The notes under the pieces were generated by a model. That model saw nothing but the letters and a program-made list of their open reading frames with translations, was not told the DNA's origin and did not search any database. A stretch of 64,000 nucleotides of DNA from Nitrospira defluvii (GTDB taxonomy: Bacteria > Nitrospirota > Nitrospiria > Nitrospirales > Nitrospiraceae): NCBI GenBank assembly GCA_000196815.1, contig FP929003.1:434001-498000 (forward strand), read 5' to 3'. The position numbers and the translations under genes were made by a program. This document shows positions 1 to 64,000 of the stretch, one piece after another. Within the stretch, counting starts at the first letter, position 1. Each line of letters begins with the position of its first letter.

Positions 1-1235
1 AACTCTATTGCGAGGATGTGCCGCTCTCGCGCATTGCGAAAGAGGTCGGAACCCCTTGCTATGTGTATAGTCACCACACGCTTGTCCGCCACTTCCGTGT
101 CTACGATAGTGCCTTTCAGAACATTCCTCACATTGTCGCCTTTGCCATGAAGGCCAATTCCAATTTGGCGGTGCTTCGTATGATGGCCAAGGAAGGAAGC
201 GGTGTCGATATCGTCTCCGGAGGAGAACTATTTCGTGCGCTGAAGGCAGGGGTGCCTCCCGGCAAGATCGTCTTTGCCGGTGTCGGAAAGAAGCCGGAGG
301 AAATTCGCGACGCCTTGAAGGCGGATATTCTGATGTTCAATGTCGAATCGTCCGCGGAGCTGCAGGCTATCAACGACGTGGCGGCGTCCATGGGCGTCAA
401 GGCGCGTGTGGCCTTGCGCATCAATCCCGACATTGATCCGAAAACGCATCCCTACATTTCGACGGGCTTGAAGAAGAGCAAATTCGGGATTGCGGCGGAT
501 CGTGCCATTGAGGAATTCAAGGCAGCCGCAGCGTTCAGCCACATCGAAGTGGTGGGGTTGCATGCACATATCGGGTCGCAATTGACGCAAGTAGCCCCCT
601 TCGTCGAGTCGCTGAAGAAGGTGTTGACGATGGTGCAGACCCTGGCCGAGCAGGGAATTCCTATTCGCTATTTGAATATCGGCGGCGGTCTGGGGATTAC
701 GTATTCAGATGAAACTCCTCCGGAACCGAAAGATTTGGCGGCGGCGATTTTCCCGCTTGTGCGCGACTTGAAGTGTGTCCTGATCATGGAGCCTGGGCGT
801 GTGATCGTGGGGAATGCCGGCGTGTTGCTCACAAAGGTGTTATACACGAAGGACGGCGAAACCAAACGGTTCCTGATTGTGGATGCGGCGATGAACGATC
901 TGATTCGCCCCAGCCTGTATGATGCCCATCACGATATAAAGCCGGTGTATGAAAATGTGGCGCGTGGGGCAAAGGAGACCGTCGATGTAGTCGGGCCAGT
1001 CTGTGAATCCGGTGATTTTCTGGCGAAAGACCGGGCCATGCCGGAAATGAATGCCGGAGATCTCATGGCCGTAATGAGTGCAGGCGCTTACGGATTCGTC
1101 ATGTCCTCTAATTATAATTCGCGACCTCGTGTGCCGGAGGTTCTGGTTCATGAGGGGCAGATCCATGTCATTCGCGCGCGTGAGAGTTACGACGACCTGG
1201 TGCACGGCGAGCAGATACCGGCGTTTCTTTCCTAG
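1..1235 (+). CDS. lysA: Diaminopimelate decarboxylase, 5' end cut by window edge
   Basis: Last step of lysine synthesis: PLP-dependent decarboxylation of meso-diaminopimelate to L-lysine in the cytoplasm. The reading frame is open back to base 3 and encodes LYCEDVPLSRIA, the usual LysA lead-in, so the GTG at 18 is an internal valine and the true start lies upstream of the window. The PLP lysine lies in FAMKANSNLA, followed by the barrel motif GLHAHIGSQ, the phosphate-binding GGGLG and the C-terminal half of the active site (ESGDFLA, GAYGFVMSSNYN). About 410 residues are visible, close to full length. dapA follows 36 bases downstream and then dapB, so this is a lysine operon. Fold and family assignment are secure; only the start is missing. 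Confidence 0.96.
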   Translation, partial: LYCEDVPLSRIAKEVGTPCYVYSHHTLVRHFRVYDSAFQNIPHIVAFAMKANSNLAVLRMMAKEGSGVDIVSGGELFRALKAGVPPGKIVFAGVGKKPEEIRDALKADILMFNVESSAELQAINDVAASMGVKARVALRINPDIDPKTHPYISTGLKKSKFGIAADRAIEEFKAAAAFSHIEVVGLHAHIGSQLTQVAPFVESLKKVLTMVQTLAEQGIPIRYLNIGGGLGITYSDETPPEPKDLAAAIFPLVRDLKCVLIMEPGRVIVGNAGVLLTKVLYTKDGETKRFLIVDAAMNDLIRPSLYDAHHDIKPVYENVARGAKETVDVVGPVCESGDFLAKDRAMPEMNAGDLMAVMSAGAYGFVMSSNYNSRPRVPEVLVHEGQIHVIRARESYDDLVHGEQIPAFLS

Positions 1236-1271
1236 CCCGTAGTATTTACTGTCTTCCTTATGGAGCGTCCC

Positions 1272-2144
1272 ATGTTCACAGGATCCTTGGTCGCCATTGT
1301 GACGCCGTTTAAGAACGGTAAGCTCGATGAACAGTCCCTCGGGGACCTGATCGAATGGCAGATCACTAGCGGTACGCATGGGATTGTTCCCTGCGGCACG
1401 ACCGGTGAGTCTGCCACGTTGACCCATGCCGAGCACGATCGTGTGGTGGCATTCACGGTCGAAGTCGCCAGGCGACGAGTCCCAGTGATCGCGGGAACGG
1501 GATCAAATAGCACTGCAGAAGCGATTGCTCTGACCAAGCACGCGAAAGCCGCAGGGGCTGATGGCGCACTGCTGATCACGCCCTATTACAATAAGCCTAC
1601 GCAGGAAGGACTATTTCTGCACTACAAGGCGGTCGCGGAGGCAGTCGATTTACCCCTTGTCCTCTATAACATTCCCGGGCGAACCGGCGTAAATATGATG
1701 CCAAGCACCGTTTCACGATTAACGGTGTGCCCAACGATTGTTGCCATAAAAGAAGGAAGCGGCTCGGTTCAGCAAGCATCAGAAATCATACAGCTTTGCG
1801 GGGAGCGTCTGGCCGTGTTGGCAGGAGATGATGCGTTGACCTTGCCGATGATGGCCGTGGGTGGCAAGGGAGTGATTACGGTGACGGCCAATTTAGTGCC
1901 CAGTGATATGGCCGAGTTAGTCAATGCGTTTTTGGCTGGTCGAGTTGATGATGCGCGGGCGAAGCACTATCGGCTCTATCCGCTGTTTACGGCTCTCTTT
2001 TATGAAACCAATCCAATTCCTGTGAAGGAAGCGCTGCATATGATGGGCAAGATCGATCGCGAGATGCGGTTGCCGTTGTGCCCAATGGGAATCGACAATA
2101 GAGAAAAACTTCGGCATGCGATGAAAGAGGCCGGGCTGGTGTAG
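1272..2144 (+). CDS. dapA: 4-hydroxy-tetrahydrodipicolinate synthase
   Basis: Condenses pyruvate with aspartate semialdehyde, the first committed step towards diaminopimelate. 290 residues from the chosen start, normal for the family. The Schiff-base lysine is Lys160 in VAIKEGSG, the catalytic tyrosine is Tyr132 in LYNIPGRTG, and the substrate loop CGTTGES is at 41-47. An ATG at 1260 is in frame, but GGAG sits 6 bases before the ATG at 1272, and MFTGSLVAIVTPF is the classic DapA N-terminus, so 1272 is preferred. It lies between lysA and dapB on the same strand with short gaps, consistent with one transcript. Confidence 0.97.
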   Translation: MFTGSLVAIVTPFKNGKLDEQSLGDLIEWQITSGTHGIVPCGTTGESATLTHAEHDRVVAFTVEVARRRVPVIAGTGSNSTAEAIALTKHAKAAGADGALLITPYYNKPTQEGLFLHYKAVAEAVDLPLVLYNIPGRTGVNMMPSTVSRLTVCPTIVAIKEGSGSVQQASEIIQLCGERLAVLAGDDALTLPMMAVGGKGVITVTANLVPSDMAELVNAFLAGRVDDARAKHYRLYPLFTALFYETNPIPVKEALHMMGKIDREMRLPLCPMGIDNREKLRHAMKEAGLV

Positions 2145-2173
2145 TCGGTCTGCTGCTGGTAAAGGTTGTTGCC

Positions 2174-2977
2174 ATGATCAAGGTTGTTATTACTGGTGCG
2201 GCGGGACGAATGGGTTCTCGCCTCGTGTCCTTGGTAAAAGATTCTGCATTCTTGACCCTTGCGGGAGCTGTGGAGGGCAAGGGGCATCATGCAGTGGGCG
2301 AAGACTCCGGCGAAGTGGCTGGTTGTGGGCGAACAGGGGTGCCGATTGTCGACGATCTTTCCAGTTTGATGGAGCGTGGGGAAGTCGTGGTAGATTTCAC
2401 AACGCCTGCGGCGACTCTTGGGCATTTGAAGATTGTGGCTCAACATCGACGTGGCATTGTGGTTGGGACAACCGGCTTTTCATCGTCAGAGTTGGATGAG
2501 CTCCGAAGTGTGAGTAAGCAGATCCCTTGCGTGTTTTCCCCCAATATGAGTGTGGGGGTTAATGTAATTTACAAGGTGATCGCCGAAATGGCCAAGACGC
2601 TCGGGGAGGACTACGATATCGAAGTGATCGAAGCCCACCACCGCCTGAAGAAGGATGCTCCGAGTGGTACTGCGCTCAAAATGGCGGAGGTCTTGGCTCG
2701 CGCAGTCAATCGAGACCTTGGTCAAGTCGGTGTTTATGCGCGAAAAGGCCTAATAGGCGAGCGGAAAAGGGGCGAAATCGGAATTCAGACTATTCGAGCC
2801 GGAGACATCGTCGGAGACCATACCGTGATGTTTGGAACGATGGGCGAACGAATTGAGCTCACTCATCGTGCGAGCAGCCGGGACACATTTGCCAGAGGAG
2901 CCCTCCGTGCCGCCCGCTGGGTTGTGAAGCAGCCACCCGGTCTTTATGACATGCTGGATGTATTGAGCCTCAAGTAA
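2174..2977 (+). CDS. dapB: 4-hydroxy-tetrahydrodipicolinate reductase
   Basis: NAD(P)H-dependent reductase producing tetrahydrodipicolinate, the step after DapA. 267 residues. The N-terminal Rossmann motif is GAAGRMG (residues 8-14). The family signature EAHHRLKKDAPSGTAL carries the catalytic histidine pair and the lysine that binds substrate. GTTGF and the SPNMSVGVN loop are also present. The 29-base gap after dapA supports co-transcription. In this genome its product is expected to go straight to DapL (14992-16167) rather than through the succinylase branch; that is inferred from DapL being present and no dapD/dapE being in the window. Confidence 0.97.
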   Translation: MIKVVITGAAGRMGSRLVSLVKDSAFLTLAGAVEGKGHHAVGEDSGEVAGCGRTGVPIVDDLSSLMERGEVVVDFTTPAATLGHLKIVAQHRRGIVVGTTGFSSSELDELRSVSKQIPCVFSPNMSVGVNVIYKVIAEMAKTLGEDYDIEVIEAHHRLKKDAPSGTALKMAEVLARAVNRDLGQVGVYARKGLIGERKRGEIGIQTIRAGDIVGDHTVMFGTMGERIELTHRASSRDTFARGALRAARWVVKQPPGLYDMLDVLSLK

Positions 2978-3291
2978 AAAATCCTCCGAGGCTACCTCTT
3001 TTTCATTCCAAGACACCTGGAATGATTTGGTGCTTTTGATATGAGGATTCCTTTGTCGCTGGGATCACTGCCTGAATATGTAGAAACGTAAAATCTTGGG
3101 GATTGGATAGAGAATCTGGGCAGACCTGGCAGTTAGCTCCAAACATTGGCTAGTAGGATAAAGAGGAGGATTGCTCTGCGATGAGAGAGGCATCAAGTCC
3201 AGAGTGGACACAATGCTCGAGGAAGTTGGGGTAACCCACCTTCGGCTCAACGCATGTGAGCGGTCCTGTGAAGGATTATTATCGCGACGGG
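2978..3291. other. Intergenic stretch without a recognisable gene
   Basis: AT-richer than its surroundings and carrying stops in all frames apart from short chance ORFs. A 7-bp inverted repeat (CATTCCA at 3004-3010, TGGAATG at 3018-3024) lies just after dapB, but no T-run follows it on the plus strand, so I do not call it a terminator. I see no tRNA, repeat or confident promoter here. Confidence 0.5.
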
Positions 3292-3504
3292 TTAATGTCG
3301 TGACGTGATCGGTCTCGGTTCTGCGTCAGCTGCTTTTCGTCGGCCACAGTTGAGGCACGCAAGGACTGTGATCGCCAAGCCAGCATTCAGGTCAACCGCC
3401 CGTTCCGGCAACATTGTTCCGCGGCATTTGTCACATTTATGCATTCCTGGCTTATAACATTGCGCTGTAGGATAAACCATCCATCTGAAGTACTGTATAA
3501 GCAT
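3292..3504 (-). CDS. Small zinc-ribbon-like protein (two CxxC knuckles)
   Basis: A short frame encoding a protein with CDKC near the N-terminal third and CLNC near the C-terminus, spaced as in a one-domain zinc ribbon, followed by a polar tail. The most upstream ATG (3504) gives 70 residues and has GAGGGG about 10 bases upstream. A later ATG at 3444 would give 50 residues beginning MHKCDKC, which keeps all four cysteines and is perhaps more natural. Metal binding is inferred only from cysteine spacing; I do not know the function. The gene stands alone between dapB and the YHS protein. Confidence 0.5.
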   Translation of the reverse strand: MLIQYFRWMVYPTAQCYKPGMHKCDKCRGTMLPERAVDLNAGLAITVLACLNCGRRKAADAEPRPITSRH

Positions 3505-3669
3505 GGGAAAAGGCCCCTCATAGACACAAAAGCATCTGGGCCATTTGGTCCTAAGATTGCCCCTTACGGGATTGTTCCATGCTAGTAAGATGGCGAGGTA
3601 GGGGCCGTCACTGTTTTCACGTCATGGACGATGGCCTAATATTTAGTGGCGTTAGCAGGATGCACTACC

Positions 3670-3930
3670 ATGTATAGATTATTGCTGGTTTCCGGTTTGC
3701 TCGTGCTCCTCTACTACCTGCTTCGCAGGGCAATTAGAAAAATGAGAGCGGATGGCGGGGCGGTGAGCCTTCAAGAAGAGCAGGTGGCTGGAAATCAAAT
3801 GATTCAAGACCCGGTGTGCCGGGTCTTCATTCCTCGTGGCAATGCGGTGAGAGAGGAGATTGGAGGGCAGACCTATTATTTCTGCAGTCGTAGTTGCGCC
3901 GATACGTTTCAGAAGCAACTTTCTAGTTAG
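3670..3930 (+). CDS. Membrane-anchored YHS/TRASH-type metal-binding protein
   Basis: 86 residues. One hydrophobic N-terminal helix (about residues 2-18) anchors the protein. The C-terminal half has the YHS-like pattern MIQDPVCRVFIP followed by GGQTYYFCSRSCADTF, with conserved cysteines in DPVC and FCSRSC. YHS domains are found on metal transporters and heavy-metal proteins, so metal sensing or delivery at the membrane is plausible but inferred. The frame is open to a GTG at 3646, but the ATG at 3670 begins the hydrophobic helix cleanly and has AGGA 10 bases upstream. Its TAG stop overlaps the TAA stop of the convergent lipoprotein gene in the four bases TTAG (3927-3930). Confidence 0.72.
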   Translation: MYRLLLVSGLLVLLYYLLRRAIRKMRADGGAVSLQEEQVAGNQMIQDPVCRVFIPRGNAVREEIGGQTYYFCSRSCADTFQKQLSS

Positions 3931-4229
3931 CAGCCGGAATAGCTAGAGTCCGAGACCATTTCGTCCTTACTGAAAAACAGAATCAACTGGCATTCGTTTG
4001 CCTTAAAGTTAAATAGCGGTGGCCCTGCCTTTCCCCCCGCAATTCGATTGTAGGTCCACTTCTCTCCACCGAAGAATCGGGACGTCTTGGCATCAGGAGC
4101 GCCCAATTCCTTTTCGATCCACGCACGATCTTTTCCCTGATAACGAGTAAGGGAGGCATCTAGGTAAGGATTGTGACTGCAGGCTCCGGCCAGGAGGGCG
4201 ATCGCTAGAAGCCAGGCTGATTTGCGCAT
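3927..4229 (-). CDS. Small BamE/SmpA-like lipoprotein
   Basis: 100 residues starting MRKSAWLLAIALLAGAC, a signal peptide ending in a lipobox (LAGAC), so it is lipidated on cysteine 17 and exported. The mature part has YQGKDRAWIEKELGAPD, the small helix-turn motif of the SmpA/OmlA (BamE-like) fold, then KWTYNR and a C-terminal strand. An ATG 30 bases upstream (4259) is in frame, but AGGAGG lies 9 bases before the ATG at 4229, which fixes the start. No BAM partner is nearby, so a role in outer-membrane assembly is only suggested. It could be one of many BamE-fold lipoproteins of unknown role. Confidence 0.75.
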   Translation of the reverse strand: MRKSAWLLAIALLAGACSHNPYLDASLTRYQGKDRAWIEKELGAPDAKTSRFFGGEKWTYNRIAGGKAGPPLFNFKANECQLILFFSKDEMVSDSSYSGC

Positions 4230-4347
4230 ATAGGTTGTCCTCCTGAATCCGGGGTGCAAAGCGCGACATTAGTGCCCATTGCGGGAAAAATCTTAGCGTT
4301 CACCATTCTCATCTGTCAAACAAGTCTAGCACGACCGCCCTGACTTA

Positions 4348-4376
4348 TTGCCTTGGTATCGAGTTGCTTCTACAAT
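4348..4376 (+). promoter_or_regulatory. Sigma70-type promoter for the transaldolase gene
   Basis: TTGCCT (4348-4353), a 17-base spacer and TACAAT (4371-4376), 50 bases before the ATG at 4427, which itself has an AGGAAAGGA ribosome site. Predicted by eye from consensus only. Confidence 0.5.
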
Positions 4377-4426
4377 GACTTGAGGAACGGTGGGTCGAAT
4401 GCTCAGAGCGAGGAAAGGATCTTCAA

Positions 4427-5074
4427 ATGCAAATCTATCTTGATACGGCCAATGTGAAAGAAATCCAAGAGGGGGCCAACCTGGGCCTTATCGACGGTGT
4501 GACAACTAACCCTTCGCTTGTCGCCAAGGAAGGGCGTAGTTTCAAGGAGATGCTGCTCGAAATCTGTAAGATGGTCGATGGTCCGATCAGTGCAGAGGTG
4601 GTTGGTGTCGAATCCGAGGCCATGATCAAAGAAGGGCGAGATCTGGCCAAAGTTCACAAGAATATCGTGGTGAAAGTTCCCCTTATCCCGGAGGGGCTTC
4701 GGGCCACAAAGAAGCTCGCCGCAGAGGGGATTCGTGTGAATGTCACCTTGTGCTTCTCCCCGACGCAGGCCTTGCTGGCCGCGAAGGCGGGCGCGTGGTG
4801 TGTTTCTCCATTCATCGGTCGTCTCGACGACGTGAGTTCGGATGGAATGGCACTAATCCGCCAGATCGTCACGATTTATAAGAACTACGATTATAAAACG
4901 CAGGTCCTCGTCGCGAGCGTCCGCCATCCGCAACACGTCGTCGAAGCAGCGTTGGCCGGGGGGCACATTTGCACGATGCCTTACGCCGTGTTTCAGCAGC
5001 TTGTGAAGCATCCGCTGACTGACATTGGGCTGAAAAAATTTCTGGCCGATTGGGATGCTATGGGAAAGAAATAG
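4427..5074 (+). CDS. tal: Transaldolase, short (FSA/TalC-like) class
   Basis: 215 residues, the compact transaldolase subfamily that also contains fructose-6-phosphate aldolase. It transfers the dihydroxyacetone unit between sugar phosphates in the non-oxidative pentose phosphate pathway. [10 protein letters not shown] with the catalytic Asp, GVTTNPSL and the Schiff-base Lys83 in [12 protein letters not shown] are all intact, followed by the phosphate loop near [17 protein letters not shown]. The start has a strong AGGAAAGGA site. It is transcribed alone, convergent with the downstream glycosylase gene. Sequence alone cannot separate transaldolase from aldolase activity; transaldolase is the commoner annotation for this length and N-terminus. 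Confidence 0.93.
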
Positions 5075-5087
5075 ACTTTCGAGGCGG

Positions 5088-5786
5088 CTAATCGCTCAAT
5101 GGTGCTGCGGCGAGTTTCTGCTGGGCCTTGAGAAAAACGCGGTGGAACATTGGTCGAGTCAACTTGCCGGTGAACGTGTTTTGCTGGCTAGGGTGGTATG
5201 AGCCGACTAAGGTCACGCCCCAAGGTAAATCGTAGACGACCTCGTGCCCAAATAGAGGGAGCGGGCTGGGCGGGGCTAGTCCCAATTCACGGCTCGCCTT
5301 GAGATAGTGATCGAATGCAATCTTACCCAAGGTGACGACTACACGCATTCGCTTCAATAGCCGTAGTTCGCGCAAGACAAATGGCCGGCAGGCCGTGAAC
5401 TCATCGGGAGTCGGTTTGTTTGCGGGTGGTGCGCACCGGACGGTCGCGCCGATATAGCAGTCGGTGAGAGTGAGGCCGTCGCCCGCATGTATGGATGTCG
5501 CCTGGTTGGCGAACCCGAACCGGTGCAACGCTTCATACAGCCAATCCCCACTGCGGTCTCCGGTAAATACGCGTCCGGTTCGGTTCCCCCCATGCGCCGC
5601 GGGCGCGAGGCCCAAAACATAGAGCTTGGCGTTGGGATCTCCGAATCCAGGGACCGGCTTCCCCCAATAGGACCAATCGCGGAACTGGCGTCGTTTGTCC
5701 CTGGCCACCGCTTCTCGGTAGGCAACCAACCGGGGGCAGCGCGTGCAGGCGACGATGTCGTTGTTGAGTATGGAGAGTGCCGACAT
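5088..5786 (-). CDS. udgB: Family 5 (UdgB-type) uracil-DNA glycosylase
   Basis: 232 residues. Removes uracil and some other deaminated bases from DNA. Motif A reads GLAPAAHGGNRTGR, the family 5 form that lacks the polar Asp/Asn of families 1 and 4, and the second motif is GSYHPSQQNTFTG. Four cysteines (CTRC near residue 15, then VRC and TAC near 117-132) match the 4Fe-4S site of families 4 and 5. It is divergent from the lytic transglycosylase gene. There is no clear ribosome site; a TG-extended TACACT at plus-strand 5796-5801 ends 9 bases before the ATG, so the mRNA may be leaderless. Confidence 0.9.
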   Translation of the reverse strand: MSALSILNNDIVACTRCPRLVAYREAVARDKRRQFRDWSYWGKPVPGFGDPNAKLYVLGLAPAAHGGNRTGRVFTGDRSGDWLYEALHRFGFANQATSIHAGDGLTLTDCYIGATVRCAPPANKPTPDEFTACRPFVLRELRLLKRMRVVVTLGKIAFDHYLKASRELGLAPPSPLPLFGHEVVYDLPWGVTLVGSYHPSQQNTFTGKLTRPMFHRVFLKAQQKLAAAPLSD

Positions 5787-5818
5787 GAGGTGGGAAGTGT
5801 ACCAAAACCAGGAGTTGC

Positions 5819-5847
5819 TTGTCCCTTGATGAGCTAGTTGCTAGCAT
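5819..5847 (+). promoter_or_regulatory. Candidate promoter for the lytic transglycosylase operon
   Basis: TTGTCC (5819-5824), a 17-base spacer and TAGCAT (5842-5847), 34 bases before the ATG at 5882. Moderate match to sigma70 consensus, in the only non-coding gap upstream of the 5882-10953 gene run. Confidence 0.38.
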
Positions 5848-5881
5848 GGGCTATCAGTCGTGACGAAAGGATAACAGGGGC

Positions 5882-6961
5882 ATGTGGAACAAAGCGCGGT
5901 GTGTTCAGGCTTTTCTAGCGTGCGTCACAATGCTGTTCGGCCTGTCGTTCGCCATGCCGGTGCTATCGGCGGAATCGAATTCTGCCGCATCGGCCGGCGC
6001 TAAGCCGGAGGAGGGCCGGAGCGCCCAGGAGTCCGATCAGATGCCGGTCGCGCCGCCGGGCGAGTCGGAGTTGGTGCCTGAGCTTGAAGACCGATTGGTC
6101 ATCCTTCCCGAAATCAAACGGGAGGGAGAGCGCTTTTTCCTCAGCTCCTTCAAGCTGCCCGATAAGTTGACGTTCGCCGGGCAAGCCATTCCGTTGGACA
6201 GCTGGCAGGTGCGTGAGCGGATCGAGTACGAATTCTATCAGTTCCTCGAAGATCAAGGTGAAAGCATCATTCTGGCAAAACGGACAGGGCGATGTTTTGC
6301 GCCGGCTGAGAAGCAGCTGGCTGAGGCCGGATTGCCGGATGACTTGAAATATATGTTGCTGGTCGAGAGCAAGTGTATCGCGGCCGCCTATTCGCGGGCC
6401 AAGGCATCAGGTCCCTGGCAGTTCATTAATTCCACGGGCCGACGGTATAAACTCCATAACGAACGTTGGCTGGATGAACGCCGCAATCTCGAAATGTCCA
6501 CCGAAGCCGCCATCAAGTATCTACGGTATCTGCGGGACCTGTATCAGGGAGATTGGTTCCTGGCGATGGCGTCCTACAACGCCGGGGAAGACCGCGTGCG
6601 GAAATTGATCAAAGAACAGAAGATCAATGACTACTGGCGCATGCACGGCCCACGAGAGACCATGCGGTATGTGGCGCGCATTATTGCGGCGAAAGAAATC
6701 TATTCCCAGCCGGAGAAGTATCTTGGCCTGACCAAGAAGGATCTGTATCCTCCGCTTGAAACAGAGACGGTGACGGTCATCATCAAGGAGCCGCAGCGCC
6801 GCCTCACGGCGATCGCCGAGGAATACGGAACCTATTTTCTTGAATTGAAGATGTTGAATCCGGAATTCACGAAGGACTACTTGCCAAAGGGCACCTACCA
6901 GGTTAAGGTGCCGCGACAGACCTGTCCGAATCGCTGTTTCAAGCAAGACAAGCTCCCATAG
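5882..6961 (+). CDS. Exported SLT-family lytic transglycosylase with LysM-like tail
   Basis: 359 residues. The N-terminus is a signal peptide (about 1-30, ending near VLSAES), then an acidic low-complexity linker. The central region holds the SLT fold: LPDDLKYMLLVESKCIAAAYS contains the catalytic glutamate (LLVESK), followed by ASGPWQFINSTGRRY and MASYNAGEDRVRKLI, the standard MltD/Slt motifs. The C-terminal ETVTVIIKEPQRRLTAIAEEYG resembles a LysM peptidoglycan-binding repeat. It cleaves glycan strands with 1,6-anhydro-muramyl ends in the periplasm. It lies 5 bases upstream of the glycerate kinase gene. Closest to MltD in layout, though with only one LysM-like segment, so I leave the symbol blank. 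Confidence 0.9.
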   Translation: MWNKARCVQAFLACVTMLFGLSFAMPVLSAESNSAASAGAKPEEGRSAQESDQMPVAPPGESELVPELEDRLVILPEIKREGERFFLSSFKLPDKLTFAGQAIPLDSWQVRERIEYEFYQFLEDQGESIILAKRTGRCFAPAEKQLAEAGLPDDLKYMLLVESKCIAAAYSRAKASGPWQFINSTGRRYKLHNERWLDERRNLEMSTEAAIKYLRYLRDLYQGDWFLAMASYNAGEDRVRKLIKEQKINDYWRMHGPRETMRYVARIIAAKEIYSQPEKYLGLTKKDLYPPLETETVTVIIKEPQRRLTAIAEEYGTYFLELKMLNPEFTKDYLPKGTYQVKVPRQTCPNRCFKQDKLP

Positions 6962-6966
6962 TACCC

Positions 6967-8307
6967 ATGATACAAGCCGGAGTCTCGCAGCCCAGGGCAC
7001 GAGCCCTCTTCGAAGCACTGTTTCGTGCGGGACTCCAGGCCGTCGATCCTTACGCGGCGGTGTGCCGTCAGGTCCGCTTCCGGAGCGGGCAACTCACCAT
7101 CGGTTCGCAGCGCTATCCTCTTTCACAACATCAGCGACTGGTGGTGGTCGGGGCCGGGAAGGCGTCGGGTCGTATGGCACAGGCGTTGGAGCGGCAGGTG
7201 GGCGCGAGGATCGACACCGGACTGGTCGTGGTGAAATACGGGCATGGTGCCGCGACGAAGAAGATTCGCATCCTGGAAGCCGGGCATCCGGTTCCGGATG
7301 AGGCGGGGCTCCGGGCCAGCCGTGCCATGATGGCATTGATCGGGACGCTGAGACCGGACGACCTGCTGATTGTCCTGTTGTCCGGCGGTGCCTCGAGTCT
7401 CCTTCCCTCCCCCGCTGCGGGGATCACTCTCAGGGACAAGCAGCTGACGACCCAGCTGCTGTTGCGGTCCGGGGCGACCATTCAAGAAATGAATGCGGTT
7501 CGCAAACATGTGTCTTGCGCAAAAGGCGGGCAGCTTGCTGCAGCGACCTCCGCGCGTGTGGCGAGTGTGATCCTCTCGGATGTGATCGGCAATGATCTTG
7601 GTACGATCGGGTCTGGTCCCACCGCGCCTGATCCCACAACATTTCGGGACGCCTGGCGGATTCTGGAGCAATACGAGGTTGCCCGAAAAGTTCCGGCTTC
7701 GGTACGTCGACGTCTGGAAGCGGGCATGAAGAAGAGCCTGCCCGAAACTCCCAAGGCCGGCGCTGCACTCTTTCGCCGTGTGAACAATCTGATCATCGGA
7801 GACAATCGCGCAGCTGTGGATGCCGTCGCGAAGGCCGCGAAGAGGAAGCGGCTACAGACGCTGGTCCTATCCACTACCGTTATAGGGGAAGCTCGCGAAC
7901 TCGCCAAGTTCTTCGGCGCGATGGCCCGGGAGATTGCGCTGCAGGGTCGCCCGGTGGCGCGCCCCTGTTGTGTCATTGCCGGGGGGGAGCCCACAGTGAC
8001 GATTCGAGGTCAGGGAACCGGTGGGCGAGCACAGGAGTTCGCCCTGGCAGCGTCCATGGAGATTGCCGGGCTTTCAAACGTGTGGGTGGCAGGTTTTGCG
8101 ACTGATGGCACAGACGGACCGACCTCCGTCGCAGGCGCAGTGGTAGACGGGGAAACGGTTGCGCGGGCTCGGCGCGCCAAGCTTGATCTGCTCAGCGTAC
8201 TTCAGGACAACGATGCGTATCCGTGCTTCAAGAAACTCCGTGCTCATATTGTGACTGGTCCGACCGGAACCAATGTGAACGATCTTTACCTCCTCCTTGC
8301 ACTCTAG
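6967..8307 (+). CDS. gckA: Glycerate 2-kinase (MOFRL family)
   Basis: 446 residues, the usual size of the DUF4147-MOFRL glycerate kinases. Phosphorylates D-glycerate at C2 using ATP, feeding 2-phosphoglycerate into lower glycolysis. Visible motifs are VVVGAGKASGRMAQALE near residue 60, LLSGGASSLLPSP near 140, NAVRKHVSCAKGGQLA, SDVIGNDLGTIGSGPT, and in the C-terminal MOFRL domain AGGEPTVTIRGQGTGGRAQEFAL and ATDGTDGPT. It is placed between the lytic transglycosylase gene (5 bases) and the PEP-utilising enzyme gene (15 bases), so the three are probably co-transcribed. The link to the PEP-utilising neighbour may be metabolic (2-phosphoglycerate leads to PEP), but this is inference. Confidence 0.92.
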   Translation: MIQAGVSQPRARALFEALFRAGLQAVDPYAAVCRQVRFRSGQLTIGSQRYPLSQHQRLVVVGAGKASGRMAQALERQVGARIDTGLVVVKYGHGAATKKIRILEAGHPVPDEAGLRASRAMMALIGTLRPDDLLIVLLSGGASSLLPSPAAGITLRDKQLTTQLLLRSGATIQEMNAVRKHVSCAKGGQLAAATSARVASVILSDVIGNDLGTIGSGPTAPDPTTFRDAWRILEQYEVARKVPASVRRRLEAGMKKSLPETPKAGAALFRRVNNLIIGDNRAAVDAVAKAAKRKRLQTLVLSTTVIGEARELAKFFGAMAREIALQGRPVARPCCVIAGGEPTVTIRGQGTGGRAQEFALAASMEIAGLSNVWVAGFATDGTDGPTSVAGAVVDGETVARARRAKLDLLSVLQDNDAYPCFKKLRAHIVTGPTGTNVNDLYLLLAL

Positions 8308-8322
8308 CTAGTATCCCCCTCT

Positions 8323-10953
8323 ATGGCTGATCCGTTCATTCTCTCTCTGGATGAGAGCAGTGCGCTCTATCTTGTCGGCGGCAAGGCTGCGGGCCTGGCA
8401 GAGGCACTCACTGCCGGCTTTCCTGTGCCGAAGGGGCTGTGCGTGACGACTGCAGTCTATCAACAGGGCCTGGATCAGGCCGGGGTTGATGCGACGGCGA
8501 TATGGAGGAAACTGCCTGACTTGTCTGTGGAGCAACGGGCACAAGAGCTGGCAGCAATTCAGCAGCTCTTGCTGGATCAGCCCTGGCCGGCAGGGTTCCC
8601 GGACGATCTGGAAACGGAACTGACAAGGCTGGGCGGCGATTCCTCGACCAAGTGGGCCGTCCGGTCCTCCGCCACGAATGAGGATGCTGCGGATATGAGC
8701 GCTGCCGGTCTATACCGCACGACGCTGGGTGTGTCTCCGGCGGCTGTGCTGCAATCCATCCGCGACTGCTGGATTTCGTTGTGGAATGAACGGGTGGTTC
8801 AGTATCGGTGTCGCTCAGGCGCCGACCGGCCGTGTCCCGCCATGGCCGTCGTCATTCAACCCATGCTCAGCGCACAGGCGGCAGGCGTCGCATACTCTAT
8901 TCACCCCGTCACAGGTCGAACTTCTCAGGTATCGATCAACGCCGTGCCAGGATTGGCACTCTCCCTGGTTAATGGAGAGGTGACGCCGGATCAGTATGTG
9001 GTGGAGGTATACGATGACGATCATCGACCCTTCCGCGTACGACGACGCACGCTTGCTCGGAAACGAAGGAAGCTGACGGCTACACCCGGAGGTCTGCAGG
9101 AAGAGTCGATTCCCGAGCCGGAACAACAGCAGTCTTGTCTGACGGACAAGCAATTGTTCGAGCTGACACGGATGTCCAAGCGCATCGAAGTCGCGTTCCG
9201 TCAACCAGTCGATCTCGAGTGGGCGTGGGATGCGGAGCGACTCTGGATCGTACAGGCCCGTCCGATTACCGCCGTGCGACCGTGGCCCTCTCTGACCAAT
9301 GACGAATGTGAATGGACGCGGGCCAATTTCAAAGAAACCCTCCCGGAATTGCCCAGCCCGTTAGGGCTGTCGTTTCTCGAGCGATTCATGGAGGCCTACA
9401 TCGTCACTCCCTATCGCCGACTTGGTTGCACGGTTCCCGAAGGGCTCTCGTCGGTTCGTGTGCTCCATGGACGTCCCTATCTCAACGTCACGTTGTTTTA
9501 CACCTTGGTCATGCAGCTTCACGGGAATCCGGCGTTCTTGATGGAACAGATGGGCGGTGAGCCCGTGATGTTTACCCCGTCGGTTCGGCCGCTCGGGGCG
9601 CTCGCGCTTGTTCGTGCCGGAGTCGGCATGATGCGGGAGTGGCGTAAGGCTGCGAAGCAGGGGCCGAAGAACTTTGCCGCCATGAAGGCCATGGCGGAAC
9701 GCTACCACTACGATCGCATCCAAAATCTGTCGGTGCAGGAATTGGCCGCAACCCTCGACAGCATAGGGCGGTGGCTCGACGATCATGAGGTGACCTTCGC
9801 AATCGCGGGTGGAGTGGCGCAGAGTCTTCAGGCTCTGGGGACGGTGCTTCCGGGCTGGCTTGGTTCAGACTGGCGAGAGTTGCTCAATGGGGCGTTACAG
9901 GGGCAGGGAACCGTTGTCAGTGCCGCCCAAATTGTCAGGTTGGCAGAGCTTGTCGCGGTTGCACAGCAAGAAGAAACGGCTCGACGATGGTGTTTCTCGG
10001 AAGAGTGGACGGCACGTGGGTATCGGGACGCGGTTCACGGGACGGAGTTCCTGCGGCTGTTTGATCAGTACTTAGCGGAGTACGGGCATCGTGCAGTCGG
10101 AGAGTCCGACATCATGTCCCCACGGATTGCAGATCAGCCCGATGCCGTGCTCGCCCTGTTGCAGGGACAGGTGCGTGCCGGCGTGACGGCGTCACCCCAA
10201 GAAATGCTTTCCCGTCAGGCTCAGCGACGCGAGCAGGCGCTCAGTGAGATCGCCCGGCGATTCGGGCGGCGGCGCCATCGCTGGCTCCTGTTCTGTTGGT
10301 GGTATCGGAGGCTCAGTCGCTTCTGTGCCTTGCGAGAGGAGAATCGCCATCACCTGATGTATTACTCCACAGCGGCCCGCCATCTATTGCTTCGGCTCGG
10401 TGAACGAATGGTGGAACGCGGAAGTCTCGCCGTGCGGGAAGACGTGTTTTATCTCACGCTGGATGAACGCATCGCACTGCTTGATGGCGCAAGTCGTGAT
10501 TGGCAGAGCCTCGTGCGTCGGCGCCGCGAGGAACGGCTTCGGCACGAGGCCTTGCAGGTGCCCGACACCATTCGGGACTGGGAGGCAGTCGTCGAGCAGG
10601 GGGCCCGGTCAAGCGATCAGGGGCGGGAAGGCGTGTTGCGGGGTATTGCCATCAGTGCCGGGGTTGCCAGGGGACCGGTCCGGCTCCTTCGATCGACGGC
10701 GGATTGGGAACGGGTGCGGGCGGGAGACATCCTCGTCGTTCCAGTGATCGATCCCGGGATGGCCCCTTTATTCGGAATGGCGGCCGGTCTCATCGCCGAA
10801 ATGGGAGGAACCCTCTCGCATGGGGCGATCATCGCTCGTGAATACGGCCTTCCGGTCCTGGTCAATGTGCCCTATGTCACCAGTCTATTGCGCGAAAATG
10901 AACAGGTCGAAATCGCAAGTTCCACAGGCCTCATCAGTCGATTGGTCTCTTGA
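8323..10953 (+). CDS. PEP-utilising phosphotransferase with rifampin-phosphotransferase domain order
   Basis: 876 residues in three parts. Residues 1-320 are a PPDK_N/ATP-grasp domain (VGGKAAGLAEALTAGFPVPKG, KWAVRSSATNEDA, DLEWAWDAERLWIVQARPI). About 330-780 is a large unassigned helical region. About 790-876 is the swivelling phosphohistidine domain with catalytic His833 in GGTLSHGAIIAREYGLPVLV. PEP synthase and PPDK keep the histidine domain in the middle and end in a PEP/pyruvate barrel; here the histidine domain is last and no barrel exists, which is the rifampin phosphotransferase (RPH) layout and length. It should therefore transfer a phosphate from ATP via histidine to some substrate bound by the middle domain. 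The substrate is unknown; rifamycin is one option, a housekeeping metabolite another. It follows the glycerate kinase gene closely and has no obvious ribosome site. Confidence 0.82.
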   Translation: MADPFILSLDESSALYLVGGKAAGLAEALTAGFPVPKGLCVTTAVYQQGLDQAGVDATAIWRKLPDLSVEQRAQELAAIQQLLLDQPWPAGFPDDLETELTRLGGDSSTKWAVRSSATNEDAADMSAAGLYRTTLGVSPAAVLQSIRDCWISLWNERVVQYRCRSGADRPCPAMAVVIQPMLSAQAAGVAYSIHPVTGRTSQVSINAVPGLALSLVNGEVTPDQYVVEVYDDDHRPFRVRRRTLARKRRKLTATPGGLQEESIPEPEQQQSCLTDKQLFELTRMSKRIEVAFRQPVDLEWAWDAERLWIVQARPITAVRPWPSLTNDECEWTRANFKETLPELPSPLGLSFLERFMEAYIVTPYRRLGCTVPEGLSSVRVLHGRPYLNVTLFYTLVMQLHGNPAFLMEQMGGEPVMFTPSVRPLGALALVRAGVGMMREWRKAAKQGPKNFAAMKAMAERYHYDRIQNLSVQELAATLDSIGRWLDDHEVTFAIAGGVAQSLQALGTVLPGWLGSDWRELLNGALQGQGTVVSAAQIVRLAELVAVAQQEETARRWCFSEEWTARGYRDAVHGTEFLRLFDQYLAEYGHRAVGESDIMSPRIADQPDAVLALLQGQVRAGVTASPQEMLSRQAQRREQALSEIARRFGRRRHRWLLFCWWYRRLSRFCALREENRHHLMYYSTAARHLLLRLGERMVERGSLAVREDVFYLTLDERIALLDGASRDWQSLVRRRREERLRHEALQVPDTIRDWEAVVEQGARSSDQGREGVLRGIAISAGVARGPVRLLRSTADWERVRAGDILVVPVIDPGMAPLFGMAAGLIAEMGGTLSHGAIIAREYGLPVLVNVPYVTSLLRENEQVEIASSTGLISRLVS

Positions 10954-10979
10954 CGTTTCTCTTGGATTCTCGTACCTTC
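10951..10979 (+). promoter_or_regulatory. Candidate promoter for rmuC
   Basis: TTGACG (10951-10956, overlapping the stop codon of the upstream gene), a 17-base spacer and TACCTT (10974-10979). rmuC begins at 11050 with its own AGGGAAG site. Consensus match by eye. Confidence 0.38.
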
Positions 10980-11049
10980 TACGCGATTTCCCTACAACGG
11001 TAAGGTAAACGGATTTCCGCTCAGTCGATGCATTCGTAGGGAAGCCCCC

Positions 11050-12465
11050 ATGATCGACCTCAGTTCCCCAACGTTTTTGGTCGGCACCGCCGTCGGTCTC
11101 GCCGTGGGCGTTCTGGTGACCGGATGGTGGGTGACCGTTCGTGTGCAATCACGCTATCATGCGCGGTTGCTTGAGAGCGGAGAGCGCGCGCAGCGCGCCG
11201 ATGCTTTGGCGGCGTCGCTTCAGCAGCGAGTGGATGATCAACAGTCGGAGATGGGACAGTTGCGGGACTCGCTCGCCGCGTCGCAGCAGGGCCGGACCAA
11301 AGCCGAAACCCGCATGGAAGAGGTCGCACGCAGTTTGGAGGACCAGAAGTCGCTGTTGGCGCAGGCACGGCAAGAACTCCACGACTCATTCGAGGCCTTG
11401 TCTGGCCAGGCACTGAAGCAGAATAATGAGGCGTTTTTGGACCTCGCGCGCACGTCGTTTGCCACCTTGCAGGCGGAGGCTAAGGGCGAGTTGTCCCAGA
11501 GGCAGCAAGCCATCGGTGAATTGGTCAAGCCCTTGGAGGAATCGCTCCAGCGATATCAAGAGCAGCTGCAGCAGGCTGAACAGGTTCGGCAGCGGGAATA
11601 TGGAGGCCTTGACCAGCAGTTGAGATTCATGGCCGAATCGCACCAGCGGCTCCAGCAGGAAACCGGTAATCTGGTGAAAGCCTTGCGGGCCCCGTCCGTG
11701 CGTGGACGATGGGGTGAGATGACGCTGCGTCGGGTCGCTGAACTTGCGGGGATGGTCGCCCATTGCGATTTTGTGGAGCAGGATACGATTGGATCGTTGG
11801 AAGGACTCATTCGTCCGGACATGGTCGTGTACCTGCCGGGGGGCAGGCAGATTGTGGTGGATGCCAAAACGGTCTTAGCCGCCTACCTCGATGCCTATGA
11901 GGCGGAGGATGACCAGAAGCGTCAAGCGCATCTGCTCCGCCATGCCGGTCAGGTGCGAGCCAGGATGGATGCGCTCAGTCTCAAGGCCTACTGGACGCAG
12001 TTCGGGCAAACGCCTGAATTTGTCGTCCTGTTTCTGCCGGGGGAGCAATTTCTCGGGGCGGCATTGGAGCAGGATCCGACCCTGATCGAAGACGGGTTTG
12101 CGCAAGGGGTCGTGCTCGCCACGCCAACGACGCTGATGGCGCTCTTGCGCGCCGTGGCCTATGGCTGGAAGCAGGAGCAGCTGAACGAACATGCGGAGCA
12201 GGCGGGACGACTGGGGAAGGAGCTGTACGAGCGGATGGGCGTCCTCGCCGACCACCTCAACGAGATCGGCCAGGCGCTCGGGAAAAGCGTGGGGGCCTAC
12301 AATAAGGCGGTCGGATCTTTGGAGTCTCGCGTGCTTCCTGCAGCTAGAAAATTCAAAGACCTCGGGATATCATCTGATAAAGACATTGCGTTGCTGGAAG
12401 CCTCCGGCGTCGAACCAAGGACGGGGGTTGCGTGTGCGGCAGAGAGTAGAGGGACGTTAGAATGA
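11050..12465 (+). CDS. rmuC: DNA recombination protein RmuC
   Basis: 471 residues. An N-terminal membrane helix (about 8-30) is followed by a long coiled coil (about 35-215, rich in Q, E, R and L) and the RmuC core with [40 protein letters not shown] and [16 protein letters not shown]. RmuC proteins limit inversions at short inverted repeats and have a nuclease-like fold; the exact activity is not settled in the literature I know. That role is of interest here because the window carries several inverted-repeat elements. The stop overlaps the next start by four bases (ATGA), so translation is coupled to the MazG-like gene. Confidence 0.94.
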
Positions 12466-12890
12466 TAGATCCGCAGGCGATGGTGGAAGAGTTTCACCGC
12501 AAGTTCGATATAGCCGTCAGCGACCGGCCTTCTCTTCCGGAAGACGCCACCCGACAGCTGCGGGTGCGGCTCATTCAAGAAGAATTTGAAGAACTGCAGG
12601 AGGCCATGGTCGCCCGGGATCTCCCTGGAGTAGCGAAGGAGTTGGCGGATCTATTGTATGTCGTCTATGGCACCGCCGTGTCCTATGGATTGGATATGGA
12701 TCCGGTGTTTCGTGAGGTGCACCGGTCGAACCTGAGCAAAGTCGGAGGGTACAAGCGAGCCGACGGCAAGTGGGTCAAACCACCGACCTATTCTCCGGCT
12801 CAGGTGGAACCGCTGCTTGCGGCGCAATCGTCCGGGAGTTCGGCGGGCAGATCGCAAGTGGAGAGAAGAATGCAGGAGTCAGAGTCGTAG
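12462..12890 (+). CDS. MazG-like nucleotide pyrophosphohydrolase
   Basis: 142 residues, all-alpha NTP-PPase fold. The metal-binding motif [10 protein letters not shown] (about residues 40-49) is followed by [14 protein letters not shown] with the second acidic pair, the typical MazG/HisE-like EExxE plus ExxD pattern. [16 protein letters not shown] is a tail also seen in phosphoribosyl-ATP pyrophosphatase-like MazG relatives. It probably hydrolyses a non-canonical or modified nucleoside triphosphate, but the substrate cannot be told from sequence. Translation is coupled to rmuC through an ATGA overlap, which fits a DNA-maintenance role. The next gene begins one base after its stop. Confidence 0.8.
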
Positions 12891-12891
12891 C

Positions 12892-13401
12892 ATGAAAGAG
12901 CTGTATTGTCCGGCGTGCGGCACGCCCTGCGTGAGAGTAACATCCGGAACCAATCTGATGGAGAAGACGCTGAACCGCTTGTCCATCTTTCATGTCCGTT
13001 GTCAGCTCTGCACGGCTCGTTTTCAGGCCCGTCGGCCGGGGAAACGGCAGACCTCCCAAGAGTTTGACCGGCGTGAGTACAGACGATTACAGGCGAATTT
13101 CGCCGCGTCGCTGATCCTGGACCAGCCGGCGGTCGGGGGGGTGATCACCGATATCTCAATGGGCGGCTGTACGTTGCTAGCCTCCTCCTCGCTCCCGCGA
13201 GGTACGTTCGTGAAGCTGGTCGTGCATGCGCCTGCCGGCCACTCCGATATCAAAGTCGATGCCGCCATGATTTGCTCCATACAGCCGCTGTCGATCGGGG
13301 TGAAGTTCCTGGAGTTTGAGCCTGATGACAAGCAGCGTATGGGGCAGCTGGTTCTCGAACTCCTCGCACATCAACAAGCGCCTCCCCGCGTCAGCGCGTA
13401 A
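12892..13401 (+). CDS. PilZ-domain protein with N-terminal zinc ribbon
   Basis: 169 residues. The N-terminus MKELYCPACGTPCVRV has CPAC, and HVRCQLCTARF has the second CxxC, so residues 4-45 look like a zinc ribbon. From about residue 60 a PilZ domain follows: RREYRRLQANF carries the RxxxR c-di-GMP motif and VITDISMGGC the D-x-S-x-x-G motif, so c-di-GMP binding is likely. The frame is open upstream to 12817, overlapping the MazG-like gene, but the ATG at 12892 comes right after that gene's stop and starts the conserved part. The output is unknown; proteins of this layout may couple c-di-GMP to surface behaviour. Confidence 0.82.
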   Translation: MKELYCPACGTPCVRVTSGTNLMEKTLNRLSIFHVRCQLCTARFQARRPGKRQTSQEFDRREYRRLQANFAASLILDQPAVGGVITDISMGGCTLLASSSLPRGTFVKLVVHAPAGHSDIKVDAAMICSIQPLSIGVKFLEFEPDDKQRMGQLVLELLAHQQAPPRVSA

Positions 13402-13486
13402 CCATCACGCGGTTCAACTTCGTGCCATTCGCGTAACTCCCGTCTCCTTCCGGCGTTGGGCTGCGACTATGTATGAAGTTGTGATG

Positions 13487-14344
13487 TCAGGGCTTCCGGC
13501 GGAAGGACGTCAGCATATTGTCGAGGAGGCGTACCCTTCCGATGCGCATGGCCCCGAGCAGGACAGCCTGGCGATTGAGCTGGGAGAGCGGTTCGAGAGT
13601 CACGGGATCACAGACCGCAAGGTACTCCACAGTCGCGAGCGGTTCTGTCGCGGCCACGCGCAGCATGTGACGCTGAATACGGGCTGCATTCCGTTCTCCG
13701 GCACGAATTGCCGCTATGCCGGCCTGGAGCGCGCGAGAGAGTACAGGCGCCGCCTGCCGCTCTGAGCTCGACAGATAGACATTGCGCGAACTGAGCGCCA
13801 GCCCGTCGGCCTCCCGCACCGTCGGATGGATAATGGGATGCCCGGGCAAGTTGAGATCCTTCACGAGTTGTTGCACCAGGGCGGCCTGCTGATAGTCTTT
13901 TTGACCGAACCACGTCTTGTCGGGCTGGACCAGGGACAGCAATTTGGTGACGACCGTTGCCACGCCTTGAAAATGGTGCGGTCGCGCTTCCCCTTCCCAA
14001 CGCCGGGCTATCCCCGGCACGGTCACGACCGTTTGAGCGCCAACCGGATACATCGTCTTGACAGTAGGGGCGAAGATGGCATCCACACCTTCCTTTCGGC
14101 ACAGCGCTTGATCGAGTCGAAGCTGGCGTGGATAGTTCGAAAGGTCTTCCGTCGGCCCGAATTGTGTCGGGTTTACAAAGATGCTCACCACAACCGCGTC
14201 GCAGGCCAGTCGGGCGGCACGGATCAAGGCGCGGTGCCCTTCGTGTAAGGCTCCCATCGTCGGCACGAACCCGATCGTGACGCCTTCGCGATGAAGTCGG
14301 CGGCTCCAGTCGGCCATGGCCGGCGTCGTGCGAATGATCTTCAT
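13487..14344 (-). CDS. panC: Pantothenate synthetase
   Basis: 285 residues. Joins pantoate and beta-alanine with ATP to give pantothenate, the precursor of coenzyme A. The nucleotidyltransferase motif is VPTMGALHEGHRALI near residues 28-42 (HxGH type). FVNPTQFGPTEDLSNYPR binds pantoate, and WFGQKDYQQAALVQQLVKDL and LALSSRNVYLS (the KMSKS-equivalent loop) are intact. Its ATG overlaps the folK stop by four bases (14341-14344), so the two vitamin genes are translationally coupled. Confidence 0.97.
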   Translation of the reverse strand: MKIIRTTPAMADWSRRLHREGVTIGFVPTMGALHEGHRALIRAARLACDAVVVSIFVNPTQFGPTEDLSNYPRQLRLDQALCRKEGVDAIFAPTVKTMYPVGAQTVVTVPGIARRWEGEARPHHFQGVATVVTKLLSLVQPDKTWFGQKDYQQAALVQQLVKDLNLPGHPIIHPTVREADGLALSSRNVYLSSSERQAAPVLSRALQAGIAAIRAGERNAARIQRHMLRVAATEPLATVEYLAVCDPVTLEPLSQLNRQAVLLGAMRIGRVRLLDNMLTSFRRKP

Positions 14345-14904
14345 GCCCGTGGACCTGCTGTCGGGGGTGGGCTGCAGGCAGGGCGTGATCCGTAACGGGA
14401 ATTCGGCTGAGGGACGAGCAGGCGAACGATCGATGGATCAGTGAGTTGCGATAAAAGATCGCGCAAGCTTTGTTCGAGCACCGGATGTCGCCGCTCGGGA
14501 TCGAGTTCGGCCAGCGGGGTCAGCACAAATCGTCGTTGATGCAGGCGGGGATGCGGGACGATCAGGGTCGGCTCGGCAAGAATGCAGTCATCATACAACA
14601 GCACGTCGAGATCCAGAGTGCGAGGCCCCTTGCGGTTGTCTTGATCGCGCCCCAACGCCCGTTCGATCTCACGGCAGATCTCCAACAGGCTCTTCGGGGC
14701 GATGTTCGTCTCGATCTGCACCACACCGTTAAGGAACCAGGAGGGACCGGGGGCGGCCCCGTCCTCGAGCGGTTCGGTTTCGTAGAGCGATGACACCGCC
14801 TCCAGCCGTGAATGCGGGAGCAGACCAAGCAGTGTCACGGCCCGGTCACAAAAGTCGATCCGGTTTCCCAGGTTCGAGCCGAAACCGATGAATGCAGTAG
14901 CCAT
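14341..14904 (-). CDS. folK: 2-amino-4-hydroxy-6-hydroxymethyldihydropteridine pyrophosphokinase
   Basis: 187 residues. Transfers pyrophosphate from ATP to the pterin in folate synthesis. The family signature is complete: FIGFGSNLGNR at the start, YETEPLEDG, FLNGVVQIET, and the catalytic loop GPRTLDLDVLLYDD with its aspartates, then VPHPRLHQRRFVLTPLAEL. A GTG/ATG further upstream (14931) is in frame, but AGGA lies 5 bases before the ATG at 14904, and MATAFIGFGSN is the family N-terminus. It is the first gene of a two-gene unit with panC. Confidence 0.96.
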   Translation of the reverse strand: MATAFIGFGSNLGNRIDFCDRAVTLLGLLPHSRLEAVSSLYETEPLEDGAAPGPSWFLNGVVQIETNIAPKSLLEICREIERALGRDQDNRKGPRTLDLDVLLYDDCILAEPTLIVPHPRLHQRRFVLTPLAELDPERRHPVLEQSLRDLLSQLTDPSIVRLLVPQPNSRYGSRPACSPPPTAGPRA

Positions 14905-14991
14905 CGTGGTCCTGACAGGGCTCAATGGCACATGAACATGTGCGTATCGGGCCCCTCTACTCGGAATGGAAGAGGGGTCGTCACGTCTGCC

Positions 14992-16167
14992 TTAGAATCC
15001 GGCTTTCTTGATTCGCTCGACTGCTTCCGCCAGTCGTTCCTTCGTCGTACAGACCGTCATGCGAATGTAGCCTTCGCCCGGGGCACCGAACCCGTTCCCC
15101 GGTGTCGTGACGATACCGGCCTTCTCCAGGAGGTGGGCCGTGAAGGAGGCGGAGGTATAACCTTTTGGAACCGTCACCCAAATGTAGAAGGCGGCAGGAG
15201 GCGGATCGACTTCCAGGCCCAGTTTCTTCAATCCGGGCACGAGGGTGTCGCGCCGTTCCTGATAAATTTTTCGCAGTTCATCGGTGACCGAATCGTCCAG
15301 CCCGAGCGCGGTGATGCCCGCTGCCTGGACCGCCTCGAATACGCCTGAGTCCAACTGGCTCTTCACGCGGCCGAGTCCGGCCAAGACATTCTTGTTCCCG
15401 ACGGCAAATCCGATCCGCCAGCCGGTCATGTTGTAGGTCTTAGAAAGCGAATGGAATTCCACACCGACATCCTTCGCCCCGTCCACTTCGAGAAAACTCA
15501 CCGGACGTTTGCCGTCGTAATAAATCTCCGAGTAGGCGGCATCGTGACAGACGATCACCTGATTCTCCTGGGCAAATTCCACCACGCGCTTGAAGTAGTC
15601 TTTGCTCATGATGACCGAGGTGGGATTATTCGGCGAATTCAGCCACATCAGCTTCGCTTTCTTCGCCACATCTTTCGGGATGGCATTGAGGTCGGGCAGA
15701 AAGCCGTTGGCCTTTGTCAGCGGCATGATGTGGGAGACGCCGCCGCAAAAGCTCGTTCCCACCGGATAGACCGGATACCCTGGGCTCGGCACGAGGACGA
15801 TGTCTCCCGGATCGATGAACGCCAGATGGACGTGACCGATGCCTTCCTTCGATCCGATCAGGGTCAGCACTTCATCCGCGGGATCGAGCGCCACATTGAA
15901 GCGTCGCTTGTACCAATCCGCGACGGCCTTACGAAACGACAGCATGCCTTCATAAGAGGGGTATTGGTGATGCTTCGGGTTTTTGGCGGCTTGGGCCAAG
16001 CTATCGATGATCGGCGTGGGCGTAGGGAGGTCGGGATCACCGATACCGAGGTTGATGATATCGACCCCCCGCGCGAGTGCCTCCTGTTTCATCTTGTCGA
16101 TGGCGGCGAACAAGTAAGGCGGCAGCGTCTTAATGCGGGTTGCGACTTCGATCGGGAAACCGGCCAT
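14992..16167 (-). CDS. dapL: LL-diaminopimelate aminotransferase
   Basis: 391 residues, class I PLP aminotransferase. Converts tetrahydrodipicolinate directly to LL-diaminopimelate using glutamate, bypassing the succinyl or acetyl intermediates. NLGIGDPDLPTP near residue 39, HHQYPSYEGMLSFRKA, WLNSPNNPTS, HDAAYSEIYYDG and the PLP lysine in HSLSKTYNMTGWRIGF are all present, and the sequence style is DapL rather than aspartate aminotransferase. AAAGGAG lies 9 bases before the ATG. Together with lysA-dapA-dapB at the left edge it gives a nearly complete lysine and peptidoglycan precursor route. A perfect hairpin sits 22 bases upstream of the start. Confidence 0.93.
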   Translation of the reverse strand: MAGFPIEVATRIKTLPPYLFAAIDKMKQEALARGVDIINLGIGDPDLPTPTPIIDSLAQAAKNPKHHQYPSYEGMLSFRKAVADWYKRRFNVALDPADEVLTLIGSKEGIGHVHLAFIDPGDIVLVPSPGYPVYPVGTSFCGGVSHIMPLTKANGFLPDLNAIPKDVAKKAKLMWLNSPNNPTSVIMSKDYFKRVVEFAQENQVIVCHDAAYSEIYYDGKRPVSFLEVDGAKDVGVEFHSLSKTYNMTGWRIGFAVGNKNVLAGLGRVKSQLDSGVFEAVQAAGITALGLDDSVTDELRKIYQERRDTLVPGLKKLGLEVDPPPAAFYIWVTVPKGYTSASFTAHLLEKAGIVTTPGNGFGAPGEGYIRMTVCTTKERLAEAVERIKKAGF

Positions 16168-16189
16168 GCGTGAGGACTCCTTTGTTGAC

Positions 16190-16207
16190 CTGAGCGTCAG
16201 CGCTCAG
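16190..16207. promoter_or_regulatory. Perfect 7-bp inverted repeat in the dapL leader
   Basis: CTGAGCG, a four-base loop TCAG, then CGCTCAG, located 23-40 bases upstream of the dapL start and just beyond its ribosome site. It could be an RNA hairpin in the dapL leader or an operator for the divergent promoters of dapL and the acyltransferase gene. No partner regulator is identified. Confidence 0.35.
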
Positions 16208-16316
16208 CTGTGTGCAATCGGTGAGCGGCTATTCGCCCTCAACCCGGGATCAATAAGGGACTAGGGTACCGCAGGATCACTCCGGCAATCAACGGAGTGC
16301 TACGGGAAGAGGCGTG

Positions 16317-17612
16317 ATGTCCGGTTGGTGGGTGGGCGAGAGGCTGGGAGCGGGACTCGCGTACTCGCAAGCCATACACTGGTCAGGTTGCGGGAAAGCT
16401 TCGACAAATGTGAACTCCTATGGTCTCATCCGATACATGGATGTTACCAGCCTGTGGCCTGCCGTTGCGGCCCTCTTGCTCGCACTGGGCACCGCGACGC
16501 TGCTTCCGGAGATTACTCCCCGTCAGGCGACATCGCCTGTCCGATATACCTCCCTCGATGGGCTTCGGGGATATCTGGCCTTCGCCGTATTCCTGAGCCA
16601 TTCGTCGATCTGGTATTTTTATCTGCGTTCCGGTACGTGGGATGTCCCCCCCTCGAATTTTTATGCGCACCTCGGCCAAAGCAGCGTGATCCTCTTTTTC
16701 ATGATTACCGCCTTTCTCTTTTGGTCCAAGCTACTTGACGGGCGAGTGCAACCGGTCGACTGGTCGCGACTGTATCTTGCCCGGGTATTTCGACTGGTGC
16801 CGTTGTATCTATTGGTGGTGATCGGCGTGGTGAGTATCGCGCTCTATCGTGCCGGATTTCGATTGCAGGAGTCGATGACCTCCTTTGCGCTGCACCTAGC
16901 GAGTTGGCTCACGTTTACGATTCCGGGGATTGCGCCCGTCAATGGCTTTGCCGAAACGATTCCCTTGGCCGGGGCCGTGTGGTCTCTGCCGTATGAATGG
17001 TTGTTTTATGCATGCCTTCCCATCGGCTCATGGTGCATTCGTGCGGCGACGCCGACCTCATGGCTGCTGTTCAGTGCCGCGGCAGTCGTGACACTGACGA
17101 CGGTGATGCCGGACGTTCGCAGTCCTGTGCTGTATGCGTTCGGTGGAGGGATCGCAGCCGCGAGCCTGGCGCGTGTTGATGCAATACGTACGAGGCTCAC
17201 TCATCGAGTCAGGGGTTTGGTCGTGGTCGCTTGTCTTGGGATAACGATGTGGCTTTTCGAGACGGCCTACACGGTTCCCGCATTGCTGCTACTGACCGGC
17301 GCATTTACGATTATCGCCTGTGGGAACTCGATCTACGGCATTCTTGAATGGCCGACGTCCGTCCTGTTGAGCGAAATGGGGTATAGCCTGTACCTGCTAC
17401 ATAGCCTGCTGTTGTTTGCCGTCTATCGGTTGGTACTTGGCGAATGGGCGTCAACGCTCTCGGCCACTGAACATTGGTCCGTTGTGCTAGCCCTCGTGCC
17501 CATTCTCATTGTCCTGTGTTTTGCCACGTTTCGCCTGATTGAACAACCGGCAATGGCTGCCGTACCCCGGTGTCATGCCTGGCTGGTTGCTCACCTCAAC
17601 GAACGCCCATAG
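16317..17612 (+). CDS. Acyltransferase family 3 membrane protein
   Basis: 431 residues from the ATG at 16317. About ten hydrophobic helices with the family 3 motif YTSLDGLRGYLAFAVFLSHSS (catalytic histidine in the second half), then YLARVFRLVPLYLLVV and WSLPYEWLFYACLP. These enzymes move acetyl or other acyl groups onto sugars of surface polysaccharide or lipids at the inner membrane. The N-terminal 40 residues before MDVTSLWPAV look unlike the family, so an ATG at 16437 is an alternative start, but GAGG lies before 16317 and nothing good precedes 16437. It lies 1.6 kb upstream of the Wzm/Wzt exporter, a possible but unproven partner. Confidence 0.82.
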   Translation: MSGWWVGERLGAGLAYSQAIHWSGCGKASTNVNSYGLIRYMDVTSLWPAVAALLLALGTATLLPEITPRQATSPVRYTSLDGLRGYLAFAVFLSHSSIWYFYLRSGTWDVPPSNFYAHLGQSSVILFFMITAFLFWSKLLDGRVQPVDWSRLYLARVFRLVPLYLLVVIGVVSIALYRAGFRLQESMTSFALHLASWLTFTIPGIAPVNGFAETIPLAGAVWSLPYEWLFYACLPIGSWCIRAATPTSWLLFSAAAVVTLTTVMPDVRSPVLYAFGGGIAAASLARVDAIRTRLTHRVRGLVVVACLGITMWLFETAYTVPALLLLTGAFTIIACGNSIYGILEWPTSVLLSEMGYSLYLLHSLLLFAVYRLVLGEWASTLSATEHWSVVLALVPILIVLCFATFRLIEQPAMAAVPRCHAWLVAHLNERP

Positions 17613-17737
17613 GCAGGAGCCTGCCGGACCTCTGGTACAGCGGTTGACAGGGGCGGGGCCACTCATTACAGTTCGATGATCAGATGGTCAGCCTCGTTGG
17701 GACATTGGGGACGTGTATCTGGTCAACTGTCTCCCGC

Positions 17738-17768
17738 TTGGAGCTCGTGTCCCTAGGATGTCTATACT
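17738..17768 (+). promoter_or_regulatory. Weak candidate promoter for the DUF1499 gene
   Basis: TTGGAG (17738-17743) and TATACT (17763-17768) with a long 19-base spacer, 12 bases before the ATG at 17781, which has no ribosome site. The leader would be very short. Confidence 0.28.
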
Positions 17769-17780
17769 GCTGATAAGCCA

Positions 17781-18140
17781 ATGATCAGATCACTCCAGCC
17801 CTGCCCATCCAGTCCGAATTGTGTGTCGACCCAGGCATCCGGTCAAGGCCATGGCATTCTGCCGTATCGATATCAGAAAACTCTGGCGGAGGCCAAAGAG
17901 ACGCTTAAGACCATTGTGGCCGATCTGCCCCGTGCGAAACTCGTTGAGGAGGACGGGGACTACCTCCATTACGAATTTACGAGCCTGCTGCTTCGATTCG
18001 TGGACGATGTCGAATTCGTGTTTGATGATGCGACCAGGACGATCCATTTTCGGTCGGCTTCCCGGACGGGCTATAGCGATCTAGGTGTCAATCGACGGCG
18101 TATGGAGGAGATTCGAGTGGTCGTCGAAGGCAGGCTGTAG
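17781..18140 (+). CDS. DUF1499 family protein
   Basis: 119 residues. CPSSPNCVSTQAS at the N-terminus, YRYQKTLAEAKETL, then DYLHYEFTSLLLRFVDDVEFVFDD and IHFRSASRTGYSDLGVNRRRMEEIR are the conserved blocks of DUF1499. The family has no settled function; the C-terminal block is thought to form a small compact beta domain. No signal peptide is seen here, unlike some relatives. It stands alone between the acyltransferase and the lipoprotein gene. Confidence 0.85.
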   Translation: MIRSLQPCPSSPNCVSTQASGQGHGILPYRYQKTLAEAKETLKTIVADLPRAKLVEEDGDYLHYEFTSLLLRFVDDVEFVFDDATRTIHFRSASRTGYSDLGVNRRRMEEIRVVVEGRL

Positions 18141-18308
18141 TGCAAATCATGACACTGAAGGATAAGATACAAGAGTTTCCGGATTGACCGCACAGTCGGC
18201 GATGGGTACCATCAAGTCTCGTAGGAATTTGTGGTTGAATTGATCGATCCAAGCCGTCACTATAGCACTCGATCACGCTACAGTAGATCTGAGCCTGGAC
18301 TGTTGAAC

Positions 18309-18854
18309 ATGAACATTCGAATCCGAGCCATGATAAAGCAGGCTTCCCGCTTTGCATTGGTCCTTGTTGTTGGGCTGTCGAGTGCCTGTGTCTCCGTGCA
18401 GGTAGATTCCTTGACCAGCAAGGCGTTTGAGCCTCGATCTGGAAGCGAGGACGTGACGACGTTACAGCGCGAGCCCCATCACGGCCACGTGCAGATCGCC
18501 CGCATCATTGCGACCAGTGAATATGCCAGTGAAGATACGTTGCGTGATCGAATCCTGGCACGGGCGAAAGAACTGGGGGCCGATGCCGTTGTCCTTGGTG
18601 AGGCGGACGTGCGACGCCTCGCAGACCGGGGGCCGACATTCCAATCGACCATGGGCACGGCGGTACCGGGAGCGACGTCGGGCAATTCGTATCGCAGCGG
18701 CTACTGGAATCCGTTTCGAATGGATGCGTGGAGTTTTACGCAGGGCGCCGGTGGCGGGCAGGGCTGGATGCTCCACATGTCCGGGTTGGCGATTCGGTAC
18801 GTCTCCCCCGACGAACTGCGTGCTGCACCGAAACCTGTCCCTCCTGCACCGTAG
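18309..18854 (+). CDS. Lipoprotein of unknown function
   Basis: 181 residues from the ATG at 18309. The N-terminus has a hydrophobic run ending VVGLSSACVSVQVD, a lipobox with the cysteine at SSAC, so it is a predicted lipoprotein. The middle reads HVQIARIIATSEYASEDTLRDRILARAKELGADAVVLGEADV, resembling the metal- or heavy-copy small domains that pair a strand with a helix (YbjQ- or DUF4156-like), but I do not assign one. The C-terminal part is rich in G, S, W and P and includes GGGQGWMLHMSGLAIRYV. A second ATG at 18330 is possible. The frame extends upstream to 18231, but those residues lack any signal-peptide character. Confidence 0.7.
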   Translation: MNIRIRAMIKQASRFALVLVVGLSSACVSVQVDSLTSKAFEPRSGSEDVTTLQREPHHGHVQIARIIATSEYASEDTLRDRILARAKELGADAVVLGEADVRRLADRGPTFQSTMGTAVPGATSGNSYRSGYWNPFRMDAWSFTQGAGGGQGWMLHMSGLAIRYVSPDELRAAPKPVPPAP

Positions 18855-19211
18855 CCGATCGTTCCCTATTACACGTGACTGCTCCCAACCCTGTATCCTT
18901 CCTCATCCAGAGTCATTTGGTATAGTTGATTCTTCAGGGTATTGCCCGGCAATTGAGAGGATGGAGTGTTCCTGGTGGGTGTCCTGCAACTCCCGCCTTC
19001 TCGACGTTGGCCTCGGGATTCGGCAATCCGTGCAGGGCTGGGGCCACAGAGGTACATAACAGTTCGAATTTCTTGACCAAAGCGGAAAATTTTGACATAA
19101 ACGATCACAGTCTGTTCGAGTTAGAACCAAGTGTAAACTGGCGGTTACGCCCTCCTGCTTTTGAGACTCAGGGGGCCGGCCTTCGGTACGGTTACCGTCG
19201 GTGTGAGCATC
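18855..19211. other. Intergenic region upstream of the Wzm/Wzt operon
   Basis: No credible ORF or RNA gene. The only feature I can point to is the candidate promoter at 19073-19101; the rest shows no repeat or strong hairpin. Confidence 0.5.
19073..19101 (+). promoter_or_regulatory. Candidate promoter for the Wzm/Wzt genes
   Basis: TTGACC (19073-19078), a 17-base spacer and CATAAA (19096-19101), in a locally AT-rich patch about 110 bases before the permease gene. A second TTGACA at 19092 has no matching -10. Confidence 0.33.
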
Positions 19212-20090
19212 ATGAGGAGTGACGAAATTGCCATGTCCGCGTTGACTGCCGACCAGAGGCCATCGTCGACCTTACCGCATGTGCGTATCCAGCCGGCCCG
19301 CGGCCTCTTGGATTTGGATTTGGCCGCGCTCTGGCAGTATCGCGAGCTGATTTATATTCTCGTCTGGCGTGATGTGACCGTGCGGTACAAGCAAACCCTG
19401 CTTGGAGTCGCCTGGGCGATGTTTCAGCCGGTCGCGACCATGCTCATTTTTACGGTTGTATTCAGTGTCATGGGGAAAATTCCATCCGACGGATTTCCTT
19501 ACCCGGTATTTCTCTATGCCGGCCTGCTGCCGTGGTTCTATGTGTCTCAGGCGTTGAGCAGGGGAGGGACCAGTCTGGTGGGAGAGGCCCCGCTCATCAG
19601 CAAGGTGTATTTTCCGCGCCTGATTCTGCCCCTTTCGGCAACCATCGCGCCTCTGGTCGATTTAGTCCTGGCATTCGTCGCGTTTCTGGGCCTCATGGCC
19701 TGGTTTGGAATCCTCCCGACCTGGCGGATTCTGTCCCTGCCGCTGTTCGCTGCGTTGGCGGCCACGATTACGCTGGCCGCGGGGCTCTGGATTTCCGCGC
19801 TGTACGTGAAGTACCGGGATGTCGGGCATATCCTGCCGATGTTGATCCAGCTGTGGATGTTCGTGTCGCCCATCCTCTACCCCGTGAGCAAGGTCCCGGA
19901 GTCCTGGCGTGCGCTCTATGCGATGAATCCGGTGGTGAGTGTGGTCGAGGGATTTCGCTGGGCACTTATTCCCGGGTTTGAGGTCGATTTTACGATGTTC
20001 TTGCCAAGTCTGGGAGTGGTGTTCGTCGTCTTTGTCGGGGGCCTCATCTATTTCCGTTCGATGGAACGAACGTTTGCGGACGTGATCTGA
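19212..20090 (+). CDS. Polysaccharide ABC exporter permease (Wzm-like)
   Basis: 292 residues, ABC-2 membrane family. The cytoplasmic N-terminus is followed by WRDVTVRYKQTLLGVAWAMFQPV, the hallmark of Wzm/TagG/RfbD permeases, then about six membrane helices and the motif FVSPILYPVSKVPESWR near the end. It exports a lipid-linked polysaccharide across the inner membrane with the ATPase encoded next. Starts at 19161, 19212 and 19233 are all possible; AGGAG at 19215-19219 favours the ATG at 19233, while 19212 is the nearest upstream ATG. The ATPase gene starts on the base after the stop. No glycosyltransferase genes are adjacent, so the exported glycan is unknown. Confidence 0.88.
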   Translation: MRSDEIAMSALTADQRPSSTLPHVRIQPARGLLDLDLAALWQYRELIYILVWRDVTVRYKQTLLGVAWAMFQPVATMLIFTVVFSVMGKIPSDGFPYPVFLYAGLLPWFYVSQALSRGGTSLVGEAPLISKVYFPRLILPLSATIAPLVDLVLAFVAFLGLMAWFGILPTWRILSLPLFAALAATITLAAGLWISALYVKYRDVGHILPMLIQLWMFVSPILYPVSKVPESWRALYAMNPVVSVVEGFRWALIPGFEVDFTMFLPSLGVVFVVFVGGLIYFRSMERTFADVI

Positions 20091-21392
20091 ATGAGCGATA
20101 TTGCCATCAAAGCGGACTGCCTGTCGAAGCACTACCGGCTCGGAGCCGCAAGCCGTCAGCATAATACCCTTCGGGATCATCTGATGCATCGCCTCCGCGG
20201 CCTCACGCGATGGGGTGGTGGTCGGCAGGAGTCGAACCCGTCGTTCTGGGCCCTGAAGGACATCTCGTTTGAGGTCAAACGAGGTGAAGTGCTGGGGATC
20301 GTCGGGCACAACGGCGCGGGGAAGAGCACCTTGCTCAAGATCCTTTCCAGGATTACTCAGCCGACGACGGGAACGGCGGATATTTACGGGCGCGTCAGTT
20401 CGTTACTTGAAGTGGGGACGGGGTTTCATTCCGAGTTGAGCGGCCGGGAAAACATCTATCTGAACGCGGCGATGTTGGACATGCGACGAGAGGAAGTGCG
20501 GCGAAAGTTCGATGAGATTGTGGCGTTCTCGGGTGTGGAAGCGTTCATCGATACACCGGTCAAGCGGTATTCGAGCGGGATGTACGTGCGACTGGCGTTT
20601 GCAGTCGCCGCACACCTCGAGCCTGAGATTCTGATCGTGGACGAGGTGCTGGCCGTCGGCGACGCCAGTTTCCAGCAAAAGTGTCTTGGGAAAATGGAGG
20701 AAGTGAGCCGAAGCGGGCGGACGGTGCTGATCGTCAGCCATAACATGACCGTGATCGAAGGGTTGTGTGAACGCGCGATTCTGCTCGAGAAGGGGCGTGT
20801 CGCAAAGATCGGTAACACGCACGAGGTCGTTGAGGGCTATGCCGATGCCATTCGGGGTCTGGCGGGAACGGAGATAGAGGCGCGCCATGACCGGGAGGGA
20901 CTCGGCGAGATCCTGCTCACCAGGATCGAAGTGATGGATACTCAGAGGCATCCTGTCGCAGCGGCGATCACCGGTCGGGATGTGGTGATTCGTATGTACT
21001 ACCGTTGTGCGGCGGGAAAAGAATTTTTGAATTGCCGTGTCAGCATTTCCGTGAACGGCCGGAAGGCACAGGACCTGTTCGTCTTGTCCACCGACATCGT
21101 CGATCCGAAACCCCTGACCTTGCGTGGTGAAGGGTATGTCGATTTCATTGTGCCTGAATTACCGCTCACCGGTGGCGCGTATTTCTTCCAATCCTATATC
21201 GAGTCGAACGGCCATGCCCAGGACTGGATCAAGAACGTGGCGCCCTTTTCCGTGCTGGATGCCGACTACTATGGCACGGGCAAGCTGTGCCCGCCGGGAT
21301 GGGAGGCCAACGGCGTTCTTGTTCGCTATCGCTGGGAGGCCGGAGAAACAGGTTCGACCGCCGCATTGCCGATCCGCGCCCGCGCGAGTTGA
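20091..21392 (+). CDS. Polysaccharide ABC exporter ATPase with C-terminal glycan-binding domain (Wzt-like)
   Basis: 433 residues. Residues 1-245 form the ATPase: Walker A GHNGAGKSTLLKIL, signature YSSGMYVRLAFAVAAH, Walker B ILIVDEVLAVGD and the switch histidine in IVSHNMTVIE. The extra C-terminal 180 residues (from about 255) form a beta-rich domain like Wzt-C, which in O9a and O12-type systems recognises the capped end of the O-antigen before export. The ATG directly follows the permease stop (TGAATG), so translation is coupled. The presence of Wzt-C implies a chain-terminated glycan; that follows from the family and is not shown here. Confidence 0.9.
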   Translation: MSDIAIKADCLSKHYRLGAASRQHNTLRDHLMHRLRGLTRWGGGRQESNPSFWALKDISFEVKRGEVLGIVGHNGAGKSTLLKILSRITQPTTGTADIYGRVSSLLEVGTGFHSELSGRENIYLNAAMLDMRREEVRRKFDEIVAFSGVEAFIDTPVKRYSSGMYVRLAFAVAAHLEPEILIVDEVLAVGDASFQQKCLGKMEEVSRSGRTVLIVSHNMTVIEGLCERAILLEKGRVAKIGNTHEVVEGYADAIRGLAGTEIEARHDREGLGEILLTRIEVMDTQRHPVAAAITGRDVVIRMYYRCAAGKEFLNCRVSISVNGRKAQDLFVLSTDIVDPKPLTLRGEGYVDFIVPELPLTGGAYFFQSYIESNGHAQDWIKNVAPFSVLDADYYGTGKLCPPGWEANGVLVRYRWEAGETGSTAALPIRARAS

Positions 21393-21543
21393 TCGTCTCA
21401 CGCTCCCGGTTTATTCATCCAATTCGCTTGATCCCCCTCCGCTCACCTTCTCTGTCGATAAATCAGTAATCACTCCGCAATGGACCGAGAGTGCGTTACG
21501 ATTTGCCATCTACTGCCGGATGGCGATCGACTGAGGCGTACGC

Positions 21544-21747
21544 ATGGGTTCCGGGCTTGAGGATGGACAGCAGGCTCAGTTAGAGCTGGCTGGATTGAGG
21601 CGATCGCTGAAATGGACGAATATCCAACGGGAACAATTGTTGGATCGTCTCGATCTGCTGCGTCTCGACAATCAGCGCCTCCAGGAACGTGTGGATGAGT
21701 TGGAGCGTCAGTTGGCCGAGTTCAAGCAACAACAGGCTCTCTTCTAG
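21544..21747 (+). CDS. Small coiled-coil protein
   Basis: 67 residues, almost entirely one amphipathic helix: leucines recur at heptad spacing through LLDRLDLLRLDNQRLQERV and DELERQLAEFKQQQ. No signal peptide or membrane segment. TGAGG lies 8 bases before the ATG. It could be a small dimerising accessory protein, in the style of ZapB or SlyX, but nothing identifies it. Its TAG stop is part of the terminal CTAG of the adjoining repeat element. Confidence 0.55.
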   Translation: MGSGLEDGQQAQLELAGLRRSLKWTNIQREQLLDRLDLLRLDNQRLQERVDELERQLAEFKQQQALF

Positions 21748-21924
21748 CCCGGACTATTCATGAATCCCTGCTCCGGCGTCCGATCCTCTCGCCCGGCGAG
21801 GCTGTTCTCGTTCGGCCTCCTCGACGGACTGCGAGTACGCCTGCGTCGGTCTCACGTGCGAGCAGCCTCGGCGGGCTTCCGTCTCGAACGCCTCGCGACG
21901 GCATTCATAAATAATCCGGGCTAG
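21744..21924. repeat. 181-bp inverted-repeat element, family 1, copy 1 (MITE-like)
   Basis: Starts CTAGCCCGGACTATTCATGA and ends in the near-perfect inverse (TCATAAATAATCCGGGCTAG). Inner segments CCCGGCGAGGCTG and CAGCCTCGGCGGG also pair, so the whole element can fold as one long imperfect hairpin. A second copy lies at 38825-39004 with about 20 differences. No ORF inside is credible. CTAG at both ends may be a target duplication or part of the terminal repeat. The left CTAG contains the stop codon of the preceding gene. Confidence 0.85.
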
Positions 21925-22053
21925 CGACCGCTCGCCGTCATTTCCCTCCTTGCGTTCTCTTCTTCACGCGCTCATCGACGGTCCCGTCATGATAAGGTGG
22001 AAAGAGTGCGGCGGTCGGATAACGCCACCTTGGGGAAAGGCCTTGGGATATTC

Positions 22054-22872
22054 ATGACCCATTCGATCAAGACGGTGGATGATCTGCGTTGGTTTCTGGC
22101 GCGTACGGCGGGGTTTTGCGGCGGACACATTACCGATGTGCATCTGTCGAAGCGCCGGATCTTCGATGAAGTCTCAGGTCGCGAAGTGATGGCCGGGAGT
22201 ATGGCGACGGTGGTCGTACGGTATCACGTGCAGAGCATTCTACGGGTCGCCAAACTGACCATGCTGGGCGTCACCGATCTCTCCCTTTTTGAACAGGACG
22301 GCAGCGACTGTTCGCCTCTGGGGGCGATTCAGGTGGAGATGAGCGAGGGGAAATTACGGTTCTGGTTCGATCCCGACGGGAATCTCTATGTGGTCTGCGA
22401 CGAAGCGACGCTGGAAGAAGTCTCGTTGCCGGCCAGTGAATCGGACATGGGTGGCGAGATTGCCCAATTGACGTTTCAGGCCGATTCCGGCGAGGCCCCT
22501 ACGGTCGAATGGCTGCTTGCCCGGCTCGATCAGGCGGGTGTGCCCTGTATCTGGAAGGCAGCGACGCGCCGGCAAGGCCGACACAGTCCGATGTGTTGGG
22601 ACGGTGAGTTAGCAATGGCTTCCGGCACGGCGGCCGGTGCTGCAGCGGACCTCCGCGTGGAGGCGTACGGGCCCATAGATGGAGCCGGATTCGGACTCCG
22701 CTTGCAGACACGTGACGCTGCCCGTCGCTTGGGTGGCCGACTGCTGAGCCTGGTGACCGACCTGGTCACGCAGCAGTATCGTGGGACGTGCCTTGTCGGG
22801 GAGACGTTTCTCTCACACGAGGAATGGGCCGAATGGAAATCATTCAGACCCACACATCAGGCCAGCCGATGA
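22054..22872 (+). CDS. Protein of unknown function
   Basis: 272 residues from the ATG at 22054 (MTHSIKTVDDLRWFLARTAGF). The frame is open to a GTG at 21997, but the first 19 residues add nothing recognisable. The N-terminal 120 residues look beta-rich (GGHITDVHLSKRRIFDEVSG, VVVRYHVQSILRVAKLTMLG), and the C-terminal half includes PTVEWLLARLDQAGVPCIWKA. No signal peptide, membrane helix or known catalytic motif is visible. It is followed by the convergent methyltransferase gene. I do not recognise the family. Confidence 0.65.
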   Translation: MTHSIKTVDDLRWFLARTAGFCGGHITDVHLSKRRIFDEVSGREVMAGSMATVVVRYHVQSILRVAKLTMLGVTDLSLFEQDGSDCSPLGAIQVEMSEGKLRFWFDPDGNLYVVCDEATLEEVSLPASESDMGGEIAQLTFQADSGEAPTVEWLLARLDQAGVPCIWKAATRRQGRHSPMCWDGELAMASGTAAGAAADLRVEAYGPIDGAGFGLRLQTRDAARRLGGRLLSLVTDLVTQQYRGTCLVGETFLSHEEWAEWKSFRPTHQASR

Positions 22873-22893
22873 AGTGGAGACTCCATCAGCCTG

Positions 22894-23580
22894 TCAGCTG
22901 TGATGTCCGTGCCTTCCGTTCCCGTTCACACTCCCGTGTCCATTCACGCTGCCGTTCTTGGCGCCCTTCTGATTGACACATTCCACCAAGTGCCAGAACT
23001 TCATCGGGTTGACCTTTTCTTTACGGGCGACGTGGAGGTTGGTCCCTTCGAGCACGGTGTTCAGCGAGAGGTCGGTTCGGAAGCCGATATGCTTGCAGAG
23101 GGGAGAGATCACTTTTTCCACGGCGGCGATCAGTTTGTTGCCGTTGCTGAAGTGGTTCAGCATGATGATGCGTCCACCCGGTTTGCAGACGCGAATCATT
23201 TCGTTCACGACTTTGCGATAATCCGGTACGGCAGTCACGACATAGGCGGCCATCACGGTATCGAAGCTGTCGTCGGCAAAGTCCATTTTTCCGGCGTCCA
23301 TCAACATCAGTCGCACATGGTCGAGATGATAGTGGGATTGGCGCTGCCTGGCCTTCGCCAGCATTCCTGAGGAGAGGTCGATGCCGATGATTTCGCAATT
23401 CTTCGGGTAGTACTCCAGGGCGATTCCAGTTCCCACGCCGACTTCCAAAATTTTCTCTTCCGGTCGGATTCTGAGATTGCGCACGCACGCTTCCCGCGAC
23501 TCGTGGAAGATTTTTCCGAAAATATGATCGTAGACGCCGGAATAACTGGTGTACACTCGCTCGACTTTGGCGATATCCAT
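22894..23580 (-). CDS. SAM-dependent methyltransferase (PmtA/UbiE-like)
   Basis: 228 residues. Class I methyltransferase fold: motif I ILEVGVGTGIALEYYP, acidic loop IIGIDLSSGMLAKAR, motif II FDTVMAAYVVTAVPD and motif III VCKPGGRIIMLNHF. The N-terminal VERVYTSYSGVYDHIFG and the VNEMIRVCKPGG block resemble phosphatidylethanolamine N-methyltransferases of the PmtA type, so lipid methylation is the best guess; a quinone or other small-molecule substrate is possible. The last 25 residues are a low-complexity tail of G, N, S and H (GSVNGHGSVNGNGRHGHH), unusual for the family. GGAGG lies 4 bases before the start. Confidence 0.85.
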   Translation of the reverse strand: MDIAKVERVYTSYSGVYDHIFGKIFHESREACVRNLRIRPEEKILEVGVGTGIALEYYPKNCEIIGIDLSSGMLAKARQRQSHYHLDHVRLMLMDAGKMDFADDSFDTVMAAYVVTAVPDYRKVVNEMIRVCKPGGRIIMLNHFSNGNKLIAAVEKVISPLCKHIGFRTDLSLNTVLEGTNLHVARKEKVNPMKFWHLVECVNQKGAKNGSVNGHGSVNGNGRHGHHS

Positions 23581-23834
23581 CGTCCCTCCGCAAAATCACG
23601 CCTCTCCGCCCGCACACTCTGGAGTGCAGAAGCGACGGCGATAAGAAGTGTGGCGTGGAAAAATCTATGAAGGCGGGACTGCAATCCGGATGACTCGTCC
23701 TCACCCGCCGGACAAGAACGGGCTTAATGTAGCCAAAGCACTCATGGGGAGTCAACTGGTTCCTCGGGTTTTTGAGCGCTGCTGCATGCCGCCCGGGCTT
23801 GATTCTCCATAAAGCCCTGTGGGAAGTTTCCGCT

Positions 23835-24455
23835 ATGATTTTGGCCGGTGCGTTTGCCATCGTGTTGTTTGTCGGGTTGATCGTCGGTGACTGGATGTAC
23901 TTTGCCCGTCTCTCGTCCGACGCCAGCCGGTACGGGTACGGGATTGGGCGGGTGCAGGACCAGTTCACTGCGCTGACCGTTCCCCAACTGCTGCGCACCT
24001 TCGATCAGAACGGATTTTTGAGTCTGCCCCACGGCGTCGCGCGGGTCTTTCCGGAGGCAAACCGGATGGTTATCAGGCCGACCCATCGCCTCTTTTCCCT
24101 GCGGTTCAGAACGGCCTGGCCGCTGAAGGGCTCCATCGAATGGGCGCCGGAACCGGAGGGACTGAAGCTGGTGTGTACGAAGCGGGTGCCCTGGTCCTCT
24201 TCGATTCTCACGTTTCTATGGTTCAGTCTGGTGGGCTTCGGGACGCTCGGGTTCGTGATTACCTATCTGCTGCAAGGCGAGCTCGACTCACTGGGGAGCG
24301 TCCTGCTGGGTATCGGCGTCACCGGGGTGGGAATGATCGTAGTCGCGTTCGGCATGCTGACGATTACGGTGGCCTATCGCATCGAAAATACGAGGCTGAT
24401 GCAGGTCTACACCGAACTGCGTGACGTGGCGTTGAAAAGCGGCGGGACTGCTTAG
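23835..24455 (+). CDS. Membrane protein of unknown function
   Basis: 206 residues. One N-terminal helix (about 2-20) and a pair of helices near 120-185 (ILTFLWFSLVGFGTLGFVITYLL and LGIGVTGVGMIVVAFGMLTI) flank a central cytoplasmic or periplasmic beta region with FRTAWPLKGSIEW. GGGAAG lies 8 bases before the ATG; earlier in-frame codons from 23772 give a non-hydrophobic extension that I reject. The stop shares TTAG (24452-24455) with the stop of the convergent gene. I do not recognise the family. Confidence 0.65.
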   Translation: MILAGAFAIVLFVGLIVGDWMYFARLSSDASRYGYGIGRVQDQFTALTVPQLLRTFDQNGFLSLPHGVARVFPEANRMVIRPTHRLFSLRFRTAWPLKGSIEWAPEPEGLKLVCTKRVPWSSSILTFLWFSLVGFGTLGFVITYLLQGELDSLGSVLLGIGVTGVGMIVVAFGMLTITVAYRIENTRLMQVYTELRDVALKSGGTA

Positions 24456-24808
24456 CTGGTCGGACGATAGAGTTTGAGCAGGTGGTCGAATTCCGGCGGC
24501 AGGTCCTGTGCGGATCCGGATCGTGCCAGGCCGGCGATGATCCCGCGATGTTTTGCGCTCAGGCCGGAGTCGACGAAGGCCTGCCGGAAGTGCGTCCATC
24601 GCAACGACGAGTCCGCGGCTACCCGTTGGAGTTCTTCGGGCGGCAACGTTTTGAGTCTCGCGGTCAGGGCCCCCAGGGCTTTCTCGACTGTGTCGTAGGG
24701 GGCGGCCAGTTTGAGCGTGCTGTAAAATGTGTCGAGATGCTCCCGGAATTCGTCCCGGAGCGATTCAACCGGGCCTGTCCCCTGCCGGTGATCCTTCTGT
24801 GTGCCCAT
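24452..24808 (-). CDS. Small helical protein of unknown function
   Basis: 118 residues, charged and helical, with no signal peptide: SLRDEFREHLDTFYSTLKLAAPYDTVEKALGALTARLK and AQDLPPEFDHLLKLY. AGGAG lies 6 bases before the ATG, supporting a real gene. It is convergent with the membrane protein at 23835-24455 (overlapping stops) and divergent from the Spy-like lipoprotein gene. Function unknown. Confidence 0.6.
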   Translation of the reverse strand: MGTQKDHRQGTGPVESLRDEFREHLDTFYSTLKLAAPYDTVEKALGALTARLKTLPPEELQRVAADSSLRWTHFRQAFVDSGLSAKHRGIIAGLARSGSAQDLPPEFDHLLKLYRPTS

Positions 24809-24918
24809 GTGGCTCTCCTGTGCAGCGCCCTGTTCAAAGGCAGCTTACGGGAGGAACGCCGTGCGGCGCAACGCGTTTTCGTGCGAGGCATTCATTTTTC
24901 TTATGTAGGGAGGCTGTC

Positions 24919-25410
24919 ATGCGTTATCGATCCTTGGTTGTCCTCATCGGCGTGCTTGTGACCGGATTGACCGGTTGTTCATCTCATCACCACGGGAGTT
25001 ATGGACAGGGGAAGGGCGACTATTATTGGAGCAAGGCTTCTCAGGATGTGAGCGGGCTGGTTGAAAAGCATGTCAAAAATCCGGAGACCGTGAAGCAGGT
25101 CAATGCGGTGATGGGAGAGATGATCACGGAGATCAAATCGGCACGGGAGCAGCATCGCCAGTCTCATCGCGCGCTCTACGAGCTGAACGCCAACTATACG
25201 GCGACGCCGGAGGAGTTTACGAAAATTCTCGACGAGTTGAACAATAACCGGATGCGTTCGTCCGCACGGATGCTCAGCCTTCGCTTCAAAATGAAGTCGT
25301 TGCTGACAGCCGAGGAATGGTCGGCATTGTCGGAGGAATTGAAACGGTATGGCAGCCGGTACTACGGCAAGGGTGCAGAAGCTGCGGCTCCTGCTGCCGC
25401 CCAACCCTAG
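24919..25410 (+). CDS. Spy/CpxP-like periplasmic lipoprotein
   Basis: 163 residues. MRYRSLVVLIGVLVTGLTGCSSHHHG is a signal peptide with lipobox LTGC, then a short His-rich stretch. The mature part is helical (NPETVKQVNAVMGEMITEIKSAREQH, NNNRMRSSARMLSLRFKMKSLLTAEEWSAL), with the LTAEEW pattern typical of the LTXXQ/Spy-like and heavy-metal-resistance periplasmic proteins. A chaperone-like or metal-buffering role is suggested, not shown. GGGAGG lies 5 bases before the ATG. The frame extends upstream to 24727 over another gene, which is rejected. Confidence 0.68.
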   Translation: MRYRSLVVLIGVLVTGLTGCSSHHHGSYGQGKGDYYWSKASQDVSGLVEKHVKNPETVKQVNAVMGEMITEIKSAREQHRQSHRALYELNANYTATPEEFTKILDELNNNRMRSSARMLSLRFKMKSLLTAEEWSALSEELKRYGSRYYGKGAEAAAPAAAQP

Positions 25411-25426
25411 AAGATAGGATGGTCGA

Positions 25427-26035
25427 CTACAGAAGCGTTTCTAAGCCGGGGCGATGATTGAGGAACAGCAGCTGGGCTGCGGCCCCCGTCAGGTCCAACC
25501 CGCTGACCGCCACGTGATCGATGCGAGCCTGGCGGATGATCGCCAGGTCGAGCCGCAGGTAGTGCGCGAGAATCGCCCGAATGACATCCCCGTGTGACAC
25601 GATCACAACGGGGGTGTCGTGGACGGGGGCAAGGGCCTGTTCCACTGCCGCCACCGCCCGCTGTTGCACCTCGCGCAGCGTTTCTCCGCCGGAAGGCCGG
25701 GCCCGGTCCGGGTGGGTGTACCACTCCCGCTTGGCCGGGTCGTCGGCGAATTCATGCCAATAGCGATTGATCCAATTCCCCACGCCGATCTCACTCAGCC
25801 CGGGAACCTGATGCAGCGGGATCTCCTGTGCCCCACGTAGAATCTCGGCGGTCTGCGCGGCCCGCAGGACCGGGCTGGTGTAGATGGCCGCGATCGGGGT
25901 GCGAGACAGGATACCGGCGCAGGTGCGGGCTTGTGCTTCGCCGGTCGGGTTGAGGGGAATCGGTTGATCGCCCATGACCCGGCCGGATCGATTCCACTCC
26001 GTTTCTCCATGTCTGATGAGCAGGACGATCGGCAT
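25427..26035 (-). CDS. Histidine phosphatase family protein
   Basis: 202 residues. The phosphohistidine motif is LIRHGETEWNRSG at residues 6-18, with the second catalytic histidine in VVIVSHGDVIRAI and the acidic residue in the middle (PSGETLREV). This is the branch that includes cofactor-dependent phosphoglycerate mutases, alpha-ribazole phosphatase (CobC) and SixA-like enzymes. At about 200 residues it is shorter than a glycolytic mutase, so a phosphatase is likelier. It is convergent with the Spy-like lipoprotein gene and separated from the beta-propeller gene by about 18 bases on the same strand. Confidence 0.88.
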   Translation of the reverse strand: MPIVLLIRHGETEWNRSGRVMGDQPIPLNPTGEAQARTCAGILSRTPIAAIYTSPVLRAAQTAEILRGAQEIPLHQVPGLSEIGVGNWINRYWHEFADDPAKREWYTHPDRARPSGGETLREVQQRAVAAVEQALAPVHDTPVVIVSHGDVIRAILAHYLRLDLAIIRQARIDHVAVSGLDLTGAAAQLLFLNHRPGLETLL

Positions 26036-26053
26036 CGGGAGATCGCTCCAATC

Positions 26054-27103
26054 CTACGGCGCGGGCGCCGCCGGCGCGTGACTCGTCAGAGGGATCGGGG
26101 TCCACTGTGCCCCGCCGTTGGTCGAGCGATACAATCCGCTGCCATTGGTTCCCAGATAGAGCAGTTGAGGATCGCTGGGGCTGAGGCTGATCGTCCGCAC
26201 ATTCATGGTCGTCAGTCCCTGGTTGTGTGCCTGCCAGGTTTTTCCGCCGTCGATGGTCTTGAGAATACCCTCCGGGCCACCGATGTAGACAATATCGGGA
26301 TTGGTCGGATGCAGAGCCATGGTGCTGATGAATTGATTGGCCAGGTTCTGGCCGATCTGTTCCCAGTAGTCGGCCCGGTTGGTGGATCGAAAAAGCCCCT
26401 TGGTGGTGGCGGCATAAACGATGTCGGAATTGCGCGGATCGACGGCCAGCATATTGACCCCGAGCGCCATGGCGGCGTTCAACACATCGTCGGGAATGAG
26501 TCCGTTGTTCTTCTTTTGCCAGGTCGTGCCGCCGTCTTCACTGCGATAGGTGCCGCCTGTCGTCCCGGCGTACAAGACGCGAGGGTGTTGATGATCCATG
26601 GTGATGCAGGTGACGATATGCACTTCTTTCATGCCCGCCATCCGCTCTTCCCATTCCCGCCCTCCGTTTTTGCTGACAAAGGCGCCGACCGTCGTGGCGA
26701 GGTAGATGAGCTCGGTATTGTCGGGATGGAAGATGATTTCGTTGACGAAGGACACATGCTCTTTGAGCCCGACATTGTGCGGGAGCCAATGCTGCCCGCC
26801 GTCCGGGCTTTTGTAGATGGCATCGCCCATTGTGCCCGCGTAGACTGTGGCCGGGAGCTTCGGGTCGATCGCCAGCGTCGTCACGCGGCGGGCCGTGAAG
26901 GCCTGAAACTGCTCCCAGGTTGCGCCACCGTCGCGGGTCTTGTGCACGGCTTCGTTCGTCGCGACATAGACAATGTTGGGGTTCGACGGATGGAGCGCGA
27001 TTGAGACCACCGCCGCTTCGCGTGACCCGCAGGCGAGGAGGAACAGGCCGACCAGAAAGACGGATGTCCGGAGCAGGGCGGCCATTCGAGTGCGTCGTGT
27101 CAT
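26054..27103 (-). CDS. Lipoprotein with seven Asp-box (BNR/YCF48-like) repeats
   Basis: 349 residues. A signal peptide ends in the lipobox LLAC, then seven blades follow, each closing with an Asp-box-like turn: TRDGGATW, SPDGGQHW, SKNGGREW, SEDGGTTW, STNRADYW, TIDGGKTW and STNGGAQW. Together they should form a seven-bladed beta-propeller outside the inner membrane. Such proteins include the photosystem II assembly factor Ycf48 and many assembly or binding proteins of unknown partner. The ATG at 27127 overlaps the candidate -10 box at 27118-27123, so the start at 27103 is preferred. Confidence 0.82.
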   Translation of the reverse strand: MTRRTRMAALLRTSVFLVGLFLLACGSREAAVVSIALHPSNPNIVYVATNEAVHKTRDGGATWEQFQAFTARRVTTLAIDPKLPATVYAGTMGDAIYKSPDGGQHWLPHNVGLKEHVSFVNEIIFHPDNTELIYLATTVGAFVSKNGGREWEERMAGMKEVHIVTCITMDHQHPRVLYAGTTGGTYRSEDGGTTWQKKNNGLIPDDVLNAAMALGVNMLAVDPRNSDIVYAATTKGLFRSTNRADYWEQIGQNLANQFISTMALHPTNPDIVYIGGPEGILKTIDGGKTWQAHNQGLTTMNVRTISLSPSDPQLLYLGTNGSGLYRSTNGGAQWTPIPLTSHAPAAPAP

Positions 27104-27117
27104 CACAATGGGCGCAG

Positions 27118-27146
27118 ACCTAACCATAGCGTGACGATTGAGTCAA
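27118..27146 (-). promoter_or_regulatory. Candidate promoter for the Asp-box propeller gene
   Basis: On the minus strand, TTGACT (27146-27141), a 17-base spacer and TTAGGT (27123-27118), 14 bases before the ATG at 27103. It overlaps the more upstream ATG at 27127, which argues against that start. Confidence 0.38.
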
Positions 27147-27167
27147 GGTGCGACATCAGGTGAGCGG

Positions 27168-28304
27168 TTACAGTCGTTGGGTGAAGCGCTCGGCGTATCC
27201 TGTCAATTCGACATAGCCGCGACCCGTGACGGCGGCGCCTCGGGCCTGTCCCGTGGCGGACACGGCTCCTTCCCAGTACGTCACGCGGGTGCTGCGTGCG
27301 GTATGCAGTTCCTGGTCGGCGAGCAGCGATCGCACATCCAGATTGATTCCCATGGAGGGCGCGGTGAGTCGCCACTGTTGCGGATACTTCGCCTTCGATC
27401 GCGGGCTTGTCCAATAGTCGAGCGGCTCAACGGTCAGGTCCCGGGCCGTGAGCGGCTGGGTTCGTCCATCCGCAAAAATCAGGGTGCCGCTGGAGACCGG
27501 GTCTGCCGATCCGTCGGCCCGCCGCAGGGAATACCACATCAGTTCGGTCGAGTCGCTCAGCTGCAGGCTGAACCAGTCCCATCCCACCACATCCCGCCCC
27601 AAGTCGGCTGAGCCGAATTCGTGATCCATCCAGCTGAGACCGGTGACGGAAAAGGTGTCCGCGCCGATTCGAATGGTCCCCTCGGTTGATAGGTGGGTGA
27701 ACGAATAATAGTGAGAGGCCTGCTCGGGCCGCGTGCCCTTGCGGCTGATGCCTTCCCGGCCGTGGAGCACGGGCGGCTTCCGCGGGGTGACCTGCAAATT
27801 GATTGCAAATGCATCGGTGGCGGCCTGGAGCCTCTGTCGGGACGACGCGGGATCATCCATGGCGGCTGACCAACGATCGAGCCAGACATGCAGCCGGTCC
27901 GTCTCCGAGCCGGCCTTGCCGAGACCTTCGCGACTGAGTTTATCGGCAAAAAGGAATCGATTGCCTTCAAGGTCGGTGAGGGCGAAGTGGGCCAGATAGA
28001 GTTGTTGAATCGACCACTGCGAGGGGTGAGTCCTGACTTGTTCCGGTGGAATGCCTCGTCTGAAAAAAGTGAGCTCAAATCCAAACTGTCGGCCTCCGGC
28101 GGCCGTGAGATGGCCGGTGTAATACCACCATTCGGTACGAAACCGTTCGTGGGCACCGTGGTCTTTGGGAAATGCATACCGGTAGCCGGGTTTGGCGGTG
28201 TCAAAGACAGGCGCCTGGTGGTCCGTTGCCACAGAGTGCAGGGTGCCGGTCAGAAGCACGACCATCACCGTCAGGGCGGCGAATGCAGAGTGGCGCCTTG
28301 TCAT
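27168..28304 (-). CDS. AttH/CrtC-like lipocalin-fold protein, exported
   Basis: 378 residues. The signal peptide is MTRRHSAFAALTVMVVLLTG. The mature protein carries the family blocks YRYAFPKDHGAHERFRTEWWYYTGHL, FGFELTFFRRGI and LSWMDHEFGSADLG with VGWDWFSLQL, which define the carotenoid 1,2-hydratase/AttH superfamily (two stacked lipocalin-like barrels). Hydratase activity is known for some members but most are uncharacterised, so the substrate, probably a hydrophobic molecule, is open. GGGAG lies about 10 bases before the ATG. A much longer frame begins at 28466, but its first 54 residues are not signal-like. Confidence 0.84.
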   Translation of the reverse strand: MTRRHSAFAALTVMVVLLTGTLHSVATDHQAPVFDTAKPGYRYAFPKDHGAHERFRTEWWYYTGHLTAAGGRQFGFELTFFRRGIPPEQVRTHPSQWSIQQLYLAHFALTDLEGNRFLFADKLSREGLGKAGSETDRLHVWLDRWSAAMDDPASSRQRLQAATDAFAINLQVTPRKPPVLHGREGISRKGTRPEQASHYYSFTHLSTEGTIRIGADTFSVTGLSWMDHEFGSADLGRDVVGWDWFSLQLSDSTELMWYSLRRADGSADPVSSGTLIFADGRTQPLTARDLTVEPLDYWTSPRSKAKYPQQWRLTAPSMGINLDVRSLLADQELHTARSTRVTYWEGAVSATGQARGAAVTGRGYVELTGYAERFTQRL

Positions 28305-28451
28305 CACGTTCGACTCCCTGGCGGTCGCCCGTGTCCGGTGAGGAGGCGCGTCCGATGATGCGCGGCCATACTGTGAGGCGAGATCGACGGAACGCCAGTA
28401 TTCATGAGGGTTTTGCGATGGTCGTTTCTGTAATCGCGTTGCCTGACAGCG

Positions 28452-28481
28452 TTGACAATTTTGCAAGGCATCAGCTATCGT
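28452..28481 (+). promoter_or_regulatory. Promoter immediately upstream of the Lon-domain gene
   Basis: TTGACA (28452-28457, consensus), an 18-base spacer and TATCGT (28476-28481). Only five bases separate the -10 from the ATG at 28487, and there is no ribosome site, so the transcript is predicted to start at or next to the start codon. Confidence 0.5.
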
Positions 28482-28486
28482 GAGCC

Positions 28487-29176
28487 ATGTTTCTTGAGCC
28501 TGAACGTGACCAGTCGAGCCGGGAGTTATCGGGAAAGGCGCAGCCGTTTCCGGTGCCGGAGCGTATTCCGTTGTTTCCCCTTCCCAACGTCGTCTTCTTT
28601 CCCAAAACCTATCTGCCGCTCCATGTGTTCGAACCGCGCTATCGTCAGATGGTAGCGGATGCGGCGGCGGGAGGGCAATGCATCGGGATGGCGTTGCTCA
28701 AGGAAGGATGGGAGGAACAGTACGACGGGAATCCTCCGATTTTTTCGATCGGATGCGTCGGACGGTTGGCCAGCGTACAGGCCTTGCCTGACGGCCGCTC
28801 GAACATCCTCCTGCAGGGCATTGAGCGGTACGAAATACATGAAGAGTTTTATGAGAAAAGTTATCGCGAAGCCCGGGTCTCGCTGAAGCCGCGGGATGGC
28901 GCCGGCTCCATGGAGCCGGCGCTGCGCCGCTATTTGACAGAGGTGCTCGGCGAATATCTCAAGGCCGATGAAGAAGCCTCGCCGCTGCACAGCTTGGTGC
29001 GGCCTGATGTGACGGACGAGGTGTTCGTGAATTCCCTTTCGACGTATCTCGACTGCACCCCGCTGGAGAAGCAGTTTTTGCTGGAAGCGGACCATGTGCC
29101 GCAGCAAGCCCGCCGCCTTAGCGACCTTATCCAGTTCAAGTTGGCGGAGCGGCGTGGTGCCGGAGGGTGGGGCTGA
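28487..29176 (+). CDS. Stand-alone Lon N-terminal (LON substrate-binding) domain protein
   Basis: 229 residues. From about residue 28, IPLFPLPNVVFFPKTYLPLHVFEPRYRQMV is the Lon-N motif, with GCVGRLASVQALPDGRSNILLQGIERY further on. No AAA+ or protease domain follows, so this is the free domain found in many bacteria as YbaN/PF02190 single-domain proteins; its role in substrate or partner recognition is not established. The start has no ribosome site and lies 5 bases after a TATCGT -10 box. The TGA stop overlaps the next ATG (TGATG), so it is translationally coupled to the ABC exporter genes. Confidence 0.88.
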   Translation: MFLEPERDQSSRELSGKAQPFPVPERIPLFPLPNVVFFPKTYLPLHVFEPRYRQMVADAAAGGQCIGMALLKEGWEEQYDGNPPIFSIGCVGRLASVQALPDGRSNILLQGIERYEIHEEFYEKSYREARVSLKPRDGAGSMEPALRRYLTEVLGEYLKADEEASPLHSLVRPDVTDEVFVNSLSTYLDCTPLEKQFLLEADHVPQQARRLSDLIQFKLAERRGAGGWG

Positions 29177-30147
29177 TGTCGCGGTCGGTCGCCATCGAGG
29201 TGTCGCATCTCGGGAAGACGTACGAGAAGGTACGAGCCGTCGATGATCTATCCTTTCAAGTCTATGCGGGAGAGATATTCGGTCTGCTCGGCCCGAACGG
29301 TGCCGGTAAGAGCACCACTCTCCGTATCCTGATCACGCTGCTCCATCCGACATCCGGGTCGGCGACGATTCTCGGCATGGATTCGGTGAAGGATGCCGAC
29401 CGTGTCAGGAAGACGATCGGGTACGTGCCTCAGGAGCGGGCCATCGATCGGTTCCTGACGGGGCGCGAACATCTCGAGCTGCTCGCCGATCTCTATCACC
29501 TGTCGCCTGAAGACGCGTCCACGCGTATCCCTCAGCTATTGAAGCTGGTGGAATTGGAGGAGCAGGCCGATCGTCCCGCCAAGACCTATTCCGGCGGTAT
29601 GAAACGAAAGTTGGATATTGCGTGCGGACTGTTGCCCGATCCAAAAATTCTCTTTTTGGACGAGCCGACGCTCGGGTTGGATGTGCAGAGTCGTCTCCGC
29701 ATCTGGGACCATGTCCGGGCCATGCGGGAGCGGGGGATTACCGTCGTCATGACCACAAACTATCTGGATGAGGCCGATCAGCTCTGTGACCGGATCGCCA
29801 TCATCGACGGCGGGCGGATCAAAGCCTTGGGCGTTCCCAACGAGTTGAAAGCCGGTTTGGGCGGAGATCTGGTGTCGCTGACGGTGCGGGAGCATGATCG
29901 TGTCGAGTTGCTTGCGGCGGCGGTGAAAAATCTGCCGGCCATTCGAGCCGTCACGACCACGCCGACCGGGCTGGATATTCGAGTCGATTCTCCCGAGAAG
30001 GCCTTGCCGGCCATTCTTGACGCGGCGAACCGCCTGACCTGTCAGCTGGAGTTCATCGACTATCACCGGCCACGATTGGATGATGTGTTTATCGCCCATA
30101 CGGGGCGGTCTATCAAGGACGACCAGCCGAAAGCAGAGGGGCAGTAA
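29176..30147 (+). CDS. ABC-2 type exporter ATPase (DrrA-like)
   Basis: 323 residues. Walker A GPNGAGKSTTLRILITLL, signature TYSGGMKRKLDIACGL, Walker B ILFLDEPTLGLDVQSR and the H-loop-like MTTNYLDEADQLCDRIAI. The C-terminal 80 residues form the DrrA-type tail. DrrA-like ATPases drive efflux of drugs or lipids with a partner permease, here encoded 29 bases downstream. The ATG overlaps the Lon-domain stop, and GGAGGGTGGGG precedes it. The substrate cannot be inferred. Confidence 0.92.
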   Translation: MSRSVAIEVSHLGKTYEKVRAVDDLSFQVYAGEIFGLLGPNGAGKSTTLRILITLLHPTSGSATILGMDSVKDADRVRKTIGYVPQERAIDRFLTGREHLELLADLYHLSPEDASTRIPQLLKLVELEEQADRPAKTYSGGMKRKLDIACGLLPDPKILFLDEPTLGLDVQSRLRIWDHVRAMRERGITVVMTTNYLDEADQLCDRIAIIDGGRIKALGVPNELKAGLGGDLVSLTVREHDRVELLAAAVKNLPAIRAVTTTPTGLDIRVDSPEKALPAILDAANRLTCQLEFIDYHRPRLDDVFIAHTGRSIKDDQPKAEGQ

Positions 30148-30176
30148 GGTCTGGTGAAGAACGCGGTGAAGGGGCT

Positions 30177-30956
30177 ATGAAAGAATATTGGCAGGAGATT
30201 CGGGCGTTGACGATGCGCTGGGTGCGGCGGCTGAGCCGGGAAAAGTTCAGCATGCTCTTTACCCTGGTCCAGCCGATGTTGTTCTGGTTGATCTTCTTCG
30301 GGAATCTGTTCCAGCGCGCCGCGGACATGCAGGTGACGCAGGCGTCGAGTTACATCAGCTTTCTGACCGCCGGTGTGGTTGTCATGACGGTGTTGAACAA
30401 CGGATTGGCCGGAGGCGTGGATCTGCTCTTCGATAAGGAGAACGGGTTTCTCGAACGGTTGATGTCCACACCGATTCACCGCACCTCGGTGATCCTGAGC
30501 CGGTTCATTTTCGTGACGACGATTACGTCGCTGCAAGTGCTGGTTATTCTCGGTGTGGCCTGGCTGTTCGGTGTGCAGCCGGTCACCGGGTTGTTAGGGG
30601 TAGCGACGATCTTGTTCATCGGCATGATGTTCGGTGTCGGGTTGACGGCGATTTCCATGGCCATGGCCTTTTCAGTGAAAAGCCACGGCGATTTTTTCTC
30701 GGTCCTCGGCTTTCTCTCCCTGCCCATGATTTTCCTGAGCTCGGCCCTGGTGCCGCTCGCGGCGATGCCGGGGTGGATGGGCTTTCTCGCGCAGTTTAAT
30801 CCCATGACCTGGGCTATTGATGCGGTGCGGCCGCTCATTTTGCACGGGTGGGCTGAAGCCCTGCCCCATGTCGGCATGGTCATCGGGGTGATGGTGCTGT
30901 TCGACGCGCTGTGCCTCTATGGCGGCGCGCGCGCCTTCCGGCGTGCGATCGGGTGA
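30177..30956 (+). CDS. ABC-2 type exporter permease (DrrB-like)
   Basis: 259 residues with about six membrane helices and the ABC-2 blocks YISFLTAGVVVMTVLNNGLAGGVDLLFDKENGFLERLM and LSLPMIFLSSALVPLAAMPGWMGFLAQFNPMTWAIDAVR. It pairs with the ATPase encoded upstream to form an efflux pump in the inner membrane. AAGGGG lies 4 bases before the start. The SirB1-like gene begins 26 bases after the stop. Confidence 0.92.
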   Translation: MKEYWQEIRALTMRWVRRLSREKFSMLFTLVQPMLFWLIFFGNLFQRAADMQVTQASSYISFLTAGVVVMTVLNNGLAGGVDLLFDKENGFLERLMSTPIHRTSVILSRFIFVTTITSLQVLVILGVAWLFGVQPVTGLLGVATILFIGMMFGVGLTAISMAMAFSVKSHGDFFSVLGFLSLPMIFLSSALVPLAAMPGWMGFLAQFNPMTWAIDAVRPLILHGWAEALPHVGMVIGVMVLFDALCLYGGARAFRRAIG

Positions 30957-30982
30957 ATGCGGTTGCGCAGCGGAGACCTTCC

Positions 30983-31843
30983 ATGTTCGTGAATGAAAGC
31001 CAAATCCGCGCTTTGATTCGACTCCTCGGCGATGAGGACGAACGGATCGTCAAGACGATCAGCGGCAAGCTCATCGATTTCGGCGATTCTGCCGTGCCGC
31101 TCCTGCAGGAGGCGGAGATCGAGCAGCCGGAGATGGCCGATCGCATCGTCACGGTGTTGGAAGAAATCCGCGGGAGCAGACTGGAGGAGGAACTCCGCGA
31201 TCTCATCGCCCTGCCGGAAGATCACATCGATCTTGAAACGGGGGCCTTCCTGCTGGCGCGGTATGCCTATCCGATGCTCGACGTCCAGAGCTATCAGCGA
31301 CAGTTGGATCGCATGGCCCAGGAGGTGCGGGAGCAGATCGGATCCCGGGTCTCGGGGGAGGAGACCGTCAAGGCGCTCAATCGGTACCTGTTTACCGAAG
31401 CAGGTTTTCGAGGAAACACCAAGAACTACTATGAGGTCGAGAACAGTTATCTCAACTGTGTGATGGACCGGCGAACGGGAATCCCGATCAGTCTGTCAAC
31501 CGTGTATCTGCTCATTGGAAAGCGGTTGCACCTGCCGGTGCAGGGGATCGGCATGCCGGGCCACTTCCTCGTCAAGTTCGACTCCGATCGGTATAAGATC
31601 TTTATCGATTGTTTCAATGGAGGCGCGCTGCTGACGGAAAAAAACTGCGCCCGTTTCCTGACGGAGGCCGGCTACGGCTTCGAAGACCGGTTTCTCCAGA
31701 AGAGTCCGACTCGGGCGATTCTCGCCCGCATGATCAAGAATCTCCTCGCCATCTACAACAAACTCGATGAGCCGTTGAAAAAGACCCGCTTGCCTCGCTT
31801 CATTGAAATACTGGGGTGTGAGCAACGGGAAGAAGGGCTGTAG
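30983..31843 (+). CDS. SirB1/transglutaminase-like family protein
   Basis: 286 residues. The core is FRGNTKNYYEVENSYLNCVMDRRTGIPISLSTVYLLIGKRL followed by GIGMPGHFLVKFDSDRYKIFIDCFNGG, the conserved blocks of the SirB1 (UPF0162) family, which has a transglutaminase-like fold. The C-terminal region is TPR-like (LARMIKNLLAIYNKLDEP). A longer frame starts at 30911 inside the permease gene; the ATG at 30983 has GGAGA upstream and starts the family. Function is unsettled. The repeat element of family 2 begins two bases after its stop. Confidence 0.87.
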   Translation: MFVNESQIRALIRLLGDEDERIVKTISGKLIDFGDSAVPLLQEAEIEQPEMADRIVTVLEEIRGSRLEEELRDLIALPEDHIDLETGAFLLARYAYPMLDVQSYQRQLDRMAQEVREQIGSRVSGEETVKALNRYLFTEAGFRGNTKNYYEVENSYLNCVMDRRTGIPISLSTVYLLIGKRLHLPVQGIGMPGHFLVKFDSDRYKIFIDCFNGGALLTEKNCARFLTEAGYGFEDRFLQKSPTRAILARMIKNLLAIYNKLDEPLKKTRLPRFIEILGCEQREEGL

Positions 31844-31844
31844 C

Positions 31845-31960
31845 GCAGAAGGCTGAAAAAGTCCGCCCGCTGCGTTCTCGTCTCGCCCAGCCCCTCAAAC
31901 GTACCACTAGGGTTCTTCACTCGCTGCGGTCTTGCTGGACGGGCTTTTTGAGCAACCTGC
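31845..31960. repeat. 116-bp inverted-repeat element, family 2, copy 1
   Basis: Begins GCAGAAGGCTGAAAAAGTCC and ends in the inverse GGACGGGCTTTTTGAGCAAC plus CTGC. Shares these termini and the internal TACCAC and CTCGCTGCGG segments with the copy at 49935-50059, which is 125 bases long. It starts two bases after the stop of the SirB1-like gene. Non-coding. Confidence 0.8.
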
Positions 31961-32025
31961 TCGTCTGCTCTCGCTAGCCGGCCTCTCTCTCTTGTGTTTT
32001 AAAACGAACCACCGACGGTCCCCAG

Positions 32026-32784
32026 CTAAGCTTTGAGCTTGAGCAGGTCGCGCGCCATCCGAATGCGCCCTGAGAAATGGTTACCCGCCTGTGCACACAC
32101 GTCATACCGTTCCGCAATCGGATAAAAATGAGACAGTACAAGTTGGTTGATGCCGGCTTCCTGCGCCACGCGGCCGCAGAGCCCGGCGTGGAGATGTCCT
32201 GCGCCCGGGCGATTTTCCGGAAAGGAACAGTCCAGGATGGCGAGATCCGCTTCGCGGCAGAGTCGGACCAGATTGTCGCAATAGAGGGAATCTCCCGAGT
32301 AGGTAACGACATGGTCCTGGTATTCGATCCGATAACCTACGCAATGCAGTCGGGGCGCATGGGTTACGGTCCCGGGTTTAATGCCGGTCTCGCCGAGGCG
32401 GAAGCTGCGATCGGAGACCTCTCGAATCGTGACGCGAAACGGTGCGCGGTTAAAACTCGGGAAGGTGGTCATCATCGCGCGCATCAACTTGGCGGTGCCA
32501 TGCGGACCGATCAGGGTTAACGGAGGTCTGGTGCCGCCCTGGTACTTGCAGAAGATGACGGCATCGAAGAAGAAGGGAATGAAGTCGGCGAAGTGGTCGG
32601 CGTGGAAATGAGAAAACAAAATATGTGTAATCCGGTGCCGATCGACACCGCTGGCGATCAAGTTGCTGAGCGTGCGCGGTCCGAAGTCGAGGAGAAACGT
32701 CTGGTCGGTCTGAACCAGGTACCCGGCCGCAGCGCGTGTGGGGTGAACGTTTGTCCCTGAGCCCAGCACCGTGACCCGGATCAT
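32026..32784 (-). CDS. Metallo-beta-lactamase fold hydrolase (RNase Z-like)
   Basis: 252 residues. MIRVTVLGSGTNVHPTRAAAGYLV opens the MBL fold. The metal motif is HILFSHFHADHFADF near residue 58, with further histidines in VTHAPRLHCVGY and LVLSHFY and the aspartate in VVTYSGDSLY. This pattern fits the RNase Z/arylsulfatase-like branch; whether the target is RNA or a small ester is open. Its ATG overlaps the stop of the MarR gene by four bases (32781-32784), so the two proteins are made together. Confidence 0.86.
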   Translation of the reverse strand: MIRVTVLGSGTNVHPTRAAAGYLVQTDQTFLLDFGPRTLSNLIASGVDRHRITHILFSHFHADHFADFIPFFFDAVIFCKYQGGTRPPLTLIGPHGTAKLMRAMMTTFPSFNRAPFRVTIREVSDRSFRLGETGIKPGTVTHAPRLHCVGYRIEYQDHVVTYSGDSLYCDNLVRLCREADLAILDCSFPENRPGAGHLHAGLCGRVAQEAGINQLVLSHFYPIAERYDVCAQAGNHFSGRIRMARDLLKLKA

Positions 32785-33239
32785 GCCGGCGGCTTCTCCT
32801 GAAAGCTCCGGTGGAGGCGGCGGAGGAGCGTGCGCAATTGCTCCGCCTCTGTGGCGGTGAGCGCTCGTTCGAAAAAGGGGCGTAAAAATGCGATGTGGGC
32901 CGCAAATGTTTTCTTGAACAGGCGGTCGCCTTTCTCGGTCAGGCAGATGCGCGTGCTGCGTCGGTCATCGGCGACCGGTGTGCGTCGAATCAGCCCCTTA
33001 TCCTCCAGACGGTCCAACACCCCGGTCAGGGTCCCCTTTGTGACGAGGGTGGCGGCAGACAGTTCGGCGCACGTCAGTCCCTTGGTATCGCCCAACGTGG
33101 CAATCACGTCGAATTGCGAGGGGGTCAGCTTCAACGAACGCACGTGCCGGCTATCCATGCGCCAAAAAGCAAGGTAGGTCTCGACCAAGGGGCGCAGGAC
33201 TTTGAGGTGTGGGTCGTCTTTGAGGTCGGGTAATTCCAT
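32781..33239 (-). CDS. MarR family transcriptional regulator
   Basis: 152 residues. The winged helix-turn-helix is visible as LTPSQFDVIATLGDTKGLTCAELSAATLVTKGTLTGVLDRLEDKGLI, and the wing as RTPVADDRRSTRICLTEKGDRLF. MarR proteins are dimeric repressors relieved by small phenolic or metal ligands. It probably controls its own operon, which includes the MBL hydrolase gene, and perhaps the divergent HEAT-protein gene 101 bases away. It has no ribosome site, but a consensus -35 and a -10 that ends 7 bases before the ATG. Confidence 0.92.
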   Translation of the reverse strand: MELPDLKDDPHLKVLRPLVETYLAFWRMDSRHVRSLKLTPSQFDVIATLGDTKGLTCAELSAATLVTKGTLTGVLDRLEDKGLIRRTPVADDRRSTRICLTEKGDRLFKKTFAAHIAFLRPFFERALTATEAEQLRTLLRRLHRSFQEKPPA

Positions 33240-33246
33240 TGCGCGC

Positions 33247-33276
33247 GCAGCCTAGTCATCCCCTCGGGTAGCTGTC
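33247..33276 (-). promoter_or_regulatory. Promoter for the marR-MBL operon, predicted leaderless
   Basis: Minus strand: TTGACA (33276-33271, full consensus), an 18-base spacer and TAGGCT (33252-33247), then seven bases to the ATG at 33239. No Shine-Dalgarno sequence is present. Confidence 0.52.
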
Positions 33277-33300
33277 AAGAGTCGGCCGCTCAAGGTTGCG

Positions 33301-33330
33301 TTGACGCCGCACAGACCGTCCCCCTATCAT
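33301..33330 (+). promoter_or_regulatory. Promoter for the HEAT-repeat gene, predicted leaderless
   Basis: TTGACG (33301-33306), an 18-base spacer and TATCAT (33325-33330). The -10 overlaps the ATG at 33329, so the next ATG at 33341, 10 bases downstream, is the likely start. Confidence 0.47.
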
Positions 33331-33340
33331 GTCGCCTGCC

Positions 33341-33973
33341 ATGCCTCGTCACGCGCAATCCGGTCAAGCCAATCTGACCACGATTCTCCTCCTGCTGGGT
33401 CTTGTTGTGTCCGGTGTCTGGGTGTGGAAGCGTGTGTCCCCGGACATGCAGGACCTCATCATCGACCAGGCGCTTCCCTTGGCGGCCCTCTCGCTTGCGG
33501 TGCTGGCGGCGGTGTGGATCCTCACAGGAAAGATCGTCAAACGCCGGCGACGGAACCAGCAGCGGGCTCGGCTGATTAAGCTGTTTGAGAGCCAGACCTC
33601 CTCCGAGAAACGACTCACGCTGGCATTTGCGGTGATCGAGGTGAACCAATATCGGCGAGTCGGGCTCGAGTCGATCGCGTCGCAGCTCCAGGAATTATTT
33701 GTGACGACCCTCAAGCGGGCGCTGGGGGACAAGCAGCATCAGGTACGGGGAATGGCGGCAAGCCACCTGGGAGTGATCGGCGACGACGCGGCGGTGGCCC
33801 ATCTCCTGGCGGCCTTGGAAGATGACCATGCCTATGTGCGCTCCAGTGCGGCATTGGGCCTCGGTCGCTTGCGAGCCACCGCGGCCAAGGACAAGCTGGC
33901 GTATGTCAGCAAGGAAGACTGGGATCAAACGGTGCGGAGTCGGGCCCGCGAGGCGTTGGAACGGATTCGATGA
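33341..33973 (+). CDS. Membrane protein with HEAT repeats
   Basis: 210 residues from 33341. Two membrane helices (about 13-30 and 45-63), then a basic stretch (KRRRRNQQRAR) and a cytoplasmic tail with HEAT-like helices: VRGMAASHLGVIGDDAAVAHLLAAL, DDHAYVRSSAALGLGRL and the closing VRSRAREALERIR. It is therefore probably a membrane-anchored scaffold. The ATG at 33329 lies inside the promoter -10 box, so I use 33341 (MPRHAQSGQ). It is divergent from marR. Confidence 0.75.
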   Translation: MPRHAQSGQANLTTILLLLGLVVSGVWVWKRVSPDMQDLIIDQALPLAALSLAVLAAVWILTGKIVKRRRRNQQRARLIKLFESQTSSEKRLTLAFAVIEVNQYRRVGLESIASQLQELFVTTLKRALGDKQHQVRGMAASHLGVIGDDAAVAHLLAALEDDHAYVRSSAALGLGRLRATAAKDKLAYVSKEDWDQTVRSRAREALERIR

Positions 33974-34010
33974 GAAGAGAAAGGAACGAGAGAGGTAGCG
34001 TGTCGAACGA

Positions 34011-34844
34011 TTACGCGGCCCATTCGAGCAGAACGATTTCAGGTGGACAATTCAACCGCATGGGGATGACCGACCAGCCGATTCCACGGTTTACATAGAG
34101 TCGATGGTTGTCTTTGGTATACGTGCCGTTCGTTCGTCCATGGCAACCAGGGGGGAGCCAGAACGTGGGAATGGAGGGAATACGCCACTGACCGGCGTGA
34201 CTATGACCGCAGAGCGTCAGGTCCACGCGATGGTCAGGGGTGAGCTGGTCCAGGATATTCGGCGCATGCGCCAGCACGAGGGTGAACCGTCCCGCCCGCG
34301 CTGAGGGAATGCAACGAAGATCCGCGCGGTGCAGCGACGGATCGTCAAGCCCGACGAGAGCCAATTCGCCTGTGTCCATCGGCAGGAACGTGACCTGATT
34401 GAGCAGGAGCGTGACCTTGCGCCGGTCGAATTGTTCGGCGAATTCGTCCACGCGTACCCCACTGTAGTGGTCGTGATTCCCGAGCGTGACGAAGACCGGT
34501 GCGAGGCGACGGAGTTCAGTCAGGAAGCGAAGCATATGCGGCAGACCGTCGCGGACGTTCAGGAGGTCGCCGGTGATGAAGATCCAATCCGGCCTGAGGT
34601 CGGCTACGGTGCGGACGAGTGCACGGTGTCGAGGGCGATAGCGGTCGAGATGCAGGTCGGTGAGATGCACGGCGCGCCGTCCCGCCAGCGGAGCATGGAC
34701 GAGGGGGAGGCGGGTGATAGCCGGTGCGGACAGCCCGATTTCGATTCCCGGCATTAAATTGAACAGATGATGAAAGGGGCGGCTGAGCCAGTGGCCAATC
34801 CAGACGCGCGTCAGCTCCTGCCACCGCATCAAGGTGGAGATCAT
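34011..34844 (-). CDS. Calcineurin-like metallophosphoesterase
   Basis: 277 residues. The metal-binding motifs are in order: VHLTDLHLDRYRPRHR, WIFITGDLLN, FVTLGNHDHYSG, and LTLCGHSHAGQWRIP. This is the YkuE/UDP-diacylglucosamine-like membrane-associated branch of the metallophosphoesterases: the N-terminus LTRVWIGHWLSRPFHHLFN is amphipathic rather than a signal peptide. The substrate may be a nucleotide or lipid phosphate, undetermined here. The ATG overlaps the stop of the upstream gene by four bases (34841-34844). Confidence 0.9.
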   Translation of the reverse strand: MISTLMRWQELTRVWIGHWLSRPFHHLFNLMPGIEIGLSAPAITRLPLVHAPLAGRRAVHLTDLHLDRYRPRHRALVRTVADLRPDWIFITGDLLNVRDGLPHMLRFLTELRRLAPVFVTLGNHDHYSGVRVDEFAEQFDRRKVTLLLNQVTFLPMDTGELALVGLDDPSLHRADLRCIPSARAGRFTLVLAHAPNILDQLTPDHRVDLTLCGHSHAGQWRIPSIPTFWLPPGCHGRTNGTYTKDNHRLYVNRGIGWSVIPMRLNCPPEIVLLEWAA

Positions 34845-35506
34845 TCCATCACTCGATTGAGATGCGCCTTGTCTGCGGTAGTGACGCGGTAGCCCTGGTC
34901 GTACAGTTTGCCCATGCCGGTCATGAGCGCTTCCATGCCCCGGGCTTCGTGCAGGGAGTCGAAGCTCGAGGTGAGGGAACGCAGATGAGCATCCGTTCCG
35001 AGCGACGGCTCAGAGGCCAGGTTCAGCGCTGTGAGCATGTCGTGGAGTTCGCGGGCGCTGTAGGTCGAATTATCGTCGCCGTCGCCCACCAGGGCGAATT
35101 CGTAAAAGGTCAGGCTGAGAGAGAGAAATGCCTGGGTGCGTTGGAAGTCGGTGCGCACGGCGTCGATCCCGCCCGGGTAGCGCATGCGGCAGTCGGAGCC
35201 GTCCTGTTCTGAAGAATCAGCGACGATCCACGGTGACGTTGTCTGTCGGCTCCAGGCAATGTTCTGCACGGCAGGCGGGGCCGGTTTGTGACGCTGCTGT
35301 TTGTAGAACCAGGTCATGCACTGACTGGCCACGGCAAAGGCCTGCTTGTCGGTATCAGCCTGGCGCTGGATGTGCTGGGTGAACTGGGCGAAGATGTCGA
35401 GGCCGTTCAAGCGGGTTGCGGCCAGGGATGATGGCGCGAAGCCGGTCGTCATCGCGCAGCACAGCATCCAGACGGCGCAGGAGATATGACTCAATCTGAT
35501 CGACAT
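34841..35506 (-). CDS. Secreted protein of unknown function
   Basis: 221 residues with an N-terminal signal peptide (about 1-30, ending near SSLAATRL). The mature part contains QAFAVASQCMTWFYKQQRH, a pattern of charged helices, and the motif GDGDDNSTYSARELHDMLTAL, which resembles a short calcium-binding loop (DGDDN). I cannot place the family. It is translationally coupled to the metallophosphoesterase gene, which suggests a shared function at the cell envelope. Confidence 0.7.
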   Translation of the reverse strand: MSIRLSHISCAVWMLCCAMTTGFAPSSLAATRLNGLDIFAQFTQHIQRQADTDKQAFAVASQCMTWFYKQQRHKPAPPAVQNIAWSRQTTSPWIVADSSEQDGSDCRMRYPGGIDAVRTDFQRTQAFLSLSLTFYEFALVGDGDDNSTYSARELHDMLTALNLASEPSLGTDAHLRSLTSSFDSLHEARGMEALMTGMGKLYDQGYRVTTADKAHLNRVME

Positions 35507-35626
35507 CGGAATCGTCTACAGATAATTGCAGGAGTTGTGGACGGCCTTGTTCGAGTATAACACGGGTCGTCCCTGTGCCTACCCAAATGACCGCAATTGT
35601 GCCCGACGAAGCACAGAAGGAAACCT

Positions 35627-36679
35627 ATGCCGCCTCCGTCCTGGCTCGATGATACGGTGCCCTATTTGACCGCCTCGGTTCCCGCCCTCGGCGGCCGGAT
35701 CCGCAGTACCCCGGATGATTTTTGTGTGGAGGAGCGCCCCCTCTATCTGCCTTGCGGGGAGGGTGAGCATCTGTATATCCGGGTGAAAAAGCGTGGGCTC
35801 TCCACGCCCGACCTCGTCTTGCGGCTCGCTTCGCAGCTCCACGTCAAAGCCCAAACTGTCGGGGTGGCCGGGTTGAAGGATGCGCAAGCCGTGACGACGC
35901 AGATGCTGTCGTTGCAGGGGGTGAAGGCCGAAACCGTCGCGGCATTATCTACCGACGACCGGTTGCTGACGCTGGAAATCCTGGGGCGTCACCGCAACCG
36001 GCTTCGTAAGGGACATCATGCGGGTAATCAGTTTCGCTTGGTGATCCGGGATGTGCGGGAGCGCAGCGAAGACGACCTGCAACGGTTGTTTGATGAATTG
36101 GTGCGGCGGGGCGTCCCCAACTATTTCGGTCCGCAACGGCAAGGGCGATCGGGGACGAACTTCCAATTGGGTGCCGAGTTGCTGCAGGACGAAGCCCGTC
36201 GGAACAAGATGCCTCGCAATAAACGCATCTGGTTCATGAACGCCTATCAGTCCCATGTGTTTAACCGCATCGTCGCCAAACGGATCGAGACGATCGATCG
36301 GGTATTTCCGGGCGACTGGGCCATGAAATCCGACAACGGGGCCTGTTTTCCCGTGGAGCAGCAGGAAGTCGAGCAGCCGCGTGCCGACCGGTTTGAAATC
36401 AGTCCGACCGGGCCGCTCTTCGGCTCCCGTGCACCCTGGGCGACGGGAGTCCCGGGTGACATTGAACGGGAGGTGGTGGCAGAGTTGGGCACTACGCCGG
36501 AACTCCTGTCGAAGGCCGGCGCCGAATGTGGATTTCGCGGCGAACGGCGAGCCCTGCGGGTTCGTCTCAACGACCTGTCCTGGTCGCTGGAGGGCACTGT
36601 GTTGACCCTATCCTTTTGGCTTCCTCCGGGGTCCTACGCCACGAGCGTCTTGCGGGAAGTGGTGAAGAAAAGCGACTAG
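35627..36679 (+). CDS. truD: tRNA pseudouridine synthase D
   Basis: 350 residues. TruD modifies U13 of certain tRNAs. The N-terminal RSTPDDFCVEERPLYLPCGEGEHLYIRVKKRG is characteristic, and the catalytic aspartate lies in VGVAGLKDAQAVTTQ. NYFGPQRQGR and WFMNAYQSHVFNRIVAKR complete the TruD signature. AAGGAAA precedes the ATG at 35627 (MPPPSWLDD); the start at 35597 would add ten residues without support. Confidence 0.95.
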   Translation: MPPPSWLDDTVPYLTASVPALGGRIRSTPDDFCVEERPLYLPCGEGEHLYIRVKKRGLSTPDLVLRLASQLHVKAQTVGVAGLKDAQAVTTQMLSLQGVKAETVAALSTDDRLLTLEILGRHRNRLRKGHHAGNQFRLVIRDVRERSEDDLQRLFDELVRRGVPNYFGPQRQGRSGTNFQLGAELLQDEARRNKMPRNKRIWFMNAYQSHVFNRIVAKRIETIDRVFPGDWAMKSDNGACFPVEQQEVEQPRADRFEISPTGPLFGSRAPWATGVPGDIEREVVAELGTTPELLSKAGAECGFRGERRALRVRLNDLSWSLEGTVLTLSFWLPPGSYATSVLREVVKKSD

Positions 36680-36786
36680 CGCAGGTGCGGCACTCCGTTC
36701 GGGAGATGGTAGAATCTACAGAGTAAGGCATCCTCTCTCCGGACGCGTTCCGATCCGGCGTCGCCACGAGTCATGAGGGGTCGATC

Positions 36787-38031
36787 ATGACCGCAGTACA
36801 GGAAACCGTGTTTCTGCAGGGCCACATTATCGATTCGTTGATCCTGGCCAAAGTCCTGGATACGATTCTGATGATGGGCGGCACCTTCGATCTGCAGGAC
36901 GTCAAGATCGGTGCGACCAGGGATGCTCCCTCTCAGGCGCGGATTGTCGTGCGAGCGTCGTCAGGCCGTCTGTTGGCCGAAATTCTACGGGCTATCCAAC
37001 CGCACGGCGCCGCGGTCGAGCGCGAAGCGGATTGTCGTTTCGAGCCGGCACTGGCCGCGGGAGTGTTTCCCGAACAGTTCTATGCGACGACCCATCTGCC
37101 GACCCAGATTCGTCTCGACGGCGAGTGGGTGGACGTAGAAGGAATGGAGATGGATCTCGGCATCTGTGTCGACCCGGCCAAGGCTCGCGCCAGGACTATT
37201 CCTATGGGCACGGTCGCCGTTGGTGACCTCATTGTCACCGGGCGCGAGGGCATCAGGGTCACGCCCCTCGCCCGGCCCGCTGAGCGCGATGTGTTCGGCT
37301 TTATGGAGTCGCTGGTCTCATCGGAGCGGCCCCATCACCCCATCATCGCCGATATTGCGCAGCGCATTCAGAAGCTGCGCGAATGGCATCGCGAAGGTCG
37401 TCCCGGGGCCAAGGTACTCCTTGCGGGTGGCCCGGCGATCGTGCATGCCGGGGGTCGGGAGGCCCTGACCTGGTTGATCGAGTCCGGGTACGTTCACGTC
37501 TTGTTCTGCGGCAATGCCTTGGCCGCGCACGACATGGAGGCTGCGCTCTATGGCACGTCGCTCGGGTATGGGCTGACGGCCGGCCGTTCCGTGCCGCACG
37601 GGCATGAGCATCACCTGCGCACCATCAATCGCATTCGTGCCATCGGCAGCATCGAGCAGGCTGTGCGATCGGGAGTCATCACCGGGGGAATCATGGCCGC
37701 CTGCGTGCAATGCGATGTGAAGCTGGTGATGGCGGGCACCATTCGCGACGACGGCCCGTTGCCCGGTGTGCTGACGGACTCCATGGCCGCGCAGCAGGCC
37801 ATGCGGGCGGCCATTCCCGGGGTTGGACTCGCCCTGTTGGTTGCGTCCACGCTGCATGCGATTGCGACCGGCAATTTGTTGCCGGCTACGGTGCCCACGG
37901 TCTGCGTCGATGTGAATCCGGCGGTGCCGACCAAATTGGCCGACCGTGGCAGTTTCCAAGCCGTCGGTCTCGTCATGGATGCCGCCTCCTTTCTGACAGA
38001 GCTCGCGCGTGAGCTCGGGTGGCGTCCATGA
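36787..38031 (+). CDS. LOR/SDH-family ornithine cyclodeaminase (TIGR00300 type)
   Basis: 414 residues. MTAVQETVFLQGHIIDSLILAKVLDTILMMGGTFDLQDVKIG is the N-terminal LOR/SDH domain, and the C-terminal half carries a Rossmann-like region (AKVLLAGGPAIVHAGG, VHVLFCGNALAAHDMEAALYGTS), HGHEHHLRTINRIRAIGS, CVQCDVKLVMAGTIRDDGPLPGV and CVDVNPAVPTKLADRG. Members include archaeal ornithine cyclodeaminases and the C-terminal half of cyanobacterial ArgZ/AgrE, which converts ornithine to proline and ammonia with NAD. It is followed by, and overlaps (ATGA at 38028-38031), an arginine dihydrolase-like gene, which strongly supports the proline-forming role. The start has GAGGGG upstream. Confidence 0.85.
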   Translation: MTAVQETVFLQGHIIDSLILAKVLDTILMMGGTFDLQDVKIGATRDAPSQARIVVRASSGRLLAEILRAIQPHGAAVEREADCRFEPALAAGVFPEQFYATTHLPTQIRLDGEWVDVEGMEMDLGICVDPAKARARTIPMGTVAVGDLIVTGREGIRVTPLARPAERDVFGFMESLVSSERPHHPIIADIAQRIQKLREWHREGRPGAKVLLAGGPAIVHAGGREALTWLIESGYVHVLFCGNALAAHDMEAALYGTSLGYGLTAGRSVPHGHEHHLRTINRIRAIGSIEQAVRSGVITGGIMAACVQCDVKLVMAGTIRDDGPLPGVLTDSMAAQQAMRAAIPGVGLALLVASTLHAIATGNLLPATVPTVCVDVNPAVPTKLADRGSFQAVGLVMDAASFLTELARELGWRP

Positions 38032-38828
38032 GCCGTCTCCTCGTGTGTCCTCCCGATTATTTTCAGATCGATTACGAGATCAATCCCTGGATGCGGCGGG
38101 ACAATGGCGTGGATCCGTCGCGTGCGGTCCGGCAATGGCAGACGCTGATGACCGTGCTGGAGCAGGAGGTCGGTGTCGGGGTGGAGCGGATGCAGCCTGT
38201 TCAGGGACTGCCCGATCTGGTGTTTACGGCCAATGCGGGCGTGGTCGTCGGTCGTCGCGCGTTGGTCAGCCGCTTCCGTTACCCGGAACGGCAACGGGAG
38301 GAAGTGCACTTTGCGCGATGGTTCCGTGAGCGGGGATATGAAGTGTTGACGCTTGAGCCCTCCCTGCATTTTGAAGGTGCCGGCGATCTGCTTGGATTTC
38401 CGGATACCTGGTTCGGCGGCTATCGTCAGCGGTCGAACATCCGGGCGTTTCCGAAGTTAAGCGAGATTTTTCAACGAGAAATTATTCCGCTCGAACTGGT
38501 CGACAGCCGCTTTTATCACCTAGACACCTGCTTTTGTCCGCTCAGCGGTGGAGATCTGCTCTACTTGCCCTCGGCATTCGATTCGTACGGCCGGGCCGCG
38601 ATTGCGGAACGAGTGTCGGACGATCGTCGCCTCGCCGTGCCCGAAGAAGAAGCGCTCCGATTTGCCTGCAATGCGGTCTGTGTGGGCAAACAGGTCGTGA
38701 TGCCCGCCGGTTGCCCGCGCACCACGAGGCTCCTGGAAGATCGAGGCTATCGCACCCATCCCGTCCATCTGGATGAATTCATGAAGTCGGGCGGCGCAGC
38801 CAAATGCCTGACTCTCGCCCTGGACTAG
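38028..38828 (+). CDS. Arginine dihydrolase-like enzyme (ArgZ N-domain type, guanidino-modifying fold)
   Basis: 266 residues. Pentein/amidinotransferase fold with MSRLLVCPPDYFQIDYEINPWM at the N-terminus, then Asn69 in LVFTANAG, Glu116 in HFEGAGDLL, His164 in RFYHLDTCFCPL and the nucleophile Cys260 in GGAAKCLTL. The Asn/Glu/His/Cys layout and the NPWM motif match arginine dihydrolase of cyanobacteria (ArgZ/AgrE), which turns arginine into ornithine, CO2 and two ammonia, rather than arginine deiminase. It is a separate protein here, translationally coupled to the LOR/SDH ornithine cyclodeaminase gene. An in-frame ATG at 38019 is less likely than 38028, which overlaps the previous stop. Its own TAG stop lies in the CTAG end of the following repeat element. 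Confidence 0.85.
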   Translation: MSRLLVCPPDYFQIDYEINPWMRRDNGVDPSRAVRQWQTLMTVLEQEVGVGVERMQPVQGLPDLVFTANAGVVVGRRALVSRFRYPERQREEVHFARWFRERGYEVLTLEPSLHFEGAGDLLGFPDTWFGGYRQRSNIRAFPKLSEIFQREIIPLELVDSRFYHLDTCFCPLSGGDLLYLPSAFDSYGRAAIAERVSDDRRLAVPEEEALRFACNAVCVGKQVVMPAGCPRTTRLLEDRGYRTHPVHLDEFMKSGGAAKCLTLALD

Positions 38829-39004
38829 TCCGGATTATTCATGAATCCCTGCTCGCTCGGCCGATCCTCCCGCCCGGCGAGGCTGTTCTCGTTCGCCCTC
38901 CTCGACGGACTGTCAGTATGCCTGTGTCGGCCTCACTTGCGAGCAGCCTCGGCAGGCTTCTGTCTCGAAGGCCTCGCGACGGCATTCATGAATATTCCTG
39001 GCCA
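38825..39004. repeat. 180-bp inverted-repeat element, family 1, copy 2
   Basis: Same architecture as 21744-21924: starts CTAGTCCGGATTATTCATGA, shares long identical blocks such as CCCGGCGAGGCTGTTCTCGT and CCTCGCGACGGCATTCAT, and ends ATGAATATTCCTGGCCAGG, a more decayed right terminus lacking CTAG. It begins at the stop codon of the arginine dihydrolase-like gene, in the same orientation as copy 1. Non-coding. Confidence 0.85.
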
Positions 39005-39096
39005 GGCCGTCTCGTCGACCGCTATTGATGAAGGGCAGTAGTGATCGGAAGAAGATCCCGTTCGCGATTAACCCGTACCCTTCGACGACGGATCGG

Positions 39097-39456
39097 TTAC
39101 CGTTTCTCGCGAAAGAGAAACGACAAGTACAGGCCTGCGATGGCGGTCGTGGTGAGCTCAATTGTGAGCAACAGCCGACTGACGATGGCATCCGGCTGCG
39201 GCGGGGAGAGAATGAAATGAAATCCGAGAAAGGCAGCCGGTTGCGAGGGCGGTGTTTCCCATGGGGGCATCACGAGAGAGACGATCAGGACCGTGACCAT
39301 GCCATAAAGAATGTTCAGATTCAGTTGTTCTCGGGCGGAGTCGGGAGTGGGTGACGTGCTGGGTCGGTCGGCGCTGTCCGCAACACTTGCACCGCACTGG
39401 GTGCAGTAGCGGTTGATTTCCGGCAAGGCACGTCCGCAGGCAGGACAGGGTTTCAT
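39097..39456 (-). CDS. Small zinc-ribbon membrane protein
   Basis: 119 residues. MKPCPACGRALPEINRYCTQCGASV is a double-knuckle zinc ribbon, followed by a short polar linker and two membrane helices (about 50-66 and 95-112). Proteins with this zinc_ribbon_2 plus membrane layout are common and uncharacterised. The start is the first ATG and matches the ribbon. It is divergent from the gpsA region, with the strong gpsA promoter between them. Confidence 0.75.
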   Translation of the reverse strand: MKPCPACGRALPEINRYCTQCGASVADSADRPSTSPTPDSAREQLNLNILYGMVTVLIVSLVMPPWETPPSQPAAFLGFHFILSPPQPDAIVSRLLLTIELTTTAIAGLYLSFLFREKR

Positions 39457-39534
39457 GACAGTCGATCCGGGTGGAGCCTGCAGCCTAACGCGACGGCGGT
39501 AGAATTTCCAGTGGCGAGAGAGGGGATCGTTTCG

Positions 39535-39564
39535 TTGACAGCTTTCAAAGCCCCTTCCTATAAT
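39535..39564 (+). promoter_or_regulatory. Strong consensus promoter of the gpsA-larB operon
   Basis: TTGACA (39535-39540), an 18-base spacer and TATAAT (39559-39564), both perfect. Transcription should begin around 39571-39573, at the ATG of the short leader ORF. Confidence 0.72.
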
Positions 39565-39572
39565 CCGCGTCC

Positions 39573-39638
39573 ATGAAGTCCGCGTACTACAGTCCGACTG
39601 CCGGCGCGCTCGACCTGGTCACGGGGGTGGGGCAGTGA
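39573..39638 (+). CDS. 21-codon leader ORF upstream of gpsA (candidate leaderless)
   Basis: ATG AAG TCC at 39573, a 21-residue peptide (MKSAYYSPTAGALDLVT and four more) ending at TGA 39636-39638, whose last base is the A of the gpsA ATG (TGATG). The ATG begins 8 bases after the perfect TATAAT, so the peptide would be read from the very end of the mRNA and could couple to gpsA. It may be a real leader peptide or just an open 5' untranslated stretch; there is no run of one amino acid or attenuator hairpin that I can see. Confidence 0.35.
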   Translation: MKSAYYSPTAGALDLVTGVGQ

Positions 39639-40663
39639 TGGAGCAGCCGGCCATCAAGCATGTGGCAGTCATCGGCGCCGGGGCCTGGGGGACGGCGTTG
39701 GCCCGGCATCTGGCTGAAAAACAGATTCCTGTCTGCCTCTGGGCTCATGAACCGGAGGTTGTCCGGGCGATCCAGCTCGGGCGCGAAAATACAGTGTACC
39801 TTCCGGACGTGCTGCTTCCGCCGACCCTCTCGGTAACGAATGTCTTAGCCGACGCCATCGCGGGCGCTGATTGCCTGATTTTTGCGGTCCCCTCGCATGT
39901 GGCGAGAGCGGTGCTGAGCCGGATTGCCGTCTTGCTGCCGCAGCCCATTCCGCTGGTCAGTGCGACCAAGGGGATCGAAGAAGAGACGCTTGCGCTCGTG
40001 ACGCAGGTCATGCAAGCGGTGCTGCCTGCGCATATGCAGGGTTCATTGTTGGTCCTGTCAGGACCGAGTTTTGCCAGTGAGGTCAGTCGAGGGAAACCGA
40101 CGGCGCTCTGTCTTGCCGGGCAGGATGCCGGTGTCGTCAAGGCGATTCAGGCGTTGTTCATGACGCCGAACTTTCGTGTCTATGCGGACGATGACTTGAT
40201 CGGCGTGCAACTCGGCGGTGCCCTGAAAAACGTGATGGCCCTGGCTGCCGGTGTCGTCGATGGGCTCGAACTCGGGCATAACGCCCGCGCGGCGCTCATC
40301 ACCCGCGGCCTGGCCGAAATGATCCGACTGGGTGTCGCGATGGGCGCCGATCCGCGGACGTTCTATGGTCTCTCAGGGGTCGGAGATCTCATTCTGACCT
40401 GCACCGGGCCCTTGAGCCGCAATCATTCGGTCGGGGTGCGGTTGGGAAAAGGCGAACGTTTGGAGGGGATTCTCGCGAGCATGCAGGCGGTGGCGGAAGG
40501 CGTGCGCACGGCGAAGGCGGCGCTGGATCTCGCCCTGCGCTGTGGTGTGGACATGCCGATCGTGCAGGAAGTCAATGCCGTGCTCTTTGCCGACAAGGCC
40601 TGTCGTCAGGCGGTCGGTGATCTCATGGAGCGCGAAGCCAAGGGGGAGAAGAGCCCGTCATGA
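39638..40663 (+). CDS. gpsA: Glycerol-3-phosphate dehydrogenase [NAD(P)+]
   Basis: 341 residues. Makes sn-glycerol 3-phosphate from dihydroxyacetone phosphate for phospholipid synthesis. The N-terminal Rossmann motif is VIGAGAWGTALA, then AVPSHVARAVLS, SATKGIEEETL, LSGPSFASEVSRGKPTA and the catalytic lysine in QLGGALKNVMALAAGVVDGLELG; GLSGVGDLILTCTGPLSRN follows. A GTG at 39635 is in frame, but the ATG at 39638 begins MEQPAIKHVAVIGAG and overlaps the leader stop. Its own stop overlaps the larB start (ATGA at 40660). Confidence 0.96.
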   Translation: MEQPAIKHVAVIGAGAWGTALARHLAEKQIPVCLWAHEPEVVRAIQLGRENTVYLPDVLLPPTLSVTNVLADAIAGADCLIFAVPSHVARAVLSRIAVLLPQPIPLVSATKGIEEETLALVTQVMQAVLPAHMQGSLLVLSGPSFASEVSRGKPTALCLAGQDAGVVKAIQALFMTPNFRVYADDDLIGVQLGGALKNVMALAAGVVDGLELGHNARAALITRGLAEMIRLGVAMGADPRTFYGLSGVGDLILTCTGPLSRNHSVGVRLGKGERLEGILASMQAVAEGVRTAKAALDLALRCGVDMPIVQEVNAVLFADKACRQAVGDLMEREAKGEKSPS

Positions 40664-41412
40664 ATCAGGACCAGCTGCAGGCGTTGCTCACGAAGGTTCA
40701 GCAGGGCGCTCTTGCGGTGCCGGACGCGCTTCACCAGCTACGAACTCTGCCCTATGAAAATTTAGGATTTGCCTCGCTCGATCACCATCGCGCGCTGCGC
40801 CAGGGGTTTCCGGAAGTCATTTTTTGTGAAGGCAAGACGGTATTGCAAGTGGTGGCCATCGCGAAGACGCTCTTGCGGAAGAACAACGCGTTGCTGGCGA
40901 CGCGGGTGGAACCCCCGGTTGCACGAGCGCTCCTGCGCGTGAGCAAACGGGCGGTCTACCATGAAGCGGCGCGGGTCGTCGCCATTGCGCCGCCCAAGTT
41001 GGTGCGCCGGGGGGCCGTGTTGATCGTCACCGCCGGCACCGCCGATATTCCCGTGGCGGAAGAAGCGCGGGTGACGGCCGATATCATGGGGAGCAAGACC
41101 GACACGTTGTACGATGTGGGAGTGGCCGGCTTGCATCGTCTGCTGGGGCAGCAGGAGCGCTTGCACGATGCCCGGGCGCTCGTCGTGGTGGCCGGCATGG
41201 ACGGCGTGCTTCCAAGCGTTGTCGGCGGACTGGTTCGTCAACCGGTGATTGCGGTGCCGACGAGCCGGGGCTATGGCGCGCACTTCGGCGGGTTGGCCGC
41301 ATTGTTGACCATGTTGAATTCCTGCGCGGCCGGAGTCGGGGTCATGAACATCGACAACGGTTTCGGAGCCGGCTGCCTCGCGCATCGAATCAATATGGTG
41401 GGGGAAGCGTAG
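40660..41412 (+). CDS. larB: Nickel-pincer cofactor synthesis protein LarB
   Basis: 250 residues. LarB carboxylates nicotinic acid adenine dinucleotide and cleaves its phosphoanhydride, the first step of the nickel-pincer nucleotide cofactor. LPYENLGFASLDHHRALRQGFPEVIFCEGKT, VIVTAGTADIPVAEEA, VVVAGMDGVLPSVVGGLVRQPVIAVPTSRGYGA and MLNSCAAGVGVMNIDNGFGAG are the LarB/PurE-like family blocks. It is coupled to gpsA by an ATGA overlap. larC lies about 0.8 kb downstream, after one minus-strand gene. Confidence 0.93.
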   Translation: MNQDQLQALLTKVQQGALAVPDALHQLRTLPYENLGFASLDHHRALRQGFPEVIFCEGKTVLQVVAIAKTLLRKNNALLATRVEPPVARALLRVSKRAVYHEAARVVAIAPPKLVRRGAVLIVTAGTADIPVAEEARVTADIMGSKTDTLYDVGVAGLHRLLGQQERLHDARALVVVAGMDGVLPSVVGGLVRQPVIAVPTSRGYGAHFGGLAALLTMLNSCAAGVGVMNIDNGFGAGCLAHRINMVGEA

Positions 41413-41464
41413 CGAAGTGCGCTGACCGGCGGAGTGGGCCGGCCGGCGTGCTGTGTTCGATGGC

Positions 41465-42037
41465 TCAGTTCTTCACGACAAACTTGCCGCGTTTGGGCCA
41501 CGACAACATCTGCGTGCGTTGACCCTTCTCGCCGTTGCTCAGCAATTTAACCCGCACTTCATATTCATAGGACCCGACCGGCACCTGCTGCTTGTTGTGG
41601 TCCAGCCCGTCCCACTCCAGATCCACCTGCACATGTTTCTGTGGTGTATCTCCGGCGGCACTGGTCGCTGTCTGCGCATGTTCATTCACCGGCTGCCGGA
41701 TCGAGAGGAAGCGGAGCGAGGTCATGGAGGAGGAGGTGACCAGGGCGGACACCTCCAGCATCAATTGTTCATCGACTTCCTTGGGCAGTTGCACGGTCGC
41801 GATGAAATGAAAGGGCCCGTCCTGCGGGCGGTAGGGCATCGGCGCGGCATGCAGCGAGAGAATTTTCAGGTCCGGCTCGGGGCGCGGGACGCTGCTTTTA
41901 CCCTTGGTTTTGGCGGACGCATCCAGGGGCTGTCCTCCCAGCAGAAGGGCCGCACCGAAGAGCAGCAGAAGGCCGAGTCGTACGGCACCCAATGTGCGAA
42001 AGGCAATCGTAGAGCAAAATGGTGTGGCAGTGGTCAT
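41465..42037 (-). CDS. Exported protein of unknown function
   Basis: 190 residues from the ATG at 42037 (MTTATPFCS), with a hydrophobic signal segment LGLLLLFGAALLLGG near residue 25. The mature part is beta-rich: FHFIATVQLPKEVDEQLMLEVSALV and VDLEWDGLDHNKQQVPVGSYEYEVRVKLL, the FlgD-Ig-like or CHU-C-like pattern of extracytoplasmic Ig domains. A longer frame begins at 42103. It sits between larB and larC on the opposite strand and therefore splits that gene set. Function unknown. Confidence 0.68.
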   Translation of the reverse strand: MTTATPFCSTIAFRTLGAVRLGLLLLFGAALLLGGQPLDASAKTKGKSSVPRPEPDLKILSLHAAPMPYRPQDGPFHFIATVQLPKEVDEQLMLEVSALVTSSSMTSLRFLSIRQPVNEHAQTATSAAGDTPQKHVQVDLEWDGLDHNKQQVPVGSYEYEVRVKLLSNGEKGQRTQMLSWPKRGKFVVKN

Positions 42038-42138
42038 GGTGTTGAAGTCGCAGGGTGTGGGCCGGTGGTCCGATGGAATGCGTCTCTTGATTGGGGATAA
42101 CACAGCATCGAAGGGCTGTCAATGAACGAGCGGAATGA

Positions 42139-42167
42139 TTGCTGTCTGGATGCGGCTCCGGTAAGAT
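42139..42167 (+). promoter_or_regulatory. Candidate promoter for larC
   Basis: TTGCTG (42139-42144), a 17-base spacer and TAAGAT (42162-42167), 39 bases before the GTG start. This would let larC be transcribed separately from larB, as expected given the opposite-strand gene between them. Confidence 0.35.
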
Positions 42168-42206
42168 GCCGCTCGCTCGCAGTGGATGATGAATCGTAGG
42201 AGTGAC

Positions 42207-43415
42207 GTGGCCACACATCTTCATTTCGACTGTTTCTCCGGCATCAGCGGCGATATGACTTTGGGCGCGCTGGTCGATGCGGGATTGCCGTTTAAAGATC
42301 TCGTGCGCGGGCTGGCCTTGCTGCGGATCGAGGGGTTTCGCCTGACGCGGAAACGGGTCGAACGCGGGGCCCTCACGGCCACTAAAGTCGATGTGCTCGT
42401 CGAGAAGGGCTTTCGCGCGCCGTTAACCCTGGCGCAGATCAAGCGGATTCTACTGAAGAGCGGCCTGCCCCCGGTGGTGAAAGAACAGAGTCAGGCCGTG
42501 TTCGATGTGCTGGCTCACGCCGAGGGGAAAGCCCATGGGGTCGAACCCTCGCATGTGCATTTTCACGAAGTCGGCGTGATCGATTCATTTGTCGATGTGG
42601 TCGGCGGGGTCCTGGGGCTCCATCTCCTGGGGGTGCGGCGCGTGACGGCCTCCGCGATCAATGTGGGATCGGGCACCCTCATGTCGGCACACGGATCGTT
42701 GCCTGTGCCGGGACCGGCCGTGGCCGCGCTGGCGGTCGGCCTGCCCATCTATGCCGGCGGGCCGCAGCGGGAACTGGCGACTCCGACCGGAGTGGCGCTG
42801 GTGCGAACCCTGGCGACAGAATTCGGGTGCCTGCCTCCCATGCAGGTGCGCCGGGTGGGGTACGGGGCAGGAACCGCCGATCCGGCGCATTGGCCGAATG
42901 TGTTACGGGTGTTCGTCGGTGAAGAACCGGCCGCCGCAGGTTCGGTGGAAACCATCGTTGAACTTCAGACGAACATCGACGATTTGAATCCGCAGGTCTA
43001 CGAGACCGTGTTCGATCGGGTGTTTGCTGCGGGAGCCGTGGATGCGACCCTGGCACCGGTCACGATGAAAAAAGGCCGTCCCGGAAATGTACTCTCCGTG
43101 CTGGCTCCCCAGGAGAAGGTGGAGGCCGTGCTGGCCGTGTTGTTTGCCGACACGACGGCGCTCGGGGTCAGGACCCATGAGGTGCAGCGGCGGGTACTGC
43201 CACGACGATTTGTCCCGGTACAGGTCCACGGCCACGAGGTGTCTATCAAGGTGGCGGACTCCCAACCGGGTCGGAGCAAAGCCGCTCCTGAGTATGAGGA
43301 TTGTAAACGGATTGCCGAACAGAGCGGCCGTCCGGTGAAAGACATTTTGGAAGAGGCCATGCAGGTCTATCGGCGCACGGCAGGACATGCGAAAAAGGGA
43401 AAAGGGAGCCGGTGA
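42207..43415 (+). CDS. larC: Nickel-pincer cofactor nickel insertase LarC
   Basis: 402 residues. LarC is the nickel chelatase that inserts Ni into the pincer nucleotide. HLHFDCFSGISGDMTLGALVDAGLP is the classic N-terminus, with SHVHFHEVGVIDSFVDVVGG (a His cluster), LPVPGPAVAALAVGLPIYAGG, and the C-terminal ferredoxin-like part LQTNIDDLNPQVYETVFDRVF. The GTG at 42207 has AGGAG four bases upstream and gives the expected start; an in-frame ATG at 42186 is less likely. There is no visible programmed frameshift such as the one known for the Lactobacillus protein; the gene is a single frame. larA and larE are not in the window. Confidence 0.93.
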   Translation: MATHLHFDCFSGISGDMTLGALVDAGLPFKDLVRGLALLRIEGFRLTRKRVERGALTATKVDVLVEKGFRAPLTLAQIKRILLKSGLPPVVKEQSQAVFDVLAHAEGKAHGVEPSHVHFHEVGVIDSFVDVVGGVLGLHLLGVRRVTASAINVGSGTLMSAHGSLPVPGPAVAALAVGLPIYAGGPQRELATPTGVALVRTLATEFGCLPPMQVRRVGYGAGTADPAHWPNVLRVFVGEEPAAAGSVETIVELQTNIDDLNPQVYETVFDRVFAAGAVDATLAPVTMKKGRPGNVLSVLAPQEKVEAVLAVLFADTTALGVRTHEVQRRVLPRRFVPVQVHGHEVSIKVADSQPGRSKAAPEYEDCKRIAEQSGRPVKDILEEAMQVYRRTAGHAKKGKGSR

Positions 43416-43473
43416 CCACAGACACTGCCGCCGTTGTCTTCTTGTGTGACGTGTCTTCCTCGCGAGGCCACCA

Positions 43474-44487
43474 GTGACGATCCTGTTCTATGTGGGATTG
43501 TTTGTGGCCTCGGTCGTCATCACCCTCGCCGGGTGCCACCTTTTTACGAACGGCATTGAATGGCTCGGCAAGCGTCTCAACATTTCTGAAGGCGCGGTCG
43601 GGAGCGTCTTCGCGGCGGTCGGGACGACCCTCCCGGAGACGTCGATTCCGATCATTGCGATTTTTTTCGGGGCCGGGCGAGAGCAGATGGAGGTCGGTCT
43701 GGGCGCCATTCTCGGGGCGCCGTTCATGCTCAGCACGCTGGTCCTGCCGATTCTGGCGTTGTTGTTGTTGCTCTACGCGAAGCTCGGTAAGCGGACGGCG
43801 ACCTTTAAGCTGAACTACGGCGAAGTCCGCGTCGATATCAGCTTCTTTCTCATCAGTTATGCGCTGGCGTTGACCTGCGCGGTCATCCCCTCCAAGCTCT
43901 TTCACGTGGTTGTCGCGGCAGTGCTGTTGGGCATGTACGTCTATTACATGAAGCTCAAGTTCTCGGCCGAAGATGAAGAAGGTGAGGGGGGTGGTGAACT
44001 GGAGCCGCTGTTGTTCGCCCGTCGGTCCTCGCGTCCGTCGTATCTGGTGATCGGCGCGCAGGGAATCGTGGGTCTGTTGGGCCTGGTCGGTGGAGCCCAT
44101 TTGTTCGTGACGGCCGCGAATTCCATTTCAGCGGAAATGCAGGTCTCTCCGCTCATCCTCGCGTTGCTGATCGCTCCGCTGGCCACTGAGTTGCCGGAGA
44201 TGTCGAACAGCTTTCTCTGGTTGTACCGGAAGAAGGATCGGCTGGCGGTCGGAAATGTGACCGGTGCGATGGTGTTTCAGGGCTCGATTCCCGTCTCTGT
44301 CGGGTTGCTGGGCACCGAATGGACGCTGGGGACGACGGCGCTGGCGACCATGGTGCTCGCCGTGATTGCTATGAGCTTGAGTCTACTGCAGGCAGTCTGG
44401 TCCGGGCACTGGCGGCCCTGGTTGCTCAGCGGTAGTGCGCTGCTGTACCTTGGATACACACTGTTCTTGTATGCACATGGCTCTTAA
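43474..44487 (+). CDS. Na+/Ca2+ exchanger family (CaCA) membrane protein
   Basis: 337 residues, about ten membrane helices. The two alpha-repeat motifs are GTTLPETSIPIIAIFFGAG (N-terminal repeat) and PLATELPEMSNSFLWLY (C-terminal repeat), both with the E/S residues that bind ions. Start is a GTG with GAGG 6 bases upstream. It exports Ca2+ or a related cation in exchange for Na+ or H+. It overlaps the pdxA start by 11 bases, so the two are co-expressed. Confidence 0.9.
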   Translation: MTILFYVGLFVASVVITLAGCHLFTNGIEWLGKRLNISEGAVGSVFAAVGTTLPETSIPIIAIFFGAGREQMEVGLGAILGAPFMLSTLVLPILALLLLLYAKLGKRTATFKLNYGEVRVDISFFLISYALALTCAVIPSKLFHVVVAAVLLGMYVYYMKLKFSAEDEEGEGGGELEPLLFARRSSRPSYLVIGAQGIVGLLGLVGGAHLFVTAANSISAEMQVSPLILALLIAPLATELPEMSNSFLWLYRKKDRLAVGNVTGAMVFQGSIPVSVGLLGTEWTLGTTALATMVLAVIAMSLSLLQAVWSGHWRPWLLSGSALLYLGYTLFLYAHGS

Positions 44488-45520
44488 ACGTACGACGAAA
44501 GCAGCGCGTCCTGTCCTGGGTCTCACGATGGGAGATCCGGCCGGGATCGGACCGGAAGTCATCGCCAAGGCCTTGGCCGATAGGGCTCTGACCCGACTCT
44601 GCACGCCCGTTGTCGTCGGCTCACGTCCGGTCATGGAGCGGACGATCGCCTGGTTGAAATTGCCCTTGCAGGTGGTGGACTTCAATCCGTCGAATGGTCT
44701 GCGGTTGAAGGCCGGGCAGGTGGCCGTGGCGGACCCGCTGGAAAGTCCGTTGCCGAAATTTCGCATGGGTGCCGCCACAGCGGTGACCGGTGCAGCCTCC
44801 ATCGCATTCATCAAGGAAGCGGTGACGCTGGCGCAGGCGGGGAGCCTGGGCGGGATCGTCACGGCCCCGATCAACAAAGAAGCCATGAACATGGCGGGTT
44901 TTCATTACCCGGGGCATACGGAACTGCTGGCAGATCTGACGAAGACCACAGAGTTCGGCATGATGATTGTCGGCGGGCCGCTCAAAATCATGTTCACTAC
45001 CACTCATGTGGCGATCAATGCCCTGTCTCCGCTGCTGACGACGGAGCGGATCGGCAAGGCTATCCGCCTCGCGCATCTCGGGTTGACGAAGTATTTCGGC
45101 ATTGTGCGTCCCAGGATCGGTGTGGCGGCGTTGAATCCGCACGCAGGAGAGCATGGTCTGTTCGGCAACGAGGAATCGACCAGCATCGCACCGGCCGTCA
45201 AGCTGGCCAGGGCGGCGGGTATCAAGGCCAGTGATCCGCTTCCGGCGGATACCCTGTTCGGGAAGGCCGCCCGCGGCGACTACGACGGTGTAGTGGCGAT
45301 GTATCATGATCAGGGGCTCATTCCTCTGAAGCTGGTCGCATTCGGAACCTGCGTGAACCTGACCGTCGGGCTGCCGATTATCCGGACTTCAGTGGATCAT
45401 GGAACGGCCTACGACATCGCCGGCAAAGGGGTAGCCGAGCATGGGAGTTTGCTGGAGGCCGTGAAGGTGGCGGCCCGCCTGGCCAAATCCTGGTCGCCGG
45501 TTACCAAAACGTCCCGATAG
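44477..45520 (+). CDS. pdxA: 4-hydroxythreonine-4-phosphate dehydrogenase
   Basis: 347 residues. Oxidises 4-phosphohydroxythreonine in pyridoxal phosphate synthesis. LGLTMGDPAGIGPEVI at the start, GIVTAPINKEAMNMAGFHYPGHTELLADLT, LNPHAGEHGLFGNEE, and the metal-site motif MYHDQGLIPLKLVAFG followed by TVGLPIIRTSVDHGTAYDIAGKG are all intact. Starts at 44435, 44471 and 44477 are possible; MALKRTTKAARP at 44477 gives the usual N-terminal length. PdxA-like enzymes acting on other hydroxy acids exist, but this is the regular sequence. Confidence 0.93.
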   Translation: MALKRTTKAARPVLGLTMGDPAGIGPEVIAKALADRALTRLCTPVVVGSRPVMERTIAWLKLPLQVVDFNPSNGLRLKAGQVAVADPLESPLPKFRMGAATAVTGAASIAFIKEAVTLAQAGSLGGIVTAPINKEAMNMAGFHYPGHTELLADLTKTTEFGMMIVGGPLKIMFTTTHVAINALSPLLTTERIGKAIRLAHLGLTKYFGIVRPRIGVAALNPHAGEHGLFGNEESTSIAPAVKLARAAGIKASDPLPADTLFGKAARGDYDGVVAMYHDQGLIPLKLVAFGTCVNLTVGLPIIRTSVDHGTAYDIAGKGVAEHGSLLEAVKVAARLAKSWSPVTKTSR

Positions 45521-45540
45521 GAAAGAAGGGGAATACGTCC

Positions 45541-45861
45541 ATGGCAGAGACAGGGCTTTCCGCGGCGACGATGATCGATCAGCAGGTGAAGGAATTGGAT
45601 GCGATCGCGACACGCACCATTCAAGATTTCAACACCACCTTGGGCACTGAACGCATGGGGCAGTGGAAGATCCGCACGGTGGCCCTGCTCCAGCAGCATG
45701 CCGGACAGAGTGCGGCCGATGAGCTGGCGCGAAAAACCCCCGGTATGGCGTTCACCAACGATTTGATCGAAGAGTTCACCGACGAGGTGGAAACGTATCG
45801 CTCCTACCTCGTGACGCTTGCCAAACGCATTCGGGCCGCGGCCCCTCCGGCCGCCGGCTAG
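45541..45861 (+). CDS. Small helical protein of unknown function
   Basis: 106 residues. MIDQQVKELDAIATRTIQDFNTTLGTERMGQWKIRTVALLQQHAG and TNDLIEEFTDEVETYRSYLVTLAKRIR are helical, without membrane segments. AAGGGG lies about 9 bases before the start. It lies between pdxA and rsmA, and the next gene begins 16 bases after it, so a role with RsmA is possible but unsupported. I do not recognise the family. Confidence 0.65.
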   Translation: MAETGLSAATMIDQQVKELDAIATRTIQDFNTTLGTERMGQWKIRTVALLQQHAGQSAADELARKTPGMAFTNDLIEEFTDEVETYRSYLVTLAKRIRAAAPPAAG

Positions 45862-45877
45862 GCGGTCGCACGGTATT

Positions 45878-46681
45878 ATGGCGTCCTCTCTTCCCCCAGC
45901 CCTGAAACGGCTCGGTCAGAATTTCCTCATCGATCCGAACATTATCCGCAAGATCGTGTCCCTGGCGGCGCTGGGCCCGGAGGACACTGTCTTGGAGATC
46001 GGACCGGGGCGGGGCGCCCTGACCGCCGGTTTGTGCGCCGAAGCGGGACGTGTCATTGCCGTTGAGATCGATCCACAGTTGCAGCCCCATCTGCAGGACA
46101 GTCTGGGGCATTGCCGAAACCTGGACCTTCGGATCGGGGACGCGCTCGCCTTTCCCTTCGAAACCTTGCCGTTGCGCACGGTGGTGGTGGCGAATCTTCC
46201 CTATTATGTCTCTACACCGATCCTCTTCGCGCTGCTCGATGCGCGTGCCCGTCTCGATCGTCTGGTGCTCATGCTGCAGACGGAAGTGGCGCTCAGACTG
46301 GCGGCCAAACCGAACAGCGAAGACTATGGAGTGTTGTCGGTCTTGACCCAGGAGGCGGCCGAGGTGGATTTGGCCTTTCGCGTATCTGCGAATTGTTTCC
46401 GTCCCCGTCCGACCGTCGGATCGGCGGTGGTACATCTTCGGATCAAAACGCAGGAAGGGTTTGAGCCGGTCCGTCACGAACGGTTTCGGCGGCTGGTGCG
46501 CGCGTCGTTCGCCCATCGTCGCAAAACGCTGGTGAATTCCCTGCGTGATGAAGGCTACCCTCCCGAACAGATTGCGCGGGCTACTGCGGAAGCCGGCGTG
46601 CCGCCGCAAGCCAGGGCCGAGATGCTCACGCTCGACGACTACCGCACACTGGCGCGCGCGTTCGACCGTGATTCGGTATGA
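45878..46681 (+). CDS. rsmA: 16S rRNA dimethyladenosine transferase
   Basis: 267 residues. KsgA/RsmA dimethylates two adjacent adenosines in the 3' end of 16S rRNA. RLGQNFLIDPNIIRKIV, motif I VLEIGPGRGALTAGLC, VIAVEID, and NLPYYVSTPILFALLD (the NLPY motif) are in place, plus the C-terminal NSLRDEGYPPEQIARATAEA. A longer frame opens at 45818, inside the previous gene; the ATG at 45878 (MASSLPPALKRLGQNF) is the family start. Confidence 0.96.
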   Translation: MASSLPPALKRLGQNFLIDPNIIRKIVSLAALGPEDTVLEIGPGRGALTAGLCAEAGRVIAVEIDPQLQPHLQDSLGHCRNLDLRIGDALAFPFETLPLRTVVVANLPYYVSTPILFALLDARARLDRLVLMLQTEVALRLAAKPNSEDYGVLSVLTQEAAEVDLAFRVSANCFRPRPTVGSAVVHLRIKTQEGFEPVRHERFRRLVRASFAHRRKTLVNSLRDEGYPPEQIARATAEAGVPPQARAEMLTLDDYRTLARAFDRDSV

Positions 46682-46744
46682 CTCCGCTTCCTATGCGTGT
46701 GAACGGGCGCGGCTGCATCGGCTTGCGCAACATTCCCCGTTTGT

Positions 46745-46773
46745 TTGAAAAGGCGTTTTCCCTGTGCTACGAT
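46745..46773 (+). promoter_or_regulatory. Promoter for ftsK, predicted leaderless
   Basis: TTGAAA (46745-46750), a 17-base spacer and TACGAT (46768-46773), then seven bases to the ATG at 46781. There is no ribosome site. Confidence 0.48.
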
Positions 46774-46780
46774 CCGCCGC

Positions 46781-49216
46781 ATGGGTGTATCCACCACGGC
46801 AAAGCGCGGTGACGCCCGCTCAGCCCCTTCCCGTTCCTCTCATGTGAAGCGCGAAGTGATCGGGGTTCTCCTGATCGCCGCCGGTCTCCTGATCCTGCTC
46901 AGTCTGGTGTCGTTCGTTCCCGGCGACGCCAAATCGATTGCGGCATCCGGAGCAGCCGGCAATCAGCCCAAGAACATGATCGGGTCGGTGGGCGCGCTGA
47001 CGGCGGCCGCTTGTTTTTTCATGGTCGGCGGCGCCGCCTACCTTTTTCCCATTCTTCTCGGCCTGCTCGGCGTGCGTTGCTTCACGCCGATCCCGCTCAC
47101 CATGCGACTCAGAAACGCCGGCAGCGGTCTGGCGGCCATGGTGTTCTTGAGTGCCCTGCTGCATTTGGAAGTGACGGCGGTTCCCACGATCTCCAGCGGC
47201 TGGGTCAATCGCGGTCTGGCCGGCGGGATCATCGGACAGGTATTGGCCGACGGGGTCCGAAGCTACTTTGCCACGACCGGCGCGCATATCGTGATCCTCA
47301 CCGGCTTGATGGTGGCGCTCCTGTTTACAGTGCCGCTGTCGCTGACGGCGCTGTTGCAACGGGTTCCGGACTGGTGGGCGGCCGCGCGCGAGCGAATGGA
47401 TGGGCTGGTACCGGAGTGGCCGACGAAGCAGGAGGAGGCCCTGCCCAAGCGCGTTCGTGAGAAGAAGGCGCGCGCTCCGCGCGAGGTTGAGGCGCAGGAC
47501 TTCGATCGCGAAGTGCAGGTGGTAGCCGAGGCGGTGGAGCAGATTCCTGTTCCTGTGATTCCTCCCAAGATTCAGCCCCCGATGAAAGTAGAAAAACGTG
47601 CGGTGTCGGCGGACGAACCGGCGGCGACCGTCGCGACGAGTCCCTCCGTGTCCGACGGGTATGTGCTGCCTGATCCGCAGGAATTGCTGAGCGATCCCTC
47701 CGGCCCGCTTGCCCGTCTGAGCGATGATGAGTTGAAACTGCAATCCGAAATCCTGACCAAGGCGTTGAAGAGTTTTGCGATCGAAGGACGGGTGACGGAG
47801 GTGCGACCGGGTCCGGTCGTGACGATGTATGAATTCGAGCCCGCGCCGGGGACGAAGGTCGCGCGGATTGTAAATCTCGCCGATGACCTGGCCCTGGCGC
47901 TCAAAGCCATCAGCTTGCGTATCGTAGCGCCGTTGCCGGGGAAGTCGGTGGTCGGCATTGAAGTGCCGAATCCCCATCGCGAAATGGTGTCCATGAAGGA
48001 AGTCGTCACCAGCGACGCCTTCTCGCGCTCACGCTCCAAATTGGGTCTCGCGCTCGGGAAGGATATCTTCGGCGGTGCGGTCTGTGCAGATCTGAGAACG
48101 ATGCCGCACTTGCTGGTTGCCGGCGCAACCGGAGCCGGCAAGAGTGTGGGATTAAATACGATGTTGTTGAGCATTCTGTTCAACGCCCGCCCGGACGAAG
48201 TCAAACTGCTGCTCATCGACCCGAAAATGCTGGAGTTCCAAAGTTACGACGGCATTCCGCATTTGCTCCGTCCCGTCATTACCGATCCCAAATCGGCGGC
48301 GCGGGGGTTGGGATGGGTGGTGCAGGAAATGGAGCGGCGCTACAAGCTGCTGGCTGATGCAGGGGTGCGCAGTATCGATGCGTACAACCGGCGTATCTCA
48401 GAAGTGCAAGGGGCCGTGTCGGATGTCTGGCAATCCGGCAAGCCTGAGCAGGTCGAACTGACGTTTCTGTCCGAAGAAGAGCGTCTCTCCAAGGGAGAGG
48501 ATGCGGAGCCCGCCGGCGATAACGGACCAACCGATTCGGTGAAGCCGAGCCCCCCGGAGCCCCTGCCCTACATCATGGTCATGATCGACGAGCTGGCGGA
48601 TTTGATGATGGTGGCCCCGAAAGATGTGGAAGATAAGATTGCGCGTCTGGCCCAGATGGCGCGTGCTTCCGGGATTCACCTCGTGTTGGCGACCCAAAGG
48701 CCCTCGGTCGATGTGTTGACCGGTCTGATCAAGGCCAACTTTCCGGCGCGTATCGCGTTTCAAGTCTCGTCCAAGACCGACTCGCGCACGATCCTGGATG
48801 CCAACGGTGCCGAGGCGCTGCTCGGTCGCGGCGATATGTTGTATCTCGCTTCGGGGACCGGGAAGCTGATGCGGATTCACGGGTCCTATGTGTCGGACGA
48901 TGATGTGCGGCGGGTGGTCGAATTCGTCAAGAAGCAGGCGTTGCCCTCCTACTGCCGGGAACTCCAATCGCTCAAGATCGAAGAGGCGGAAGAGGAGCAA
49001 GCCAAGGACGAAGTCTACGAACAGGCCAAAGATCTGGTCTTGTCCACCGGCCAGGCTTCTGCTTCGCTGATTCAGCGGCGTCTCCGCGTCGGGTATCCCC
49101 GGGCGGCCCGTATGATCGAGCAGATGGAAGCGGAAGGTGTGGTCGGAGCAGCAGGCCGGGACGGGCGTCGAGAGGTATTGGGACGTCGTGGGCCGGTCGG
49201 TGGAGATGAGGCATGA
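46781..49216 (+). CDS. ftsK: DNA translocase FtsK/SpoIIIE family
   Basis: 811 residues. Four N-terminal membrane helices (about 25-185), then a linker, then the motor domain: Walker A GATGAGKSVGLNTMLL, Walker B PYIMVMIDELADLMMV, and LVLATQRPSVDVLTGLIKANFPARIAFQVSSKTDSRTILD. The C-terminal 65 residues form the gamma winged helix (SASLIQRRLRVGYPRAARMIEQME). It moves chromosomal DNA through the division septum and positions dif recombination. The TTG at 46745 is open in frame but lies in the promoter; ATG 46781 is preferred. lolA starts within its stop codon. Confidence 0.95.
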   Translation: MGVSTTAKRGDARSAPSRSSHVKREVIGVLLIAAGLLILLSLVSFVPGDAKSIAASGAAGNQPKNMIGSVGALTAAACFFMVGGAAYLFPILLGLLGVRCFTPIPLTMRLRNAGSGLAAMVFLSALLHLEVTAVPTISSGWVNRGLAGGIIGQVLADGVRSYFATTGAHIVILTGLMVALLFTVPLSLTALLQRVPDWWAAARERMDGLVPEWPTKQEEALPKRVREKKARAPREVEAQDFDREVQVVAEAVEQIPVPVIPPKIQPPMKVEKRAVSADEPAATVATSPSVSDGYVLPDPQELLSDPSGPLARLSDDELKLQSEILTKALKSFAIEGRVTEVRPGPVVTMYEFEPAPGTKVARIVNLADDLALALKAISLRIVAPLPGKSVVGIEVPNPHREMVSMKEVVTSDAFSRSRSKLGLALGKDIFGGAVCADLRTMPHLLVAGATGAGKSVGLNTMLLSILFNARPDEVKLLLIDPKMLEFQSYDGIPHLLRPVITDPKSAARGLGWVVQEMERRYKLLADAGVRSIDAYNRRISEVQGAVSDVWQSGKPEQVELTFLSEEERLSKGEDAEPAGDNGPTDSVKPSPPEPLPYIMVMIDELADLMMVAPKDVEDKIARLAQMARASGIHLVLATQRPSVDVLTGLIKANFPARIAFQVSSKTDSRTILDANGAEALLGRGDMLYLASGTGKLMRIHGSYVSDDDVRRVVEFVKKQALPSYCRELQSLKIEEAEEEQAKDEVYEQAKDLVLSTGQASASLIQRRLRVGYPRAARMIEQMEAEGVVGAAGRDGRREVLGRRGPVGGDEA

Positions 49217-49935
49217 TGCGGATATTCTTACTCGTTGCGGTGCTGCTCATGAGCGGAATTCCGGCCGTGGCTCAACCGGTGAAGCCCGATGAGCCGGCGG
49301 TAGACCTCCAGATCCTGAAGGAAGTCCAGGAAGTGGTGAAGAACATTCAGGCGCGGTACGAGAAGACCAAGGACTTGCAGGCCTCGTTCACGCAAAAAAC
49401 CAGGATCGAAGGATTTTCGACGCCCGTGATTTCCACCGGACATTTCTATATCAAGAAGCCCGGGCGTTTGCGATGGGATTATATCGAACCGGCCACGGAA
49501 GAAATTTACGTCAACAAAGACGACGTCAAAATGTACGTGCCGGAGCACAAGCAGGTGCTGGTGGGTAAGCTCACTTATATGGCCGCCTCCCAGGCGCCGC
49601 TGCAATTGCTGCAAGGGGTGGCCAAGCTGGATGAAGAGTTCGACATCGAACCCACGGCGGCCAAGGACCGTGGCGCAGGGGGCATTCTGCTGGTCTCTTT
49701 GACTCCGAAGCAGGGACGCGCCGAGCCGGAGCGCGCGATTCAGAAGATTGTGATCGAAGTACAGCCGAAGACGTACTTCCTGAAGACGATCGCCCTGCAT
49801 GAGGTCAGCGGCAATATCGCGACCTTTGAGTTTTCAGAGTTGAAGCCGAACAGCGGACTGAAGGACGATCTATTTGATTTCAAGGCCCCGGCCGATGTAG
49901 AAATTGTGAGGGCGCCGGTGCTGAGCCGACCCTAG
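49213..49935 (+). CDS. lolA: Outer-membrane lipoprotein carrier LolA
   Basis: 240 residues with a signal peptide (1-20). The mature part shows the LolA-type pattern IQARYEKTKDLQASFTQKTRIEG, GHFYIKKPGRLRWDYIEPATEEIYVNKDDVKMYVPEHKQVL, and EVSGNIATFEFSELKPNSGLKDDLFDFKAP. LolA shuttles lipoproteins from the inner to the outer membrane, matching the lipoprotein genes seen elsewhere in the window. The ATG lies in the ATGA of the ftsK stop, so the two are coupled. Its TAG stop is the first CTAG of repeat family 2, copy 2. Confidence 0.92.
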   Translation: MMRIFLLVAVLLMSGIPAVAQPVKPDEPAVDLQILKEVQEVVKNIQARYEKTKDLQASFTQKTRIEGFSTPVISTGHFYIKKPGRLRWDYIEPATEEIYVNKDDVKMYVPEHKQVLVGKLTYMAASQAPLQLLQGVAKLDEEFDIEPTAAKDRGAGGILLVSLTPKQGRAEPERAIQKIVIEVQPKTYFLKTIALHEVSGNIATFEFSELKPNSGLKDDLFDFKAPADVEIVRAPVLSRP

Positions 49936-50059
49936 CAGGATGGTGAAAAAGTCCGCCAGCTTTGTTCTCGCATCGCAGAGAATCTCAACGTACCACCGGG
50001 GTACGCCTCGATTCTCTGCTCGCTGCGGCCTCGCTGGACGGCCTTTTTGACCATCCTGC
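49935..50059. repeat. 125-bp inverted-repeat element, family 2, copy 2
   Basis: Begins GCAGGATGGTGAAAAAGTCC and ends with the near-perfect inverse GGCCTTTTTGACCATCCTGC. An inner 10-bp pair GCAGAGAATC / GATTCTCTGC and the palindrome-like GTACCACCGGGGTAC add secondary structure. It starts at the lolA stop codon. Same family as 31845-31960, longer by nine bases and better conserved in its ends. Non-coding. Confidence 0.85.
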
Positions 50060-50149
50060 GAGTGCATGAAGAGTACTTCAGGAGCCCAAGAAGCACGTAA
50101 CACGCATCAATAGCCGGAAGGTCGTGAATCAAGACATGGCGAGGGGAGT

Positions 50150-50911
50150 ATGACACAAGCCTGTGTGAGCGACGTGACCGAGGCGGTGGAGCGGGCGATC
50201 GCAGCGCTGGATCTCGACCGGCTTGCGCGGGAATATTGGGATCAGAACGAATTCCTGTATATCCCGGAGTTTTTGCCTCGCGATTTTGTGGAGGCCACCC
50301 TGGCTCAGCAAGCCCAGATGCTGAAGTCAGGATTGAACCGCAACTATATTCCCGGGCATAAGAAGGGCGGCAGTGTCAGCTATTATGCCGTGATGGAGAA
50401 GGCGCCGCAGTTCATCGACCTGTATCGTTCGGACGCCTTCCGGTCGATGCTCAACCGGTTGACCGGAGTGAATCTGTTGCTTTGTCCCGACAACGATCCC
50501 CATTCCTGTGCGCTCTACTACTATACGGAAGCCGGCGATCATATCGGGTATCACTACGATACGTCCTATTACAAAGGCGCCCGGTACACCATTCTGATGG
50601 GGTTGCTCGATCGGTCCAAGCAGTGCCGCTTAGTCTGCGATCTCTTCAAAGATGTGCCGGGGAAGCAGCCGGTGCACCGTGAACTGGCGACTGCGCCAGG
50701 CGATCTGGTGATCTTTAACGGCGACAAGCTCTGGCACGCCGTGACGCCGCTCGGAGAGCAGGAAGAGCGGATTGTGTTAACCATGGAGTATGTGACGAAT
50801 CCCGACATGGGCGCGTTCAAGCGCCTGTATTCCAATCTGAAAGATTCCTTCGCTTATTTCGGATTGCGCTCGGTGTTTAAGCGGGCCTACGCTCCTCGCT
50901 CGCAGTCCTGA
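50150..50911 (+). CDS. Fe(II)/2-oxoglutarate-dependent oxygenase-like protein
   Basis: 253 residues. The facial triad is visible as HYDTSYYKGARYTILMGL (His and Asp) and KLWHAVTPLGEQEERIVLTMEY (His, then the Arg that binds 2-oxoglutarate), with a conserved jelly-roll core (GDLVIFNGDKLWH). Such enzymes hydroxylate small molecules, lipids or proteins; the substrate is unknown. GAGGGGAGT precedes the start. The gene is isolated between the family 2 element and the sensory cluster, and no partner is evident. Confidence 0.83.
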   Translation: MTQACVSDVTEAVERAIAALDLDRLAREYWDQNEFLYIPEFLPRDFVEATLAQQAQMLKSGLNRNYIPGHKKGGSVSYYAVMEKAPQFIDLYRSDAFRSMLNRLTGVNLLLCPDNDPHSCALYYYTEAGDHIGYHYDTSYYKGARYTILMGLLDRSKQCRLVCDLFKDVPGKQPVHRELATAPGDLVIFNGDKLWHAVTPLGEQEERIVLTMEYVTNPDMGAFKRLYSNLKDSFAYFGLRSVFKRAYAPRSQS

Positions 50912-51005
50912 CATTTGTCGCGGCTTCGAGTTTGCCGACCGACTCCTCGCGTGTCTCTTCTCGTCAGGCTACAATGGAATCACGCCGTCGTCGTGACAGA
51001 TTCTC

Positions 51006-53738
51006 TTACTGAACGAGTGCCGGAAACCGTAGCCGGAAGGTGGTGCCACCGCCTTCGGTGCTCTCCACCGTGATGGTTCCGGCATATTTGATCACGATTT
51101 TGTGCACGATGCTGAGTCCGAGTCCCGTCCCTTTGCCGGCTGTTTTGGTGGTGAAGAACGGATCGAAAATCCTCGGCCGGATGGAAGCCGGGATGCCCGG
51201 ACCGGTATCGGCAATGGTCACCTGAATCCATCTGCCGTCCTGGCCGGTCGTTAACGTCAAGCAGCCGATCCCCTCCATAGCCTGGGTGGCGTTGCTGATC
51301 AAGTTGACAAACACCTGATCGATTTCTCCCTTTCGCGCGCGGAGAAACACCGGGGCATCGAACTGCGTGGCGATCTCCACTTGGCCGAAATGAGGCCCTC
51401 GCCGGACCATCTTGACCGCTTCGAGCAAACGTTCTGCCACATCGATTTCCGTCTCTCCATCCCTGCCGGCCGCGCGGGCATAGCCGGCGAAGTCCCGCAC
51501 GACGGTGGAGACGTGCCGCGCGTAGCCCACAATATCGGCGGCAAACTGTTTCACCGTGTCCGGATCGTCCTCCTCCTGGATCAACTCGGCCATGCTGAGG
51601 ATAGCCTGAGCCGGGTTGTTGATTTCGTGCGCCATGCCGGACACCATGGTGCCAAGGCTGGAGAGCTTTTCTGCCTGGATCAGTTCATCCTGGAGTCGTT
51701 TGTCGTCGGTGATATCCCACAACAGGATGCCCACTTGATACTGCGGGGATTCCGGGGTCGACACCGGAAAAAACCGATAGCGATACAGGCGTGCGGCGAC
51801 TTCGCACTCACATTCAGAAAGCCTATGAGGCGAGTCTGCCGTGTGCGTGTTCCATTCCACCACCTGTCGTTGAAGCGCGGGCTCGCTGAGGGAAAGACAT
51901 TCGCACAGCGGACGGCCGATCAGCGATTCGCCGGGAAGGGCAAAATACTGATGGGCCAGCGCATTCGCATACTGAACCTGCAAGTCGCTTCCACATAGGA
52001 AAATGGCGCCGGGCAGACTGGCCAGCAGGCTCTGAGTCGTGCGATGCGCCGCCCGTAATGCCTGCGCGGCCCGCGTGCGATCGATGAACTGTCCGATCTT
52101 CATGCCCGTGTCGGCGAGGATTTGAATCAGGTGGCTGTCGGAGGGCCGCCGCTGCTCGGTATACAACTCAAGCACTCCGTGGATGATGCTGCCGGTCCGG
52201 ATGGGGACGATGCAGGCCCCGTGAATACCCAGGCGAGAGGCAGTCGGTGCGCGGGTGAATCGGGAATCCGTGAGGGCGTCGGGTATCCAGAGCGGGAGTT
52301 TGGAGGCCCAGGCGATGCCAGGGAAATCCATTCCCGGCGGGAACTCGCTGTTGCGACAGACCGAGAGAAACTCATCCCATCGATGTGAGGGGCGGATCCA
52401 GCTTCCATGACACGTCAGCTGATCTCCCATCCGCCCGCACTGCCACAAGAGCGCCATATCCCACGCACCCATGGTGCCTGCGACATGGAGCAGTTGCGGG
52501 ATGGCTTCTTCGACGGTGCCGGCTTGCGCGAGGATATGGCTGACGGAGAGTTGGGCCTGCTGCAGGTTTTCTTGCTGTTTGCGAGCGCTGATGTCCTGGA
52601 ACACCACGACGGCGCCGACCAGCCGGTCTCGCTCACGGATGGGACTGGTGACGTATTGGACGGGAAACAGCGAGCCGTCCTTTCTGGCGAAGGCTTCGTT
52701 CTGGATGCGATGAACAGCCCCGTCATGAAGCGCCGCGCAGAGACAGAACGGGTCCGGGGAGCGCGCCGCATTCCCGTTGGCGATCCGATACAGGAGCGGT
52801 GCCAACGGTTTGCCGATCAGCTCGGCCGCGCTCCACCCGAGTATCCGCGCCGCGGTAGCGTTGGCGAAGGTGACGCATCCTTGCGGGTCCAGTCCGAAGA
52901 TGCCTTCCCCGGCGCTGTCGAGAATCAGCGCGTTCTGATGGCTCAACCTGACGACGGACTCTTCGGCGCGTTTGCGACGCGCAATATTGCGAATGATGCC
53001 GCTGAAGAACATCCCGTCACTCGCGCGCCAGGATGCCAGCGAGAGCTCAATCGGGAATTCGTCGCCGGTTTTGGTCAGACCCACGAGCTCGATGGTGTGC
53101 CCGATGATCGTGGCTGTTCCACCCTGGGCGAGGCGTGTGACGCCGGCCGCGTGCGCGGCGCGAAACCGTTCCGGCATCATGATGGTCAGCGGACGCCCGA
53201 GGGCGTCTTCTTTGGTATACCCGAACATTCGCTCGGCGGCGCCGTTCCACCAGATGATGAGGCCGCTCTGGTCGGCGAGCACCATGGCGTCGGTTGCCGA
53301 CTCCACCAACGCCCGAAAGCGTTCTTCGCTGGCCTGCAATGCCTCCTCCACATGCTCGGCCCGGACGGTCAACCCTTTCACCGAGACGGCCCGGCGCAGG
53401 ATGGCCTTGAGCTCTTGGGAGTTATACGGTTTGGTCAGGTACGCGAAGGCTCCTTTGGCCAGAGAGCCGATTGTGTTTTCGGGCGTGACGTTTCCGGTCA
53501 GGATGATGACGGGGAGACTCGCGTCCAATTCCATGAGCACTTTCAGGACCGAGAGACCGTTGAGGTCGGGCAATTGGATGTCGAGGAGCGCTGCGTCGTA
53601 GCGGGTCTGTTTGGCTTGCTGAAGGGCCTCGGTTCCGGACGCGGCGCTGTGCACCAGGTATCCCTCGTGACCCAACATGTCCGTGAGCGATTCCCGGATA
53701 TCCGGATCGTCATCGACAATGAGAACGGGAGGGCGCAT
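51006..53738 (-). CDS. Receiver-PAS-GAF-PAS hybrid histidine kinase
   Basis: 910 residues, cytoplasmic. Receiver domain 1-125 with phosphoacceptor Asp53 (ALLDIQLPDLNG) and conserved KP lysine. Two PAS domains follow (about 138-260 and 265-390), then a GAF-like region (about 390-560), a third PAS (about 565-690), and the kinase core: H-box GMAHEINNPAQAIL, N-box FVNLISNATQAME, G1 VTIADTGPGIPAS and G2 GTGLGLSIVH. Receiver-first hybrids relay signals without their own output domain. The first 390 residues are paralogous to the protein encoded at 57321-60443, indicating a duplication. It is the last gene of the minus-strand sensory cluster, 242 bases after the previous stop. Confidence 0.88.
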   Translation of the reverse strand: MRPPVLIVDDDPDIRESLTDMLGHEGYLVHSAASGTEALQQAKQTRYDAALLDIQLPDLNGLSVLKVLMELDASLPVIILTGNVTPENTIGSLAKGAFAYLTKPYNSQELKAILRRAVSVKGLTVRAEHVEEALQASEERFRALVESATDAMVLADQSGLIIWWNGAAERMFGYTKEDALGRPLTIMMPERFRAAHAAGVTRLAQGGTATIIGHTIELVGLTKTGDEFPIELSLASWRASDGMFFSGIIRNIARRKRAEESVVRLSHQNALILDSAGEGIFGLDPQGCVTFANATAARILGWSAAELIGKPLAPLLYRIANGNAARSPDPFCLCAALHDGAVHRIQNEAFARKDGSLFPVQYVTSPIRERDRLVGAVVVFQDISARKQQENLQQAQLSVSHILAQAGTVEEAIPQLLHVAGTMGAWDMALLWQCGRMGDQLTCHGSWIRPSHRWDEFLSVCRNSEFPPGMDFPGIAWASKLPLWIPDALTDSRFTRAPTASRLGIHGACIVPIRTGSIIHGVLELYTEQRRPSDSHLIQILADTGMKIGQFIDRTRAAQALRAAHRTTQSLLASLPGAIFLCGSDLQVQYANALAHQYFALPGESLIGRPLCECLSLSEPALQRQVVEWNTHTADSPHRLSECECEVAARLYRYRFFPVSTPESPQYQVGILLWDITDDKRLQDELIQAEKLSSLGTMVSGMAHEINNPAQAILSMAELIQEEDDPDTVKQFAADIVGYARHVSTVVRDFAGYARAAGRDGETEIDVAERLLEAVKMVRRGPHFGQVEIATQFDAPVFLRARKGEIDQVFVNLISNATQAMEGIGCLTLTTGQDGRWIQVTIADTGPGIPASIRPRIFDPFFTTKTAGKGTGLGLSIVHKIVIKYAGTITVESTEGGGTTFRLRFPALVQ

Positions 53739-53980
53739 GGTGCGACTGCTCCGGATTGTGAGACGTGTTCACGTTTTCCTGTGAGCGCAATACCTATGCC
53801 GCCGGTGCGCCGATGGCGCGTGAGACAACAGATCGGGAACTCGTTGATTCTGTGAGGAACAGCGAGCAAAGAAAGACGTGCGCGCCAGGTGGCGCTGCCT
53901 GCGAGTGTTCAAAAAAATGCGGGGTTTATCGGATCGGATACAGCCGAGAGGATGCTGTCGCACTGCTGCATAGCCGCTGA

Positions 53981-56296
53981 CTACGGCGTCGATGCAGGTG
54001 CGTTGTCGAGCGGCAAGGTGAAGTAGAACTGAGTTCCGACACCGAGCCGGCTGTCCACACACATTTGTCCGCCGTGCAGAGCCACCAGACTCTTCGTGAT
54101 GAAAAGCCCGAGTTGCGCCCCTTGCGAGGACGGCATGGCTGATTCAACTTTGGAGAACTCGTTAAAGACATGGGGTAGCTCGTCGGGGGCAATTCCACAG
54201 CCGGTGTCGGCCACCGTAATCTGGGCGTACCTCGCGTCGCAGATGCTGCAGCTGACTGAGACATGTCCTGAAGGGGGAGTGAATTTGATGGCGTTGCCGA
54301 CCAGATTCCAAAGAATTTGCTCGAGCTTGTCGCGGTCGGCACGCACTGTGATCGGTTGTTCGCAGGGCAGCACGTCGAGGACGATGGATTTCTCGGCGGC
54401 GAGCGTCTGAAAGCTTTCCACCACATCCCGGACGAACTCGTCGATGTGCAGCGGTTCGGGCTTGATCTCGATCCGGCCGACATCCAGGCGGGACCAGTCC
54501 AGCAGTTGATTGATGATTCGTGTCAGCCGATCCACGTTGTGTTTGACCCGCTGGAGGTAGTGCTCCTGCCGTTCTGAGAGTTGACCAGTGAGCCCGTCCA
54601 GCATGTTCTCGACGAAACCTTTGATGGAAGTCATCGGCGTGCGCAATTCATGTGACGCAACCGACACAAATTTCGAGCGCCGCTGGTCGTGCTCCTGCAG
54701 GCGTTCATTCACCGTTTGCAGTTCGTGCGTTCGTTCCTGCACGCGCCGTTCGAGGTGGTCCGTCAGCGTGGCCAGCTCGGTATAGGCGCGCGCATTGTCC
54801 ACGGCAACCGCCACGTGACTGGCAATGGTGATCAGAAGATCGAGATCTTCCTGGCTACAGGGCTGGGTGCCACGGTCGGCGCCCAGGTAGCCGAGAATCC
54901 GCTGCTGGCTTCGAAGCGGCGCGGCGACGAAGGACGAGATTCCCACCTGACGAAGCCAGGGAAGCACTGCGGGAGAGATGCGATCGGCGACCGGCTCAAT
55001 GCTCGGAACGAACAGGGGCTTGCCATGGATCAGCAGTTCGGCGGCGAACCCGCCGTCTTCGTACACGGGAATCTCAAGCCGTCGAGCGGCTTCTTCCGCT
55101 TCCTGGGGCATGCCCAGCATTTGTCCCACCGTCGCAACGCCCCGCTCGCTATCCCACAGAAACAACACCATCCTGGCGAACCCCAAATTTGCACTGAGGA
55201 GCTGCAAGACGATAGAGAGGAGCCTGTCTAGATCGAGCGTGGAGGTGATGGCCGTGCTGGACTGATTCAGGGTGGTCAGTTGCGTGACATGACGCCGGAT
55301 GGTTTCAAGGTTGGCGGAGATGGCCTGGTTGCGCTCTTGAAGGGATTTGGTCATCAAATTGAACAGCGCCGTCAGTTGGCCGACTTCATCCTGCGTTGTC
55401 GGAACGACAAAGGTGGAGAGATCACCCTCGCTGACTTTGCGCGCACCTGCGGCGAGATGGCGCAAGGGCGTGATGATCCGGCGGGCCAGCAGATTGGTGC
55501 AGAGAATGCCGGCCGTGATGATGCCGAGGGTGAGAAGGAGAAAGTTTCGCAGAATCTTCGCCAGTTCTCGTTGCATCGGCACCTCGGTCAAGCCGATTTG
55601 GACGACGCCGAATGCCTGAGGCGTGGACGGTGCAATCGCCGCTTTGCGCGTTTCTTCCTCCTGGAGTGCCAGCGCTTCCAGGCGGGATTCCGATCGCTTC
55701 ATGACGGGGATGGCGAAATCATAGAACGTCTCTACGTGAATGCCCGATGTCGAAATAGGCAGGGTCGAGTCCTTCTCTCGCAGAGGAATTGTGTCCGCAC
55801 CGCTGAGCCTGAGGTGCGTGATGGTCGGTTCCGCGCCTGAACGCTTGATCACCGCCTCCGCAATGTCGGGCCGGGGATAAAAAGGCCGTTCTGTCGATCG
55901 AACGGTCCCGAGCGGGCTGTCGAGTCTGCCTTTGCTCTTTGCGGCGAGGATCTGGCCGTCTGTGCCGGTGATGAGCGCATAGACCACCTCGTCCACCCCC
56001 ATGACACCGTCGATGAACTGCTCCAGGATGACTCGTTCCTCGATGATGATGCCGTATCGCACGTTGTGGGCGAGATTTTTGACCAGAATAGTTCCGAGAT
56101 CTTGGACTCGTTCGGTCATGGCGATACGTTTGCTGTGAATGAAGTACCAACTCATTCCCGAGCAAGTCAGAATAATGATCAAACTGAAAAATACGACGAA
56201 CTTGGTCCGGAGACTGACAAATCGTCCCGGGCCGCTCGGGTACAACGAGGGCGACGTGAGGTAGTGGGCGGGGCCTTTCACGGTGAGTCCTTTCAT
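53981..56296 (-). CDS. Membrane sensor histidine kinase with periplasmic domain, HAMP and GAF
   Basis: 771 residues. A first membrane helix (about 30-50, VVFFSLIIILTCSGMSWYFI) and a second near 240-262 (FLLLTLGIITAGILCTNL) bracket a periplasmic domain of about 190 residues. A HAMP (PLRHLAAGARKVSEGDLS) and a GAF domain follow, then the kinase: H-box SVASHELRTPMTSIKGF, N-box NLVGNAIKFTPPSG, G1 VADTGCGIAPDELPHVF and G2 GAQLGLFITKSL. The ATG overlaps the stop of the ABC_sub_bind gene by one base, so the periplasmic binding protein is probably its ligand partner. Response regulator partner not visible; the two receiver proteins nearby are candidates. Confidence 0.9.
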   Translation of the reverse strand: MKGLTVKGPAHYLTSPSLYPSGPGRFVSLRTKFVVFFSLIIILTCSGMSWYFIHSKRIAMTERVQDLGTILVKNLAHNVRYGIIIEERVILEQFIDGVMGVDEVVYALITGTDGQILAAKSKGRLDSPLGTVRSTERPFYPRPDIAEAVIKRSGAEPTITHLRLSGADTIPLREKDSTLPISTSGIHVETFYDFAIPVMKRSESRLEALALQEEETRKAAIAPSTPQAFGVVQIGLTEVPMQRELAKILRNFLLLTLGIITAGILCTNLLARRIITPLRHLAAGARKVSEGDLSTFVVPTTQDEVGQLTALFNLMTKSLQERNQAISANLETIRRHVTQLTTLNQSSTAITSTLDLDRLLSIVLQLLSANLGFARMVLFLWDSERGVATVGQMLGMPQEAEEAARRLEIPVYEDGGFAAELLIHGKPLFVPSIEPVADRISPAVLPWLRQVGISSFVAAPLRSQQRILGYLGADRGTQPCSQEDLDLLITIASHVAVAVDNARAYTELATLTDHLERRVQERTHELQTVNERLQEHDQRRSKFVSVASHELRTPMTSIKGFVENMLDGLTGQLSERQEHYLQRVKHNVDRLTRIINQLLDWSRLDVGRIEIKPEPLHIDEFVRDVVESFQTLAAEKSIVLDVLPCEQPITVRADRDKLEQILWNLVGNAIKFTPPSGHVSVSCSICDARYAQITVADTGCGIAPDELPHVFNEFSKVESAMPSSQGAQLGLFITKSLVALHGGQMCVDSRLGVGTQFYFTLPLDNAPASTP

Positions 56297-57273
56297 TAAT
56301 AGAGCTCGTCGGCCTTTTCCTCGAGGTCTCTGGGGATCTCGATGTCGAGGAACTTGGCGGTTTTACGATTCAGACTCATTTCGATCCGATCCGGTGGTAA
56401 TGGCTTTGCGGGGAGTGACACGTGCCCGTCCAAGATCTTGCGGGTGAGTTGTCCGGCTTGCCGTCCGATATCGCCATAGTTGACCGACAGGCAGAGCAGG
56501 GCCCCGCTTCGCGCGAACTCCCGCGAAAATCCGACCACCGGCACGCGTTCCTCCAATGCGGTATTCAAGATAAACCGAAGCGATTCATCGGTGAGCACGG
56601 TCGAGTCGGGAACGAGCCACAATGCATCGATCGACGGCAGCAAGGTGCGCAGGGCGCCAGGTACATCCCGCTCGCTGTTGAGTTGGATCGGGACAAGATC
56701 GGTCCCGTTGGATTTGAGCAGTCTCCGCGCGTCTTCGATCAGCGTGGCGGTTTTGGATGGATCGTACAAGGTGCCGACGTGTTTGAGCCGAGGCAGCAAA
56801 GATTTAATCAGGGTGAGCTGCCGCTCCATGGGAATTTCCATGAGCACGCCCGTCATGTTGGGGGCGTTGAGCCCATACTTGGACGGGTCCAACACCATGG
56901 CGTACACCACTGGAATGTCGACGAGTTCGAGTTGTGCCGCTTTCGCAGCCTTCAACCCGACAGCGAACACCAATGCCGGGTCGGCTGCACGGACCTTGCG
57001 TGCCAGTTTCCGTCCCTTCTCCAAATCACCTTGTAAGTCATATTCGGCGAGCACGACGTCGTTCGGAAGGGCGGCCTTGAAGCCGCTGATGGCTTGGTTA
57101 TAGGCGGCGATGTCCGACGACTTGAGGATGACGACATCCGTGGCCGAGGCCAGCCCGGTACTGAAGAGGAAGCAGATGAGGGCGGTGACGATCCGACTCA
57201 GGCTCTGCCGAAACCGATCGGCATGCCTTATGGTAAACGGTGATTGTGCGGATGGGAACGTCACAGTCTGCAT
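56296..57273 (-). CDS. ABC_sub_bind (PF04392-like) periplasmic binding protein without transporter
   Basis: 325 residues, with a signal peptide (about 20-45, ending near LASATDVV). FKAALPNDVVLAEYDLQGDLEKGRKLARKV, VFAVGLKAAKAAQLELVDIPVVYAMVLDPSKYGL and IDALWLVPDSTVLTDESLRFILNTALEERVPVVGFSREFARSGALLCLSVNY are the two-lobe binding-protein fold of this family. No permease or ATPase gene is present. The ATG at 57273 (MQTVTFPS) is used; the frame extends to 57732, over the end of the PAS protein, and that part is not signal-like. Its stop overlaps the kinase start, so it is best read as a sensing subunit for the kinase. Confidence 0.84.
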   Translation of the reverse strand: MQTVTFPSAQSPFTIRHADRFRQSLSRIVTALICFLFSTGLASATDVVILKSSDIAAYNQAISGFKAALPNDVVLAEYDLQGDLEKGRKLARKVRAADPALVFAVGLKAAKAAQLELVDIPVVYAMVLDPSKYGLNAPNMTGVLMEIPMERQLTLIKSLLPRLKHVGTLYDPSKTATLIEDARRLLKSNGTDLVPIQLNSERDVPGALRTLLPSIDALWLVPDSTVLTDESLRFILNTALEERVPVVGFSREFARSGALLCLSVNYGDIGRQAGQLTRKILDGHVSLPAKPLPPDRIEMSLNRKTAKFLDIEIPRDLEEKADELY

Positions 57274-57320
57274 CCTCGTCGATCCAGCCGGCCCCGTGAG
57301 CGATTGCCGCGTGCCCCTGT

Positions 57321-60300
57321 CTACGTGTCCGCGTGCCCCTTTGTCGCGTGAACGATACCGAGAACGCGTGTGGCGACCCCATCGGTGTTGCGATGAATAC
57401 GACCGGTCCAGGCCAGCCAATGGATGGAGTGATCGTCCCGCACGACGCGATGCCGGATGTTGAGTGTGGACTGGTCGCGCAAACTGTGTTCGATTTGCAT
57501 CAGGACCGGGCCGCGGTCGAGCGCATAAATCAGGCCGATATACGCGGCATAGGTGCCGGGGAAAGACCCTGGGTTCAGACCGAACAGGGCCTCGACGTCG
57601 GGTGACCAGTAGAGGCGATCGGACTGCACGTCCCAATCCCAGATGCCGACTTCCGATTCGGTCAGGGCCGTGCGCAACCGTTCCTCGCTGAGGCGAAGGT
57701 GGGCTTCCGCCTGCTTGCGCTCCGTGATGCATTGCAGCGAGCCGGCCATGCGGAGCGCATACCCTTGCGCGTCCCGCTCCAGCACTTCAGCCCGGGCGTG
57801 AAACCAGCAATACTCGCCCTGCTTGGTCAGTAACCGGTAGTCGACGTCGTAGTGAGACTGACCTCTTTCGAGGCAGGCCGCCAGCCGGTCGAAGACGATC
57901 TCGCGATCATCCGGGTGCAGCCGGGAGGTCCAGCTGTCGAGGATATCGGGAAACTCCTGTTCGTTGTACCCCAGCATCTCCCTCACGCGCGGCGACCACC
58001 AGACCGGAGTCATCGGTGAGTGCCAGGGCTGGTCGGGAAGCACATGGCCGTCCCAGAATCCGTCGTTCGATCCCCGGATGACCGATTCGAGTCGCTCCTC
58101 GCTTGCCCGAAGCGAATCCTGGACCCGTCTGTAGTCTGTGATATCGCGAGAGATCGCCAAGAGGCGTCGTGAATAACCCCGCGTGTCGAGCATGGGAGTG
58201 ACCTGCACGTCCCACCACTTCGGGACGCCGTCGGTGGTGGGGCAGAAGCCGACAAATTTGCCGATCTCGCCGGCTTTCGCGGCTTCGAGCGCAGCCAGAG
58301 CGGCATTCCGATCGTCTCCCTCCCACAGGTCCGCCCAGGGTTTGTTCAGGTAGCCGGTGAGGTCGCCGATGTGTAGCAGTGTTTTGCCTGCATCATTCAT
58401 GTATTGCAGCCGACCTTCCAGGTCCAGCACTTTGATGCAGTCTGCACTGCTGCGTAGGATTTGGTTCTTGAATTCTTCGCTGTCGTGGAGGGCGATCTCG
58501 GCCTCCTTCATGGCGGTGATGTCTTCGCACACGATCAGCACCACCGGAGTTTGTTGGTCGTTGAGCACGGCCTGAGCGGTTTCTCGCACCCAGATGACGC
58601 TGCCGTCCTTTCGAACCTTGCGAAACTCCCAACCTCTGGGCCTGCCCATTTCTAAGAGGCAGGCGGCAAGGTTCGTGCGCACGTCGTCCCGATCGTTCGG
58701 GTGGAAGATATTCAGTACGGATAATCCGAGTAGTTCCTGGACGTCGTAGCCGAGGCGTTCGGCTCCGAAGCGGTTGACCGACAGGACGGTGCCTGCCGCA
58801 TCCACCATGAAATACATGGACGGATTGTCGTCGAACAGGACCCGATACCGGCGTTCGCTTTCGATCAGCGCCGCTTCAACCCGTTTGCGCTCGGTGACGT
58901 CTTCCGCGAAACCCGCGATGCGGTAGACCGTTCCGGACGCGTCACGGATCGGGAATGCGCGATCCCAGATCCATCGCATCGATCCATCCGGGCGGAGGAT
59001 GCGATATTCCTCATTGTACGATCCGGAAATTTGCCGGTGCATGGCTGCGTCCCGGACCCGTAAGCGGTCGTCGGGATGGATGGCCTCCATCCACGAGCCC
59101 GGCATCGCGTAGAGGCTTTCGCAGGAATTCCCCCACACTTCTTCGTACCCGGGGCTGATATAGAGCACGCGGCTCTTGGCCGGGTCGGTGATCCAGAACA
59201 CTTCCCGGATGTGTTCCGCCAGCTGACGGAATCGCTCCTGGCTTTCTTCCACGGCCCGTTCGGCTTCCAGGCGTTCGGTGATGTCGCGGAAGACAACCAC
59301 GGCCCCTGCGACCGCGCCCTTCTCAATGATCGGCGTGCTCACATATTCCACCGGGAGAGCGGTGCCGTCTTTCCTCCAGAAGACATCGCGCGACACTCGA
59401 TGGACCACGCCGTCGCGAAGGGCCGCGTAGATGGGACATTCATCGGCCGGGTAGAAGCTGCCGTCGGGCTGGGAATGATGGAGCAGCTGGTGCATCGGTT
59501 GCTCGACGAGTTCGGAGGGATCAAACCCCAGTAATTGAGCGGCGGTCGGATTCACGAAGGTGGTCACGCCGTTGCGATCCAGTCCATAGATGCCTTCCCC
59601 TGCTTGCGTGAGGATGACTTCGTGCAGACGGCGGAGGCGGTCGAGAATCTCTTCTGCCTTTCGCCGTTGAGTAATGTCGCGAATGATGCCGCTGAAAAAG
59701 ACGGCGACATCGGTTTTCCACATGGCCAACGACAGCTCGATCGGGAATTCGCTGCCGTCTTTGCGCAAACCTTCCAGTTCGACCAGACGACCGATAAGTC
59801 GGGACTGGCCGGTGTCCTTCACGCGGGCGAGCCCTCGCTCGTGAGCGACGCGATACCGTTGTGGCATCAACATGGTCAGGGGTTGCCCGCGAACCTCCTC
59901 GTCGGTATATCCGAACAATCGGGCGGAAGCCTGGTTCCAGGAGAGGATCCGGCCGTTCTCGTCCGCCAGGACGATGGAGTCGGTGGCGGCCTCGACCAGG
60001 GATCGAAATCGTGCTTCGCTTTCGCTCAGCGCATGTTCAGCATGCTCGGCTTTGGCGGCGAGCGCTTGGATGCCGATAGCCCGGCGAAGGACCGTCCGCA
60101 ATTCGTCCCGGTTGTAGGGTTTGGTGAGGTAGGCGAATGCGCCTTGAGTCAGTGAACCGACGGTACGATCGGCGCTCGTGTAGGCCGTGAGAATGATGAC
60201 CGGAAGCTGCGGCTGTTGTTCCTGCAATGTCCGCAGGACAGACGAGCCGTCACCATCCGGCAATCCCAAGTCCAGCAAGACGGCGTTGTAGTGATGGTCG

Positions 60301-60443
60301 TGTGTCTGCGTGAGTGCTTCCGCGCAGGTGCCGGCGACGCTCACATGGTAGCCGTCGTGGTCGAGTAAGTCCTGTAGCCCGAGGGCGATATCTGGATCGT
60401 CGTCCACGACGAGGATTGAATGACCGGGTGTAGTGGCTGTCAT
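57321..60443 (-). CDS. Receiver protein with seven PAS domains and no kinase
   Basis: 1040 residues. Receiver domain 1-125 with Asp58 (AVLLDLGLPDGDG) and SLTQGAFAYLTKPYNRDELRTVLRRAI, then seven PAS/PAC repeats with approximate starts at 145, 270, 400, 525, 650, 775 and 915. After the last PAC (RVLGIVHATKGHADT) the protein stops. There is no H-box, HATPase, GGDEF or other output. The PAS domains probably bind small ligands or FAD-like cofactors and pass state through the receiver. Residues 1-390 closely resemble the kinase encoded at 51006-53738. GAGG lies 6 bases before the start. A truncation of a former kinase is possible, but the stop is clean and the next gene begins 48 bases later. Confidence 0.85.
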   Translation of the reverse strand: MTATTPGHSILVVDDDPDIALGLQDLLDHDGYHVSVAGTCAEALTQTHDHHYNAVLLDLGLPDGDGSSVLRTLQEQQPQLPVIILTAYTSADRTVGSLTQGAFAYLTKPYNRDELRTVLRRAIGIQALAAKAEHAEHALSESEARFRSLVEAATDSIVLADENGRILSWNQASARLFGYTDEEVRGQPLTMLMPQRYRVAHERGLARVKDTGQSRLIGRLVELEGLRKDGSEFPIELSLAMWKTDVAVFFSGIIRDITQRRKAEEILDRLRRLHEVILTQAGEGIYGLDRNGVTTFVNPTAAQLLGFDPSELVEQPMHQLLHHSQPDGSFYPADECPIYAALRDGVVHRVSRDVFWRKDGTALPVEYVSTPIIEKGAVAGAVVVFRDITERLEAERAVEESQERFRQLAEHIREVFWITDPAKSRVLYISPGYEEVWGNSCESLYAMPGSWMEAIHPDDRLRVRDAAMHRQISGSYNEEYRILRPDGSMRWIWDRAFPIRDASGTVYRIAGFAEDVTERKRVEAALIESERRYRVLFDDNPSMYFMVDAAGTVLSVNRFGAERLGYDVQELLGLSVLNIFHPNDRDDVRTNLAACLLEMGRPRGWEFRKVRKDGSVIWVRETAQAVLNDQQTPVVLIVCEDITAMKEAEIALHDSEEFKNQILRSSADCIKVLDLEGRLQYMNDAGKTLLHIGDLTGYLNKPWADLWEGDDRNAALAALEAAKAGEIGKFVGFCPTTDGVPKWWDVQVTPMLDTRGYSRRLLAISRDITDYRRVQDSLRASEERLESVIRGSNDGFWDGHVLPDQPWHSPMTPVWWSPRVREMLGYNEQEFPDILDSWTSRLHPDDREIVFDRLAACLERGQSHYDVDYRLLTKQGEYCWFHARAEVLERDAQGYALRMAGSLQCITERKQAEAHLRLSEERLRTALTESEVGIWDWDVQSDRLYWSPDVEALFGLNPGSFPGTYAAYIGLIYALDRGPVLMQIEHSLRDQSTLNIRHRVVRDDHSIHWLAWTGRIHRNTDGVATRVLGIVHATKGHADT

Positions 60444-60510
60444 AGCGGCCTCGCTGTCACTCCGGAGTTCTCATGTCTGAAGTCTTGCTCTGAGCATGCC
60501 GATAATTCCG

Positions 60511-62544
60511 TCAAAATCTCACGGTGACCCAGCCCATCATCCGCCGGCTGATGAGGTCGCCCAGCGGGTATTCCTTGTGTTCGTCATTGAGCGCATTGAA
60601 GACCGAGACCGCCACTTCGGCATCGCGCATGTATCCGGCCGCGGCCTTCTGTTGCCAGAATCGATACCCGGCGCGGAGATTAAACAGGTTGTATGCACCG
60701 ACGTCTGGATTCGGAAGGGTGACGAGACCGGCTTGAGAGAACGTTGTAAATGACTGACCTGGCGGATAGTTGGTCGCTCCATAGTAATGGAAGATGGCCT
60801 CGGCGTTGACGCCGTTGTCCCACTCGCCGCGCAATCCGACGTTGAACTTGTTGTGCGGCCCTGCGCGTTGCACACGGCCGGTGAACGTTTGATGAATTTC
60901 CTGGTAGGAGTAGTTCGCAAAACCGGTGAGCCATTTAGTGGCCAGCACTTCGAAGCCAACCTCGCCGCCATAGATATCCGCCGAGCCGATGTCGTTACTG
61001 AAGACTGCGAGTGTCGCGGATTGGTTGCGAACGCTGATCAGATCCGAGGTGTGATTGTAGAACACGTCGGCGCGAACCCTGAGCCGGTGACGCCAATACC
61101 AGCCTTGGTAGCCCAAGTCGTAAGAAATAATTTGTTCAGGCGAGAGATTCTGCCTTCCGGCAATAGTCGTTGCGACCGGCGGTAGAGGCGGGTTCGTGTT
61201 CACGAATGCATTCGACTGGTTTTCCAGCATGGTGGGTGGCCGATAGGCCACTGAACTAGACAGTCGGAAAATATGATCGCTGGACGGAGCATAGAACAGA
61301 GACACGCGGGGGCTGATGGTGGGGCTGATGAACGTGTCCAAGTCATATCGAACCCCGGCGACGACCGTAAAGGGCTCGGCGACTTTCCATTCATCCTGTA
61401 CGAAGAAGCCGAGTCGGTTTTCTGTGGTGTATTGGGTGATGGCATTGCCCGAAAGCGTGTTAAGGCGGTAGTTCACGCCATATGTCAGGCGATTGCCCGA
61501 AAAGGGTCCAACCGAATGCTGAATCTCGACATTATAGGTGTTCGCCGTAAAAATCGTAGTCGGCGACCCGTTTCCTGAACTGTAACTCAGGAAAGGTGCA
61601 AGGGGAGGCTGGAATGTGTAGGCCGAATTGCTGGTGTATTGATTCCAGAATGCTCTGACGAGGAAGTCCTGGCGTTCGTATTCAACTTTGGCATAGCTCT
61701 GAGCGGACTTGTTGGAAAGAGTGACATCCTGGCTTACAATGGGATTGTTAGCATTGGAGTCCACAAGTCCGCCGGAAATCCTAATCTTGGAGTCCGCTGA
61801 GAGGGCATATTCGGTCAGGACGTTGACGAGATTGTCGCGAAAGGCCAGGGCACTGCTATTGTTCCACGAGGCATTTTGATTGTGCCCGATGGAAAGCCGG
61901 TATCCGAACTTGTCCACCGTTCCCGCTTGGATCGCGGAAGCCATGATGGTTCCATAGCTGCCTCCGCCAAACTGTAACGTCGTGCCCTTCATCTCTTCCG
62001 GCGATTTGGTGATGATATTGATGACGCCGTCAAAGGCGTTGAAGCCCCAGACAGCAGAGGCCGGTCCCTTCAAGACTTCGATCCGTTTGATTTCCGGCAG
62101 GGTGACCGGCAGGAGTTTCCAGTTTATGGTGCCTTGCAGATCGTTATAGATGGAGCGCCCATCCACCATCACCAGTAGCTTGTTAGCGTTGGTTTGGTTG
62201 TCCCCTCGCACGCTGACGTTGAAGTCGGCCCCGCTTGTCTGCATCACTTCCAGGCCGGGGATGCGCCGGAGCAAGGTGGGAATATCGGTTGTGCCGGACA
62301 TGCGAATGTCTTCGTCGGTGATCACATAGACATTGGACGGAGCCTGCGAGATCGGCTGCTCATAGCGGCTCGCGATGCTGACGGTTTCTTCTTCTTTCAG
62401 CAGTTCCAATTCTTCACTGATGGCGGTCGCAGCCGGCTCTGGCCGATCGGGTGCAGCGGATTCGGCCCATGCCTCGCCCGTCATGCTGACCGTCAGCACG
62501 GCCGTCAGCATCGACCGCCTGGCTCGTTTGAATGTTTCATTCAT
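60511..62544 (-). CDS. TonB-dependent outer-membrane receptor, paralogue 1
   Basis: 677 residues. The signal peptide (1-28) is followed by a TonB-box-like ETVSIASR, then the plug domain with QAPSNVYVITDEDIRMSGTTDIPTLLRRIPGLEV, NVSVRGDNQTNANKLLVMVDGRSIYND and EVLKGPASAVWGFNAFDGVINIITK, and a C-terminal 22-strand beta-barrel ending in the aromatic RRMMGWVTVRF. This imports a ligand such as a siderophore, vitamin or carbohydrate across the outer membrane using TonB energy; the ligand is unknown. The next gene, a second receptor in tandem, ends 10 bases upstream of this one. In the sensory cluster it may bring in the molecule sensed downstream. Confidence 0.92.
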   Translation of the reverse strand: MNETFKRARRSMLTAVLTVSMTGEAWAESAAPDRPEPAATAISEELELLKEEETVSIASRYEQPISQAPSNVYVITDEDIRMSGTTDIPTLLRRIPGLEVMQTSGADFNVSVRGDNQTNANKLLVMVDGRSIYNDLQGTINWKLLPVTLPEIKRIEVLKGPASAVWGFNAFDGVINIITKSPEEMKGTTLQFGGGSYGTIMASAIQAGTVDKFGYRLSIGHNQNASWNNSSALAFRDNLVNVLTEYALSADSKIRISGGLVDSNANNPIVSQDVTLSNKSAQSYAKVEYERQDFLVRAFWNQYTSNSAYTFQPPLAPFLSYSSGNGSPTTIFTANTYNVEIQHSVGPFSGNRLTYGVNYRLNTLSGNAITQYTTENRLGFFVQDEWKVAEPFTVVAGVRYDLDTFISPTISPRVSLFYAPSSDHIFRLSSSVAYRPPTMLENQSNAFVNTNPPLPPVATTIAGRQNLSPEQIISYDLGYQGWYWRHRLRVRADVFYNHTSDLISVRNQSATLAVFSNDIGSADIYGGEVGFEVLATKWLTGFANYSYQEIHQTFTGRVQRAGPHNKFNVGLRGEWDNGVNAEAIFHYYGATNYPPGQSFTTFSQAGLVTLPNPDVGAYNLFNLRAGYRFWQQKAAAGYMRDAEVAVSVFNALNDEHKEYPLGDLISRRMMGWVTVRF

Positions 62545-62554
62545 CGTTCCACAT

Positions 62555-64000
62555 TCAGAACCTGAGCGTGACCCAACCCATCACCCGGCTGCCGAGCGTA
62601 TCGCCCAAGGGATGTTCCTTGTGTTTGTCGCTGAGCGCGTTGTAGACCGCCACGGCCACCTCGGCCTTGTCGTGCCAGAATCGGTACCCGCCCCGCAGGT
62701 TCAGCAGGGTATAACTATCGACCGTCGGACTGGTCGGCGCGGGCAGCACCGGCGCGAGCGCGGTGAAAAATTCGATCAACGGATAGGTGGCACTTGCGAC
62801 GTAATGCACCGCGATTTCTGAATTGAAGCCGTTGTCCCAGTCACCGCGGAGGCCCACATTCGCTTTCCAGTCCGGGCCGCCGCGTCGAGAGACGCCGGTG
62901 AAGGTTTGTCCGATTTTCTGGTAGGACACATTCGCAAAGCCGCTGAGCCATCTGGTGGCGAGGAACTCCAGTCCCGCTTCAGTGCCATAGATGTCGGCCT
63001 CACCGCCGTTGACGAGTGTGCGCGCGGTGCCGACGGTTTGGAAGTTGATCAAGTCGGAGAGGTGATTAAAGAAGAGGTCGAGCCTGGTCCGGAGCCGGTG
63101 TTTCATCCACCAGCCCTGGTATCCCGCTTCGTAGGAAATGATTTGCTCAGGATTGAGTTTCTGTGAGCCCAGCAGCGGGATGGGTGCGAATAGTGGTGGA
63201 ACGGTCGGCAGGATTCGAAGGTCAAGATTCGATTCGAATAGCGTCGGGGGGCGATAGGCGACCGAGCCGCTGATACGAAACGTATGCTCCGGCGTCAGGT
63301 TGTAGACGAGGGCGACACGCGGGCTCCAGGTACCGTTGATTCTGGTGTGCAGGTCGTAGCGGACCCCCGCTACGAGGATGAGCGAGGGACGTATCTTCCA
63401 CTCGTCCTGGAGATGGACCCCGAAACGATCTTCTCGTCCTAATTCAGAGACGGCACTGCCGTCGACCGTGTTGTAACGATAATTGACGCCATAACTCAAC
63501 CGGTTGGACGAGCCGAATTCGAGGCTGTGTTGTGCCTCTATGTTGTAGGTGTTCGTGGTGAACGACACATTGGGCCCGCCGGTCGCGTTCGTCTGCCGGA
63601 CAAATTGCGAGAGGAGCGGATGGGTGGCGGAGTCGACGGGAATGTCGTTGCCCTGCCACCAGCCGCGCACGGAGAAATTGCGGTACTGGTAATGTACGTC
63701 CGTATATCCTTGATTGAATTGGGAACGAGGAATCTGGACGTTTGAAACGGGGCCGTCGAAACGATTGGTATCGATGAACCCTCCGGCTACGCGCAAGGTG
63801 GCGTCACCGGAGAAGTTGTACTGCGTCTGCACGTTGAATTTGTTCGACCGGAAGGCGAGGGCGTCGCTGTTGCGCCATTGTTGATTCTGGTCATGGCCGA
63901 TGGAGAGACGGTAGTCGAGTTTGCCCGCCGACCCGGCCTGGACGGCGGCACTGGAGATGGTGCCGAGTTCCCCGCCGCCGAACTGCAACGTCGTGCCCTT
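62555..64000 (-). CDS. TonB-dependent outer-membrane receptor, paralogue 2 (5' end cut by window edge)
   Basis: 481 codons visible, with the barrel ending in SRVMGWVTLRF. The frame runs off the right edge (KGTTLQFGGGELGTISSAAVQAGSA), so the signal, TonB box and plug are outside the window; the ATG-like codon at 63988 is internal. The opening KGTTLQFGGG, LSIGHDQNQQWRNSDALAFR, and YRPPTLFES match the paralogue at 60511-62544, so the two arose by tandem duplication and diverged in their loops. Ligand unknown. Confidence 0.9.
   Translation of the reverse strand, partial: KGTTLQFGGGELGTISSAAVQAGSAGKLDYRLSIGHDQNQQWRNSDALAFRSNKFNVQTQYNFSGDATLRVAGGFIDTNRFDGPVSNVQIPRSQFNQGYTDVHYQYRNFSVRGWWQGNDIPVDSATHPLLSQFVRQTNATGGPNVSFTTNTYNIEAQHSLEFGSSNRLSYGVNYRYNTVDGSAVSELGREDRFGVHLQDEWKIRPSLILVAGVRYDLHTRINGTWSPRVALVYNLTPEHTFRISGSVAYRPPTLFESNLDLRILPTVPPLFAPIPLLGSQKLNPEQIISYEAGYQGWWMKHRLRTRLDLFFNHLSDLINFQTVGTARTLVNGGEADIYGTEAGLEFLATRWLSGFANVSYQKIGQTFTGVSRRGGPDWKANVGLRGDWDNGFNSEIAVHYVASATYPLIEFFTALAPVLPAPTSPTVDSYTLLNLRGGYRFWHDKAEVAVAVYNALSDKHKEHPLGDTLGSRVMGWVTLRF

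Follow-up and report, generated by a model that had tools for sequence, protein, structure and literature searches.

A split ornithine cyclodeaminase and arginine dihydrolase-like gene pair, probably linked to nickel-pincer nucleotide, beside larB and larC in a Nitrospira-like bacterium

The stretch of DNA analysed here (the window; 64,000 nucleotides, G000:C1:434001-498000) belongs to a genome that is a single contig of 4,317,083 bases, and it carries two coupled genes on the forward strand. The first (36787..38031, +, 414 aa) encodes an ornithine cyclodeaminase (OCD) of the LOR/SDH, TIGR00300 type that is predicted to depend on nickel-pincer nucleotide (NPN), and the second (38028..38828, +, 266 aa) encodes an arginine dihydrolase-like pentein enzyme (ADH) corresponding to the N-terminal half of ArgZ as a separate protein. 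An ATGA stop/start overlap at 38028..38031 (+) joins them, in agreement with the 4-base overlap claimed in an earlier, sequence-only reading of this DNA; we took the ATG at 38028 as the ADH start, for which the mechanical ORF list gives a GTG at 38019. The gene upstream of OCD is truD, and ADH is followed by a small gene on the opposite strand (39097..39456, -) and then by gpsA for glycerol-3-phosphate dehydrogenase (39635..40663, +; NF000942, 428.6 bits over a cut-off of 257), which marks the synteny of the locus and has no part in the pathway. The gpsA gene overlaps by 4 bases with larB (40660..41412, +; NF033503, 283.5 bits over 175), the predicted carboxylase/hydrolase of NPN biosynthesis. 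Between larB and larC lies a gene with no NCBIfam match whose position is conserved in the window's family (41465..42103, -), and larC itself (42186..43415, +) encodes LarC1 and LarC2 domains and would serve nickel insertion in NPN biosynthesis (TIGR00299, 190.2 bits over 90; NF052512, 136.8 over 50). The starts of larB and larC are thereby 2.6 and 4.2 kb past the OCD end, and beyond larC come a gene resembling Ca/Na antiporters, whose match stays under the model's cut-off, and then pdxA and ksgA. Elsewhere in the window, inspection of the ORF list by eye revealed two side-by-side and similar TonB-receptor-like ORFs (60511..62544 and 62555..63988, -) and two long ORFs with a response-regulator-like start followed by PAS-like repeats (51006..53738 and 57321..60443, -).

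OCD matched TIGR00300 over its full length at 456.4 bits, above NCBI's curated cut-off of 410.8, and this model bears the name 'ornithine cyclodeaminase, nickel-pincer nucleotide-dependent' in NCBIfam release 20.0. Matches to PF04455, PF21571 and PF21570 were also found, and the solved relatives were the archaeal LOR/SDH enzyme of PDB 3c2q and, in their C-terminal halves, AgrE and ArgZ (6lrf, 6juy). Ten residues (H220, H248, D249, E251, H273, R320, D321, D322, H357 and K383 in the window's numbering) were invariant in 40 aligned OCDs, among which H276 was nearly but not fully invariant, and the same ten were kept in 76 to 78 of the 78 rows of a larger alignment consisting of 77 rows from a multi-phylum scan and the window. 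Three scan rows in which the OCD match was in two pieces (L074, L076 and L082) were left out of the residue comparison and of the tree built from the same 77 rows plus the window, where the nearest named relatives were Nitrospiraceae and Nitrospira records. The genome shares the genes for cofactor synthesis with the lactate racemase system of LarA, LarB, LarC and LarE. That system has another client enzyme with another reaction, and PF09861, the LarA domain, was not matched by OCD.

For ADH, the best NCBIfam model was arginine dihydrolase, NF052232, at 290.8 bits, below the curated cut-off of 450, and the protein is called ArgZ-like here rather than filed as a member of that family. Its best solved relative was PDB 6jv0 (E 1.4e-72), a structure of Sll1336, which we take to be Synechocystis ArgZ. 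Both family assignments of the sequence-only reading, to LOR/SDH cyclodeaminases and ArgZ-like dihydrolases, were thus borne out, and its separation of ADH from arginine deiminases also held, with 18.5 bits on TIGR01078 (arcA; cut-off 489.1) against the far higher dihydrolase score. As a control, ArgZ's own domain reached 529 bits on NF052232, placing the window's ADH (291 bits) in a more distant sub-branch, while the split ADHs of six other loci (L058, L066, L084, L094, L114 and L133) scored 273.6 to 294.8 bits and the dihydrolase matches in all 50 genomes of the panel described below stayed below NCBI's cut-off. The model for fused ArgZ/AgrE proteins (NF052231, cut-off 1025 bits) gave 369.9 and 286.1 bits for the two ORFs. 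Residues Asn69, Glu116, His164 and Cys260 of ADH stand exactly where the sequence-only reading had put them and align with identical letters in ArgZ, whose counterparts have catalytic roles. All four were invariant in 12 aligned Nitrospirota ADHs (the window and others, 12 of the 25 found) and in 17 from several phyla (the window and 16 of the 38 found among the best 80 of 576 loci); the solved Sll1336 chain 6juz has a Ser at the position matching N69, unlike 6jv0.

Because the ADH score lies below the dihydrolase cut-off and is moderately better than that on the model for Mtb-type dimethylargininase (DDAH; NF045659, 238.0 bits, itself under a cut-off of 300), arginine is a substrate that we infer. 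These same two scores would suit a dimethylargininase or another guanidine-modifying enzyme in place of an arginine dihydrolase, as would the ADH of locus L094, for which the two models come close (295 v 278 bits). However, the NF045659 score does not discriminate, since ArgZ itself obtains 239.5 bits on that model, nearly the value of the window's ADH, and the preference of the latter for the dihydrolase model, the conservation of Asn at the ArgZ Asn position in both sets of aligned relatives (12 and 17 rows) and the pairing with an ornithine-consuming enzyme all speak against such a function. A dihydrolase partner fits because OCD needs ornithine, which is provided by a dihydrolase and not by a deiminase or a dimethylargininase, and we consider a dimethylargininase or other guanidine-modifying function for ADH quite unlikely.

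To describe the distribution of the pair, we searched 177 Nitrospirota genomes and found OCD over cut-off in 57. A panel of 50 of these genomes, 22 with OCD over cut-off and 28 without, was picked with knowledge of OCD status and blind to LarB, LarE and LarC status, so that lar status was determined for 22 of the 57 OCD-bearing genomes; panel counts are uncorrected for kinship. OCD was followed by ADH on the same strand in all 22 OCD-bearing panel genomes, including G151, in which the first ~30 residues of OCD are in another frame. ADH (E below 1e-79) was present in 25 of the 50, that is, in these 22 and in three more, namely G170 with an OCD remnant, G159 with OCD in two frames and G093 with no OCD. 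A multi-phylum scan of genome contigs with two conserved peptides yielded 576 confirmed relatives, of which the best 80, ranked by similarity, were analysed; relatives of lower similarity, the cyanobacterial fusions among them, are outside the scope of this set. ADH followed OCD on the same strand in 38 of these 80 loci (within 232 bases in 37 and at 2.0 kb in one); it preceded OCD in none, shared an ORF with it in none and was not found in 42, at four of which the sequence stops within 900 bases of OCD. The paired loci of this best 80 of 576 came from Nitrospirota, Nitrospinota, Planctomycetota, Verrucomicrobiota, Myxococcota, Methylomirabilota, Omnitrophota, Armatimonadota and Chloroflexota. 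Archaeal loci differ from the window, in which ADH adjoins OCD, in that six of them (L117, L119, L120, L121, L130 and L131, some with short flanks) had OCD with no ADH in the flank examined. These results indicated that the adjacency of OCD and ADH and their family matches are far beyond chance. The sequence-only reading had correctly described two separate genes in reversed order relative to cyanobacterial ArgZ/AgrE, and the recurrence in 22 of 22 panel genomes and 38 of 80 scan loci rules out a local rearrangement as the origin of the split, OCD-first order, which is not specific to this genome.

Both halves of AgrE (Anabaena Alr4995) and ArgZ (Synechocystis Sll1336) align along their length with the window's proteins (PDB 6juy, 6lrf), with the same catalytic residues and the same predicted overall reaction, and the window differs in having two proteins with the OCD gene first. 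AgrE of Anabaena, as one protein, converts arginine to proline and sets free one CO2 and three NH4+ in doing so (PMC8262935), and by homology the pair is expected to carry out this overall reaction with two proteins. Judged from family membership and gene order, the pair would probably turn arginine into proline with the release of three ammonia, and the OCD step probably needs NPN. In the proposed sequence of events, Cys260 of ADH would attack the guanidine carbon of arginine with the assistance of His164, Glu116 and Asn69, and two rounds of hydrolysis would yield ornithine, two NH3 and CO2. NPN bound to OCD would then accept a hydride from the C2 position of ornithine; ring closure by the delta-amine on the imine formed in this way would expel NH3, and return of the hydride would give L-proline, so that the redox step would stay hidden and nothing would be consumed. 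The cofactor would come from LarB and LarC, encoded downstream of OCD, and from LarE, encoded elsewhere in the genome, which holds all three genes over cut-off. We put a probability of about 0.7 on this reading as a whole, a two-gene nitrogen-release module of ADH followed by an NPN-dependent OCD with NPN supplied by LarB, LarC and LarE.

Methanogens with this cyclodeaminase have reportedly been proposed to use it for proline biosynthesis, and a module serving mainly that purpose rather than nitrogen release would be in line with proline being the OCD product and with the six archaeal loci mentioned above. On the other hand, proC was matched in 174 of the 177 Nitrospirota genomes (169 over cut-off) and is present in two copies in the window's genome, which makes proline supply independent of OCD and rules out OCD as a proline route for want of proC. 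Proline biosynthesis as the main purpose is therefore the least probable of the alternatives weighed here, and a catabolic or nitrogen-balancing role of the pair is more likely.

The surroundings of the pair bear on the cofactor. The order truD, OCD, ADH, gpsA, larB, larC was shared, with insertions in some, by the window and 13 of the 14 other OCD-bearing loci over cut-off in its family (f1, probably Nitrospiraceae), the sole exception among the 15 being G105 with larB 21 kb away; at the seven panel OCD loci outside this family, no larB or larC was found within the flanking stretch examined. At the genome level, one identical set of 42 among the 50 panel genomes had LarB, LarE and LarC over cut-off, and all 22 OCDs fell within these 42 and none within the eight lar-negative genomes (Fisher p 0.006, uncorrected for kinship). 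Twenty of the 42 lar-positive genomes keep the lar genes with no intact OCD, so the presence of these genes alone is no pointer to OCD. The Lar_N domain of LarA occurred in just five of the 50 panel genomes, four of them with OCD, so service to LarA alone was rejected as an explanation for the lar genes. The window's genome does encode a LarA homologue (Lar_N match G000:C1:706074-706649), and this protein may be an NPN client there. Its gene (L053 4042..5376; G000:C1:706074; 444 aa) lies, by eye, among glycosyltransferase-like genes, its product is below NCBIfam's LarA cut-offs (best NF052593, 231 of 500 bits), and a LarA homologue was present in four of the five members of the genus in the panel and in G137. 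Another family, NF052581 (GSU2086 family, no function named), was over cut-off in 37 of the 42 lar-positive and 0 of the 8 lar-negative panel genomes. Three of the 22 OCD genomes (G042, G045 and G053) had neither LarA nor GSU2086 over cut-off, and OCD is, to our knowledge, the only candidate NPN client left in them.

A relative of the window provides a further test of the link between OCD and the lar genes. In G170 (L041, G170:C54:31000-45000), OCD matched only at residues 1-21 and 325-411, with ADH, truD and gpsA intact, and in the same 14-kb, N-free stretch larB was gone and larC matched only at residues 349-399 of 409. No LarB, LarE or GSU2086 over cut-off was found anywhere in this genome; because the assembly is a draft with a stated completeness of 95%, the missing larE alone counts for little. 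G170 is a case of natural co-loss of OCD with larB and larC in which the dihydrolase was kept.

In the multi-phylum scan, LarC occurred in the flank of seven (two of them Planctomycetes) and LarB in that of five of the best 80 of 576 loci, as detected by profiles built from the window's family that may miss distant members. In the 46 OCD-bearing genomes tested from this set, LarC was present in 37 and LarB in 38, with both in 36, at least one in 39 and neither in seven. The 14 named control genomes agree with the link between OCD and the lar genes: M. jannaschii and H. volcanii carry OCD, T. maritima and M. acetivorans carry LarA, and LarC was found in each of these four, while S. elongatus and C. 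glutamicum had LarC with neither OCD nor LarA. The seven genomes with neither LarB nor LarC over cut-off, mostly MAGs of unstated completeness, were those of Bacillota L065, L079 and L111, Spartobacteria L069 and L096, one Chloroflexi and one Armatimonadetes, and thus included every one of the three Bacillota tested, which group as a single clade in the OCD tree, and both Spartobacteria tested. This phylogenetic clustering is unlike random incompleteness, and the seven genomes are the main result against a universal need of OCD for NPN; the Bacillota and Spartobacteria records possibly represent OCDs that work without NPN, or genomes that are incomplete. The OCDs of the lar-less genomes had not clearly lost any conserved residues, and a search for a residue signature splitting lar-positive from lar-negative OCDs (40 v 7 rows) returned none that was clear.

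The sequence-only reading had expected an NAD site in OCD, an expectation that was not upheld in view of the NPN-dependent name of TIGR00300 and the two lar genes just downstream. An NAD(H) site has reportedly been described in the AgrE structure, and the same arginine-to-proline pathway could run with an OCD that holds NAD(H) tightly as in AgrE, in which case the proximity of the lar genes would be incidental and their product would serve other clients such as GSU2086 and LarA. The seven lar-less genomes and the wide occurrence of GSU2086, another candidate client, among lar-positive genomes would agree with this, but the family name, the constant company of LarB, LarC and LarE with OCD over cut-off in the panel (22 of 22), the three OCD genomes with neither GSU2086 nor LarA over cut-off and the co-loss in G170 argue against it. 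We regard an NAD(H)-dependent OCD as unlikely, albeit the foremost alternative to the NPN-dependent module. Taken together, the families, residues, split and order described by the sequence-only reading stood and its NAD site was not supported, with ADH under the dihydrolase cut-off and its substrate assigned as set out above.

The GSU2086 family is a further candidate for an NPN-dependent enzyme, as judged by its distribution and gene context. Its association with lar in the panel gave a Fisher p of 2e-6, uncorrected for kinship, and every lar-positive panel genome except G161 had at least one of OCD, GSU2086 and LarA. The link was weaker in the wider scan, in which GSU2086 was found in 21 of 39 genomes with LarB or LarC and in one of seven with neither (p 0.1; 46 genomes from the best 80 of 576). 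Family members gave weak matches to deoxyhypusine synthase and to the C-terminal Rossmann domain of ArgZ, and a profile comparison of OCD with GSU2086 covered 67 columns only, at 21% probability and E 0.0011, a likeness that is suggestive at most. A gmhA-like or heptose-phosphate-adenylyltransferase-like gene was present at 10 of 16 GSU2086 loci, four of the ten being from the window's family and one (L049) having only a weak heptose-gene match over a kilobase off. In the window's genome, the GSU2086-family protein (L043 4648..5679; G000:C1:4240737-4241651; 448 bits on NF052581) adjoins a gmhA-like gene. The larB and GSU2086 genes are ~4 kb apart in L139 (G178, ~3645..8982) and L140 (G188, ~4067..9779), with a gmhA-like gene directly before GSU2086 in both; its matches stay under the curated cut-offs in L139, and in L140 it has an SIS domain. 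At L050 and L051 argD- and argF-like genes come straight after the GSU2086 homologue, and at L050 larE lies upstream of that homologue with two genes between. In Geobacter, GSU2085 (hldE), GSU2086 and GSU2087 (gmhA) have consecutive tags and a similar effect on electrode growth (PMC5585712). We tentatively suggest, at somewhat less than even odds, that deoxyhypusine-synthase-like Rossmann proteins may form a second, non-LarA class of NPN enzymes with OCD as one branch and GSU2086 as another, the latter perhaps acting as an epimerase or isomerase with hidden redox in the synthesis of heptose or LPS sugars. If true, many genomes with NPN synthesis but no LarA would thereby gain a client for the cofactor.

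According to PMC11796402, which also saw a mass adduct of about 450 Da on LarA, about 15% of more than 1,000 genomes surveyed have larB, larE and larC without larA, most cyanobacteria have no genes for LarA-like proteins, and the lar genes of Synechocystis make NPN whose user was called yet unidentified in December 2024. PMC8305020 mentions possible larBCE and an unnamed enzyme with the NPN cofactor in Haloferax volcanii, and the passages of PMC11770544, PMC7583248 and PMC12611868 consulted name no other NPN clients. In the library searched, no literature joining NPN with ornithine cyclodeaminase was found, nor anything on ornithine cyclodeaminase in Nitrospira; the NCBIfam naming of TIGR00300 implies that an NPN-OCD link was made earlier, by a source that was not found in that library. 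An arginine nitrogen-release route of this kind has been described in cyanobacteria. The present analysis places this predicted route in a Nitrospira-like bacterium and several other phyla, and the location of OCD near two NPN genes, together with their joint loss in one relative, offers a testable answer to the question of which enzymes may use NPN where LarA is missing.
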